43,149 nt of DNA, from contig CABHOV010000004.1 in the NCBI GenBank assembly GCA_902168185.1, positions 1 through 43,149 on the forward strand, given 5' to 3'. Made by a program: the position numbers and the translations under genes. This document shows, one piece after another, positions 1-43,149 of the stretch. Source of the DNA: an uncultured Bacteroides sp. GTDB taxonomy: Bacteria; Bacteroidota; Bacteroidia; Cytophagales; Cyclobacteriaceae. Within the stretch, counting starts at the first letter, position 1, and each line of letters begins with the position of its first letter. The notes under the pieces were generated by a model. That model was not told where the DNA came from. It did no database searches and saw nothing but the letters and a program-made list of their open reading frames with translations.

Positions 1-49
1 GTGAGTTGATGTTTCTTATTAATATTGCAACCCCAATTTTTGGGTAGTT

Positions 50-124
50 CGGGGTGTAGCGCAGCCCGGTTAGCGCACCACGTTAGGGACGTGGGGGTCG
101 GATGTTCGAATCATCTCACCCCGA
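50..124 (+). tRNA. tRNA-Pro, anticodon AGG
   Basis: The cloverleaf folds by eye. The acceptor stem CGGGGTG pairs with CACCCCG, the D arm is present, and the anticodon stem CCACG/CGTGG encloses the loop TTAGGGA. A T arm with TTCGAAT and discriminator A73 follow. The loop places AGG at positions 34-36 (bases 85-87), reading CCU proline codons. No 3' CCA is encoded, so it must be added by the CCA-adding enzyme. The body closely resembles bacterial tRNA-Pro, but A34 is unusual (see findings). A stem-loop terminator follows at 149-180, so it appears to be a single-gene unit. Confidence 0.93.
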
Positions 125-148
125 CTTTGAGACAATCAATTGTCGGAA

Positions 149-184
149 AAACCCTTTATATCGTATGATGTAAAGGGTTTTTTA
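149..184 (+). terminator. Rho-independent terminator after tRNA-Pro
   Basis: An inverted repeat of AAACCCTTTA with TAAAGGGTTT encloses a loop of about 11 nt and is followed by a T-rich tract. It lies 25 bp downstream of the tRNA. Confidence 0.8.
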
Positions 185-229
185 TTTTCTCTTATACCAA
201 TTTGTTTCGTTTTGTTCAATAGAAGTGTA

Positions 230-244
230 CCTATTCGGTGCCCT
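230..244 (+). repeat. 15-bp direct repeat, left copy
   Basis: CCTATTCGGTGCCCT occurs here and identically at 3223-3237. The two copies bracket the peptidase/lipoprotein/GHKL-remnant segment next to the tRNA. They look like recombination or attachment repeats of an element that inserted beside the tRNA, but no integrase gene is present. Confidence 0.6.
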
Positions 245-365
245 GTTTTACTATACTATATTTAGGGCAGTGAATGTTATATAGTTATCTGGGTATTAAA
301 TTAATGAATCATAACTTTTGATTCTTTTAGTGTAAACATGATAATGCTTCAACGTGCCGGAGACC

Positions 366-407
366 GTAATTAAAAAAGGAGACTTTAAAACCTCCTTTTT
401 TAATTAC
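366..407. terminator. Bidirectional terminator, 16-bp perfect stem
   Basis: The 16-base arms 366-381 and 392-407 are perfectly complementary, containing AAAAAAGGAG and CTCCTTTTTT, around a 10-base loop. It lies 4 bp beyond the stop of the minus-strand lipoprotein gene and would terminate that transcript. The A/T flanks allow it to work in either direction. Confidence 0.8.
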
Positions 408-410
408 AAA

Positions 411-947
411 TCAATTAGCAACCTCAAAAAATCTCTTATAAAAAAGATCTCCCCATTGAATATAAAATGGGTAAGTCACGATATCCCATTTAACGACACC
501 GTTATATGTGATTTTAGTTACATATATAGATTCACTATTGTCGGTATACTTTTTATCAACAAAAGTCTCAACGGTATCGATGTTATTAAAATCATTTTTA
601 TCCCATTGGATCAGCGTTTTTGTCGTTTGCGATTGACGTCCTTCACCCTCATCAGCATACACTTTTATCCCATATTCTTCTTTGCTATTTTTGAAAAATT
701 CAAATTTTCTTGGAGCACTTAAATTCGGAAAATACACCTCGGTCTTCTCTCCATTTTTTAACCAAAACAGTCGTATACTATCTTTTATGTAATGACCTTC
801 CGTTGTCGGATCAAGCAAATTTTTTCCCTCGGCATTTTTTACCGAAAAATAATAGTCAACATTAACATCAGTATTACCGGGATCATCCTTACAAGATGAT
901 AAAAAGGTGATTGCTACAATTGATAATATTACTAAGAATTTATTCAT
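411..947 (-). CDS. Small lipoprotein of unknown function, downstream of a C10 peptidase
   Basis: The 178-residue protein starts with a lipoprotein signal: a hydrophobic stretch from about residue 4 to 16, then the lipobox LSSC at about 16-19 followed by K-D-D. It is therefore probably lipidated and exported. The rest is hydrophilic with alternating aromatic and charged residues, which suggests a beta-rich fold, and I recognise no family. It lies 11 bp downstream of the C10 peptidase gene on the same strand and shares its terminator, so the two are very likely co-transcribed. Other C10 peptidases (streptopain/SpeB with Spi, Bacteroides bfp/bfi) sit next to small proteinaceous inhibitors. By analogy, and only as inference, this could be the cognate inhibitor. 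Confidence 0.8.
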   Translation of the reverse strand: MNKFLVILSIVAITFLSSCKDDPGNTDVNVDYYFSVKNAEGKNLLDPTTEGHYIKDSIRLFWLKNGEKTEVYFPNLSAPRKFEFFKNSKEEYGIKVYADEGEGRQSQTTKTLIQWDKNDFNNIDTVETFVDKKYTDNSESIYVTKITYNGVVKWDIVTYPFYIQWGDLFYKRFFEVAN

Positions 948-958
948 AACGTTTTAGT

Positions 959-2191
959 TTACGGTCTTCTGATGTTGATCACCTGATGTTGATCAATATT
1001 GTAGGTCCGTCCCGGAGGATTAAAATTGCTTGAGCTATACCACCCATTGTCCTGACCACCCCAACCCCAATTCATATTTAACCCGGCAGTATATCCAGTA
1101 TATTGAGCTGTCCATTCTCCCGGAGTATTAGGATCAGATGCGCATGTATAATACATAATTTCATTCATTCCATCAGCTACCCACAAATGTCCATTTTTTG
1201 AACCAAAAATCCACCATTGGGTTGAACGTGATCCGCCTAATAGTACAGGCCTGTGACCTTGTATACAATCGCTTGCTGTCCAATAATTGTAGGTACCATC
1301 GCTTGCCATTGGATAACCGTAGCTTGCAAGCGTGCCTTTAACATTATGATAATTAGCTCCACTACCGTCACATCCATAAGACATCTCTACCCGATCACCT
1401 ATATCTGCTAGTAATCGTGCAACCTCACCAGTAGGTGAATTACCTGCTGGCATTTGTGACCAATCAAAAGCCGTCGGAAATTGAAAAAACCTCATGATCT
1501 GGCCAGTAGCAGTTGCTACACATCCTGTTGGTGCTCTCCCATTTGAATATTCTGTACATCCTAACAGAGGACAGTTATTATTGTAACCAACTCCTTGATC
1601 CCAATTAGTCACAACTAAAGGATTAACACGGGTGATTTGCTGATAGCCACTATCACCATTATTGCAATCACCTTCATACCAAGTTTCTTGTGTTTTGGCA
1701 TTTGCACCACGTCTTGTATTACCCGCTATTGGATGCAGTTTTTTAAAACCATTATCCCAAACACGATTTAGTATATCGTCTTGTTCTGGATTGTCTGTTC
1801 TAATTTGCTGTATAGTATTGTGCACAGCCTCCAACCAATTTAGCAATCCTTCGGGCAATACCTTCTCTTTAATTGAAAATGAATTGTTTTCCGAATATGC
1901 AAGTATAGGGTCGATCCGTCTGTCAGCAGCTAAAATAATGAAACCGCCACCATCATAGTTGATGATATACATCGATGGTAGATTACTGTCAGGCTGAACA
2001 ACGAGATGTGCTTTTACTTCTCGCTGCTCCCTGATATCATTAACATGATCGGTTAAAGGTGCTTGGACAGTGGCAAATTTCAGAGCATCTTCTAAAGTCA
2101 CAAAATTTTTGTCGACAGGGGTTGTGTCACTCTCTTGACATCCCTCAAATAGTAGTAACAAAACGAAGGTAAGTAGGTAAATTTTTCTCAT
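959..2191 (-). CDS. C10 (streptopain-like) cysteine peptidase, lipoprotein
   Basis: The protein has 410 residues. Residues 1-18 form a lipoprotein signal ending FEGC (Cys18). An N-terminal propeptide/inhibitor-like region (about 30-150) contains the segment INYDGGGFIILAADRR typical of C10 proregions. The mature domain shows the nucleophile motif PTGCVATATGQIM (Cys224), the catalytic His in GHLWVADG (His335), and the C-terminal NWGWGG..NGWY signature (about 374-385). The family makes secreted broad-specificity cysteine proteases activated by removal of the proregion. The enzyme is probably anchored to the outer membrane. It heads a two-gene unit with the small lipoprotein 411-947, and a hairpin lies just upstream of the start. 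It sits in an accessory segment bounded by 15-bp repeats, suggesting acquisition by transfer. Confidence 0.9.
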   Translation of the reverse strand: MRKIYLLTFVLLLLFEGCQESDTTPVDKNFVTLEDALKFATVQAPLTDHVNDIREQREVKAHLVVQPDSNLPSMYIINYDGGGFIILAADRRIDPILAYSENNSFSIKEKVLPEGLLNWLEAVHNTIQQIRTDNPEQDDILNRVWDNGFKKLHPIAGNTRRGANAKTQETWYEGDCNNGDSGYQQITRVNPLVVTNWDQGVGYNNNCPLLGCTEYSNGRAPTGCVATATGQIMRFFQFPTAFDWSQMPAGNSPTGEVARLLADIGDRVEMSYGCDGSGANYHNVKGTLASYGYPMASDGTYNYWTASDCIQGHRPVLLGGSRSTQWWIFGSKNGHLWVADGMNEIMYYTCASDPNTPGEWTAQYTGYTAGLNMNWGWGGQDNGWYSSSNFNPPGRTYNIDQHQVINIRRP

Positions 2192-2195
2192 AACA

Positions 2196-2224
2196 TTTTA
2201 GAAATTAAAGTATAATTTCTAAAA
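2196..2224 (-). promoter_or_regulatory. Hairpin just upstream of the C10 peptidase start codon
   Basis: TTTTAGAAAT (2196-2205) is perfectly complementary to ATTTCTAAAA (2215-2224). In the minus-strand mRNA this makes a 10-bp AT-rich stem with a 9-base loop ending four bases before the ATG at 2189-2191. A stem this close to the start could limit ribosome access in a temperature-dependent way. That function is inferred only from position and base pairing. Confidence 0.4.
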
Positions 2225-2439
2225 GTATAAAAATATACATATGATAGATTATATACTATATATTAATATTTTGTTAAGTGCGTAAATGATTATATGCGTT
2301 TAATCTTCTATTCGTTGTATTCAATCTATCACGTATAGTATATAAGTTTTGTCGCTGAAAAGAAATGCTACGTCTCATACTTAGGATGAATTAAAAATAA
2401 TTTTTTAATTTAGGTTAGCACGTTTCGGAAACTATATGA

Positions 2440-2907
2440 TGAACTCTGCCATACCACGGAATTGCTGTGCAGTCCATATTGAACCTTCACCAGTTTAGAA
2501 ACTGTGATCATCTCAGAAAATAATCCTAAACGATCCAAGGCAAAAACGTCCAATTCCCTTAGCACCAGTCTTTATCCTCCGTCAGTCTCATAGTTTAGGA
2601 GTTTATCACCCGTTTCTATTGGCATCCACCTTTGTTGGATAATAGCTTTAGTCATGCCGATTCCATTGTCAACAATATATAGTGACGGAGTACTAGAATG
2701 TTCATTGTGATTTAGGAAAATGATAAGACAATCCCGAGCATCATTATAAGAATTTTTGACAAGCTCTATTATAGCACCTTGAGCTGTAGCGAAGTTTTCC
2801 TGACCAATTAATTTCGCAGTTCGAGCCGTTACTGAAAAAGATACTTTTCCCTTTTTTTCCTCGTTGATGGAGTGGTAACATGTAGATGTTACTTTAATAA
2901 AATTCAC
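2440..2907 (-). pseudogene. Decayed GHKL (HSP90/MORC-like) ATPase fragment
   Basis: The first frame (stop at 2572) encodes an N-terminal GHKL fold. It has KVSFSVTARTAKLIGQENF, the N box GAIIELVKNSYNDA and the G1 box YIVDNGIGMT, then W-M as in the 'WM.IGTDNK' segment of related ATPases. After the stop, a shifted frame continues with KTGAKGIGRF, and after one extra T a third frame gives ALDRLG followed by SEMITVSK. These are the expected downstream motifs in the right order, so at least two frameshifts have destroyed a once longer gene. Homology is lost near 2440. Intact relatives are 500 residues or more and often occur in defence or mobile regions. The true start was probably near KGKVSFSV rather than at 2907. 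Confidence 0.75.
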
Positions 2908-3222
2908 AAAGCTTGATTGTAAGCATTTTGTGGAGAGAAGCTCAAAAGAAGCAACTTATCCTCAGTATAATTTTCCTTCGACATACTGAATAGCACCAAC
3001 AATAGATTTTGCCAATGTATTAAAACTTTACTTTGTACGACAGACTTTTAAGCTTACCAGTATCGAGCCTTATTATATGACTGACTATCATAGTCTGGAT
3101 ATATGATAGGTTGAAGCAAACATTATATATTCGTGTAAGTTTAAGAGTTCATTGAATTACTTCACAATCCAGCCCAACCGCTGGGATACATTTGGCATTC
3201 AACAAGCACAATATACACGTGC

Positions 3223-3237
3223 CCTATTCGGTGCCCT
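3223..3237 (+). repeat. 15-bp direct repeat, right copy
   Basis: This is identical to CCTATTCGGTGCCCT at 230-244 and lies 36 bp upstream of the tRNA-3'-end-like fragment. The pair delimits about 3 kb. Confidence 0.6.
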
Positions 3238-3261
3238 AAAATTGAAGTAGGATATAAGCAA

Positions 3262-3288
3262 GTCGGGTTAGTATCATCTCACCCGACC
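3262..3288 (+). repeat. Remnant resembling the tRNA-Pro 3' end (possible att site)
   Basis: Bases 3273-3287 (ATCATCTCACCCGAC) match the 3' end of the tRNA-Pro at 110-125, except that one C of the C run is missing. The flanking GTCGGGTTAG resembles the tRNA's D-arm/acceptor bases, but not enough to fold. This is what is left when an element integrates into a tRNA 3' end. A terminator follows, as after the intact tRNA. Confidence 0.5.
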
Positions 3289-3306
3289 TGTAATATTTCA
3301 TTTTCA

Positions 3307-3340
3307 AAAAAGCTCACAGTCTTAAAATTGTGAGCTTTTT
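3307..3340. terminator. Rho-independent terminator (probably for the astacin operon)
   Basis: AAAAAGCTCACA pairs with TGTGAGCTTTTT around a 10-base loop. It lies about 105 bp past the stop of the minus-strand astacin gene and is A/T-flanked on both sides, so it could serve either strand. Confidence 0.7.
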
Positions 3341-3444
3341 ATCCAAATCGGAGCTATAGAGATAGTTCATTCACTTAAAGTCCAACGTAAAATTGGTGTA
3401 TACATTTTGATGGAAAAGATCTTTCATTTTATTTAATACACGAC

Positions 3445-4380
3445 CTATTTACATGCTCCCTTTTCCGTACAGAATTTTGGATCACTGACGCACTCTCCAC
3501 ATGCCAAACAAACTGTTCCGAGACATTTGCAACGCCCTTTCCAACATGTGAATCCATCAGTACATTGCTGTTTGCATGGCTTGGCTGGGTACATATTATT
3601 AATAGCGGCAACGTCTTTATCACTTAATGCTTCCCTATTTCCGATTTCAGTATCATGAGATGCAGGAGGAATAAGAATGTCAATTGTATTTTCACCATTT
3701 TTCGAGAAAGCTGTTTTTCCATAATGCATTATCGACCCGTAATCATACTGACCGAAATCTGAAGCAATGTCAGTACGTTTATCAAATTGTTCAACTTTTC
3801 CATCTTCGATATTACTTTGGTTGATTTTAATATAGCGATCTCGATCTGAACGACTTTGCTCATGGAGCAATCCTGCAGCGTGTAATATTTCGTGAGCAAC
3901 TCCCCCTTTACCACATGCGCCTATTGTAACATCCTGTTTGCCACCGATCATTCCAAAATAGGATGAACAGCCTTCGCCTTCTATAAAATTCAAATAGTTA
4001 TTTTGTGCTTTTCTCGCCACCAGTTCCAAATTTGTAACTTTATTGATATGACCAATGGCCAATTGGATGTCGTTAAAGGACGGATGGTTTTGAGGTAATA
4101 CATAGTATATTTTATTATTCGGCCACAGCTTACCTATATCATCTACAACAAGTGCTCTTGTCGGTTTGACGTTACCTAAGATTATATCACCCTCCAGAAT
4201 TAGTTTCCCATCTATTATTTGGAGCGTCACCGATTGGCTGGGTTTGTTTGGATCAAATTGAACTTCATATGTTTCGACCGCATACGCTCCTTTTTTAAAA
4301 TGCTCCTGCGCGAGAGAGATATTGGCAGTGATTACAAGGATAATTGATACCGTAGCTGTAATTATTTTTGAAAGTTTCAT
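3445..4380 (-). CDS. Secreted astacin-family (M12A) zinc metallopeptidase
   Basis: I start at ATG 4378-4380. This gives a clean signal peptide MKLSKIITATVSIILV...SLAQ and avoids the 29-bp overlap with the upstream gene created by the longer reading. The protein has 311 residues. The zinc site HEILHAAGLLHEQSRSDRD matches the astacin consensus HExxHxxGxxHExxRxDRD (ligands His163, His167, His173; catalytic Glu164). The Met-turn SIMHY (about 216-220) supplies the astacin Tyr. A short Cys-rich tail (about ten cysteines after residue 268, EGF/knottin-like spacing) may bind carbohydrate or protein. It is the last gene of a four-gene minus-strand operon. A secreted endopeptidase acting outside the cell or at the envelope is well supported; its substrate is unknown. 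Confidence 0.92.
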   Translation of the reverse strand: MKLSKIITATVSIILVITANISLAQEHFKKGAYAVETYEVQFDPNKPSQSVTLQIIDGKLILEGDIILGNVKPTRALVVDDIGKLWPNNKIYYVLPQNHPSFNDIQLAIGHINKVTNLELVARKAQNNYLNFIEGEGCSSYFGMIGGKQDVTIGACGKGGVAHEILHAAGLLHEQSRSDRDRYIKINQSNIEDGKVEQFDKRTDIASDFGQYDYGSIMHYGKTAFSKNGENTIDILIPPASHDTEIGNREALSDKDVAAINNMYPAKPCKQQCTDGFTCWKGRCKCLGTVCLACGECVSDPKFCTEKGACK

Positions 4381-4405
4381 GTGATTGGGGGTTGTAAGTC
4401 TTAAT

Positions 4406-5752
4406 TCAAAACCGTGATTTTTTCTGGATGGCATACTTAAGTCCGAACTGCGGAACTACTCGGGTATCATCGTTACCTTGAAGAAATTTTTGCCCGCCTA
4501 CCGCTAACTCAAGCCATAAGCCTTCGTTGATCTTCATTTCTCCACCTATAGTATAGCGTATATACTCGCTTTTGTCTGTAGTCTCCCCGTTGATGGTAGC
4601 CTGACTGTATAGAAATTCCGCGGATAATCTTTTATCAGCTTTACCAAGTAACAACCTTCCGCCAGTAGAAAACTCCCACTTCAGCGGCATGGATTTATCT
4701 TTGTAGTTAATATAGCTTGCCTGGTATATAACCTGTGAACTTTTGGCAAGTGTTGAGTTGCTATTAGCAAGGCCAGGAATGCGACCGGCAATACCACCGA
4801 AGATACGCCAGTTGCGAAGTGATAAATCTTTAATGGTATTTTCTGCAGAGTTATACTTGGATCCTGCCTTTAATTGAATCACCAGGCGATTCCAATTCTC
4901 TTCGATGAAAATTTTCTTTTGCCGCTTTAATTCTTCGCTGAAATTTTCAGCAAACTCCTCTTCTTCTTCCCGTTCTGTAAATGTGAGTTTGGCGTTTTGG
5001 ACAATCAACATTGACAATGCATTGCTTTGAGCGCTATCAAGATTGATGTTGAAAGTCCCGAGCTTTTGCAATACGGTATCTTTCATAACGAAAGCATACA
5101 GTTGATTGTCCGTTGAATCATAGCGAAGGAGTCTGCTTCTATATCCACCGCCAAAGTATTGCAGTATTGCTACTTTTGTTTGTGATGATAATCTGGAGGT
5201 AGGAGTCAGTGAATTTAGAAATTGATTTACAACTTGCAGGTGTTTGTTTCGCTGGCCTGCAAATGACATCTGGTTAGCTATACTATCTTTGTTTGCGAGG
5301 TAGTCTGCAAAGAAATTTTGTAAAGCTATATTTGCTACCGGATCTGTTCTGTCAATCGGTGTCCAATTTATACCCCACGCTGCGAGTAAATTAGAGGAGT
5401 CTCCCTGTGCCGTTCCTATACTGATCTGTAAATTCTTTAGAGATTTATTCTTCTCCCAAAAGGAGCGTACTTTTAAAGCCTTTGCAAGGATACGATACGG
5501 TGCAATTTCCATTGCCAATCCTGGTTTCAGATTTCCATCCTGGTCAACATAATTTTGAATGCCAACCGCCAACTCCTTTACATTGCCCGGACGTACAACA
5601 TCATTGGAATTTATATCCAGTATAGAAAATGCAGTTATATCGGGTACGGAGAAATCGACATAGTAATCGTCAATAGTGATAGAATCGGGATTCTGTGCGT
5701 ATAGAGAGGCTCCTGCAAGTATACCTATACAGATGAGAATAATCTTTTTCAT
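4406..5752 (-). CDS. Exported protein, probably outer-membrane, unknown family
   Basis: The 448-residue protein has a signal peptide MKKIILICIGILAGASLYAQ. The middle part is helical and charged (an EEEEEF stretch near residue 265). The last 100 or so residues alternate hydrophobic and polar residues (e.g. RLSAEFLYSQATINGE, IRYTIGGEMKINEGLWLELAVGG) and end VVPQFGLKYAIQKKSRF, as in an outer-membrane beta-hairpin/barrel segment. I recognise no named family. It follows the small protein 5765-6115 by 12 bp and precedes the astacin gene by 25 bp, so it belongs to the same operon. It could be the surface anchor or transporter component for the exported peptidase (inference). Confidence 0.82.
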   Translation of the reverse strand: MKKIILICIGILAGASLYAQNPDSITIDDYYVDFSVPDITAFSILDINSNDVVRPGNVKELAVGIQNYVDQDGNLKPGLAMEIAPYRILAKALKVRSFWEKNKSLKNLQISIGTAQGDSSNLLAAWGINWTPIDRTDPVANIALQNFFADYLANKDSIANQMSFAGQRNKHLQVVNQFLNSLTPTSRLSSQTKVAILQYFGGGYRSRLLRYDSTDNQLYAFVMKDTVLQKLGTFNINLDSAQSNALSMLIVQNAKLTFTEREEEEEFAENFSEELKRQKKIFIEENWNRLVIQLKAGSKYNSAENTIKDLSLRNWRIFGGIAGRIPGLANSNSTLAKSSQVIYQASYINYKDKSMPLKWEFSTGGRLLLGKADKRLSAEFLYSQATINGETTDKSEYIRYTIGGEMKINEGLWLELAVGGQKFLQGNDDTRVVPQFGLKYAIQKKSRF

Positions 5753-5764
5753 ATATATAGGAGT

Positions 5765-6115
5765 TTAATTTGTGGCTTCTAAAAGTGCATCGTCAGAAAT
5801 TTTTACTGCCGCTTCTGCCGGGACATCGATCTGTCGCGTCCATACATTCAGAACTTTATTGTCCTGCGTCCAGGTTATCGTAACAGTAGCGGTCAACGTG
5901 CTTGTCGAGATATTGCCAAGTCTTATATCCCAGGAGTTAATGTCGTCATCAAGATTGACAGGGAGCCCCAATATATGGTTAGAGTTACCACCGGCCGAAC
6001 TTTTGGATTTAAAGGTGAGATCACCCACATATATATAGCTCCATACTGGTGCTTCTTCGACTTGTATATCAATTGATACAGGTTTGTCGGTTTTACTGAA
6101 TCGAATGAGTTCCAT
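5765..6115 (-). CDS. Small beta-rich protein of unknown function
   Basis: The 116-residue protein has no signal peptide or membrane segment and begins MELIRFSKTDKPVSIDIQVEE. Repeated alternating patterns (SIDIQVEEAPVWSYIYVG, STLTATVTITWTQDN) suggest a single beta-sandwich domain. I know no family for it. It lies in the operon 25 bp after the membrane protein and 12 bp before the outer-membrane-like protein. Its base composition matches its neighbours. Confidence 0.75.
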   Translation of the reverse strand: MELIRFSKTDKPVSIDIQVEEAPVWSYIYVGDLTFKSKSSAGGNSNHILGLPVNLDDDINSWDIRLGNISTSTLTATVTITWTQDNKVLNVWTRQIDVPAEAAVKISDDALLEATN

Positions 6116-6140
6116 AACGTTTTGATGAGTTTAGTGTATT

Positions 6141-6770
6141 TTATTTCTTTTCGTTTATAACTTTTGTTGCATATGGTACTATACCTATACCCAGCGATGC
6201 CAGTATAGGCCACAATTCTTCGAACTTAGGCACGGGTAGCCCTTTGATTGCGAAGTACATATAGTAAGAGGTGATGCAGATCGCAATGATCACCGCAGAG
6301 AGACCGGAGAAGAAAGCGATCAACCGACTGCTGCTTCTTTTTAATACGGGTTCCTCGGGTGTTTTTCCACCGGCTATAGCAACGGCTTGAAGCTGTTCTA
6401 CCTGGTCATCCGACATGTCTACAGAAAGAGCATCCGCTATTTTGTACTTGTCCTCCTTCAGCCAGCGCAGGAAATACCAAAGTAAGAGTATAAATAGAAT
6501 CACCGGCAACAGGATCATTATCCATTGGATGAAGTCGGGTTTTGCTATGCATTCTATGCAAGGCGGTACAGGAGGACGAGCAATGATTACACGCTTTATT
6601 GAATCGGATTTTTTCACCAAGGTCTCCAGGGATTTGTTTCCAGTGGTATTCAACTTAACAAGCTTACTTAAGCGATTCACGATCACTGTATCGGTTCCGG
6701 AAGATGACTGCGCGTGTGATGTATATACGCCTCCCAATAATAAAATCATGACGCAGATAATTGTTTTCAT
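6141..6770 (-). CDS. Membrane protein, first gene of the astacin operon
   Basis: The 209-residue protein has a signal peptide MKTIICVMILLLGGVYTSHAQ. An extracytoplasmic segment follows with a PPVPPCIECIAKP cysteine pair (about residues 68-80). There are then a transmembrane helix (about 83-104, WIMILLPVILFILLLWYFL), a cytoplasmic loop with a DDQVEQLQAVAIAGGKTPEEP segment, and two further helices (about 151-172 and 183-203). I recognise no family. The arrangement, a short periplasmic head with a three-helix membrane part, could suit a signalling or anchoring role. It heads the operon to the astacin gene and is divergent from the small-protein gene at 7001. The shared motif at 6899-6938 lies in its upstream region. 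Confidence 0.78.
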   Translation of the reverse strand: MKTIICVMILLLGGVYTSHAQSSSGTDTVIVNRLSKLVKLNTTGNKSLETLVKKSDSIKRVIIARPPVPPCIECIAKPDFIQWIMILLPVILFILLLWYFLRWLKEDKYKIADALSVDMSDDQVEQLQAVAIAGGKTPEEPVLKRSSSRLIAFFSGLSAVIIAICITSYYMYFAIKGLPVPKFEELWPILASLGIGIVPYATKVINEKK

Positions 6771-6898
6771 ATTAGTGTTTATTTAGACAACAGTATATTT
6801 TGAGGTTGCGCATCAGGGTTTATGATCTCTGATAACAGTATCAAAGTTCACTCGACAGAAGTCGTTTATCAACGTGAAAAGAGACGTATTTATACCGT

Positions 6899-6938
6899 GA
6901 AAAATCCCGTTTCGAACGCAGAGAGAATGTTGGAATAT
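6899..6938 (+). promoter_or_regulatory. Bipartite candidate operator, copy 1
   Basis: GAAAAATCCCGTT (6899-6911), then 20 bases, then GGAATAT (6932-6938). The identical blocks with identical spacing occur in the other divergent intergenic region at 8928-8967. The bases between are unrelated, so this looks like selected protein-binding sites rather than recent duplication. The obvious candidate binder is the NarL-type regulator encoded at 9051, which is inference. Confidence 0.6.
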
Positions 6939-7000
6939 AGCATTCAAATCAGGAGAGTATATCTCCTCTTAAAAGAAACTAACTCTAAAAACTAAGATGT

Positions 7001-7354
7001 ATGCAAAGAAGATTTAAACTCGGTGACAAAATTGCTTCGATCGAGCAGACACCATCGTTGAGGTTCTCTAATGATGGAACCCAGATGATTTTTACCTTTC
7101 CGGTAATTTCCACTGAACCACCCGACTCAGAATCAGAAGAGCCGCAAAACAGTAAGCGTCACACCCATCGTGATCTTTTCGAGCTTGCTGGTGGAACGGT
7201 CTTCAGTAACAGCTTGAAGGTTTCCCTCTCCAGTGTGAACAGAGACGAATCAGTATTAACGATGAGCATGAAAGTAAATTCAAAAGTGCCAGGTACAGGA
7301 GCAGCCTTTGCCAAGATTGTAAATGGCAGCAACGGTAACAGCCATCATTCATAG
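7001..7354 (+). CDS. Small 'KVPGTG' protein, partner of the first C11 peptidase
   Basis: The 117-residue protein has no signal peptide and no known domain. It is a paralogue of the protein at 9719-10096. Both have an N-terminal strand pattern (FKLGDKIASIEQTPSLRFS here, IRLTGETIGERVIKPQIKFS there). Both also have a C-terminal half ending in a hydrophobic strand plus the shared motif S/T-KVPGTG (MKVNSKVPGTGAAF here). The middle is acidic and low-complexity (EPPDSESEEPQNS). The gene converges on the C11 peptidase gene 7452-8846, as the second copy does on the second peptidase. The repeated pairing suggests a substrate, inhibitor or adaptor for the peptidase. A shared terminator lies between them. 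Confidence 0.78.
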   Translation: MQRRFKLGDKIASIEQTPSLRFSNDGTQMIFTFPVISTEPPDSESEEPQNSKRHTHRDLFELAGGTVFSNSLKVSLSSVNRDESVLTMSMKVNSKVPGTGAAFAKIVNGSNGNSHHS

Positions 7355-7379
7355 ATCCACTATTCTCTCTATAAATGAA

Positions 7380-7412
7380 AAAGCTATCTCATTCGAGGTA
7401 GCTTTCTTTTTG
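7380..7412. terminator. Bidirectional terminator between convergent genes
   Basis: AAAGCTATCTC (7380-7390) pairs with GAGGTAGCTTT (7395-7405), with one G-U pair and a 4-base loop. A T tract follows on the plus strand and an A tract precedes it, so it can end both convergent transcripts. Confidence 0.8.
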
Positions 7413-7451
7413 TTACTGACAACGGTGTTAAGAATATATATCAGAATATGC

Positions 7452-8846
7452 TTATGAAAGCGCAACGACTTCTTCTTCACCTGTCTCACTTTCTTCTTCT
7501 ACAGGTTCCGTAAGTATATAGTGCCGAATAAACATGTCCCACCCAAAGCGTTTTGTGAATTCAGTGGGCGAGAGTGATGATTCAGTCATGAAGTTATCGA
7601 GGAATGATGTTTTGTAATCTTCCTGCAATCGCGGAAAGTAAATGGAAAATCCAGAAGGTTTTATAGCAGCGCTGGTGCCGTCATCATCAAAGTCTTTCCC
7701 AATAAAAGATTCAATGACAACGTTATCCAGCAATGTTTTGAATGTATTAAAGAGACTATCCGTGAATACGTCAGGCATTTCTTCGTAAAGATGTGTGATC
7801 AGATTTCGGAAATCAAGGAGACAGAACATTGGTATACCTGGAGATATATAGTCACATTTGTTTGCCGCTATGAGTATTTTTTCACGATGGGTTGGTAAAG
7901 CTTTTGTTAATATTTCTGCGAGCTTATCGATCATTCGCGCTAATGCAGCGTACCACGAAAGATCATTTGCAAATAAAGCTACTTCATCACGCGAAGCAGG
8001 TATAGCTGTATTCGTTTCAGACGCAAATAAGTTTACAATGTTTTTTGAAAGTGCTTCAGGCAATATATCCGGATCTTTTCCTATATCTTCAAGAATGACC
8101 TTGTAATTGAATGTGTCCTTAAAGAACATCACCGTCTCAAAAGTAACAAGGTAATCTACTGTGTCACTCAGCTCATATCCGGTATCAAAGAAATGCAAAA
8201 AGCAATTGGCCATAACAAGCACATCAATCTTCTGGCCATCAAATGCCCATTGAATAGCCTGCTTCAATTCGGTTATCGTCAATATTGGTAGTACGTCATC
8301 TTCCTCAGTAGGCACCGCCATTCGATGTGTTTGCCTTTCTAAGTTCAATTGTTTTTGCTGGCGGAAATGAAATGTTTTTAGATTGAGATTTTCTGTGGGA
8401 GTTCTCGCTGCTCTATTTATACCTGGAAAGATGCCAAAGGGCTGACCATGATCCCAGGTGAATAATATATACTTCTCTGCTATAAAAGATGAAAGAACTT
8501 TTTCTTTGAAGAAGCCCGTGATGTCTTGTTCTTTATCAATTCTAAAGTCGCGGCTTTCATGGATATACTGAAATATACATTCACCCTTCGGGTTACGTTC
8601 AAGGCTGCAGAATAATGTAGTCCATCCGGGTTCCTTCATAGAAACATCGCCTGGTCCAAGGACTCTCGTAATTGGAAGTATATCCGGGGCTATCTCTGCT
8701 TTTATATTGATACAGAGCACTACGGCTATATCTTCCGTTTTTTCGACAGAGGTCAGCTGGTCTAGTAGTTGGTTAAGCTCGCGGATGTTGTCGGCTGCAC
8801 CTTTAATTAGAAAGATAGCAGTCCATTTGTGTTTTTTCTGTGACAT
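7452..8846 (-). CDS. Clostripain-like (C11, clan CD) cysteine peptidase, cytoplasmic, copy A
   Basis: The 464-residue protein has no signal peptide. The N-terminus KHKWTAIFLIKGAADNIRELNQLL matches the 'KWTVLVYM.ADN' start of C11 domains. The catalytic His lies in YILFTWDHGQPFGIF (His133), and the Cys in IDVLVMANCFLHFFDTGYEL (Cys215, the family's DACLM...E.AYE position). The His-Cys loop is longer than usual and carries a charged insert (about 142-185), a likely activation or autocleavage loop. C11 enzymes share the caspase fold and normally cut after Arg or Lys. The C-terminus is acidic (EEESETGEEEVVA). It is paralogous to 10097-11323, converges on the small KVPGTG gene and is divergent from the response-regulator gene. 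The absence of an export signal separates it from typical secreted clostripains. Confidence 0.85.
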   Translation of the reverse strand: MSQKKHKWTAIFLIKGAADNIRELNQLLDQLTSVEKTEDIAVVLCINIKAEIAPDILPITRVLGPGDVSMKEPGWTTLFCSLERNPKGECIFQYIHESRDFRIDKEQDITGFFKEKVLSSFIAEKYILFTWDHGQPFGIFPGINRAARTPTENLNLKTFHFRQQKQLNLERQTHRMAVPTEEDDVLPILTITELKQAIQWAFDGQKIDVLVMANCFLHFFDTGYELSDTVDYLVTFETVMFFKDTFNYKVILEDIGKDPDILPEALSKNIVNLFASETNTAIPASRDEVALFANDLSWYAALARMIDKLAEILTKALPTHREKILIAANKCDYISPGIPMFCLLDFRNLITHLYEEMPDVFTDSLFNTFKTLLDNVVIESFIGKDFDDDGTSAAIKPSGFSIYFPRLQEDYKTSFLDNFMTESSLSPTEFTKRFGWDMFIRHYILTEPVEEESETGEEEVVALS

Positions 8847-8924
8847 AACTGTAGGGTTTTAGAGTATAAGTAAAGTTGCCGACAATCATTATACATCACA
8901 ATGTGGAAACGTCCGGGGTAACTA

Positions 8925-8967
8925 CGGGAAAAATCCCGTTATCTGTAAAATCTTAAAACCGGAATAT
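8925..8967 (+). promoter_or_regulatory. Bipartite candidate operator, copy 2
   Basis: GAAAAATCCCGTT (8928-8940) and GGAATAT (8961-8967) are separated by 20 bases, exactly as in copy 1. Here the first block is part of an inverted repeat, ACGGG-AAAAAT-CCCGT. It lies between the divergent C11 gene (starts 8846) and response-regulator gene (starts 9051). Further downstream are two ATATTCC repeats and GTTACTGGTAAC (9013-9024), which may be additional sites. Confidence 0.6.
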
Positions 8968-9050
8968 TGTACAGTTGACGCGGATGGTGTATATTCCATA
9001 CATATTCCGATAGTTACTGGTAACGTTTAGCACTACAACCTTTATGAGAT

Positions 9051-9695
9051 ATGATGAAAGTGATGATCGGAATCGCTGATGACCAACGGTTATTTTTGAA
9101 ATCGCTGGTAACCCTTGTTAATACCTTCAGCCAGTTTACTGTTGTACTGGATGCGCAGAATGGTAGTGATCTTTTAAATAAGCTGGAACGGGCCGAACAG
9201 GAACCCAGTATAATTTTACTGGATGTAAACATGCCGGGTATGGATGGTATACATGCTGCGCAGGAAATTTCACAACGATATCCGGCTATCAAGCTGGTGG
9301 CATTATCGATGAAGGATGATGATACTACCATTATTAGCATGTTCAAAGCCGGATGCTGTGCATATCTGGTAAAAGATATACATCCTGATGAACTCGAGAA
9401 GGCATTGGCTGAAGTATACAGCAAAGGATTTTACAATGCCGATGCGATGAATATAAATTTCCGGAGATTGCTGGCGCATGGTAACAAGAAAAATGAGATC
9501 AGGATCACCGAGCGTGAGATGACATTTTTAAAATACGCATGTACGGACATGACCTATAAACAGATTGCCTCTGAGATGAACCTTGCCGAACGCACTATCG
9601 ATGGATATCGTGAAGCACTGTTCGAAAAACTGAATGTGCAAAGCAGAGTGGGAATGGCGATGGAGGCGATTCGGAGAAAGTTGGTGGAGATATGA
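9051..9695 (+). CDS. NarL/FixJ-type response regulator
   Basis: The protein has 214 residues. The receiver domain (about 4-122) has the acidic pair DD (10-11), the phosphoacceptor Asp58 in IILLDVNMPGMDG, a conserved Ser in ALSMKDDD and Lys in YLVKD. The C-terminal LuxR-type HTH (about 148-212) reads ITEREMTFLKYACTDMTYKQIA...ERTIDGYREALFEKLNV. It binds DNA when phosphorylated. The partner is most likely the histidine kinase encoded at 11312-14383, whose HisKA_3 type pairs with NarL regulators. The gene lies between the two peptidase/small-protein pairs, 23 bp before the second small gene, with which it probably forms an operon. Two ATGs (9051, 9054) are possible; the difference is one residue. 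Confidence 0.93.
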   Translation: MMKVMIGIADDQRLFLKSLVTLVNTFSQFTVVLDAQNGSDLLNKLERAEQEPSIILLDVNMPGMDGIHAAQEISQRYPAIKLVALSMKDDDTTIISMFKAGCCAYLVKDIHPDELEKALAEVYSKGFYNADAMNINFRRLLAHGNKKNEIRITEREMTFLKYACTDMTYKQIASEMNLAERTIDGYREALFEKLNVQSRVGMAMEAIRRKLVEI

Positions 9696-9718
9696 TACTT
9701 ATTTAACAACATAATGAT

Positions 9719-10096
9719 ATGGCAAAACCAGCAGTTCGAATACGTCTTACCGGGGAAACCATTGGTGAGAGAGTGATTAAACCACAAATCAAATTCAGTA
9801 GGAGTGATGACGGAGGGAAGGGAGTTTTGAGAATCACATTCGGTCTTGATGCTATAGGAGATATAGTGGAAGACAGTGAAGCTTCTGTTAACGATCCCGA
9901 CATCAAAGACAATTGCCGCGATGCTTTGCTTACTAAAGATTTCTTTGTTCGTAGAAAATTATCTATTGCATTCTCGCCCGATGGTTCAGATGGTTCCATC
10001 ATGACACTTACAGCAAAGTTACCGACAAAGGTGCCTGGTACAGGTACTGAAATTAAAACAAAGAAGAAAAAGGTTATGAAGAAGAGTAAAAGATAA
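9719..10096 (+). CDS. Small 'KVPGTG' protein, partner of the second C11 peptidase
   Basis: The 125-residue protein has no signal peptide. It shares with 7001-7354 the strand pattern RIRLTGETIGERVIKPQIKF at the start and LTAKLPTKVPGTGTEI near the end. It ends in a strongly basic tail (KTKKKKVMKKSKR). No known family is recognised. The gene follows the response regulator by 23 bp, and its stop codon abuts the stop of the convergent C11 gene (10097). The repeated tail-to-tail pairing with a C11 gene suggests direct cooperation with it. A Lys precedes the conserved VPGTG in both proteins, and C11 enzymes favour basic P1 residues, so this could be a cleavage site (inference). Confidence 0.78.
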   Translation: MAKPAVRIRLTGETIGERVIKPQIKFSRSDDGGKGVLRITFGLDAIGDIVEDSEASVNDPDIKDNCRDALLTKDFFVRRKLSIAFSPDGSDGSIMTLTAKLPTKVPGTGTEIKTKKKKVMKKSKR

Positions 10097-11323
10097 TTAT
10101 ATAGTTTTCTCTACAAGAGACAGCCATTTTGTTCTTTTCATAAATTCTGTTTGGAAGAATTCATCGAAGTTCGGTAAAGGCCTTTCCGGATCTTGAAGAG
10201 CATCCGGAAAATAAATCAATAGCCCCGTTGTAGGTACAGTTAATTTAGTGGCAACATGGCTTTCTATTACTAACAGTTCCTTAACCGAAATGAGGAGCGA
10301 TGCTATTTGTATATCGGAGAAGAGTATCTCGTTTCTTAAGTTACAGATGAATGAATAGAAATCACAAAGATTAGTTGCCGGGTTTACCATGCTCTTTTCT
10401 CTTATCGCCTGAATGGCTTTTAAAGAATCTTCTGAATGTAGTCTTGGAAGAACAGAATAAACTAATCTGTCAATTTGCTTTCCAAGTGTTGTAAACTGAC
10501 TTAGGTCTGTAGCAAAAACAGAGGTTTTACTTTTTATATTATCACCTAAACTAGTATTGATATAGGCCTTTGATGCAAAAGAGCGTACTGCAAGCTTCGC
10601 CAATTTGCGTGGCTTTATATTTGGATTATTAATCATTGCCTGGAATATGAAAGAGTAATTATACCCTCTGAAATCCATATCGGTTTGAGGCGCTACCAGG
10701 TACTTTGCATTTTTTCTAAGCGCGTAGCCAGTATCAACCATTTGCATCAGGCAATTCATCATAATTACCAAATCGACTTTTTTTGTTCCGAACGCGAGAC
10801 TGATGGCGTTCCTCAACTCCTCCATCGTTAGTATCTTTACCTCCGGTTGGACAATAACTTCTATATCTTCTTTTTGGTTAGGGACACTACTATCTTCAAA
10901 AATTCCATATCCTTTTCCATGATCCCAGGTAAAAAGTAAGTAATGCTTCGCTTTATACCTTCTGAGAACATGATCTCTGAAGTATTCTTCAATATCATTT
11001 GGATCAGTAATATCAAATGTTGAACGTTCCAATATGATTCTCAAGTCGCTTTGAAACTTATCTGGATTGTTACCTGGTATAAGTTTAAAGAAGATCGTAG
11101 TGAGTGTTCCTTTTTCATGAGGATTAGGAGTAAATGATTCATCACCCTTTAGTAAGGGATCAAGATGTTCTCTTATGAAATTAAGGCATACAATTACTGA
11201 AATCTGGCTATTTAATTCCTGTACCCGGATCTCATTCATCATTTTGATAGTCTCACTAATGGATCCGGCAACAGCTTTAATAACAAAGAAAACAGTCCAC
11301 TTTCGTTTCTTTTGCGACTTCAT
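10097..11323 (-). CDS. Clostripain-like (C11, clan CD) cysteine peptidase, cytoplasmic, copy B
   Basis: The 408-residue paralogue of 7452-8846 has the same plan. The N-terminus KRKWTVFFVIKAVAGS is followed by the catalytic His in YLLFTWDHGKGYGIF (His135) and the Cys in VDLVIMMNCLMQMVDTGYAL (Cys191). The His-Cys loop is shorter (about 56 residues) than in copy A (82), and the acidic tail is absent. It has no signal peptide, so it should act in the cytoplasm. Its start overlaps the divergent kinase gene's longest reading by 12 bp, and its stop abuts the convergent small gene. The Asp that normally stands two residues before the Cys is replaced by Met here (Ala in copy A). The His-Cys dyad is kept, so activity is plausible but unproven. 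Confidence 0.85.
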   Translation of the reverse strand: MKSQKKRKWTVFFVIKAVAGSISETIKMMNEIRVQELNSQISVIVCLNFIREHLDPLLKGDESFTPNPHEKGTLTTIFFKLIPGNNPDKFQSDLRIILERSTFDITDPNDIEEYFRDHVLRRYKAKHYLLFTWDHGKGYGIFEDSSVPNQKEDIEVIVQPEVKILTMEELRNAISLAFGTKKVDLVIMMNCLMQMVDTGYALRKNAKYLVAPQTDMDFRGYNYSFIFQAMINNPNIKPRKLAKLAVRSFASKAYINTSLGDNIKSKTSVFATDLSQFTTLGKQIDRLVYSVLPRLHSEDSLKAIQAIREKSMVNPATNLCDFYSFICNLRNEILFSDIQIASLLISVKELLVIESHVATKLTVPTTGLLIYFPDALQDPERPLPNFDEFFQTEFMKRTKWLSLVEKTI

Positions 11324-14300
11324 TTTTGTAGTTTGATATTTGTTGTGAAAAGCTTTACCTACTATATACTTCTAACGGTTATACTCTGTCCAACGATGAC
11401 TTCCTTGGGACAGGAAACTAAATTTGTCACGCCTATTAAATATACCCAAAATGAAGGGCTTTCCAGTTACTATATAACAAAAATAATCAAGGACTCTTAT
11501 GGCTTTCTCTGGATCGGCACACAGGAAGGTCTCAATTTGTTTGACGGAAATCGATTTCAGATATTCACAAAACGCTCGCCTGCCAAACAGAAACTGAACG
11601 GAAGTTTTATCTCTGATCTGCTGGAAGATAAAAAGCGAAATTGTATCTGGGTACTTTTGTCCTATGGGGAAGTTTGTGCCATCGACCTGCAAACTCGCAT
11701 TGTAACCCGCAGGGTTTTACTCGATACCAGCAATCCTGATAACGTAAAGTGGAAGCGATGTCTCGCGTTGAAAGGTGATACGCTCTGGATAGCAGGACTT
11801 GACTTTGCATACGCTTACCAAATCTCCACGAACAAAATATTACCCATTGATATTCGGGCGAAATGCGCTGTCGGTAAGGCAGAACTCAATATCTCGATGA
11901 TCCATTTTGATCAGCATCAACGCATGATCATCTGTGCTGACGGTTATGGTATAATTATACTCGATAAAAATCTTCGTCACCTCCATACGTTCCGGGCGGA
12001 TGAATTGAATGCTCCGGGCACGTATACCAAACTTCGATTTTGGGACGTTGTTATGCTGGAACATATACTATATATTGCCAGCAGCACAGGATTAAAGATA
12101 ATAGATACAGCTCCAGCACAAATGGCATTAGTGCCGGCTGACGATATTCCGCTGCTGCGTAAAGGTGAACTGTTGAGTATTGCAGCATCTTCTGATTCTT
12201 CTTTGATGTTCTCCACGTCAGCAGGTGTTTATGAATATAGTCTCCCGGCAGAAAGTATTGTTTCGTTACGGGATAACAATCCAGCAAATAATTTATTCAC
12301 CACAACGTATGATATATACTACGATCAGCAATTACACCAGGCTTGGATCGGTACGTTGGCGGGTATTGCCTCTTTTCCTACACGCGTAGTACATTTCAAA
12401 ACATTTTCTGAGTATGGTGCCAATGTAAAACTAAAGCACTTGTTTTCTGTGTTGCCAGTGTCGGAGAATATAATTTATGCAGGAGATGAAAATGGTATAT
12501 ACTATGTCGATACAAAGACAGGTGAGATTACGCAGATCGATGCGTCCGGGAGTAACCTGATGTTGTTTCAGGATCAGGCGCGTCATGTATTCGTTTCGAA
12601 TAAAACCGGCTTTCATCTTATTGAAGGTAAAAGTCTGAAGCCTGCGCATTCCGTTTTTTCTTCTATGAAATTGCTGAACTCCGATCATCTTAGCTGTGGT
12701 ATTCAGTATAATGATTCGTTGGTGTTGTTCGGTAGTATTATACAGAAAGGACTTACCATCTGGAATACACGTACGGGTAAATTACAGGTATACCATCAGC
12801 AATCGAGCGACCATACTATAGCAGGACTTACCATCATTAATTACCTCTATAAGACCCGCACGGGTGATGTGATGATCCTTACGGAAAAATCAATTATTGC
12901 TTTTAATCCGCTCACCGGTAAATATATCACGCACACCATTCGCGACAATCTGACGCAGGAGGTGATTAGTAATTTTATGGATATGTGTGAAACGGATGAT
13001 CGCTTTTATATTGCTACGTATGGTGACGGACTGATTGAAACGGATAAGCAACTTCATGTAAAGAAAATTATTCGCTCGGAAGATGGGTTGAATAACACCT
13101 GTATATATCGTGTATTTCCCTTTCAGAATAAAGCTATACTGGCAACGACTAATGATGGGCTTTCGCTAATACACCTGAACCCGTTAAAGATCAAGAATTA
13201 TTTTCAAACGGATGGACTCAATACAAATGCTTTTGAACAGCTCTGCGGCTATCAGGACGATCATCGTATTATTACCGGAGGTGTTGATGGGTTTACAATT
13301 ATTGACCCTGCACAACTTCCGAGTAACGCGCGACCTCCCGAGCTATATCTTTGGAATCTGAAGGTAAATACAAAAACCGGTGTGATTGACACTTGTCACA
13401 TTGGGATGAAAGCAATGCGTATACCGACTGATGTGCTGCAGACTACTGTATCCTTTTCGGCTTTAAACTATAGCAATCCAAAAGCTGTTCGGTATGCCTA
13501 TAAGATCAATGAACTCAACAATGACTGGATAGATTTAGGGAAACAGAATTTTGTAGACTTGATTGGATTTTCCCCGGGAGACTATACGTTGCAGGTGCGT
13601 GCTGCAAATGAAGATGGTATATGGAGTGACGTGCCGCTGTCGCTTAGTCTCATCTATATACCGAAGTGGTATCAGACGAATATTTTTAAAATTGCTATTG
13701 CTTTGTCAGGGGCGATGTTTATTTATGGTTTGCTGCGTTATCGCATTGATCAGCTTAGAAAACAACAGGAGATACGCAAGCAAATAGGCAGCGACCTGCA
13801 CGATGATATAGGCAGCGTACTGAATACGCTGAAGATCTTTACACACTTGGCCAAGCGCGAACCGGAAAACAAATCTCACCTCGATCAAATTGAAGAATCG
13901 ATAACACAAGCCACTACCGGTCTTCGTGATATGATCTGGGTATTGGAGGAACCGGAAGACACGATCTTTGAATTGACAGAGCGTATCAAAAAGTTTGCAC
14001 TGCCGGTATGTATCGCGAACAATATTAAATTCAATACGAATATTCAGTCCGACAACAAGACAAGGAATTTACTCAAAACTGAAAAAAGAAATCTCCTTCT
14101 CATTGCAAAGGAATCAATCAACAATAGTATCAAGTATTCACAATGCAAAAATATTTCTGTTTCTATAGTTCAATTCAACCAGGAACTTGGTATCACCATA
14201 AGCGATGATGGTATTGGATTCAAGATGGAAGATGTGATTTATGGAAAAGGCTTAAAGAATATTCAATACCGGGCCGGGCAGATAAATTTTTCCTGTCAAA

Positions 14301-14383
14301 TGGACGCCACGTTAAATGGCGGTACAACCATTCATCTGCAAAAAGGAAAGAAAACATCCAGCCTGTTGGACACTTCCATTTGA
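11312..14383 (+). CDS. Propeller/Y_Y_Y-type sensor histidine kinase
   Basis: The protein has 1023 residues from the first ATG. An in-frame GTG at 11345 (KSFTYYILLTVILC...) would give a cleaner signal peptide and avoid overlapping the divergent peptidase gene, so it may be the true start. The periplasmic part carries Reg_prop propeller repeats (e.g. DSYGFLWIGTQEGLNLFDG). A Y_Y_Y domain (about 690-780) precedes one membrane helix (about 790-807). The cytoplasmic HisKA_3 has the phosphorylated His830 in GSDLHDDIGSVL, and the HATPase_c has an N box KESINNSIKYS and G box SDDGIGF...GKGLKNI. It lacks the fused receiver and AraC domains of hybrid sensors, so it needs a separate regulator, here 9051-9695. 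This family often senses glycans or periplasmic ligands; the ligand is unknown. Confidence 0.9.
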   Translation: MRLHFCSLIFVVKSFTYYILLTVILCPTMTSLGQETKFVTPIKYTQNEGLSSYYITKIIKDSYGFLWIGTQEGLNLFDGNRFQIFTKRSPAKQKLNGSFISDLLEDKKRNCIWVLLSYGEVCAIDLQTRIVTRRVLLDTSNPDNVKWKRCLALKGDTLWIAGLDFAYAYQISTNKILPIDIRAKCAVGKAELNISMIHFDQHQRMIICADGYGIIILDKNLRHLHTFRADELNAPGTYTKLRFWDVVMLEHILYIASSTGLKIIDTAPAQMALVPADDIPLLRKGELLSIAASSDSSLMFSTSAGVYEYSLPAESIVSLRDNNPANNLFTTTYDIYYDQQLHQAWIGTLAGIASFPTRVVHFKTFSEYGANVKLKHLFSVLPVSENIIYAGDENGIYYVDTKTGEITQIDASGSNLMLFQDQARHVFVSNKTGFHLIEGKSLKPAHSVFSSMKLLNSDHLSCGIQYNDSLVLFGSIIQKGLTIWNTRTGKLQVYHQQSSDHTIAGLTIINYLYKTRTGDVMILTEKSIIAFNPLTGKYITHTIRDNLTQEVISNFMDMCETDDRFYIATYGDGLIETDKQLHVKKIIRSEDGLNNTCIYRVFPFQNKAILATTNDGLSLIHLNPLKIKNYFQTDGLNTNAFEQLCGYQDDHRIITGGVDGFTIIDPAQLPSNARPPELYLWNLKVNTKTGVIDTCHIGMKAMRIPTDVLQTTVSFSALNYSNPKAVRYAYKINELNNDWIDLGKQNFVDLIGFSPGDYTLQVRAANEDGIWSDVPLSLSLIYIPKWYQTNIFKIAIALSGAMFIYGLLRYRIDQLRKQQEIRKQIGSDLHDDIGSVLNTLKIFTHLAKREPENKSHLDQIEESITQATTGLRDMIWVLEEPEDTIFELTERIKKFALPVCIANNIKFNTNIQSDNKTRNLLKTEKRNLLLIAKESINNSIKYSQCKNISVSIVQFNQELGITISDDGIGFKMEDVIYGKGLKNIQYRAGQINFSCQMDATLNGGTTIHLQKGKKTSSLLDTSI

Positions 14384-14613
14384 AAAGGTAGTTCATCTAA
14401 TTCATAATCACTCGCTTGAATTGGAGTCGTCAGTCATTAGTACATATCATTAATTTAATATTGAAGGAACTTTGTGTTAACCCGGGCAGTGGCAACTCAT
14501 ATTTATATATAGCGAATGTTAAGTCGATATCTCCTCGGGTTATACCGTTCAACATCATTCATTTGTATCCCAGCAACACAAACTATATATTACATAAATT
14601 AAATGTTATTACT

Positions 14614-15033
14614 ATGAAAAGAACAGCAAGTGCACATTGGAGTGGTGACCTCAAAGCAGGTCAGGGAGACATAACAACCCAAAGCACAACCCTCAACAAA
14701 ACACAATATTCATTCAACACCCGCTTTGCAGATGGTGTTGGTACTAATCCGGAAGAATTGATAGGAGCAGCCCATGCCGGTTGTTTTACAATGGCACTAA
14801 GTGCTGCTTTGATGCAGGCAGGCTTCACAGCCGGAGACCTGGACACAAAAGCCACGGTTGAATTTGATACAAACGCTTTAAAGATCACCGGTATAACACT
14901 TGACCTGGTGGCTACACCGATCGCGAATGTATCAGCGGAGCAATTTAAAACTATTGCTACTGCAGCAAAAGAGAACTGTCCTATATCCAAGGCACTCGCG
15001 AGTGTACCCATTACGCTTAATGTAAGCTATTAA
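14614..15033 (+). CDS. OsmC family peroxiredoxin-like protein
   Basis: Starting at ATG 14614 gives a 139-residue protein, the usual OsmC length; the frame stays open upstream to 14416, but that part is not OsmC-like. Two conserved cysteines are visible, in AAHAGCFTMALSAAL and KENCPISKAL, which act as peroxidatic and resolving residues in OsmC/Ohr. The start MKRTASAHWSGDLKAGQG and the segment GTNPEELIGAAHAG are typical of OsmC (YhfA/OsmC-like) proteins, which reduce organic and hydrogen peroxides with thiols. It is cytoplasmic and homodimeric in the family. It stands alone with a strong terminator 23 bp downstream. Confidence 0.9.
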   Translation: MKRTASAHWSGDLKAGQGDITTQSTTLNKTQYSFNTRFADGVGTNPEELIGAAHAGCFTMALSAALMQAGFTAGDLDTKATVEFDTNALKITGITLDLVATPIANVSAEQFKTIATAAKENCPISKALASVPITLNVSY

Positions 15034-15055
15034 TGGCGTAAAAAAAACGAAACGG

Positions 15056-15082
15056 GGGTGGCTCAAAGCCACCCTTTTTTTA
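15056..15082 (+). terminator. Rho-independent terminator after the OsmC gene
   Basis: GGGTGGCT (15056-15063) pairs with AGCCACCC (15067-15074) around a three-base loop, followed by eight T. Confidence 0.9.
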
Positions 15083-15256
15083 TATCAGCATTTTCCCTCT
15101 TTTAGACTGTACCGATATATATCATATAAAGCACGGGAGAACGCTGATCAATTTAAAGATACCTTTCCTATACCGTCAGCTGCGGGTTGTCAATCTCATT
15201 TTGCACGGTCGTATGTCATCATTATTTTCCGTTGGTTAATATATGACGTCACGATT

Positions 15257-16186
15257 ATGACTAAACCCCGATTTATTTTTCTTGCGGTTGTCTTCTTCTG
15301 CGCAACACAATCTTTCGCACAGACAAGTACAAAGGCTGATGATAAAACGATTGCTTATTTAACTCAATTCAGGTCTGACTATAGCAAACGTATACTTGAA
15401 GGAAAGCCTGAACAATTGTCTGCTTACTATGACGATAACATCCGACTGATGGTAGAGTTTCAGAAAACCATGTTCGGCAAAAGTAATGTCACTGCATATC
15501 ACAAAGCAGTGCTCATACGATTTGATACCAAATCCTATAGTCGGGAGAACTTGGAGATTCTGGATCTTGGTTCAATGGTGGTTGAATACGGTATATTTAA
15601 TTGGAAAGCTATATTTCGTAAATCCGGCAAAGAGCATGAGTTGAGTGGTAAATATCAACATGTTTGGAAAAAGCTTCCGAATGGCACGTTGCTCCTCATC
15701 ACCGAAGGCTGGAATTATAACGAACGCCAGGATATAGCGGATCAGCTTCGATTTTCAGATATACCTATAGTAGATGTCGCGACACAGGCGCACGTGCCTA
15801 TTAATACGAATATAAGTTTTGAACTGGCAGCATTAAACCGGTTACAGGAAGCTACCATATCGCAGCACGATGCCAGCATCTGGTCACAATTCTACGCCGA
15901 GGATGCAATTCTCTATACACAGTATCATCCGATACAAAAGGGAAGAAAGGCAATTGATGAATACTTTATGCAACACGTTAAAGAAACTCCGGTATTTGAA
16001 AAGCTGGATATTCGGAACGATCGCATTGATGAATCCGGAATTTATGTAATAGAATATGCCAGTCATATAGCGATCGTCAGAAATGGAACTTTCTCGGGTG
16101 TATTTACAGGAAAGGATCTTGCCATCTGGCGGAGAGAGCCTAATGGATCGTTGAAAATTTTCAGGCACATGGCGATGTATGATTAA
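15257..16186 (+). CDS. Secreted protein with two NTF2/SnoaL-like domains
   Basis: The 309-residue protein has a signal peptide MTKPRFIFLAVVFFCATQSFAQ. It appears to contain two copies of a DUF4440/SnoaL-like alpha+beta-cone fold. Copy 1 is about 35-155 (YYDDNIRLMVEFQKTMFGKSNVTAYHKA...YQHVWKKLPNGTLLLITEGWNY). Copy 2 is about 190-308 (FYAEDAILYTQYHPIQKGRKAIDEYFMQ...DLAIWRREPNGSLKIFRHMAM). The W-K/R-x-x-PNGS-x-K/L-I ending recurs in both, supporting internal duplication. Such domains bind small ligands or act as minor enzymes; no catalytic assignment is possible. The next gene starts 54 bp downstream and is also a secreted protein, so the two may be co-expressed. Confidence 0.85.
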   Translation: MTKPRFIFLAVVFFCATQSFAQTSTKADDKTIAYLTQFRSDYSKRILEGKPEQLSAYYDDNIRLMVEFQKTMFGKSNVTAYHKAVLIRFDTKSYSRENLEILDLGSMVVEYGIFNWKAIFRKSGKEHELSGKYQHVWKKLPNGTLLLITEGWNYNERQDIADQLRFSDIPIVDVATQAHVPINTNISFELAALNRLQEATISQHDASIWSQFYAEDAILYTQYHPIQKGRKAIDEYFMQHVKETPVFEKLDIRNDRIDESGIYVIEYASHIAIVRNGTFSGVFTGKDLAIWRREPNGSLKIFRHMAMYD

Positions 16187-16240
16187 GAGTAGACTATCAT
16201 CATTCATTTCACTAAATTCATTTTATAAAAGACAATTTAT

Positions 16241-16975
16241 ATGCATAGATTTAAAACGATCTTGCTGTCGGCAGTGCTTCTTTCTTGCTGTCAGTTTTCG
16301 AAAGCACAGCTTTCTGAAAAGTATCCAAACTATACACAGCATTCTTATAAAACATTGCGCTATGGTTTATTCAAACCAGAGCATTATGATGCGAAAAAAT
16401 CATATCCGTTGATTGTATATCTTCACGGTAGTCGCGATACAGTATCACGGGATATCACCTGGTATCAGCAGCCCATTCAGAAAGAGAACCCCGTTTTTGT
16501 GTTGACACCTAAATGTGACGAGCCTAATCTGGGTTGGGGCGATACCTGGCGCGCAGCACACACACCTGCTGCTATAAAAACATTGAGCCTTATAGACTCC
16601 CTCGTTAAAGTATATAACATCAATACCAATCGCCTATATCTATATGGTATATCGATGGGTGGCTTTGGTGTTTTTTCCATCGTCTCAAAGGAGCACGGTA
16701 AATTTGCAGCAGCGTACGCTATCTGCGGAGGAAGCAGCACAGATGCCGCGAGTAAATTAACGCAAACTCCACTGTGGATTTTTCATGGCGATAAAGATGA
16801 TGTTGTCCCTGCAGCGCTCTCCAGAGATGTATATCATGAGATTGTCAGATTAGGTGGCAAGAATGTAAAGTATACCGAGTACCCGGGAGTAAAACATAAT
16901 AGCTGGGAAAATGCTACGCAGGAGAAAGCTCTCCCCGGATGGCTGTTGTCACAAAGCAAAGCGCAGATGAAATGA
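16241..16975 (+). CDS. Secreted alpha/beta hydrolase (esterase/prolyl-oligopeptidase-like)
   Basis: The 244-residue protein has a signal peptide MHRFKTILLSAVLLSCCQFSKAQ (cysteines at 16-17 might instead be a lipobox). The catalytic triad is visible: Ser138 in YLYGISMGGFG, an Asp in FHGDKDDVVP (184 or 187), and His219 in YPGVKHNSWENA. The oxyanion region is VYLHGSRD. The layout matches the PHB depolymerase/feruloyl-esterase-like group of secreted hydrolases. Its natural substrate, probably a plant-polymer ester, cannot be told from sequence. It converges on the GH43 gene and is separated from it by a hairpin. Confidence 0.88.
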   Translation: MHRFKTILLSAVLLSCCQFSKAQLSEKYPNYTQHSYKTLRYGLFKPEHYDAKKSYPLIVYLHGSRDTVSRDITWYQQPIQKENPVFVLTPKCDEPNLGWGDTWRAAHTPAAIKTLSLIDSLVKVYNINTNRLYLYGISMGGFGVFSIVSKEHGKFAAAYAICGGSSTDAASKLTQTPLWIFHGDKDDVVPAALSRDVYHEIVRLGGKNVKYTEYPGVKHNSWENATQEKALPGWLLSQSKAQMK

Positions 16976-16991
16976 TACTGATCATTTCATC
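16966..16991. terminator. Hairpin between convergent hydrolase and GH43 genes
   Basis: GATGAAATGAT (16966-16976) and ATCATTTCATC (16981-16991) form a perfect 11-bp stem with a 4-base loop and include the hydrolase stop codon. There is no long T tract, so termination efficiency is uncertain. Confidence 0.5.
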
Positions 16992-17039
16992 TATATACTG
17001 AATAAGTCATTGCGCTATAGCGGATCTACAGGCAACCTT

Positions 17040-18515
17040 TTATTTCTTTCCCCATAGGGCAGTGCCTTCGGCATTCAATCCCGTAAATACGAGACAAGCT
17101 TTTTTATTTTCCCAATCTCTGCCCCGTTCAAGATATACACTATCAATTGAAGCGTCATGCCAATGGAAGATCAGCCACGGTGCCTGGTAAGACCACGTAT
17201 CGTTGGCGTTTCCATCTATAGTATTATCGTTGCCGAGAACCATGGTAACAGCAACCTGCATATCGGGTGAAGTCTGCTCTTCAGAATACCCTGGAACAAC
17301 TTTATACCCGAGCGTGATCTTCTCCCAGGTACCTGCAATATTTTCTGCTGTGATTGATGTCTGCTCCGTTGCAGCGTAGCGTTCCGGTGAAGCAATCGGC
17401 CAGCCATCACCTGTCCAGTATAACTTACGAACATGTAAATCCATATAATAGAAATTAACGCCAGGCCTGCCTTGATGCGCTATATAGTATTGCTCACCAT
17501 TTTGAAAAACCGCACAGTGCGATGTTCCCTGCCATCCGCCATGTCCTGCAAATTGATAGGGTGCAATGATCATGGGGCCGTGGTCTTGCTCTACATTAAG
17601 GTCAACGCCATTAAAGTCGTAGAACGGACCTTCGGGGGTATCAGCACGCCCTACACGAACATTATATTTTGTCGACAACCAATCGTAGGCTACGAATAGA
17701 AAATATTTCTTGAGTGTACTGTTGTAAATAATTTCAGGACCTTCCAGGTTTCCGTTAACCTTGCCGTTTGTAAATCCGCGTTGTGCGATACGTTTTCCTT
17801 TATCACCTCCGGAAGCCGCGAGTCCCGTGGCAGCATTCAGTTTAACGATATATATACCGTCCCAGGCAGAGCCATAGTACAACCAATGATCCCCGGCTGA
17901 TGTCGCCAATACCGTAGGGTCTATCGCATTCGTCTGGATCGTATTGTTATCGAGTGATGTTACCACTATATCTTTCTCCGTCCAGGGACCAATCGGTGTT
18001 GATGCAGTCGCTAAACCAATTACGCTGAGGCGTGGTTTCGCGGATGAGAGTGAATAATATAATCTGTATTCACTGCCGACTTTTAATATATAGGGTGCCC
18101 ATAATGCGTTAAAGGGAGTTCCTCCATTGGCTTTGATGAAATCAGATCCTTTCTTTGGCAGTCCATCGAATACCCATCCCACAAATTGCCATTCGACAAG
18201 ATCTTTGGACCTGCGGATTTGTATTCCCGGAGGTACATCAGTTCCAAAGCCAACATCGGTGCTATAGCAATAATAATAGTCACCATCTTTCATGATTGAC
18301 GGATCATGGACGTTGTAAGGACCCCACTTCGAGTAATTGCTGAACGGTGCTACATCGGCATAGGTATCATTAATGTTGTTGATGTCAAATGCTACCGGTG
18401 TGACAATGACGGTGTCTGTGCCATCGGTTTCTATGGAGTCATCCTTGGAGCAAGATGACATACAGACAGTAAAAAATAAAATACTCGCAGCGGGTATATA
18501 CTTCAGATATAGCAT
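17040..18515 (-). CDS. GH43 arabinan endo-1,5-alpha-L-arabinosidase-like lipoprotein
   Basis: The 491-residue protein has a lipoprotein signal ending MSSC (Cys22). The five-bladed propeller shows the GH43 triad: general base Asp71 in VHDPSIMKDGDYYY, pKa-modulating Asp199 in NAIDPTVL, and general acid Glu258 in NLEGPEIIY. Other arabinanase features are LWAPYI and HGGWQGTSHCAVFQ. A C-terminal beta domain of about 110 residues follows (TWEKITLGYKVVPGY... to the end). The family cleaves alpha-1,5-arabinan backbones. The lipid anchor suggests display on the outer membrane beside the SusCD pair encoded upstream. It is separated from susD by a terminator and so has its own transcript or depends on read-through. 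Confidence 0.92.
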   Translation of the reverse strand: MLYLKYIPAASILFFTVCMSSCSKDDSIETDGTDTVIVTPVAFDINNINDTYADVAPFSNYSKWGPYNVHDPSIMKDGDYYYCYSTDVGFGTDVPPGIQIRRSKDLVEWQFVGWVFDGLPKKGSDFIKANGGTPFNALWAPYILKVGSEYRLYYSLSSAKPRLSVIGLATASTPIGPWTEKDIVVTSLDNNTIQTNAIDPTVLATSAGDHWLYYGSAWDGIYIVKLNAATGLAASGGDKGKRIAQRGFTNGKVNGNLEGPEIIYNSTLKKYFLFVAYDWLSTKYNVRVGRADTPEGPFYDFNGVDLNVEQDHGPMIIAPYQFAGHGGWQGTSHCAVFQNGEQYYIAHQGRPGVNFYYMDLHVRKLYWTGDGWPIASPERYAATEQTSITAENIAGTWEKITLGYKVVPGYSEEQTSPDMQVAVTMVLGNDNTIDGNANDTWSYQAPWLIFHWHDASIDSVYLERGRDWENKKACLVFTGLNAEGTALWGKK

Positions 18516-18627
18516 AAGTCAGATTCTTTTATGTGGCCCGAGCAATCCGGATATCATGTCTGCAATATGTAGCAGCATAATAATTTTTGTAATTCGATGG
18601 CCTGGAGTTATTTGTTGCATCGTCAAT

Positions 18628-18661
18628 AAAGTCTTTCCTGTCAATCGACAGGAAAGACTTT
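18628..18661. terminator. Terminator between susD-like and GH43 genes
   Basis: AAAGTCTTTCCTGTC (18628-18642) and GACAGGAAAGACTTT (18647-18661) form a perfect 15-bp stem with a 4-base loop, flanked by A/T runs. It lies 12 bp past the susD-like stop codon on the minus strand. Confidence 0.9.
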
Positions 18662-18673
18662 TATCAATCAATA

Positions 18674-20215
18674 TTAATTAGCCGGGTTAGGCGATAATTT
18701 TTTGTTTACATCCAGTTCGCCTTGCGGGATTGGTAGATATTCATTTCCAGCACTCCATAAATTGAAGTCAGCATCGTGCGCTTTTAATGCAGCAAGTTTA
18801 TCGGCATCATAGAACCATCCCCAGCGGATAATGTCATTGATCCGTTGGCCTTCAATGGCAAATTCCAATGCACGTTCATGTGCAAGCTGGTCACGCATCT
18901 CATCTTGGGTCATGTTAGGTTTGGTGGTAGCAAGATCCGGAAGGTTTGCGCGATCTCTCACCTGCTGTATATAGGGATAGGCAGCAGCAGTTTGTTTTAA
19001 TTCGTTAAGTGCTTCCGCATACATAAGCAATATATCTGCGTACCGTAATACGCGATAGTTGATGCCGGAATTAAGATCGTACTCATTCACATAGCCGGCT
19101 TTCCCATCGTTGGTATATTTCCGAGGGTATATTTTGTCCAAAGCATACGGCCAAGCGTCTCCATATACTTCTGTTGAATTATCATCCGGTTCGTAGGAAG
19201 CGATCGTTGCCAGTAAACGTGGATCACTTTTGCCATCGTTGGTCTGTTCAAGTTTATACTCAGTATAGATCCATTGCGTAGGAAGAAAATCCGAGTATCC
19301 GCGACCATCCATAGAATACGTGCATGCTTGCGCAGATACTTGTTTCCAGTTGGCAGCGGGATCGCCACCCCAGTTCATAACCGTACCGCCAACCTGTGAT
19401 GGATCAGCAAACTGCACCTCGAACAACGACTCCGAATTGTTTTCATTTCCGTCTGTGAAGTTGTCGCGATAGTCATCCACTAAGCTATATAGTCCGCCAT
19501 CGATAAGTTCCTTGAATTGATCTGCGGCTTTCTGCCATTCTTTTCTATAGAGATACGATTTGCCTAGCATACCCGTTGCAGCACCCTTTGTAGCACGTCC
19601 GATTTGTCCTGCATCGGGCCCCGTTACATTCGCATAGGAATCAGGGAGTAAATCTTTTGCCTGTTGAAAGTCACTATATATTTGATTCCATAATTCCTCT
19701 TCAGTTGCTGTAGCCGGATAATAATCATCCGGTGTTTTAGGAGTCGCCAATACAAGCGGAACAACTTTATAGAAGTTTGCCAGTTTAAAGAATGCTAAAC
19801 CTCTCAGGAAATACGCTTGTCCTATAATTCTGTTCTTGAGCGCTTCATCCATTTCGATGTCTACTGTATTTTCCAATACCTGGTTTGCTCTCCAGATCAA
19901 TCTATAGTAATCTGCCCAGATCCATTGCACAGGGCCAGAAGTAGTAGGTATCGTAAAGTTTGAGACTTGAACAAGATCAGGCCATGGGCTATCCCCTGTA
20001 ACATCGTCACCTCTTCCATCGCTTAATGCCGGAGTCATGCGTGTATAGGTTCCGTCAATGATCAGTGTAGCATATATAGCATTGCAGCCGGCCATTGCCT
20101 GGCTTTGAGTCTGCCAGAAATCAGATGTAGTCTGGCGGTTGGGATTTGATATATCCAGTTTATCGTCACACGCAATCAGCGCTACGGTTAATATCAGGTA
20201 TATAAATTTTTTCAT
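18674..20215 (-). CDS. SusD/RagB-family glycan-binding lipoprotein
   Basis: The 513-residue protein has a lipoprotein signal MKKFIYLILTVALIAC (Cys16) followed by DDKLD. SusD features are visible. The N-terminal segment is LDISNPNRQTTSDFWQTQSQAMAGCNAIYATL; the TPR-like region contains RNRIIGQAYFLRGLAFFKLANFYK (here KNRIIGQ). The SusD C-terminal domain has NYRVLRYADILLMYAEALNEL, YPYIQQVRDRANLP and HERALEFAIEGQRINDIIRWG. SusD proteins cap the SusC channel and bind oligosaccharide at the cell surface. It starts 40 bp after the SusC gene on the same strand, the usual pair arrangement. With the GH43 enzyme the substrate is likely an arabinan or arabinose-rich pectin side chain. Confidence 0.95.
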   Translation of the reverse strand: MKKFIYLILTVALIACDDKLDISNPNRQTTSDFWQTQSQAMAGCNAIYATLIIDGTYTRMTPALSDGRGDDVTGDSPWPDLVQVSNFTIPTTSGPVQWIWADYYRLIWRANQVLENTVDIEMDEALKNRIIGQAYFLRGLAFFKLANFYKVVPLVLATPKTPDDYYPATATEEELWNQIYSDFQQAKDLLPDSYANVTGPDAGQIGRATKGAATGMLGKSYLYRKEWQKAADQFKELIDGGLYSLVDDYRDNFTDGNENNSESLFEVQFADPSQVGGTVMNWGGDPAANWKQVSAQACTYSMDGRGYSDFLPTQWIYTEYKLEQTNDGKSDPRLLATIASYEPDDNSTEVYGDAWPYALDKIYPRKYTNDGKAGYVNEYDLNSGINYRVLRYADILLMYAEALNELKQTAAAYPYIQQVRDRANLPDLATTKPNMTQDEMRDQLAHERALEFAIEGQRINDIIRWGWFYDADKLAALKAHDADFNLWSAGNEYLPIPQGELDVNKKLSPNPAN

Positions 20216-20254
20216 GTTTGAAATTTTTAGTGAGTGGACAGATGTTCGCCTGGG

Positions 20255-23200
20255 TTAGAAACCGATTTGAACGCCAACCATAATAGTTCTCGGCTTTGGA
20301 TAAGACCCGGCATCAAAACCAGGATTCCATACACCCGTTGTAAAGTCAGGATTGTACCCTTTATACTTCTGGAACGTATATAAATTCTGACATGTGATGT
20401 ATACTCTGGAATTCGTAAGTCCTTTCACAAGATTGTCTTTCAATTTATATCCTAACGAAAGCGTGTTGATCCGGAGATACGTTCCATCCTGTAGCCAGTC
20501 TTTGCGGTTATTATCACCACCGTTGTTATTCGGGTCACCCGTTACTAACCGGGGAACGTCTGTATTCGTGTTCGTGGGTGTCCAGCGATTCAAGGCGTCT
20601 TCATGATAGTTCATATAGTCCGTAGTGTGCATTAGCAACCGATACGTCCAATTGTTGATCACATTCCCGGTGCTCCCGGACATAAAGATTGTCAGATCAA
20701 AATTCTTATAGCCTGCAGAGAAATTGGCGCCATAGTAAAAATTAGGTAGAGCCCTTCCCAGATATACTCTGTCTTCAGCGTTAATTACATTGTCTGCAGC
20801 ATCCGGAACGCCATCACCATTGGTGTCGACAGTAAGCTGATCTCTGAACTTTAAATCGCCAGGAGATGTGCCTGCGTTTTGAAAGGCATGCCCGGTGATT
20901 TCATCCTGTGTTTGAAATATACCTTCAACATCGTATCCGAAATGTTGCCCTATAGAACTTCCAACCTGAGTTTTTGATCCAACGCCATATACCGGTTCGT
21001 CAAAGCCTCCGAGGGAGAGCACTTTATTTTTAAGTGTATATGCATTAGCTGATATATCAAAAGTAAAGTCACCCGTCTTTTTGTGATACCCTACAGTGAA
21101 TTCAAAACCTGTATTCTGCAAACTTCCCGCATTCACCACCGGGTTTCCATTCGAGCCAGTGGAAGCAGGGATCGGTACACCTACCAATACATCTTTAGTT
21201 TTGTTCCGATAATATTCAACGGTAAAATCAATTTTCCCATTGAAGAATGAAATGTCAAGTCCTGCGTTGCTGGTCACTTTTGATTCCCACTTGATATTCG
21301 GATCAACGAGTGCTGTTTGTGTGGAGCCTGTTACTTTTTGGCCGCTATAGTTATAGGATAAATTCGGGTTGATGGTAGCAGCATATAAATAATCGCCAAT
21401 GCTTTGATTGCCGAGTTCACCATAACTTACTCTTGCTTTTAACTCGTAGATGAAGCTGGGCAACTGAAATATTTTTTCGTTGTGCAGCTTCCAGGCAACG
21501 GCTACAGATGGAAAATTTCCATAGCGGTTTGAAGGTGCGAAACGCGATGAACCATCCCTGCGAAGTGTAGCGGTTAATAAATAGCGATCATCGTAATTAT
21601 AGTTTAATCTTCCCAGGAAGGACGACAACGTATTTTGATAAGAAGCTCCGCTTGCAGATTTATTACTTCCATTGTCGAGCACCGGGTAATACGGACTTGT
21701 TAAACTTTCGGTGTGACCACCTTGTATCTGCGTGCTGCCCGATTGGTACATCTGTCCTGCAAGAAGATCTATACCATGGCGTCCAAAATTCTTTTGATAG
21801 GTAATGGTGTTTTCAACAAGACCAGTGGTATACATGCGTGTTGCTTCATCCAGTCTGGGTATAGCCGATTGAAAAAAGAATCCCAGGTCTAATACAGGTT
21901 GAAAGAAGAAGTCGCGTGCAAATGTTTTATCGTAGCTCAGGTTTAATTTATAGTTGATGCGATGACCGTTTTTGTTAAGTAACTTGATCTCCGTATATAC
22001 ATTGGCGAAGATGCGGTCTACATCCGTATAATTTTTTACCAGGCTGTTTAAGCCCGGTATATTTATAACAATGGCGCGTTCAATGTTGGATGATGTGCCA
22101 CCGTATCCGCCTTCACGATTAGGGTCGTATAGGGGCATGGTAGGAATCGCCATCAGCAAATCGTTGATAAGCGGAGGTCTGTTTCCATTCAGAAAAGCGG
22201 CTGAGTTAGTCAAAGCATTTTCATGCGAATGTGTATAGTATAGCGATTCACCTATTTTGAAAATGCCTTTCTCGGTAGTGGAATTGACGCGTATAGCATA
22301 ACGGTCAAAAGAAGGACCATTGCCTACAAATGTTCCCTGGTTATTTAAATAATCAAGCGATAAATTATAGGTAGATGTTTTGCTTCCCCCGGAAAAATTC
22401 AAATTGTGATCTTGTCGCACGCCAGTTTCCAGACCTACTTTTTGCCAATCAGTATCAATATCGTCAATGAACAAGGGAGAGGTTGGATCATTTCCAGGTG
22501 CCATCGTTCCGCTTCCATTCAATTGTGATTCATTGTTTAACATCTGGTATTGAACACGGTTCGTAACCGGCATGTGCTGCCATACTTTATCTATACCATA
22601 GTATGCATTATACTCTACCCGTAACGGCTGATCTTTTTTACCTTGCTTGGTAGTGATAATCACCACACCATTTGCAGCTCTTGATCCATATACTGCGCCA
22701 GCCGATGCGTCTTTTAACACCTGTATAGATTCAACATCGTTAGGATTGAAATCACGAGGTGTTGTGCCGATGGGTACACCATCGATAACATAGAGTGGCT
22801 CTGCATCTCCGAAAGTTCCGATCCCGCGTATGCGAACACTTGGAAACGCTCCGGGTTGACCATCACTTGTTACAGCAACACCGGCAGCGCGACCTTGAAG
22901 TAATTGCGCTATATCATTTGTTGCGTATTTTCTGATCTCGTTGGAATTCACAATGGCAACTGCACCTGTCAGGTCAGATCTCTTCTGTGAGCCATAGCCG
23001 ATCACAACAATTTCATCCAACGCTGTGATGTCCGCCTTGAGCGATATATTTAAAGTCGATTGTGTTCCAACGGTAGCCTCCAAAGTTTGGTAGCCGATAA
23101 AACTATATACCAGTATAGCATCATCATTGGGTATATCTATTGTATATGCGCCATCGGCATCTGTAACGGTACCAACCGTTGTTCCTTTTACAACTATATT

Positions 23201-23665
23201 TACACCGGGCATAGGTGATTGATCATCCGAGGAAGTTACTTGCCCGGTAATAGTGCGTTGTGTTACTTCTTCAACCGGAGGTGCTGCCTCTTTCGATTCT
23301 TCAACACGCGTTACATGTATATTGTCATTGATGCGCCTGAAGCGCAGATCGGTTTTGCCGGCAATTTCTCCGAGTAAAGTAGCCAGATCTTTTTTGTCTG
23401 CTGTAACCGAGAGACTATCGGTTGCTTTCAGATTTATAGTGTTGTAAGCGAAATGTAGACCGGTTGCCTTTTCAATTTCATGAAATACCTCTTTGATAGG
23501 GCGATGCTGCACATGCACGGTAACGTAAATGTTTTTCATGCTTTTACGCTGTGCCAGGGTGCCGTTATAAGACAATAAAACGGTCATCGTTGTGCACTGT
23601 AGAATAAGACCATAAAATGCGTACTTGGTCATGGTCAGTACTTTTTTAAGTAATGATGGTGTCAT
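20255..23665 (-). CDS. SusC/RagA TonB-dependent transporter with STN domain
   Basis: The 1136-residue protein has a signal region at about 1-39. An STN (secretin/TonB short N-terminal) domain follows at about 45-120 (NIYVTVHVQHRPIKEVFHEIEKATG). Next come a carboxypeptidase-D-like domain at 137-215 (ITGQVTSSDDQSPMPGVNIVVKGTTVGTVTD), a TonB-box-like DEIVVIGYGSQKR and a plug (about 235-345, with VRIRGIGTFGDAEPLYVIDG and ASAGAVYGSRAANGVVIITTK). The 22-strand barrel ends in F. It imports oligosaccharides through the outer membrane using TonB energy. The STN domain contacts a FecR-type anti-sigma factor, which fits the FecR/ECF sigma genes directly upstream. The transporter therefore probably controls its own expression when substrate binds. 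Confidence 0.95.
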   Translation of the reverse strand: MTPSLLKKVLTMTKYAFYGLILQCTTMTVLLSYNGTLAQRKSMKNIYVTVHVQHRPIKEVFHEIEKATGLHFAYNTINLKATDSLSVTADKKDLATLLGEIAGKTDLRFRRINDNIHVTRVEESKEAAPPVEEVTQRTITGQVTSSDDQSPMPGVNIVVKGTTVGTVTDADGAYTIDIPNDDAILVYSFIGYQTLEATVGTQSTLNISLKADITALDEIVVIGYGSQKRSDLTGAVAIVNSNEIRKYATNDIAQLLQGRAAGVAVTSDGQPGAFPSVRIRGIGTFGDAEPLYVIDGVPIGTTPRDFNPNDVESIQVLKDASAGAVYGSRAANGVVIITTKQGKKDQPLRVEYNAYYGIDKVWQHMPVTNRVQYQMLNNESQLNGSGTMAPGNDPTSPLFIDDIDTDWQKVGLETGVRQDHNLNFSGGSKTSTYNLSLDYLNNQGTFVGNGPSFDRYAIRVNSTTEKGIFKIGESLYYTHSHENALTNSAAFLNGNRPPLINDLLMAIPTMPLYDPNREGGYGGTSSNIERAIVINIPGLNSLVKNYTDVDRIFANVYTEIKLLNKNGHRINYKLNLSYDKTFARDFFFQPVLDLGFFFQSAIPRLDEATRMYTTGLVENTITYQKNFGRHGIDLLAGQMYQSGSTQIQGGHTESLTSPYYPVLDNGSNKSASGASYQNTLSSFLGRLNYNYDDRYLLTATLRRDGSSRFAPSNRYGNFPSVAVAWKLHNEKIFQLPSFIYELKARVSYGELGNQSIGDYLYAATINPNLSYNYSGQKVTGSTQTALVDPNIKWESKVTSNAGLDISFFNGKIDFTVEYYRNKTKDVLVGVPIPASTGSNGNPVVNAGSLQNTGFEFTVGYHKKTGDFTFDISANAYTLKNKVLSLGGFDEPVYGVGSKTQVGSSIGQHFGYDVEGIFQTQDEITGHAFQNAGTSPGDLKFRDQLTVDTNGDGVPDAADNVINAEDRVYLGRALPNFYYGANFSAGYKNFDLTIFMSGSTGNVINNWTYRLLMHTTDYMNYHEDALNRWTPTNTNTDVPRLVTGDPNNNGGDNNRKDWLQDGTYLRINTLSLGYKLKDNLVKGLTNSRVYITCQNLYTFQKYKGYNPDFTTGVWNPGFDAGSYPKPRTIMVGVQIGF

Positions 23666-23807
23666 ACCTTTGATATGTTTGTGTTATACAAATGTTTGCG
23701 GCATCTCCCTGCGACCTGCGAAATCTCGGGGGAGTTGCATTCTGAAGAGCTGGATCATATCCGGCTCTTCTATTTTATTATTAAGATGAGTCGTTCGTAT
23801 TCATCAT

Positions 23808-24848
23808 TTATAAGTTTGGTTCAGGTTGAGATATATATACAGTTTTGCCCTCTACGCGAAATGAAAAATGCGAAGAGTAGGAGATGCCCTTCAGCACCGT
23901 GATGAGTGCTTCTTTATCGAACAGGCCTGTGTACAGGCCTTTTACTTTGAATCCTTTTTCAACTATAAATTCAACGCCATACCACCGCGACAGATTCGCT
24001 GCCACTTCATTGAAATTGGCGTGATCAAATGCGATAATGCCGTTGCGCCATGCTAATAGAAAAGCAGGATCGAACGTTGACTTCTGTAGTACTTTTTTCT
24101 GCTCGTTATAGCGCGTCATATCCTTGGGTAATAACAATTGAGAATTTCCTTCTATCGTCATCACTTTTACTTTGCCGGAGAGTACAGCTACGTGATTGTT
24201 CTTTTCGTTTTCGTAGGAGCTAATGTCAAAAGCAGTTCCGAGTACACGCGTGGAGAAATTTCGTGTATGTACTATAAAAGGAGCACGTGCATTTTTAGTG
24301 ACTTCGAAAAAGGCTTGTCCTGTAAGATATACTTCGCGTAACGTATCGGAGAAATGAGCAGGGTATTTGAGTTCACTTACCGAATTCAATGTAACCACCG
24401 AACCATCCGGAAGCGTGATGGTTTTCTTTACTCCTCCGGGAGCAGATTCCAGGTGATACTCTATCGCTTTTGCAACCGGTGCGTTATTTTCTTTTTTGTT
24501 CAGTATAAAATATCCGACGAGGGCAATGCTTGAAAAAATTATAACGGAAGCTGCAGCGAGCAACCATGAATGCGAATTGCCCGATGTATAGTTCTCTTTT
24601 TGTTTTGCATTTTCCTGCAACAGATTTTCCAGAATTTTATAGTATGCAGCATCGTCCATGCGATGCGTCTCTTTCATCTCAAAAGAAAGCAACAGGTCAC
24701 GTGCGGCACCTAGCATTTCCACTTTATCAGGATGTTGGTTTAGCCAATGTTGCCAATATGCCGATGACTCTTTGGTGGGAGTGAGAACCCACTGCACAAA
24801 GTATTCATGCTTTAAAAAGTCGGTTTCGGTACGGGGGTTGAATGTCAT
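23808..24848 (-). CDS. FecR-family anti-sigma factor
   Basis: The protein has 346 residues. The cytoplasmic N-terminal part (about 1-85) holds the sigma-binding segment (EYFVQWVLTPTKESSAYWQHWLNQHP, the usual position). One membrane helix follows (about 88-111, SWLLAAASVIIFSSIALVGYFIL). The periplasmic FecR domain (about 130-225) contains KTITLPDGSVVTLNSVSELKYPAHF and VYLTGQAFFEVTKNARAPFIVHT. The C-terminal DUF4974-type domain (about 275-344) contains FDHANFNEVAANLSRWYGVEF. It holds the ECF sigma factor until the STN domain of the SusC transporter signals substrate binding. It lies between the sigma gene (253 bp upstream) and the SusC gene (142 bp downstream), all on the minus strand. Confidence 0.94.
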   Translation of the reverse strand: MTFNPRTETDFLKHEYFVQWVLTPTKESSAYWQHWLNQHPDKVEMLGAARDLLLSFEMKETHRMDDAAYYKILENLLQENAKQKENYTSGNSHSWLLAAASVIIFSSIALVGYFILNKKENNAPVAKAIEYHLESAPGGVKKTITLPDGSVVTLNSVSELKYPAHFSDTLREVYLTGQAFFEVTKNARAPFIVHTRNFSTRVLGTAFDISSYENEKNNHVAVLSGKVKVMTIEGNSQLLLPKDMTRYNEQKKVLQKSTFDPAFLLAWRNGIIAFDHANFNEVAANLSRWYGVEFIVEKGFKVKGLYTGLFDKEALITVLKGISYSSHFSFRVEGKTVYISQPEPNL

Positions 24849-25058
24849 TATAGCGGTATATTATAAAGTCTCTGAGATGTTCTTTTATATACAAGAGACA
24901 CTCCGCGGCCAGACGACTACATCGTTTGCAAAGTTTTTTTGAAAAAAGATGAAAATATTGTTTCCGAGCCTTGAATAGGCTGATGGGCCACGATTTGATC
25001 GAAAATTGAACTGACTTAATATACCACCCGGACGGGTATCGTCTGGCAACCGGTTTTA

Positions 25059-25075
25059 AGGATATACTATATCCT
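25059..25075. promoter_or_regulatory. Perfect palindrome between sigma and anti-sigma genes
   Basis: AGGATATACTATATCCT is an 8-1-8 perfect inverted repeat lying about 27 bp beyond the sigma-factor stop. It may be an operator or a weak terminator; the sequence alone does not decide. Confidence 0.35.
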
Positions 25076-25101
25076 ATAACAATTAGATATAGTGTTGATG
25101 C

Positions 25102-25770
25102 TTAGGAGAAAAATGAAAGAAAACTGATGAATATAGTCAATTCTTTCTTCCAGGTGGAGAGAAGTTGTGATAATGAATCCAGTGCCCGGTATACCATGGT
25201 GCGCGCAGATTTACTTGTAGACAATTTCATGGTCTTGGCAATCTCGGCATAGTTAAGATCCTCAAAATAGTGCAGCACCAATGCTTCACGTTGCCGTGCG
25301 GGAAGCTTGTTGCAGAAATGCAGTACAATCTTTTTTTGATCGTTATTCAAATTCGGATTAACCGAAAGGTACTCGGCATTGATTGAAATCTGGAAGCTCT
25401 CGTCCTCCATATCTTCGGGTATAATAAACTTGCTGTTGTGTTTGAGTTGTCGCACGAGCGATCTTCTGAATGCAGCATACAGATAGAACTTCACCGAAGT
25501 GGCCACGCTCAGCTTTGAACGTGTTCTGATTAACGTTAAGAAAACATCTTGAATCGTATCTGCGATGAGCTCTTTATCGGGCGTGAATTGTCGCCCATAA
25601 TTAAAAAGCTTGTTGGCGTATTGATGATATAATGAAGCGAGTGCTTTGTCGTCACCTTGCAGAAAATCAATCCAAACTTGGCTTTCTACAGGCGTTGTTT
25701 CAGGCTGAACGACCGGATTGGGATCCGTTTCGCGAAACGTTTTTTGAACATGTAAACTTTGCTCAGCCAT
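25102..25770 (-). CDS. ECF-type RNA polymerase sigma factor
   Basis: The protein has 222 residues. Sigma region 2 (about 40-105) is recognisable in ALASLYHQYANKLFNYGRQFTPDKELIADTIQDVFLTLI, with the core-binding DTIQDVF motif. Region 4 (about 150-205) reads LPARQREALVLHYFEDLNYAEIAKTMKLSTSKSARTMVYRAL, the HTH that reads -35. It lacks region 1 and 3, as ECF factors do. Partnered with the FecR protein just downstream and the STN-type SusC transporter, it should direct transcription of this arabinan-type locus. The C-terminus ends in an unusual hydrophobic stretch (LTIFISFLSFFS). Confidence 0.94.
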   Translation of the reverse strand: MAEQSLHVQKTFRETDPNPVVQPETTPVESQVWIDFLQGDDKALASLYHQYANKLFNYGRQFTPDKELIADTIQDVFLTLIRTRSKLSVATSVKFYLYAAFRRSLVRQLKHNSKFIIPEDMEDESFQISINAEYLSVNPNLNNDQKKIVLHFCNKLPARQREALVLHYFEDLNYAEIAKTMKLSTSKSARTMVYRALDSLSQLLSTWKKELTIFISFLSFFS

Positions 25771-26084
25771 AGGTTGGTTTAGGTAAAGTGTTCATGAAAC
25801 ACTTATAACTACTTACATAAGTAACATAGATTTCAAACGTTTGCAAGGAAAGGGAGTAAAATATTTATCGAGGCTTTAAATCTTGTTAAATAACAAGGTT
25901 TGGATCATAGAAAGACCTTACGACAGCAGAGTGAACACACCGATCCAAGACTAAGGAATTTGGTTCCTGTGATATACTGACCTCATAAAAACTTTGAGTA
26001 TACCTGGACCACACGAAGTCATAGTATTACTATAGCAGCTGCTATATACTATATGTGTCTTCTCGAAAGTGAAATGCTGAAAGA
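25771..26084. other. Intergenic region with two inverted repeats
   Basis: This is a 314-bp gap upstream of the sigma gene, with no gene seen. It has a CTTGTTA/TAACAAG hairpin near 25886-25902 and a perfect 16-base palindrome TATAGCAGCTGCTATA at 26031-26046. The promoter for the sigma gene should lie here, but I see no clear TAnnTTTG element on the minus strand. Confidence 0.4.
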
Positions 26085-26747
26085 CTACTTCTTTTTATTC
26101 TTCTTTAACGAATTAAAGAACTTCACCCAGTTGAACGGATTCAGGAAAGGATTTGTAACAGGTTGAAATTTAGAGCTCGTAGAGCTGGCCCACTGGTTAA
26201 GATAGTAGCGCTGGTTTTGATAACCATCCATCGGAGTAGTTTTCACCATGAGTGCAAGCAACTCCTGGTTCATATTTTTTTGATCGATACGATCTTCTCC
26301 CAACGGCATGTTCAAGGCAAGTACAGCTTGTTTGAATACTTCTTCCGTAGGGAATGGCATGATGACAACTTCCGGAAGCATGGTAGTATCTTGGAGTAAT
26401 GTTATGATGATCGTCTGATATTCCGGTGAGTCATCAGGCACTATAAAAGTTTGATGTTGATAGCCTACAGAACTGATTAAAATTTCATCGCCCGTTAATA
26501 CCGGCATGGAGAAAAAACCAACGTTGTTGGTAGTGGTTCCGCGACCAGCTTTCGGAACGTATACGTGAACACCGCCAACAGGTCTGCCATGTACAGTGTC
26601 TTCTTCAATAACAACACCAGAGAGCTGTATAACTCTCTTTTTTTGCTGAGCATGTGTCGTCACTTGTGCTAAACAAATGATGGCAAGCAGCAATGTTCCA
26701 ACGATGATGGATTTTGTAAAATACTGTTTCACGGTACGCGTCCTCAC
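26085..26747 (-). CDS. Exported protein with a carboxypeptidase-regulatory-like domain
   Basis: The 220-residue protein has a signal sequence (about 12-34, SIIVGTLLLAIICLAQVTTHAQ). A CarboxypepD_reg-like beta-sandwich follows (about 40-120: IQLSGVVIEEDTVHGRPVGGVHVYVPKAGRGTTTNNVGFFSM, then ILISSVGYQHQTFIV). These features match the stand-alone 'CarboxypepD_reg-like' proteins common in this phylum. The C-terminal part is uncharacterised and ends in a basic NPFNWVKFFNSLKKNKKK. It has no catalytic residues of a peptidase. It is probably periplasmic or surface-associated; its job is unknown. It is divergent from the ArsR-type regulator gene. Confidence 0.85.
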   Translation of the reverse strand: MRTRTVKQYFTKSIIVGTLLLAIICLAQVTTHAQQKKRVIQLSGVVIEEDTVHGRPVGGVHVYVPKAGRGTTTNNVGFFSMPVLTGDEILISSVGYQHQTFIVPDDSPEYQTIIITLLQDTTMLPEVVIMPFPTEEVFKQAVLALNMPLGEDRIDQKNMNQELLALMVKTTPMDGYQNQRYYLNQWASSTSSKFQPVTNPFLNPFNWVKFFNSLKKNKKK

Positions 26748-26790
26748 TTCTCAAATATAGGGATAAGCCTTACAACTGCCTAATTTCCCA

Positions 26791-26798
26791 TACCTTTG
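26791..26798 (+). promoter_or_regulatory. -7 promoter element (TACCTTTG)
   Basis: TACCTTTG matches the Bacteroidota -7 consensus TAnnTTTG and lies 21 bp before the ATG at 26820. It supports that start over an upstream TTG inside the element. No good -33 TTG is evident. Confidence 0.5.
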
Positions 26799-26819
26799 GC
26801 AGTAAAGCAAGGATGTACC

Positions 26820-27236
26820 ATGCGCCTGAAAAGTTTTAATCTTACCCTTGGATCGCAAATTTTCAAAGCTTGCGCTGATGAATCGCGGCTGCGGATTCTT
26901 CACCTCATTTTTATGAATGGCGAAATGTGCATTACCGATCTCGAAAAAATCCTGGATTTTACGCAAGCCAAAACCTCCCGGCACCTTATCTATCTGAAAA
27001 ATGCAGGTATACTGAGTTACAGGCGGTATAATCACTGGGTGTTCTACCAGATCAAGGATGAGGTAGGCGATATCATTAAACAGATTTTTCAGTTTCTTCG
27101 GAAGGATTCGCAATTGCAGCATGATCAGCACATTTATCAAACTTTATTTACAAATCGTGAGTTAGCAGTTAATAACCGTCAGATTCAGGAATGGCGTGGA
27201 GGACGGATGGAGAAGGAAAGATTAAAAAGTGATTAG
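26820..27236 (+). CDS. ArsR-family winged-helix transcriptional regulator
   Basis: From ATG 26820 the protein has 138 residues. The winged-helix core (about 10-85) reads GSQIFKACADESRLRILHLIFMNGEMCITDLEKILDFTQAKTSRHLIYLKNAGILSYRRYNHWVFYQI. This is the ArsR pattern 'ALadptRlrIL..L....mcv.eL...l...qs.vSrHL..L..aGlv..rr.g.w.yY'. The metal-binding ELCVCDL motif is not present (only one Cys in EMCITDLE), so metal sensing is uncertain. It is a dimeric repressor by family. No target is obvious; the HAD gene follows by 55 bp. Confidence 0.88.
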   Translation: MRLKSFNLTLGSQIFKACADESRLRILHLIFMNGEMCITDLEKILDFTQAKTSRHLIYLKNAGILSYRRYNHWVFYQIKDEVGDIIKQIFQFLRKDSQLQHDQHIYQTLFTNRELAVNNRQIQEWRGGRMEKERLKSD

Positions 27237-27291
27237 TACTTGAACACTGCAGAACGTGAAGTAAATTTTTGAATTGAGATTTAAATAAAAC

Positions 27292-28008
27292 ATGCAACCG
27301 GATTTTTCATCAACTAAAGAGTATACCTGTATATTTTTTGATCTTGATCACACATTGTGGGATTATGAAACCAATTCCCGCGAAACACTGCGTGAACTAT
27401 ACATTCAATATGATCTGAAAAATAAAGGCGTTCCTTCATTGGAAAGTTTTCAGGATCGGTTCAGAGAAGTAAATCTCGCGTTGTGGGATCTATACGACAC
27501 CGGCAAAATTACAAGTGAGGTTATACGCAAGGAGCGCTTCAAGCAGATTCTCGAGCCGTTTAATGCCTATGAAGAAAAACTCAGTGAAGATATTTCCGCA
27601 GATTATTTAATGACGTGCCCCCGGAAAGGACACCTCATGCCGTATGCGATTGAGGTGCTTGAGTACCTGCATGGAAAATATAATCTCTCTGTGATTACAA
27701 ACGGCTTTGAGGAAATTCAGCATACAAAACTCACTTCCGGAAACATGCATAAGTATTTCGATCACATCGTTACCTCACAAAAGGCAGGGCATAAAAAACC
27801 TTCGCGCGAAATCTTTGAGTATGCTCTGAAGAGCCATTCCATAACATGTAATCAGGCGGTGATGATCGGTGACAACCTGGTTACGGATATAGGAGGTTCT
27901 AGAAATGCTGCCATCGATAACGTTTTTTTCAATCCTGAAAAGAATGCACACGAAAGTATTGTAACCTATGAGATTGCATGTCTTTCTGAACTACGGCAGA
28001 TTCTTTGA
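27292..28008 (+). CDS. YjjG-family HAD phosphatase (pyrimidine 5'-nucleotidase-like)
   Basis: The protein has 238 residues. HAD motif I is IFFDLDHTLWDY, with nucleophile Asp17 and acid/base Asp19. Motif II is VITNGF, motif III is the Lys in QKAGHKKPSREIF, and motif IV is MIGDNLVTDIGGSRNA. A helical C1 cap lies between motifs I and II. The start DLDHTLWDYETNS and the overall size are typical of the YjjG/YfnB group, which dephosphorylates (non-canonical) nucleoside monophosphates in the cytoplasm. Substrate assignment is by family only. It lies between the ArsR regulator and the dehydrogenase gene, with its own spacing on each side. Confidence 0.9.
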   Translation: MQPDFSSTKEYTCIFFDLDHTLWDYETNSRETLRELYIQYDLKNKGVPSLESFQDRFREVNLALWDLYDTGKITSEVIRKERFKQILEPFNAYEEKLSEDISADYLMTCPRKGHLMPYAIEVLEYLHGKYNLSVITNGFEEIQHTKLTSGNMHKYFDHIVTSQKAGHKKPSREIFEYALKSHSITCNQAVMIGDNLVTDIGGSRNAAIDNVFFNPEKNAHESIVTYEIACLSELRQIL

Positions 28009-28015
28009 ATTCAAT

Positions 28016-28023
28016 TACATTTG
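28016..28023 (+). promoter_or_regulatory. -7 promoter element (TACATTTG) of pruA
   Basis: TACATTTG matches TAnnTTTG and lies 44 bp upstream of the pruA ATG, just after the HAD stop codon. No clear -33 partner is visible. Confidence 0.45.
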
Positions 28024-28067
28024 CCGCAGAATAACAAAATACATTAACCCATAACTGATAATAATTT

Positions 28068-29699
28068 ATGCCGAAAGGATTTTTCCAGGTTCCTGATCCG
28101 AGGAACGAACCCGTTCTGAATTATGCTCCCGGAAGTAAAGAGCGTGCTGCTTTAAAGAAGGCAATAGAAGAAGCCCGCGCACAAGAAACGGATATCCCCA
28201 TGTATATCGGTGCAGAAGAGATTCGTACCGGAAATAAAAAACGATTGGCACCGCCACATGACCACAAGCATACACTTGGTTATTTTCATGAAGGTGATGC
28301 CGCGCACGTAGAACAAGCAATTGATGCAGCACTGGCGGCAAAAGAATTGTGGGCTAACCTGGATTGGGAGCATCGTGCTGCTATATTTCTGAAAGCGGCT
28401 GATTTACTTGCTGGTCCCTATAGATATAAGATTAACGCAGCAACCATGCTCGGGCAATCGAAGAGTCCTTTTCAGGCAGAGATCGATTCAGCCTGTGAGC
28501 TCATCGACTTCCTTCGCTTCAATGTATACTTCATGCAGCAGATATACCAGGAGCAACCTGCATCATCTCCTGGCGTCTGGAACCGAATGGAGTATCGTCC
28601 GCTGGAAGGATTTACATTTGCGTTAACACCTTTCAACTTTACAGCTATAGCGGGCAACCTGCCTGCGAGTATGGCACTGATGGGAAACACCGTTGTATGG
28701 AAACCAGCCTATACACAGGTATATGCTGCCAACGTAATTATGCAGGTATTTAAAGAAGCCGGTTTACCGGATGGTGTGATCAACCTGATTTATGTTGATG
28801 GACCAATAGCCGGTGAAGTGATTTTCAATCACAGAGATTTTGCCGGACTACATTTCACAGGAAGCACCGCAGTGTTCCAGAGTATGTGGAAGACTATCGG
28901 ACAGAATATACATAAGTATAAATCATACCCGCGCCTGGTGGGAGAAACGGGTGGTAAAGATTTTGTAATGGTGCACAAGAGTGCAAATGCAAAAGAAGTA
29001 TCAACAGCACTTACACGCGGAGCGTTCGAATATCAGGGACAGAAATGTTCTGCGGCTTCACGCGCCTATATACCATCCAACCTGTGGGAAGATGTAAAGA
29101 AGTATCTTCTGGAAGATTTGAAAACCTTCAAGATAGGAGGTACTGAAGATTTTGGAAACTTTTTCAATGCGGTAATCGATGAGCGTTCATTCGATAAGAT
29201 AGCAAGCTATATTGAGCAAGCCCGTAAAAATCCGATGAATGAAATTATAGCGGGTGGTAAATACGATAAATCAAAAGGATACTTTGTAGAGCCAACGGTA
29301 ATTGAATCGAAAGATCCTTCGTCAGTAACCATGTGCGAAGAAATTTTCGGACCGGTATTGACTATATATGTATACCACGAAGAGAACTTTGAAGATACGT
29401 TGGAGTTGGTTGATAAAACATCACCGTATGCTTTAACAGGTTCTATTATATCCAAAGATCGGTATGCAATTGAGCTTGCTACTAAAAAGCTTTCTAACGC
29501 TGCCGGTAACTTTTACATCAACGATAAGCCAACGGGTGCCGTAGTAGGGCAACAACCTTTTGGTGGCGCGAGAGGTTCTGGTACCAACGACAAGGCTGGA
29601 GCAAAAGTAAATCTTCTCCGCTGGACATCACTTCGCACAATCAAAGAAACATTCGTGCCTCCGGTAGATTATCGTTATCCTTTCCTTGATAAAGAGTAG
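28068..29699 (+). CDS. pruA: L-glutamate gamma-semialdehyde (1-pyrroline-5-carboxylate) dehydrogenase
   Basis: The 543-residue aldehyde dehydrogenase has the features of the stand-alone P5C dehydrogenases. The start MPKGFFQVPDPRNEPVLNYAPGS is diagnostic. Catalytic Glu293 lies in RLVGETGGKDFVMV and the nucleophile Cys327 in EYQGQKCSAASRAYIP. Downstream are EEIFGPVLTIYVY and PFGGARGSGTNDKAG. It oxidises glutamate-gamma-semialdehyde from proline (or ornithine) to glutamate with NAD+ in the cytoplasm. Length is as expected, with no proline-dehydrogenase domain fused. It has a -7 element upstream and a strong terminator downstream, so it is a monocistronic unit. Confidence 0.96.
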   Translation: MPKGFFQVPDPRNEPVLNYAPGSKERAALKKAIEEARAQETDIPMYIGAEEIRTGNKKRLAPPHDHKHTLGYFHEGDAAHVEQAIDAALAAKELWANLDWEHRAAIFLKAADLLAGPYRYKINAATMLGQSKSPFQAEIDSACELIDFLRFNVYFMQQIYQEQPASSPGVWNRMEYRPLEGFTFALTPFNFTAIAGNLPASMALMGNTVVWKPAYTQVYAANVIMQVFKEAGLPDGVINLIYVDGPIAGEVIFNHRDFAGLHFTGSTAVFQSMWKTIGQNIHKYKSYPRLVGETGGKDFVMVHKSANAKEVSTALTRGAFEYQGQKCSAASRAYIPSNLWEDVKKYLLEDLKTFKIGGTEDFGNFFNAVIDERSFDKIASYIEQARKNPMNEIIAGGKYDKSKGYFVEPTVIESKDPSSVTMCEEIFGPVLTIYVYHEENFEDTLELVDKTSPYALTGSIISKDRYAIELATKKLSNAAGNFYINDKPTGAVVGQQPFGGARGSGTNDKAGAKVNLLRWTSLRTIKETFVPPVDYRYPFLDKE

Positions 29700-29746
29700 T
29701 CGTTGATTAGTATCTGTTAATACCTAATAGATAAACGTATATATGT

Positions 29747-29778
29747 AAAAAGCCCATGAATTTACTCATGGGCTTTTT
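29747..29778 (+). terminator. Rho-independent terminator after pruA
   Basis: AAAAAGCCCATGA pairs with TCATGGGCTTTTT (13 bp) around a 6-base loop. It can also serve the convergent creD gene. Confidence 0.92.
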
Positions 29779-29798
29779 GTTTTGAAATGAATGCCAGG

Positions 29799-31256
29799 CT
29801 ATACCTTTTCTATAACTACATCTTCTTCTTTATACCACTTTATATTTCTGGAGAAGTACATGATCAGCGCAAGCACAATAAACAAGCCTATGCTGCCGAG
29901 CAGTAACGAATAATCCTGCAATTGAATGATGACAAAAATAAATCCGTAGACAAATACCAACACAGCGCCAAAGAATGTAACGAGTGCTGTGCGTTGTAAA
30001 AAGGTAAATGCATATAGACTGATCAACGCCACGGTTGCAGAAGAAGCTATCGCGTACGCTATATTATAACCAAGGTGCTCTGATAATGATAACAGCAAGG
30101 TGTAGTATATGATCAACGCCACACCGATGAGTAAATATTGAAACGCGTGAATGCGAATCTTCTTTACAATTTCCACCAGAAATAATGATACGAACGTAAG
30201 TATAATAATTAACACACCATATTTAGCCGTGCGTATACTCTTCTGGTATTGATCTACCGGTATCAATAATTCTGTTCCAAAATATGAATCAGAAAAATCC
30301 TGTTCGTTACCCGTCCACTCCTGTGCGAAAGGCCTGTTATAGTGTAGCACTTTCCACTTTGCAGCAAATCCTTTGTCAGTTACCTCTCGCGTCTCTGGCA
30401 GAAATTTCCCGTTGAAGCTTGGGTTAGACCATGCACCTTGCAGTTTTACTTCAGTGGTTTTTCCGGTAGGTATAAAATTTAAGGACGTGCTTCCTTTTAT
30501 ATTAAGTTGCGTTGATACTTCGCCTGTAAAATCTTCAGCCTTCTGCCAGGGAAGCATAGCAATGATACCTGTTTTGTTTGTTGTGTTGGCCGTTGTGGCA
30601 GCATCCGGATAATATTGCCTATCGGAGCCTGTATAATTATTAGAAGCCTCCGCAGGCGTTGATACACCAAACCCGATTTGATTCGAGGGCTCGCTCGCCA
30701 ACGCTACACTACCTAATTTTAATGAAGGATTCTCACGGATGCCGCGCAGATCGCTGATGCAAAGCACAAGGCGTGCTTCGTTCCAATGAACATCTTTCTC
30801 ATTGATGTTTAATTTTTTAAAATTCGGCCGCTGAAATGTAGTCTTGATGTTGATGGTAGATTCATATACCGCAGCGTCATATATACCACGGTGAAGCTTC
30901 TGTGGATTTACGGTGCCATCGGCAGTTAATGTTTCCGGAAGAAAGTATGCATCCTGTGTCCACTCGCGTATCTCGATGCCATCTTTACCTTTATCAATCT
31001 TCTCGCGGTTGGTAAACGGTATAACGAGCACAGGGCCTGCAAGTGTTTGGTCGCCCGACCACTTGGAAGTGATTTCATCAACCACTTCGGTGGCTCGGTA
31101 TTGCCTTTCGTGAATAATGCTTTCTATCCACACCTGTGGAATGAGCAATATCAATATTAAAAAACCAATCGCGAATAATTTGATGATAATTGATTCGCGA
31201 AACCAGGCGCCAATTTTTTCGAATAATGTTGTTCCTGCAGAAGGTAGTGTTTCCAT
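29799..31256 (-). CDS. creD: CreD-like inner-membrane protein
   Basis: The protein has 485 residues. An N-terminal membrane anchor (about 23-45, IIIKLFAIGFLILILLIPQVWI) precedes a large periplasmic domain (about 50-340). The CreD hallmarks include ERQYRATEVVDEITSKWSGDQTLAGPVLVIPF near the start of that domain and SYFGTELLIPVDQYQKSIRTAKYGVLIIILTF at its end. Five or six C-terminal helices follow. E. coli CreD belongs to the CreBC regulon and is linked to envelope integrity and colicin tolerance. It is the last gene of a four-gene minus-strand operon with a membrane protein, a winged-helix regulator and an exosortase-like protein, a context often seen for creD in this phylum. Confidence 0.92.
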   Translation of the reverse strand: METLPSAGTTLFEKIGAWFRESIIIKLFAIGFLILILLIPQVWIESIIHERQYRATEVVDEITSKWSGDQTLAGPVLVIPFTNREKIDKGKDGIEIREWTQDAYFLPETLTADGTVNPQKLHRGIYDAAVYESTINIKTTFQRPNFKKLNINEKDVHWNEARLVLCISDLRGIRENPSLKLGSVALASEPSNQIGFGVSTPAEASNNYTGSDRQYYPDAATTANTTNKTGIIAMLPWQKAEDFTGEVSTQLNIKGSTSLNFIPTGKTTEVKLQGAWSNPSFNGKFLPETREVTDKGFAAKWKVLHYNRPFAQEWTGNEQDFSDSYFGTELLIPVDQYQKSIRTAKYGVLIIILTFVSLFLVEIVKKIRIHAFQYLLIGVALIIYYTLLLSLSEHLGYNIAYAIASSATVALISLYAFTFLQRTALVTFFGAVLVFVYGFIFVIIQLQDYSLLLGSIGLFIVLALIMYFSRNIKWYKEEDVVIEKV

Positions 31257-31283
31257 ATAGACTTTAAGTTTTATATACTTTAA

Positions 31284-31913
31284 TTAGAGTTGATGTGAGC
31301 TTCTTCGGTAGACCACCACCATGCGGGCCACCGTTGTTGAAGTGCGGATGTGCTTGGTATAGTAATCCTTCATTTTTATAAATACATTCTTGAATAGCAT
31401 ATATACCAGGAGCAGCCCGCTGAGGTAGATGATGCCGCCTTCAACCCGCTGCATCCAAAAAGAATTTATCCAGGGCATGGAATCCTGAATGCGGAGGATG
31501 GGCAGTGCGCTGATGATGCGAACGGAACTGATGAGAATAGTAAGTATAAAAGAGGCGAGTAAAACGCCAATGTACATAGATATAGCCTGCCAGCTTTTAA
31601 AGATGTGGTACGGAACCGTAAAAGAGAGCAGACAGAAAATGATGATGAAGAAATTCTCTCCCGAAAATGAGCGGTCTAGCGTGATGTTGAGATCCGGAAA
31701 ATAAAAACCACTTTGAGTAGAGAGCGCTTGTTGATCCAGGGCAACTTCCAGGAATGTACTTGTAGGGTTCAGCATCAGGATCATTTCACCCGAGGCGATT
31801 CCTTTCAGCAGAATTCGTAGAACGATGGCTGTGATAATGGTAATGCAAAACCATAAAGCTGTTTTATTAATCAGTTTTTTCATGGTGCTATGTTTATTTA
31901 AAAGTACTTTCAT
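31284..31913 (-). CDS. Exosortase/archaeosortase-like membrane protein lacking the catalytic Cys
   Basis: Starting at ATG 31911-31913 the protein has 209 residues; an internal ATG at 31883 (MKKLINKTALWF) is also possible. Several membrane helices are visible (about 15-40, 90-108, 113-135 and 165-185). The segment ITLDRSFSGENFFIIIFCLLSF resembles the exosortase nucleophile region 'S-C-[AS]-G-x-N-F', and ILTILISSVRII resembles the catalytic Arg helix. The Cys is Phe here (TTT), and no clear His is found at the third site, so it should be inactive as a transpeptidase. The closest match in memory is the small exosortase K type, but the assignment is tentative. It lies between the regulator and creD with gaps under 30 bp. 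Confidence 0.6.
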   Translation of the reverse strand: MKVLLNKHSTMKKLINKTALWFCITIITAIVLRILLKGIASGEMILMLNPTSTFLEVALDQQALSTQSGFYFPDLNITLDRSFSGENFFIIIFCLLSFTVPYHIFKSWQAISMYIGVLLASFILTILISSVRIISALPILRIQDSMPWINSFWMQRVEGGIIYLSGLLLVYMLFKNVFIKMKDYYTKHIRTSTTVARMVVVYRRSSHQL

Positions 31914-31939
31914 TTTCAAAGTATATATACAAAAAAAAA

Positions 31940-32239
31940 TTATTTCTGCTGTTTTACAACAGCCTCCAATGCGTCCAGGTGTTTTTTGAAAGCATTGCGC
32001 CCGCGCTCGGTGATTTTATATTTCGTATTCGGTTTTCTATCCACAAAAGATTTTGAAATAGATATATATTTCTCGCGCTCCAGTGCTTTGATATGCGATG
32101 CCAGGTTTCCATCGGTAACGTTCAGCATCTCCTTCAGCGCACTGAATTCAAATCCATCGTTCGTAACCAAGACTGACATGATCTGCAACCTGATACGATG
32201 CTCCAATACTTTATCCAGATTGTCGAACGGATTCTTCAC
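31940..32239 (-). CDS. Winged-helix transcriptional regulator
   Basis: The 99-residue protein has a GTG start. The GTGA overlaps the stop of the upstream membrane gene by four bases, giving translational coupling. A single winged-helix domain reads LEHRIRLQIMSVLVTNDGFEFSALKEMLNVTDGNLASHIKALEREKYISISKSFVDRKPNTKYKITERGRNAFKKHLDAL. This is a MarR/PadR-like fold of the short 'winged helix DNA-binding' type often encoded next to creD and small membrane proteins in this phylum. It probably regulates its own operon. Confidence 0.88.
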   Translation of the reverse strand: MKNPFDNLDKVLEHRIRLQIMSVLVTNDGFEFSALKEMLNVTDGNLASHIKALEREKYISISKSFVDRKPNTKYKITERGRNAFKKHLDALEAVVKQQK

Positions 32240-32859
32240 TTGTCGTATTTATTATACATGATGGCTCCATATATAATGTGAAGCACACCAAATCCTATCG
32301 TCCAGAAAATCAATCCAAATCCCGGAAGGCTAGCCGAGATCAATCCCAGTATAATTTCACAAAAGCCCAGGTATCTTATTTCATCAAATGTATTTATACT
32401 CCCTTGTATAAGGGCGAGTCCATAAAATATAAGACAAGCCGGGGCAGCTAATCCGAAGTGACCAGTATATAGCATGATCAGTATAAATATTCCACCTGCT
32501 ACCAACGGAATTGCCATATTAAACAGCAGTCTTTTGCTGGTTGCAGTCCAAAGTTTTAATCCATGCTTTTTAGCTTTCTTGCTACTAAGCCATAGCCCTG
32601 TAGTGATAGACGCAATCAATACGAGGGTAGCAATAAGAACCAGTTTGGAAAGCGCTTCCGGAGTTTGCAGCGAATAGGTACGGTAGTTAATCGGCGAGAT
32701 CGGATAATGAATAGTGAAGTATGCTATGGTAGCACCCGTCAATGCATAAATTCCGGCCAGCACTCCCGATAATCCACTCAGAGAAATGAATTTAGCGGAA
32801 CGCTCCATGATGGTGCGGATGGAAGCAATGTCTTTTTCGTACTCCTGGATTTCTTTCAT
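32236..32859 (-). CDS. Multi-pass membrane protein of unknown function
   Basis: The 207-residue protein has a short charged N-terminus (MKEIQEYEKDIASIRTIMERSAKFISLSG) that could form a coiled coil. About six membrane helices follow, e.g. GLSGVLAGIYALTGATIAYF, LVLIATLVLIASITTGLWL, NMAIPLVAGGIFILIMLYTG, GLISASLPGFGLIFWTIGF. It contains no catalytic motif. It overlaps the winged-helix regulator by four bases and heads the creD operon. Such membrane-protein/regulator pairs often act as sensor and repressor, but that is inference. Confidence 0.85.
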   Translation of the reverse strand: MKEIQEYEKDIASIRTIMERSAKFISLSGLSGVLAGIYALTGATIAYFTIHYPISPINYRTYSLQTPEALSKLVLIATLVLIASITTGLWLSSKKAKKHGLKLWTATSKRLLFNMAIPLVAGGIFILIMLYTGHFGLAAPACLIFYGLALIQGSINTFDEIRYLGFCEIILGLISASLPGFGLIFWTIGFGVLHIIYGAIMYNKYDK

Positions 32860-32950
32860 TTGAAAGTACTTTGTGGTGCAAAGTTAATCAACGAATTGAA
32901 ACTTGCAAGTGAGCCCCTAAATCCAATTGCACGGAGAGCGCAAAGAAAGG

Positions 32951-33005
32951 CACAAAGGGACACAAAGGCTTTGGGAAACTCTGTGCCCTCTTTGTGAACT
33001 TTGTG
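32951..33005. repeat. Inverted repeat of CACAAAG/CTTTGTG units
   Basis: CACAAAG occurs at 32951 and 32961, and CTTTGTG at 32990 and 32999, so the two arms can pair around a 22-base loop. It lies in the 247-bp gap between divergent genes. Similar 'CTCTGTGCC...TTTGTG' blocks are scattered in many Bacteroidota genomes, so it is probably a dispersed intergenic repeat. Confidence 0.55.
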
Positions 33006-33106
33006 TTTCTGTATTTCTACGTACGTAGAATTATAGTTGAGCACCCTATAAAAGTTGTTCCGCATTTCGCCTTACTCTTGTAGAATTTTTATAACTCAAA
33101 CCAGAC

Positions 33107-33904
33107 ATGAAACTGAATTTTATTCTACTAACATTATTGGTGATGGTAAGCGCTCACCATGTATCTGCCCAAAAACAAAAAGATAAGAAGAGAGTCGCTA
33201 CAGAAGGCAAGGCTGCCACGGCAGATTCTGCTAAATGGAAAAAAGAAAACTATATTATTAACAGAGATTCAGCCTATGCTAATCCGCGTGTAGGGTTGCA
33301 GAAATTAATATCCGGTAATCGCAGATTCACAGAAGGTAAATCTATACGGCCCCGCCAGGATAGCAGCATCATAAAAAAACTATCAACAGGACAAGAGCCG
33401 TTTGCTGTAGTTATGTCCTGTTCAGATTCACGAGTACCCAACGAAATGATTTTTGATCAAGGCTTTGGTGATCTGTTTATTATCCGCACAGCCGGTCAGG
33501 TGTCGGCCGAAGCATCTTTCGGAAGTATAGAATTTGCTGTGTTGAAATTAAAATCGAAACTGATTGTTGTGTTAGGACATACTGAATGTGGCGCTGTAGC
33601 AGCGGCCGTTGAAAAGCCACAAAATCCACCGGGACATATTGTAGCGCTGATCAATGCAATCAAACCAGCTGTAGCCAAATCAGCAAACATGCCGGGCGAC
33701 CCTGTTGCCAATGCGGTACGACAAAATGTAATCGAGCAGGTAAATCAACTTCGCGAGCTGGAACCTGTGCTGAGTCGCAAATATACCGCCAGTGAAATAT
33801 TGATTGTAGGTGCAGTATATGATATACATACTGGTAAAGTAGAGTTCTTGCCAGAAACTATATCAAATCTGCCATCACCAAAAAAGACAGCCGGTAAGCA
33901 TTAA
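33107..33904 (+). CDS. Exported beta-carbonic anhydrase
   Basis: The 265-residue protein has a signal peptide MKLNFILLTLLVMVSAHHVSAQ and a Lys-rich linker. The beta-class zinc site is complete: Cys105 in VVMSCSDSRVP with the Asp107-Arg109 dyad, then His158 and Cys161 in VVLGHTECGAV. Length from residue 60 matches the family. It interconverts CO2 and bicarbonate, here in the periplasm rather than the cytoplasm as in most bacteria. It overlaps the convergent hydrolase gene by four bases at their stop codons. No operon partner is seen; the upstream gap holds only an inverted repeat. Confidence 0.94.
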   Translation: MKLNFILLTLLVMVSAHHVSAQKQKDKKRVATEGKAATADSAKWKKENYIINRDSAYANPRVGLQKLISGNRRFTEGKSIRPRQDSSIIKKLSTGQEPFAVVMSCSDSRVPNEMIFDQGFGDLFIIRTAGQVSAEASFGSIEFAVLKLKSKLIVVLGHTECGAVAAAVEKPQNPPGHIVALINAIKPAVAKSANMPGDPVANAVRQNVIEQVNQLRELEPVLSRKYTASEILIVGAVYDIHTGKVEFLPETISNLPSPKKTAGKH

Positions 33905-34788
33905 CGCTTACCCGCTTTATAGCCTAGTCGTTCGAGCCACTTTATACTCAGCCATGGCCACGTATTCAATACAGCATCTTTTGGAGCCATACCGTAACCA
34001 TGTCCGCCATGATCGTAGATGTGGAGGCTCGTAGGTATATTATACCTGCGAAGCGCCTGGTAGAAAAGTATACCATTCTCCGGAGGCACAACCGTATCGT
34101 CTGTTGAATATACCAGGAAGGTGGGCGGAGTATGTTTATCAACGCGGTTTTGTGTAGAGAGTGAATCTACCAGTTCGTTATCCGGATTTCTGCCGAGCAA
34201 CATCTCGCGACTGCCATTGTGCGCAGGCGCACCGGCTAATGTAATTACAGGATAGATAAGTATAGAAAACGCAGGGCGTGTACTCCATTGCTCCAGCACA
34301 TTTTTAGATTTCCGGTTGGCGGGTAGATGCATCGTTGTGCCCATAGAAGCCAGGTGCCCGCCGGCAGAGAAGCCAAGTATACCAATGCGCTCGGGGTTAA
34401 TTTTCCATTCCTTCGCCCGCGATTTTATAATTCGAAGAGCCGTAGTAACATCACGATACTGATCGGGAAAACGATGCCCTGACTGATCGCCCACATTCAA
34501 ACGGTAGTGTAAAACAAAAGCATCGAAGCCATACTGGTTATAATACTTCGCAACATCTCGTCCTTCGTGATCAATGGCAAGATGCGTATAGCCTCCCCCC
34601 GGACAAATCAGAATAGCCGCACCGTTGGCCGAGTCAGCATTCGCTTTGAAATATTCCAAGTACGGAGGCTCCTTGTCTCTGTCAAAACCATCGATGGTAA
34701 CTTTTTCGCTGGCAGGGTATAGAAAGATTTTTTCTTGTGCGTGCAAGGTCATGGTGCTTATCAGGTATATCAGAAACAGCGCTCTCAT
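33901..34788 (-). CDS. Secreted alpha/beta hydrolase (acetylxylan-esterase-like)
   Basis: The 295-residue protein has a signal peptide MRALFLIYLISTMTLHAQ. The oxyanion motif is ILICPGGGYTHLAIDHEG. The nucleophile Ser141 lies in GILGFSAGGHLAS, the acid Asp in LVYSTDDTVVPPENG (about 230-231), and His263 in YDHGGHGYGMA. This is the BD-FAE/Axe-type esterase pattern of secreted hydrolases that remove acyl groups from plant polysaccharides. No glycoside hydrolase is adjacent, so the substrate is a family-level inference. Confidence 0.9.
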   Translation of the reverse strand: MRALFLIYLISTMTLHAQEKIFLYPASEKVTIDGFDRDKEPPYLEYFKANADSANGAAILICPGGGYTHLAIDHEGRDVAKYYNQYGFDAFVLHYRLNVGDQSGHRFPDQYRDVTTALRIIKSRAKEWKINPERIGILGFSAGGHLASMGTTMHLPANRKSKNVLEQWSTRPAFSILIYPVITLAGAPAHNGSREMLLGRNPDNELVDSLSTQNRVDKHTPPTFLVYSTDDTVVPPENGILFYQALRRYNIPTSLHIYDHGGHGYGMAPKDAVLNTWPWLSIKWLERLGYKAGKR

Positions 34789-34936
34789 AAAATTAACGGA
34801 TTATTATGGGAGGGAATATAATACGATTCGCGATAATAAGAATCCTGTGGCACGGATGTGCGGACAATCTTTATCGCGAGCGGTAACTTCCAATGGCTTC
34901 TTCATAACTTTGTCGCTGAATTTATATATTGCAAAT

Positions 34937-35523
34937 ATGAACGTTCGCCTATCATCTGCACATAAGATCAAGGTTCTTAATTCGGCCGATATATTTACCA
35001 TTATGCAAACCATTCTGCTGCGCGAAAATAAAATCCGCAGAAGTCAGGAACACTTTTGGGTAATAGGGTTGAACAACGCCAGCAAAATACTTTTATAGAG
35101 CTGGTGAGTCTCGGAGCTACCAATCGTGTGGAGATTGCCCCCGCAGAAGTATTTCGTATGGCCATCTATAAATCGGCTGTGAAGATGATACTCGTACACA
35201 ACCACCCGAGCGGCAGCGTAAAGATATCGGAAGCCGACCGCGACCTTACCGACCGCATGATAAAATCCGGCAACATGCTGGCCATAGAAGTACTCGACCA
35301 CCTGGTAATAACCGAAGAGAGCTATATAAGCTTTGCAGATAAAGGTATAATGGACGAACTAAAACAAAGCGGCCGTTATGAGTTAGTTGATAAAGAGAAA
35401 AGTTGGTTGCAAGACATGAAGCTAGAAGCAGAGCTGGCCAAGAAAATGAAAGAGGAGGGTATAGATATAGATACTATCCAGCGTGTAACGCAGCTGCGGA
35501 AGATTGATATTAAGAAGTTATAA
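34937..35523 (+). pseudogene. RadC-like JAB-domain gene with a frameshift
   Basis: The N-terminal part from ATG 34937 reads MNVRLSSAHKIKVLNSADIFTIMQTILLRENKIRRSQEHFWVIGLNNASKIL and then stops. A different frame continues at once with IELVSLGATNRVEIAPAEVFRMAIYKSAVKMILVHNHPSGS...SEADRDLTDRMI and a charged tail to 35523. Intact relatives have ...ILFIELVSLG..., so one T is missing in the T run at about 35089-35092. The JAB metal site HNHPSGS...D is present in the second part. RadC-like JAB proteins of this length are frequent on mobile elements. The product would be split unless the shift is a sequencing error or is recoded. Confidence 0.8.
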
Positions 35524-35553
35524 TCGTCTTTTATTATTTAGGCGTCAAAAGTG

Positions 35554-35952
35554 ATGAAAGTTGAATTTCTAGGTGATATAAGTAGAGGAGGTCATTTTAA
35601 TAATGTGGTGAGTGATCAATTGATCCGCTTTTATGATTTTGATAAAACGGAGGCTGGGCAATTTCAATTGGCGATTCAATCTATAATACAAAACGGAGAT
35701 AGTATAGATATCCATGAGTTACCCTTTGTTATTGCATTAGACTGCTCTTTAAAATTTACATTAGCGAATGAAGATATAGGAGTCACGAAAATAGCTGAAA
35801 AGTATTTTGAATGTTTGCTGACGCAAAAATCATATGAAGATATGATACACTTAGTTCAGCCGTTTGTTGATCGTGAGTTGAGCGGCTATCAGTGGCTATA
35901 TGATGGCGACACAGAAATTGATTTGTTGTTTTCTCCGGGAGGTACTTGGTAA
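35554..35952 (+). CDS. Hypothetical protein
   Basis: The 132-residue protein starts at ATG 35554 (a GTG lies one codon upstream). It has no signal peptide or membrane helix. Acidic and hydrophobic patches (FYDFDKTEAGQFQLAIQSIIQNGDSIDIHELPFVIALDC, GYQWLYDGDTEIDLLFSPGGTW) resemble the general style of small immunity proteins, but I recognise no family. It is the first intact gene of the plus-strand accessory run, 30 bp after the RadC-like remnant. Confidence 0.6.
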   Translation: MKVEFLGDISRGGHFNNVVSDQLIRFYDFDKTEAGQFQLAIQSIIQNGDSIDIHELPFVIALDCSLKFTLANEDIGVTKIAEKYFECLLTQKSYEDMIHLVQPFVDRELSGYQWLYDGDTEIDLLFSPGGTW

Positions 35953-36012
35953 TGTTCTGACTAACCGGCTTCAGTAAAACTGAAATTAACAAGTTGAAAA
36001 TTGATTAAGACA

Positions 36013-36327
36013 ATGATCGAACGACAAGAAGTTCTGGGAAGAATGAAAAGTATAGAAGAGTACTTTTCAGCGGCTAGTCACCAACTCCTTCAACCCGAAT
36101 TTGAATGCGCCCAAGCTATAAACGAGCTGTTAGAACAAAACGAAGAACTCACGGCTACAGTCGTGGAGGACATTTTAAGTATATATAACAAAACCAACGC
36201 AGGGCAGCATCACGGAGGTTGCGGCTGGTCCGATTATCAATTTCACCTGGTTCATATACTTAAATTACACGAGATCAAAACCGAAGTAGACGACCACACC
36301 AAACGAATAACCCTAAAATCTGTATAG
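36013..36327 (+). CDS. Hypothetical protein
   Basis: The 104-residue protein starts at ATG 36013 (a TTG at 36001 is in frame but less likely). It is helical and charged (RQEVLGRMKSIEEYFSAASHQLLQPEFECAQAINELLEQ), followed by a conserved-looking GQHHGGCGWSDYQFHLVHILKLH segment. It may be an immunity-type or small regulatory protein; no family is recognised. It ends just before a GC-rich dispersed repeat. Confidence 0.6.
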   Translation: MIERQEVLGRMKSIEEYFSAASHQLLQPEFECAQAINELLEQNEELTATVVEDILSIYNKTNAGQHHGGCGWSDYQFHLVHILKLHEIKTEVDDHTKRITLKSV

Positions 36328-36376
36328 TATATTTTATACTATAGCCAGATACCGCCAGCAGATACCGATAATATAC

Positions 36377-36477
36377 TGGGCGTGCCCCTACGGGTCGGGC
36401 TATCCGCTGCAAGTCCTCGCGATCCGCCCGCAGAAAACCAACGCACGCTCCGGGCTTTCCGCTACTATCCCTCACGC
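36377..36477 (+). repeat. GC-rich dispersed repeat
   Basis: TGGGCGTGCCCCTACGGGTC, then GGGCTATCCGCTGCAAGTCC, TCGCGATCCGCCCGC and CGGGCTTTCCGCTACTATCC, ending CTCACGC. The block is far more GC-rich than its surroundings. It matches a repeat I have seen in intergenic regions and toxin/immunity loci of Bacteroidota. It lies between two small unknown genes and may mark a recombination point. Confidence 0.55.
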
Positions 36478-36514
36478 AAATACGATTTGCACTATATTAA
36501 CGATGTCAGTATAA

Positions 36515-37015
36515 ATGAAACAGCTTTTAGATTTTACAACAACACAGGATAGAGAAACAATTATAAAAACGCTGCAAGAAAATACGTTTGCCACCGAGAA
36601 TGATTTTCAAACGTTACTACTCGGCAAACACTACTTCTCCGGACAAGTTAATAACAAAAAGATAAGACTGAAGAACGCAACCCGAAGGCCCAGAAACCCT
36701 TCACCTATATTAGACATTCAAGTCTTCGAAAGAAACAATCTAACCCAGGTCTTAATTCTCGATGACACAGACGATGAAATAAAGCTCAATAGCCAAGTAC
36801 TGCTTACAATCACAATTCCAATTGCAATAGTTATACTATTAGTAGGAGGCGTTTCATCATTATACTATTCCGATATCTATATATTCCTTTGGTCCTTAGT
36901 GCCAAGTTTAGTCGTCCTAAGTATAGGATTCTTGAATATTCACCACTACAAAAACGCAGTTAAAGTGAATACCTGTTATGATATTAATTTTTTAGTCCGG
37001 CTGTTGAAAAGGTAG
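36515..37015 (+). CDS. Two-helix membrane protein of unknown function
   Basis: The 166-residue protein has a soluble N-terminal domain (about 1-95, MKQLLDFTTTQDRETIIKTL...FSGQVNNKKIRLKNATRRPRNPSPILDIQVF). Two membrane helices with a short loop follow (about 97-120, VLLTITIPIAIVILLVGGVSSLYY, and 125-148, IYIFLWSLVPSLVVLSIGFLNI). No family is recognised. The arrangement, cytosolic domain plus helical hairpin, could suit an effector or immunity protein; that is inference. A long hairpin follows the gene. Confidence 0.65.
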   Translation: MKQLLDFTTTQDRETIIKTLQENTFATENDFQTLLLGKHYFSGQVNNKKIRLKNATRRPRNPSPILDIQVFERNNLTQVLILDDTDDEIKLNSQVLLTITIPIAIVILLVGGVSSLYYSDIYIFLWSLVPSLVVLSIGFLNIHHYKNAVKVNTCYDINFLVRLLKR

Positions 37016-37030
37016 TTGCGGAGCTTGCAA

Positions 37031-37076
37031 TCTAATTTATAGTTATATATATTCACATCGAGCCCATCTTTTGGCT
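37031..37076 (+). repeat. Type II repeat, partial copy
   Basis: AATTTATAGTTATATATATT then CATCGAGC..CAT..TTTGGCTAC matches 41122-41165 of the full type II copy upstream of the TIR gene. Further right, CAAAACGTT...GTTCTTTAG resembles the conserved end of that repeat in degenerate form. Confidence 0.6.
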
Positions 37077-37108
37077 ACTTGAAGAAGTAGGCAGAGGATG
37101 GGCTTTTA
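37061..37108 (+). terminator. Two-level hairpin terminator
   Basis: AGCCCATC (37061-37068) pairs with GATGGGCT (37097-37104). Inside it CTACTT pairs with AAGTAG around GAAG. TTTT follows. It lies 46 bp past the membrane-protein gene. Confidence 0.65.
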
Positions 37109-37297
37109 TTGTATATAGTAACAGCAAAACGTTAAGTCAATCTGTTCTTTAGGAAACAAAAATGCACCGTTGGGAAGAAAAGTCATAGTGTTCGGAAATC
37201 TAGTAATGCGATGATGATGTTTGTTGAGTTAATTTACAAGGAAGGGCTTAGTATATCCTCAGATTTGTGATTTGAATTATAGCTAAATATAACAGAT

Positions 37298-37876
37298 ATG
37301 GCAATTGGACTTTTTATTGACGCCTCTTACGTGTACAAAGTATATCGTGACAAGATGGATTATATTAAGTTAAGGGAGCATGTGGAAAAATCACTTGGAG
37401 ACAAAATTGACGAAGCGTATTATTTCAATGCTGACAATGACCCCCCGACAGCAGAAAAGCTCCATGGTTTCTTAACAATGCCATATCCTAAGGGGCCAGG
37501 ATTCAGAGTTAAAATTTATTGGTTGAGTAAAAAAACACTATTCTGGCCTGAACAATTAGGGGGGCTTCCGGTTATGCATCCGACTGAGTCAGATGTTCAA
37601 TACGAACTACGGAATCAAAAAGGCGTAGACGTTGGACTTGTATTTCATATGACCCGTTCTTACTACAGACGAAAGTGGACTAAACTTGCGTTAGCGGCAG
37701 GTGACGGTGACTTCCATGAACCAATACAAAATTTGGTAGAGTCTGACGGAGTTGATTTGCACTTAATCGGTTCGGTCACTTCAATATCTTCCGAGTTACG
37801 ATCATACGCGAGGGGGATAATTGAGATTGATAGAGATCCATTGCACTCAAATCTTAAATTGGCAGGCAGAGTATAA
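37298..37876 (+). CDS. NYN-domain (PIN-like) nuclease
   Basis: The 192-residue protein consists of one NYN domain of the LabA/DUF88 type. The acidic metal-binding residues are visible: Asp8 in IGLFIDASYVYK, Asp111 in QKGVDVGLVFHM and Asp136/Asp138 in AAGDGDFHEPIQNLVESDG, the usual NYN layout. The C-terminus ELRSYARGIIEID matches the family end. Such proteins are predicted single-strand or RNA endonucleases and occur in defence and RNA-processing contexts. The gene is single, with type II-like sequence upstream and a type I repeat downstream. Confidence 0.88.
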   Translation: MAIGLFIDASYVYKVYRDKMDYIKLREHVEKSLGDKIDEAYYFNADNDPPTAEKLHGFLTMPYPKGPGFRVKIYWLSKKTLFWPEQLGGLPVMHPTESDVQYELRNQKGVDVGLVFHMTRSYYRRKWTKLALAAGDGDFHEPIQNLVESDGVDLHLIGSVTSISSELRSYARGIIEIDRDPLHSNLKLAGRV

Positions 37877-37969
37877 AACTAAGCATATAAAGTCATGCTA
37901 ATAGGTTTACAGATCAAATTATAAATTTGGAGTGCCCGTGTGCTCTATGGCCAAACGTGGGCGATTATC

Positions 37970-38080
37970 CATGCCTTGGTGTTCTTCACCAACAAACCGA
38001 ACTCGCCCCCACACTAAATTTAAGGTTACCTTAAAATATACCCGTTGTGGAAAATAACAGTGCGCATATATATATGCGCA
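37970..38080 (+). repeat. Type I (REP-like) repeat, copy A
   Basis: CATGCCTTGGTGTTCTTCAC (hairpin TTGGTG/CACCAA), then a CACACTAAA block. The palindrome TTTAAGGTTACCTTAAA follows, then CCGTTGTGGAAAATAACAG. It ends in the perfect palindrome TGCGCATATATATATGCGCA (38061-38080). It lies downstream of the NYN gene. Related copies are at 40198, 40297, 40959 and 42117, with inverted copies at 42761 and 42951. Confidence 0.8.
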
Positions 38081-38185
38081 ATCGAACCCATATTTTTGGA
38101 TATAGGCTTAAACATTTTGGGATATAGACTTATACGATTATATCAGATTGCAAACGTTTATATAGAAACGATGTTCTTATATCTA
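38081..38185 (+). repeat. Type II repeat upstream of the OLD-like gene
   Basis: This AT-rich block ends CAAACGTTTATATAGAAACG then ATGTTCTTATA, shared with 41191-41220 and 43122-43149. It runs up to about 50 bp before the ATG of the ATPase gene. It may carry the promoter. Confidence 0.65.
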
Positions 38186-38232
38186 AACATTGGTTTGCAA
38201 CCTTTAATTGACAACTCGTTAACAATAAGAAT

Positions 38233-40143
38233 ATGAAAATACATTTGACAGGAGCGACAGTAAATAAATACAAGAGCATTCAAAAAACACAAACTGTAAA
38301 AATAGACCCCGCCATAACGACAATTGTTGGAATGAATGAGTCAGGAAAGACAAGTTTTCTTCAAGCAATAGCCAAGACAAATTATTTTAATGACGATGTT
38401 GATTTTAAGTTTGATACCACCCAAGACTATCCAAGAAATGAACTTGTTGACTTTGAAAACAGTAATGAAGTAGTTGAGATAATCAAATGTGATTATGAGA
38501 TTTCTAATGAATTACTGAAACACATTGAAGATAAAATTGGCAAAGGTGTTTTTACAGTTAAGCAGTTTTCTTATTCGTGTCATTACAAGAAGGATTCCAA
38601 TACTGTTTCAAATATTTCTTCTAATCAAAAGAAGTACTTGGAATTGCAGTCGCAAAGTATTGTACTATCAACTGAGACGAGAGATGCCATTTCCAAGTTG
38701 AAGAACTTGAAAGAAGTAGCAGCTGTACCTCAACTCGAGGGCGATACAGACTTAGCGACATTTAAAGCAAACGTTAAAAAGATAGTTGATGCTGGAAATA
38801 GTTGGGACGATACACTAGCCCATTATGTTTTCACTACGTTCATAAAGCCTTCAATGCCAAAGTTCTGGTATTTTGATGACTATTATCATTTAGGTGGGAA
38901 AGTTAATATAAATGAATTAAGCGCAGCAGCTAACGATGAGAAGTCAAAAACAGCCAAAGCATTATTTGAATTAGCCAGGATTAAGCCCGATGAGATTATT
39001 AGCTCATCAGATTATGAAAGATTTGTTGCTTTGCTTGAAGCGTCATCAAACAAAATCACTAAGGAGATATTCAATTATTGGTCGACCAACAAGAATCTTG
39101 ATATAGAATTTAGAATTCAAGACAAGGCAAATCAGCATGGGCAACAGAACAAATACCTTGATATTAGGGTAAGGAGTCAGCGACATAAAATTTCACTACC
39201 GTTAGACAGGAGAAGTAAAGGTTTTAATTGGTTCTTTTCATTCATTATTTGGTTTAGTAAAATACAAGCAGACAAATTATCAGACTACGTCCTCCTGTTG
39301 GATGAGCCGGGTCTAAATCTCCATGCATCGGCACAAGCTGATTTACTAAGATTTATCGAAGATCTTTCTAAAAAGTATCAAATCATTTATACAACGCATT
39401 CACCTTTCATGGTAGAATCTAGTAATCTTAATAGAGTGAGAACTTGCTTGGAGACTGATGAAGGAACGGTAATTTCAGACTCAATTCAAGAGAAGGATCC
39501 TAATACGTTATTTCCTCTCCAAGCAGCGTTGGGTTATGACATAGCACAAAACCTCTTTATCTCAAAAAACAATTTATTGGTTGAAGGACCAGCAGATTTG
39601 ATTTACCTAACCGTCCTTTCAAACATTCTGGAGACGGAGAAAAGAACATTCCTGAAAGATAATATCACAATTGTTCCTGTAGGCGGACTCGACAAGGTAT
39701 CTACATTCATTTCCTTGCTTCGTGGACAAAAATTAAATATAGCTTGCTTACTTGACTCCTTTCCTGATCAAAAAGGAAAGCAGAAAGTTGATGACCTGAT
39801 CCGCTATAAAATTATTAGGGAAAAGAATATAAGATTTTTTGATGAGTTTGTTACAAGTGGAGCAAAAACGGCAGACATTGAAGACTTATTTTCAAAAGAC
39901 GAGTACTTGAAGTTATTCAATGAAGCCTTTGATAAAGAGTTTTCAAAAATTAAACTGACTGATCTTGACCCGGCAATTGAAACTATTCTTAAACAAATAA
40001 ATAAGGTAATCGGGAAAGATAGGTTTAATCATTACAGACCAGCTAACAAACTAAATCAACTCGGTGTTGATAAGAGTTACTTTTCTTCAGGCACTTTAGA
40101 CAAGTTTGAGAAAATGTTTACGGAGATAAACAAACTATTTTAG
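38233..40143 (+). CDS. OLD-family-like ATPase with TOPRIM nuclease domain
   Basis: The protein has 636 residues. The N-terminal AAA/ABC-type ATPase has Walker A in IVGMNESGKTS (about 32-41) and Walker B in YVLLLDEPGLNLHASAQADLLRFI (Asp357, Glu358). The switch His389 lies in IYTTHSPFMVES. The C-terminal TOPRIM-like domain has Glu451 in NLLVEGPADLIYL, a VPVGGLDKV loop and IACLLDSFPDQKGK (Asp508, Asp512) where DxD would be. This plan is shared with OLD nucleases and GajA-type anti-phage effectors. No UvrD-like helicase (GajB) or reverse transcriptase is adjacent, so it would be a stand-alone (class 1-like) system. It sits between type II (upstream) and type I (downstream) repeats among other defence-type genes. 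Confidence 0.88.
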   Translation: MKIHLTGATVNKYKSIQKTQTVKIDPAITTIVGMNESGKTSFLQAIAKTNYFNDDVDFKFDTTQDYPRNELVDFENSNEVVEIIKCDYEISNELLKHIEDKIGKGVFTVKQFSYSCHYKKDSNTVSNISSNQKKYLELQSQSIVLSTETRDAISKLKNLKEVAAVPQLEGDTDLATFKANVKKIVDAGNSWDDTLAHYVFTTFIKPSMPKFWYFDDYYHLGGKVNINELSAAANDEKSKTAKALFELARIKPDEIISSSDYERFVALLEASSNKITKEIFNYWSTNKNLDIEFRIQDKANQHGQQNKYLDIRVRSQRHKISLPLDRRSKGFNWFFSFIIWFSKIQADKLSDYVLLLDEPGLNLHASAQADLLRFIEDLSKKYQIIYTTHSPFMVESSNLNRVRTCLETDEGTVISDSIQEKDPNTLFPLQAALGYDIAQNLFISKNNLLVEGPADLIYLTVLSNILETEKRTFLKDNITIVPVGGLDKVSTFISLLRGQKLNIACLLDSFPDQKGKQKVDDLIRYKIIREKNIRFFDEFVTSGAKTADIEDLFSKDEYLKLFNEAFDKEFSKIKLTDLDPAIETILKQINKVIGKDRFNHYRPANKLNQLGVDKSYFSSGTLDKFEKMFTEINKLF

Positions 40144-40197
40144 ATGGGGAGGTAGCGTCTAAGTAACTGTGTAAAGGTACGATTGAACTCAGGTGAT

Positions 40198-40294
40198 CCC
40201 ACACCCACTCCCCACACTGAATTTAAAGTTGCCTTAAATATACCCTTTGTGGGAAATAACAGTGCGCAGCGATCATCGCATATTGCGCAGTACG
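40198..40294 (+). repeat. Type I repeat, copy B (lacks the first hairpin)
   Basis: CACACCCACTCCCCACACTG then AATTTAAAGTTGCCTTAAAT and TGTGGGAAATAACAGTGCGC. It ends in an imperfect GCGCA...TGCGC hairpin. It follows the ATPase gene. Its first TTGGTG/CACCAA hairpin is missing. Confidence 0.75.
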
Positions 40295-40296
40295 CC

Positions 40297-40371
40297 CATG
40301 CCTTTGGTGTTCTTCAACAACAAACCACACCCGCGCTACCCGCACTAAATTTACCGTTACTTTAAAATATA
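40297..40371 (+). repeat. Type I repeat, copy C
   Basis: CCATGCCTTTGGTGTTCTTC then AACAACAAACCACACCC and CACTAAATTTACCGTTACTT. It is in tandem with copy B. The first hairpin is damaged (CAACAA for CACCAA). Confidence 0.75.
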
Positions 40372-40449
40372 GGAATGTCACGCAGCCCGGTAACAAGTGA
40401 AAAACAAATGTGACTATAGTTGAGCGTTGATGTTTAATTTCTTGTGAAC

Positions 40450-40944
40450 ATGGGACAGGAACATACTTTACATATGATTGTTGGCCGATGGAAAAGTCCC
40501 AACGATTCAAATAATAGAGAGACGAATGACTCTCATGATATAAAGAAGCAAATCTTAAAAGAAGTAAGAAGACTCTGTAAAGAGTTAGATAAAAAAGACT
40601 ACTCAAAAGATATTGGGGACAATCCGGACATCGGAGTCGAGAACGGATTAATAATATTAAAAGGAAGAGGAAGATTTAAGAATAAGCCCTACTATAGGAC
40701 TGTTATTCCAGCTGACAGTTTTTTCGGCCTACAGTTTATTTCCACAAATTCTCTTGGTCAATTTGATATTATGCTCTTGTCGTTTGAACAGGATCTCAAT
40801 AGCAACGAATTACTGCTAGAAATTGATGAGGTATTTATAATTCCAAATGACGAGCAAATAATTGAATTGACGTTTGATAAAGTGTTTGGTGACTATAAAA
40901 AAACGGAGGGCATTAGGAAAAGTATAATCTTAGTGACAAAATGA
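40450..40944 (+). CDS. Hypothetical protein in the repeat-bracketed array
   Basis: The 164-residue protein starts at ATG 40450 (a GTG two codons earlier is in frame). The N-terminus is charged and helical (HDIKKQILKEVRRLCKELDKKDYSKD). A likely beta domain follows, with ENGLIILKGRGRFKNKPYYRTVIPADSFFGLQF and ELLLEIDEVFIIPNDEQIIELTFDKVFGDYKK. It has no membrane segment and no recognised family. It has type I repeats on both sides and lies between two defence-type genes, so an effector, sensor or immunity role is possible but unsupported. Confidence 0.65.
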   Translation: MGQEHTLHMIVGRWKSPNDSNNRETNDSHDIKKQILKEVRRLCKELDKKDYSKDIGDNPDIGVENGLIILKGRGRFKNKPYYRTVIPADSFFGLQFISTNSLGQFDIMLLSFEQDLNSNELLLEIDEVFIIPNDEQIIELTFDKVFGDYKKTEGIRKSIILVTK

Positions 40945-40958
40945 AATATCACGCAGCC

Positions 40959-41048
40959 TCATGTTTTTGTTGGTGTTCTCACCAACAAAAACACACTCAA
41001 AACCCACATCAATTTTACCGTTGCTTCAAATATACCGTTGTGGAAAAG
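40959..41048 (+). repeat. Type I repeat, copy D
   Basis: It begins with a perfect 13-bp hairpin (40963-40992, GTTTTTGTTGGTG/CACCAACAAAAAC, loop TTCT). It continues with TTTTACCGTTGCTTCAAATA and CCGTTGTGGAAAA. It lies 14 bp after the preceding gene, where the hairpin could also act as its terminator. Confidence 0.75.
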
Positions 41049-41114
41049 AGCACCACTGTCCTCACGCAGGAGTATAGCGACCGATTAGTTTCCTGATATA
41101 GTATTGCCGGTGTT

Positions 41115-41220
41115 GTAAACGAATTTATAGTTATATATATTGGCATCGAGCGCATTTTGAGCTACAGGTTAAATCGACTATATTCGTTTACAAACGTATA
41201 TAGGGAGTGATGTTCTTGTA
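41115..41220 (+). repeat. Type II repeat upstream of the TIR gene
   Basis: TTGTAAACGAATTTATAGTT then ATATATATTGGCATCGAGC; near its end CAAACGTATATAGGGAGTGA then TGTTCTTGTA. It matches parts of 37031-37076, 38151-38180 and 43045-43149. It runs almost to the coding start. Confidence 0.7.
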
Positions 41221-41248
41221 CTCGAGCGTTGGTGGTAAATCTAAGATT

Positions 41249-42112
41249 ATGAGACCAAGAGTTTTTTTATCGCATTCAAAAAAAGATAAAATATTCATTG
41301 AAAAATTGGCTAATGACTTGAGGAGTTGCGGTATAGACGTTTGGTATGACGAATGGGAAATCCCACCGGGTGAGTCAATAAGAAAAAAGATATTTGAAGA
41401 TGGGTTAACCTCGTGCGATGTTTTTTTTGTGTATCTAACTCCAAATTCCATTCCTTCTCATTGGGTGCAAAAAGAGCTGGATTCTGCTTTTATACATGAG
41501 ATCGATCAGAAGAATGACTTTTTGATACTCTTTGTTGACGAAGATGTGTCGCGTGACGGGTTATCAATCGACCTTAAAGCATTGAACATTCCAAAATTTA
41601 ATGCGGACAATTACTCAGTACCGTTAGGTAAGTTAGTTTCTAAAACGTGGAAAACTTTTTTTAAAAAACTAGTGAACAACCAAGAGAAAGACAGTCGAAT
41701 TCGAATTCTGGAACTCGAAAAGTTAAACTCTGAACTTCAGAAAAAATTGGTACAGATTCAACAATCTACTATTGTAGATGTCAACTTTCTGACTGAAAAA
41801 TTAAAGGCGAAAGAATTTGAGTTTAACGAAATAAAAAAGACTCTTCTTGAGATATTTAAGGAGAATAGATATACTCTCGCTGATGGTTGCAATATCAACG
41901 GTTTCATGCATAATGTATATAAATTATTTAAAATTGAAAATGATAACGATTTGTGGGGGGACAAAAAGAGTGACTTAAAGAAAAAGTACCAGATTTGGGA
42001 TTACACTGGTGAGTTAATTCTATTGGGATTGGTGGAAGTTAAAACCTCGACTGAAATGGATCAGTTTTATTTTTTAACGAAAGAGGGTATTGAATTGATG
42101 CGAGAGATTTGA
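41249..42112 (+). CDS. TIR-domain protein with coiled coil and C-terminal winged-helix-like region
   Basis: I start at ATG 41249 because the longer reading from 41207 would translate the type II repeat. The protein has 287 residues. The TIR domain (about 1-135) begins RPRVFLSHSKKDKIFIEKLANDLRSCGIDVWYDEWEIPPGESI. It retains the NADase Glu position in SHWVQKELDSAF, comparable to the catalytic Glu of SARM1-type TIRs. A coiled coil follows (about 150-205, IRILELEKLNSELQKKLVQIQQS). A C-terminal alpha/beta region ends GELILLGLVEVKTSTEMDQFYFLTKEGIELMREI and looks like a winged helix. It is a likely NAD+-depleting or signalling effector in defence. No Thoeris ThsA or CBASS cyclase is adjacent. Confidence 0.85.
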   Translation: MRPRVFLSHSKKDKIFIEKLANDLRSCGIDVWYDEWEIPPGESIRKKIFEDGLTSCDVFFVYLTPNSIPSHWVQKELDSAFIHEIDQKNDFLILFVDEDVSRDGLSIDLKALNIPKFNADNYSVPLGKLVSKTWKTFFKKLVNNQEKDSRIRILELEKLNSELQKKLVQIQQSTIVDVNFLTEKLKAKEFEFNEIKKTLLEIFKENRYTLADGCNINGFMHNVYKLFKIENDNDLWGDKKSDLKKKYQIWDYTGELILLGLVEVKTSTEMDQFYFLTKEGIELMREI

Positions 42113-42116
42113 AACC

Positions 42117-42219
42117 CCATGCCTTTGTAGGTGTTCTTCACCAACAAACCACACCCACTCCCCATACTAAATTTAATGTTAACTTAAAATATACCCGTTG
42201 TGGAAAATAACAGTGTGCA
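42117..42219 (+). repeat. Type I repeat, copy E (left end of the transposase element)
   Basis: CCATGCCTTTGTAGGTGTTC, CACCAACAAACCACACCC and CTTAAAATATACCCGTTGTG. It begins 5 bp after the TIR stop codon and is inverted relative to the copies at 42761-42806 and 42951-42997 beyond the transposase. Confidence 0.8.
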
Positions 42220-42251
42220 GTCATCGTTGCCCATCGCGCAATACGCTAAAG

Positions 42252-42725
42252 ATCATCCGGATTTTTATAACTGTTACATGCCTCGAGTGGAAGCCAGTTT
42301 TACAAGAGGATCGTTTTAAAGAAATAATTATTTCCAGCTTGTCCTTTTTAAGTAAAGCGAATCGCGTTACGGTATATGCCTTTGTTATAATGGATAATCA
42401 TTTTCATCTCATTTGGCAGATTATGAATGAGCATACCCGTGAAGCAGTTCAGCGCGACCTTCTAAGATATACCAGTCAGTAGATATTAAAAGTTTTACGC
42501 AACGAGCGGTCACCTATACAACATGATTTGGTTGTAAACGCCCGAGACAGAAAGCATCAGGTGTGGGAGCGCAATTCATTGAGTGTATCATTATGGTCCA
42601 ATAAAGTTCTTTGGGAGAAGATAGACTATATACATCAGAACCCGGTTAAAGCCGGCCTTTGCAAATACTCTGAAGATTATTGTTACTCCAGTGCTTCCTT
42701 TTATTATAGCGGAAACAAACGCTGA
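42252..42725 (+). pseudogene. REP-associated tyrosine transposase (Y1/HUH) with an in-frame stop
   Basis: The reading runs from about 42252 in one frame: IRIFITVTCLEWKPVLQEDRFKEIIISSLSFL, then the HUH motif in VYAFVIMDNHFHLIWQI, then the catalytic Tyr in VQRDLLRYTSQ. A TAG stop follows at 42480-42482. The same frame resumes with ILKVLRNERSP...VVNARDRKHQVWERNSLSVSLWSNKVLWEKIDYIHQNPVKAGLCKYSEDYCYSSASFYYSG, the normal C-terminal part. Relatives read TxQQI here, so a single CAG-to-TAG change explains the break. The N-terminal few residues are lost in the repeat. The HUH and Tyr are intact, so decay is recent. Confidence 0.82.
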
Positions 42726-42760
42726 GATTTCCTGGTGCATATTGACGGATAGTGTTAAGT

Positions 42761-42806
42761 GTGAGTGTGAATGTTTGTTGGTGAAGAACACCAACAAAGG
42801 CATGAG
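42761..42806 (-). repeat. Type I repeat hairpin, inverted copy F
   Basis: The reverse complement reads CTCATGCCTTTGTTGGTGTT then CTTCACCAACAAACATTCAC, matching the start of copy E. It is the right end of the transposase element. Confidence 0.75.
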
Positions 42807-42950
42807 GAGAAGATAAACTATATACATCAGAACCGGTTAAAGCCGGGCTTTGCAAATACTCTGAAGATTATTGTTACTCCAGTGCTTGCTTTTATTATGG
42901 CGAAGACAAACGCTGGGATTTCCTGGTACATATTGAAGGTTAGTGTTAGG

Positions 42951-42997
42951 TGTGAGTGCGGGTGTTTATTGGTGAAGAACACCAACAAAGGCATGAG
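42951..42997 (-). repeat. Type I repeat hairpin, inverted copy G
   Basis: This is the second copy of the inverted hairpin, GGTGAAGAACACC with flanking CAACAAAGGCATGAG, created by the 192-bp tandem duplication. Confidence 0.75.
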
Positions 42998-43044
42998 AAA
43001 TGCGTTAATACGATGAACTGTAAAGCGTATTAATGTTTTACACG

Positions 43045-43149
43045 CAGTTGTAATCGAGTTTAAGTATATATACTTTATAATTCATTTTTGGACTATAAAC
43101 TTAATCTACTATATTCGTTTGCTAACGTTTATATAGGTAACGATGTTCT
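43045..43149 (+). repeat. Type II repeat, truncated by the window end
   Basis: CAGTTGTAATCGAGTTTAAG at the start and CTAACGTTTATATAGGTAAC then GATGTTCT at the end match the type II copies before the OLD-like and TIR genes. By analogy another gene should start about 30-60 bp beyond the window. Confidence 0.65.

Follow-up and report, generated by a model that had tools for sequence, protein, structure and literature searches.

The locus described here resembles a controlled protease switch: it encodes a membrane sensor, a regulator and either one or two caspase-like proteases, every protease having a small partner protein of its own. It occupies positions 3445-14383 of the window, the 43,149-nucleotide stretch of DNA from an uncultured Bacteroides sp. 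that was analysed, and comparison with named systems gave no match for it. The open reading frames and coordinates of an initial annotation were reproduced, and its two tail-to-tail pairs of a small protein gene and a C11 peptidase gene were confirmed, with KVPGTG present in both small proteins (KV1 and KV2). Its description of duplicated C11 modules likewise holds. Peptidase_C11 (PF03415) matches C11_1 and C11_2 at 55.8 and 76 bits, above the curated cut-off of 25.8. The Pfam domains matched were Peptidase_C11, Response_reg/GerE, Reg_prop/Y_Y_Y/HisKA_3/HATPase_c and Astacin. The features are:

3445..4434, minus strand: astacin (M12A), Pfam E 3.4e-46, with a signal-like N terminus and the motifs HEILHAAGLLHE and MHY; accessory
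4406..5752, minus strand: gene for a 448-aa protein with a signal-like N terminus and, by inspection, a beta-rich C-terminal part
5765..6115, minus strand: gene for a 116-aa protein, no signal peptide by inspection, sub-cutoff Pfam match only; conserved in L017, L034 and L035
6141..6770, minus strand: gene for a 209-aa protein with, by inspection, a signal-like N terminus and hydrophobic segments; conserved in L017, L034 and L035
6896..6911, plus strand: putative operator 1, CGTGAAAAATCCCGTT, between the 209-aa gene and KV1
7001..7354, plus strand: KV1, 117-aa orphan with KVPGT, Gly at residue 98
7380..7405, plus strand: terminator-like hairpin between KV1 and C11_1, 11 pairs with a T-rich tail
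7452..8846, minus strand: C11_1, C11-family peptidase with WDHG and MANC, Pfam E 7.4e-15
8925..8940, plus strand: putative operator 2, palindromic CGGGAAAAATCCCGTT, between C11_1 and RR
9051..9695, plus strand: RR, NarL/LuxR-type response regulator, Pfam E 1.7e-22 and 1.1e-13
9719..10096, plus strand: KV2, 125-aa orphan with KVPGT, Gly at residue 107, and a Lys-rich tail; in the swapped cassette
10097..11323, minus strand: C11_2, C11-family peptidase with WDHG and MMNC, Pfam E 5.2e-21; antisense between KV2 and HK, in the swapped cassette
11345..14383, plus strand: HK, propeller/Y_Y_Y sensor histidine kinase (HisKA_3), likely GTG start; the longest ORF begins at TTG 11312

Positions 9051-14383 make up the minimal unit. 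For the slot-1 pair (7001-8846), all occurrences found lie within the genus, and of the genus genomes only four have slot 2.

Family searches with C11 queries recovered 12 C11s of this group in 7 of 390 genomes, and a KV gene adjoins the peptidase gene in all 12 cases. Contig L014 is the same as G583:C153 and was counted once. When a KV profile was run against 344 family genomes, 12 matches were obtained at E<=3.7e-24, all C11-paired, with no strong match elsewhere; these 12 are the profile's own rows, and the informative part is the absence of others. Three further matches in these genomes (E 0.006-0.01) were set aside as chance level, and the KV search in the class returned the window and two matches at E 0.004 among 295. 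The C11 and small genes were thus not found apart, in keeping with the initial annotation. Furthermore, the identity matrices of KV and C11 are closely correlated (Mantel r 0.973, reached by none of 20000 permutations), and among the within-genome swaps of pairing (n=32) the real pairing was best, the next reaching 0.788. The 12 KV proteins are 104-128 aa long and share a segment, K-[VLI]-P-[GY]-[TS], that stands 2-20 residues from the C terminus; Lys, Pro and Thr/Ser are present in all 12 and Gly in 10, with Tyr replacing Gly at the proposed P1 in the other two.

The catalytic His-Cys dyad (WDHG, NC) is retained in 12 of 12 C11s, at a His-to-Cys distance of 52 to 90 residues, and the C11 profile matched 6mzo, 3uws and 4yec. 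For PmC11, one study describes the S1 residue Asp177 as conserved throughout C11, with Arg/Lys specificity at P1 (PMC4850288). In an ungapped alignment, the corresponding position (Cys-2), which adjoins an invariant Asn, is Met in six, Ala in three and Ser in three of the 12 proteins, and aspartate in none. Judged by sequence, these proteins are relatives of C11 that fall outside the Arg/Lys-specific kind, and such S1 residues would suit Lys or Arg at P1 less well than a small residue, Gly for instance. No signal peptide was apparent on inspection of C11_1 or C11_2, which are accordingly taken as probably cytoplasmic. Phage or plasmid carriage was rejected: IMG/VR gave no relative, and among plasmids C11_2 matched distant C11s only, on three plasmids, and C11_1 matched none. 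The Gemmatirosa plasmid is without annotation. Run across the phylum, C11_2 recovered the window plus weak C11 matches in 8 of 395 genomes (best 3.5e-12); at class level the C11 profile recovered, apart from the window, two weaker matches of 345, in G1016 (3.4e-18, with internal stops) and G1067 (4.3e-11).

The second pair differs sharply from its counterpart in the nearest relative, G074. KV2 and C11_2 are 32-39% identical in amino acids to the G074 proteins (dS 3.6 for KV2 and saturated for C11_2), and seven flanking genes are 94-99% identical with dS 0.05-0.25; the breaks fall at the RR stop codon and at about codon 16 of C11_2. AU tests rejected a clade of the window and G074 slot-2 C11s (p 0.0025) and a clade of all four slot-2 C11s (p 1e-39); HK, by contrast, joined window and G074 at 100/99. 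These comparisons show that the KV2-C11_2 pair has been swapped whole between close relatives, although, with slot 2 in only four genus genomes, few events underlie the number of replacements. Selection as measured on the flanking genes is purifying, an arms race is not directly indicated, and KV1 has a dN/dS of 0.15 against G074. Whole-cassette replacement suggests conflict or non-self discrimination as a purpose. A broader proposal is rather unlikely in our judgement: a new kind of recognition or conflict locus, being a two-component-controlled, antisense-wired switch whose interchangeable cassette of a caspase-fold protease and its partner gives specificity, and alongside which proteases of unrelated folds (caspase, subtilase, papain, metallopeptidase-like, astacin) would be recruited in a species-dependent manner.

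HK was detected (E<=1e-100) in five of seven genus genomes, the same five that carry C11, in support of a dedicated two-component system such as the initial annotation had proposed. GTG 11345 is the more likely HK start over TTG 11312, because in both L017 and L016 the longest ORF starts at the aligned residue and the resulting N terminus is signal-like; the kinase architecture is what points to an external signal. KV2 is co-directional with RR and lies 23 bp downstream of it, which places slot 2 with the regulator gene. The intergenic motif said to be common to both divergent regions is borne out: it is the palindrome CGGGAAAAATCCCG, present with 0 mismatches at 6896-6911 and at 8925-8940, and with 3 mismatches at one more position in the window, and at least three matches occurred in 2 of 100 shuffles. 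Across seven whole genus genomes, all seven exact matches lie within this locus, as do 10 of 15 matches at <=1 mismatch; a reversed control pattern gave four matches, three of them in G074, where true matches number only two. A counterpart of operator 1 was found in 5 of 5 genus loci (0-1 mismatch), and one of operator 2 upstream of RR in 7 of 7 loci (0-2 mismatches), two of these from other genera. Neither sigma-70 sites (35 vs 32.4 in shuffles, no clear excess) nor hairpin-type sites (8 in the region vs 7.6) set the region apart. Regulator-like sites with 3 mismatches also stand upstream of the subtilase-KV-C11 locus of G156 (L015:4982) and of the papain operon of G160 (L018:17004), and are suggestive only; two more such sites in L018 are intragenic.

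Wherever the cassette lies between RR and HK, C11 is on the opposite strand (6/6 loci), with KV-C11 gaps of 0-19 bp in all six and C11-HK gaps of 17-30 bp in five; in G156, which has no cassette at this position, 78 bp separate RR from HK. The hairpin in slot 1, and the fact that no operon encloses C11_1, limit the antisense argument to slot 2.

The divergent operon was only partly upheld. The initial annotation had drawn it as four genes ending in an astacin; the 209-, 116- and 448-aa genes recur in three of the four other genus genomes with the module, and tblastn of seven relative stretches (about 19 kb each, six genomes) found no astacin. A second contig from the same assembly as the window, C8, runs to the 448-aa gene and has no astacin. 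The results do not support an exported astacin belonging to the system, and the astacin as core output is rejected on its absence from the seven stretches and C8; of the co-occurrence that the initial annotation had proposed to check, the association of HK with C11 in the same five genus genomes stands and that of the astacin does not. The proteolytic cascade suggested in the initial annotation likewise found no support, none of the results connecting one protease with another. Counting the window, four of seven genus genomes have the 448-aa gene, with 80-99% identity in those other than the window, and its product has no Pfam, NCBIfam or PHROG match.

The reading we tentatively favour, at somewhat under an even chance, is an autoregulated, self-contained protease switch in which RR and HK control a protease and its dedicated substrate-mimic partner. 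HK would sense something beyond the inner membrane and phosphorylate RR, which would bind both palindromic operator copies and control its own locus: operator 1 would serve KV1 and the divergent envelope-protein operon, and operator 2 would serve C11_1 and the RR-KV2-HK unit. Each KV would be a cytoplasmic protein dedicated to the C11 encoded opposite it, and would most likely inhibit that enzyme slowly, much as staphostatins do, by docking its C-terminal K-[VLI]-P-[GY]-[TS] like a substrate in the active site. C11_2 would be transcribed against the RR-KV2-HK transcript, so that more regulator and partner would mean less peptidase, and KV2 and C11_2 may travel as one cassette because a partner fits its own enzyme only.

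The same small proteins could instead be substrate and effector, cut by C11 near KVPGTG to yield a product that acts, as with bacterial gasdermins or the gated nuclease of Canu. This is rather unlikely. In 9 of 12 KVs the conserved site is indeed followed by 14-20 residues of variable tail, at least four Lys/Arg occurring in 4 of 12, and defence protease-effector pairs are described as swapping as modules (PMC12799240); however, in 3 of 12 KVs only 2-3 residues follow the motif, leaving little to release. KV1 and KV2 also have no Pfam (E<=1), PADLOC or PHROG match; for a gasdermin beside a protease, the Pfam and PADLOC result reaches as far as those libraries cover bacterial gasdermins. At 104-128 aa the KVs are short for gasdermins.

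An unlikely alternative casts KV as a folding or specificity adaptor, an obligate subunit comparable to CanB with CanA, and C11 as an ordinary regulated cytoplasmic protease. Strict pairing and co-divergence would agree with this, as would the soluble complex obtained on co-expression of CanA and CanB (PMC12799240), but the convergent gene order precludes co-translation and a scaffold alone leaves the invariant K-x-P near the C terminus unexplained. Propeller/Y_Y_Y kinases of this phylum are often glycan sensors, and this architecture, together with a GH43/SusD/SusC gene cluster at 17040-23665 of the window, could indicate a nutrient-type regulon whose proteases help polymer use; that is quite improbable, as the 0-mismatch operator is confined to this locus, neither C11 has a visible signal peptide, and the Pfam matches of 3445-14383 include no transporter or glycosidase.

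Returning to the partner-controlled switch, staphopain-staphostatin, SpeB-Spi and Bacteroides Bfp-Bfi resemble the locus in that a cysteine protease gene adjoins the gene of a dedicated small partner, and Bfi (116-138 aa) is similar in size to KV; however, protease and inhibitor genes are co-transcribed in those systems and convergent here. Staphopains are secreted and papain-related, whereas these C11s are caspase-fold. Staphostatin B is described as a substrate mimic via Gly98-Thr99, with IGTS at P2-P2' and Gly98 as P1 (PMC7863939), and KV1 has Gly-Thr at the same numbers, 98-99; yet KV shows no detectable sequence similarity to staphostatins (I57), with no Pfam match at E<=1 and a PDB search detecting no similarity to these or any solved protein. 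Clostripain/PmC11 shares PF03415 and the dyad and differs at S1, where Met/Ala/Ser replace Asp177. Canu likewise combines a caspase-fold protease with a partner protein and modular gene swapping (PMC12799240), but includes a gated nuclease; the present locus has its own two-component system and no PADLOC match, and the Pfam matches of ten window genes include no nuclease. Named defence systems as such were set aside, eight proteins having no PADLOC match and Pfam giving no nuclease. In Bacteroides hybrid two-component systems a propeller/Y_Y_Y sensor is joined to an AraC-type regulator; here the sensor is alike, but kinase and regulator are separate genes and the regulator is NarL-type. Gene order in 6 of 6 RR-KV-C11-HK loci, with an opposite-strand gene inside a co-directional set and little room left for separate signals, is that of a noncontiguous operon of the menE-menC-MW1733-ytkD type (PMC7154746).

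The literature searched (titles and abstract openings, subscription journals lying outside its scope) held no description of this gene set. If the proposal is true, a C11 peptidase that has both a partner and a sensor system to itself would be unmatched in that literature, the locus would offer a compact example of a gene embedded antisense inside its controlling unit, and the near-identical loci with a replaced cassette would amount to a natural experiment on partner specificity. Altogether, the arrangement would represent a caspase-fold counterpart of staphostatin-mode control.

All ten genes delimited in the initial annotation are uninterrupted open reading frames at their assigned coordinates, and its identification of C11 peptidases, a NarL regulator, a propeller/Y_Y_Y kinase and an astacin is in each case backed by Pfam domains.

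Features of the locus
3445..4434, leftward: astacin gene, at the end of the envelope operon (genes of 209, 116 and 448 aa, divergent from KV1)
6896-6911: 16-bp putative operator before KV1
7001..7354 (+): KV1, small orphan protein with KVPGTG (slot 1)
7452..8846 (-): C11_1, convergent C11 peptidase (slot 1)
8925-8940: 16-bp putative operator before RR
9051..9695 (+): RR, NarL-type response regulator
9719..10096 (+): KV2, small orphan protein with KVPGTG (slot 2)
10097..11323 (-): C11_2, convergent C11 peptidase (slot 2)
11345..14383 (+): HK, propeller/Y_Y_Y histidine kinase

Peptidase_C11 was matched in both large convergent genes (E 7.4e-15 and 5.2e-21), Response_reg and GerE in the regulator, Reg_prop, Y_Y_Y, HisKA_3 and HATPase_c in the kinase, and Astacin in the final gene of the leftward operon. 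KV1, KV2 and the three non-astacin operon genes gave no Pfam match above cut-off and nothing named by NCBIfam or PHROGs, and PADLOC named none of the eight proteins scanned.

Searching with C11_2 gave matches in 4 of 196 genomes of the family and 5 of the 7 of the genus, both counts including the window's own genome, and a ten-row C11 profile (E<=1e-6) found 12 genes in 7 of 390 family genomes. A KV-like gene adjoins the C11 gene in all 12 cases; eight related KVs were identified by BLAST with the window KVs, and those of G160 and G584, which belong to two other genera, initially from position and afterwards through alignment. A twelve-row KV profile run on 344 family genomes recovered its own 12 rows at E<=3.7e-24, as it must by construction; the informative part is the absence of further strong matches, none being found away from a C11 gene. 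Three additional genomes matched only at E 0.006-0.01, which is taken as chance. These data indicate that the two gene types keep together, as had been proposed, and are not scattered. Furthermore, the identity matrix of the KVs correlates with that of the C11s at r 0.973, a value reached by 0 of 20000 permutations, with the 12 pairs partly non-independent (the slot-1 pairs of the window and of G074, its nearest relative, are near copies). Kinase matches at E<=1e-100 occurred in five of the seven genus genomes, exactly those that bear C11, and the two C11-less members had no kinase match at that threshold.

The window, G074, G583 and G582 share the order envelope operon, KV1, C11_1, RR, KV2, C11_2, HK. 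A further genus genome, G156, has KV1, C11_1, RR and HK, with 78 bp between RR and HK, and, on a separate contig, a stand-alone KV/C11 pair preceded by a same-strand subtilase gene at a gap of 9 bp (longest ORF) or 105 bp (start aligning with other KVs). G160 and G584 carry a minimal unit of RR, KV, C11 and HK. Six loci place a pair between RR and HK, and in every one of them C11 occupies the stretch from KV to HK and runs on the opposite strand. The KV-C11 spacing in these loci is 0-19 bp; the C11-HK spacing is 17-30 bp for the five whose kinase start could be placed (the aligned GTG in the window and G583, the longest ORF in the rest). With so little sequence outside the genes, separate terminators and divergent promoters would hardly fit, so that RR, KV2 and HK would most simply form a single unit in which C11 is embedded antisense. 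In slot 1 of the window, the KV1-C11_1 gap is 97 bp and includes a hairpin at 7380-7405 that resembles a terminator; the region holds no more sites of this type than its shuffles do.

Window and G074 DNA share 95.4% identity across 4398-9693 and 94.1% across 11274-15327, and between these blocks the sole match is 172 bp at 66.9%. The breakpoints fall at the RR stop codon on the left and at about codon 16 of C11_2 on the right. By codon comparison, seven flanking genes have dS 0.05-0.25 and dN/dS 0.03-0.22, KV2 has dS 3.6, and C11_2 is saturated. The G582 slot-2 pair is nearer to slot 1 (43% to C11_1 vs 31% to C11_2). A maximum-likelihood tree of the 12 C11s rejects both a window plus G074 slot-2 clade (AU p 0.0025) and a clade of all four slot-2 genes (p 1e-39), while the kinase tree groups the window with G074 (support 100/99), so at least two changes of slot 2 appear to have occurred across the four genus genomes having it, always KV plus C11 together. 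Old shared polymorphism, as an alternative to such replacement, may be the origin of the slot-2 differences.

The intergenic motif reported to be shared by both regions is real, being a palindrome before RR and a near-palindrome before KV1. The former precedes RR in 7 of 7 loci with 0-2 mismatches (two copies in G584), and the latter precedes KV1 in 5 of 5 genus loci with 0-1 mismatch. At <=1 mismatch the pattern has 15 matches in 7 whole genus genomes, ten of which, including all 7 exact matches, fall at the expected positions, two per genome in the five genomes bearing the module; the pattern was composed after inspecting all these loci's sites, and recovering them is by construction. Five matches lie outside the locus, and a reversed-pattern control gave 4, three of them in G074. 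The design of the pattern does not account for the scarcity of exact matches outside the locus, nor for the retention of the site in G583, G582, G156, G160 and G584 despite well-diverged DNA; thus the regulator appears to act mainly on its own locus.

Several loci have a protease of an unrelated family nearby (Pfam).

Variable genes neighbouring the loci
Window: astacin, neighbour of the locus (Pfam)
G156: C14 caspase, in the operon divergent from KV1 (Pfam 9e-7)
G156, second locus: subtilase, before KV (Pfam 4e-45)
G160: papain-like gene, downstream (Pfam 7.4e-12)
G583 and G582: 271-aa protein with SHEVLELIGD motif, heading the envelope operon, L034:12562-13377 (+) and L035:7209-8024 (-)

The 271-aa protein, 92% identical between its two genomes, has no Pfam match above cut-off and no PDB relative, and is possibly a metallopeptidase as read by eye from SHEVLEL. 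Searched by tblastn, G074 had no counterpart of the astacin, the 271-aa protein or the subtilase, and seven relative stretches had no astacin; the single neighbour scanned in G584 had no Pfam match. The G156 operon divergent from KV1 (L016:6668-9899 (-)) encodes a hydrophobic-segment protein, the C14 caspase (motifs CGHGD and DCCH) and a 509-aa protein with a signal-like start; its template resembles the window's 209-116-448 genes by eye, and it has no tblastn match to their proteins.

Contig C8 of the window's assembly matches the window around the tRNA-Pro end (268 bp, 95.5%) and at the end of the 448-aa gene (142 bp, 98.6%), with different genes and no astacin between them; either strains are mixed in the assembly or a second copy truly exists. 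Window 1-4398 and L098 (the end of C8) hold two versions of the stretch from tRNA-Pro (50-125) to the 448-aa gene: a 178-aa gene, a C10 peptidase, a GHKL fragment and the astacin in the window, and a 252-aa gene (PASTA-like by eye) plus a 186-aa gene in C8. The C10 peptidase (959-2191 (-)) is of streptopain type and carries an Inhibitor_I69 (Spi) domain; the short GHKL ATPase piece (2572-2907 (-)) matches only the first part of HATPase_c_3 (E 6e-7). Elsewhere in the window, GH43, SusD, SusC/TonB, FecR and ECF sigma genes at 17040-25770 form an ordinary polysaccharide-use cluster adjoining the locus, and 38233-40143 (+) is an OLD-family-like ATPase/TOPRIM gene.

The C11 profile aligns with six PDB sequences (E 4e-9 to 6e-3), including 3uws and 4yec, which we take to be PmC11. 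The catalytic His of WDHG and Cys of NC are retained in all 12 C11s, and position Cys-2, equivalent to PmC11 Asp177, is Met in six, Ala in three and Ser in three. Asp177 is described as conserved throughout C11 and as the predicted S1 determinant (PMC4850288). From these residues we infer that the enzymes are probably active, yet without Arg/Lys specificity.

The KVs are 104-128 aa long, diverge about as fast as their partner peptidases, and all 12 retain K-[VLI]-P-[GY]-[TS] 2-20 residues ahead of the C terminus. They are alike in size, place and letters to staphostatins as described in two reports: in the inhibition of staphopain by staphostatin B, IGTS occupies P2-P2', with Gly98 as P1 (PMC7863939), to be compared with Gly98-Thr99 of KV1, and Bacteroides fragilis C10 proteases have staphostatin-like neighbours of 116-138 aa, co-transcribed in two cases (PMC2873492). 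This likeness is regarded as resemblance, not homology, because staphostatins were absent from the PDB matches in both KV profile searches and two KVs have Tyr instead of Gly at the corresponding motif position.

Taken together, the results give good support to the KV-C11 pairing, the specific motif and the swap of cassettes, none of which was found described in the literature searched; the mode of action of the locus we infer. To our knowledge, neither a control layer nor modular replacement is known from established pairs of a protease and a dedicated partner, and the locus is best called a system of that known kind with both features added.
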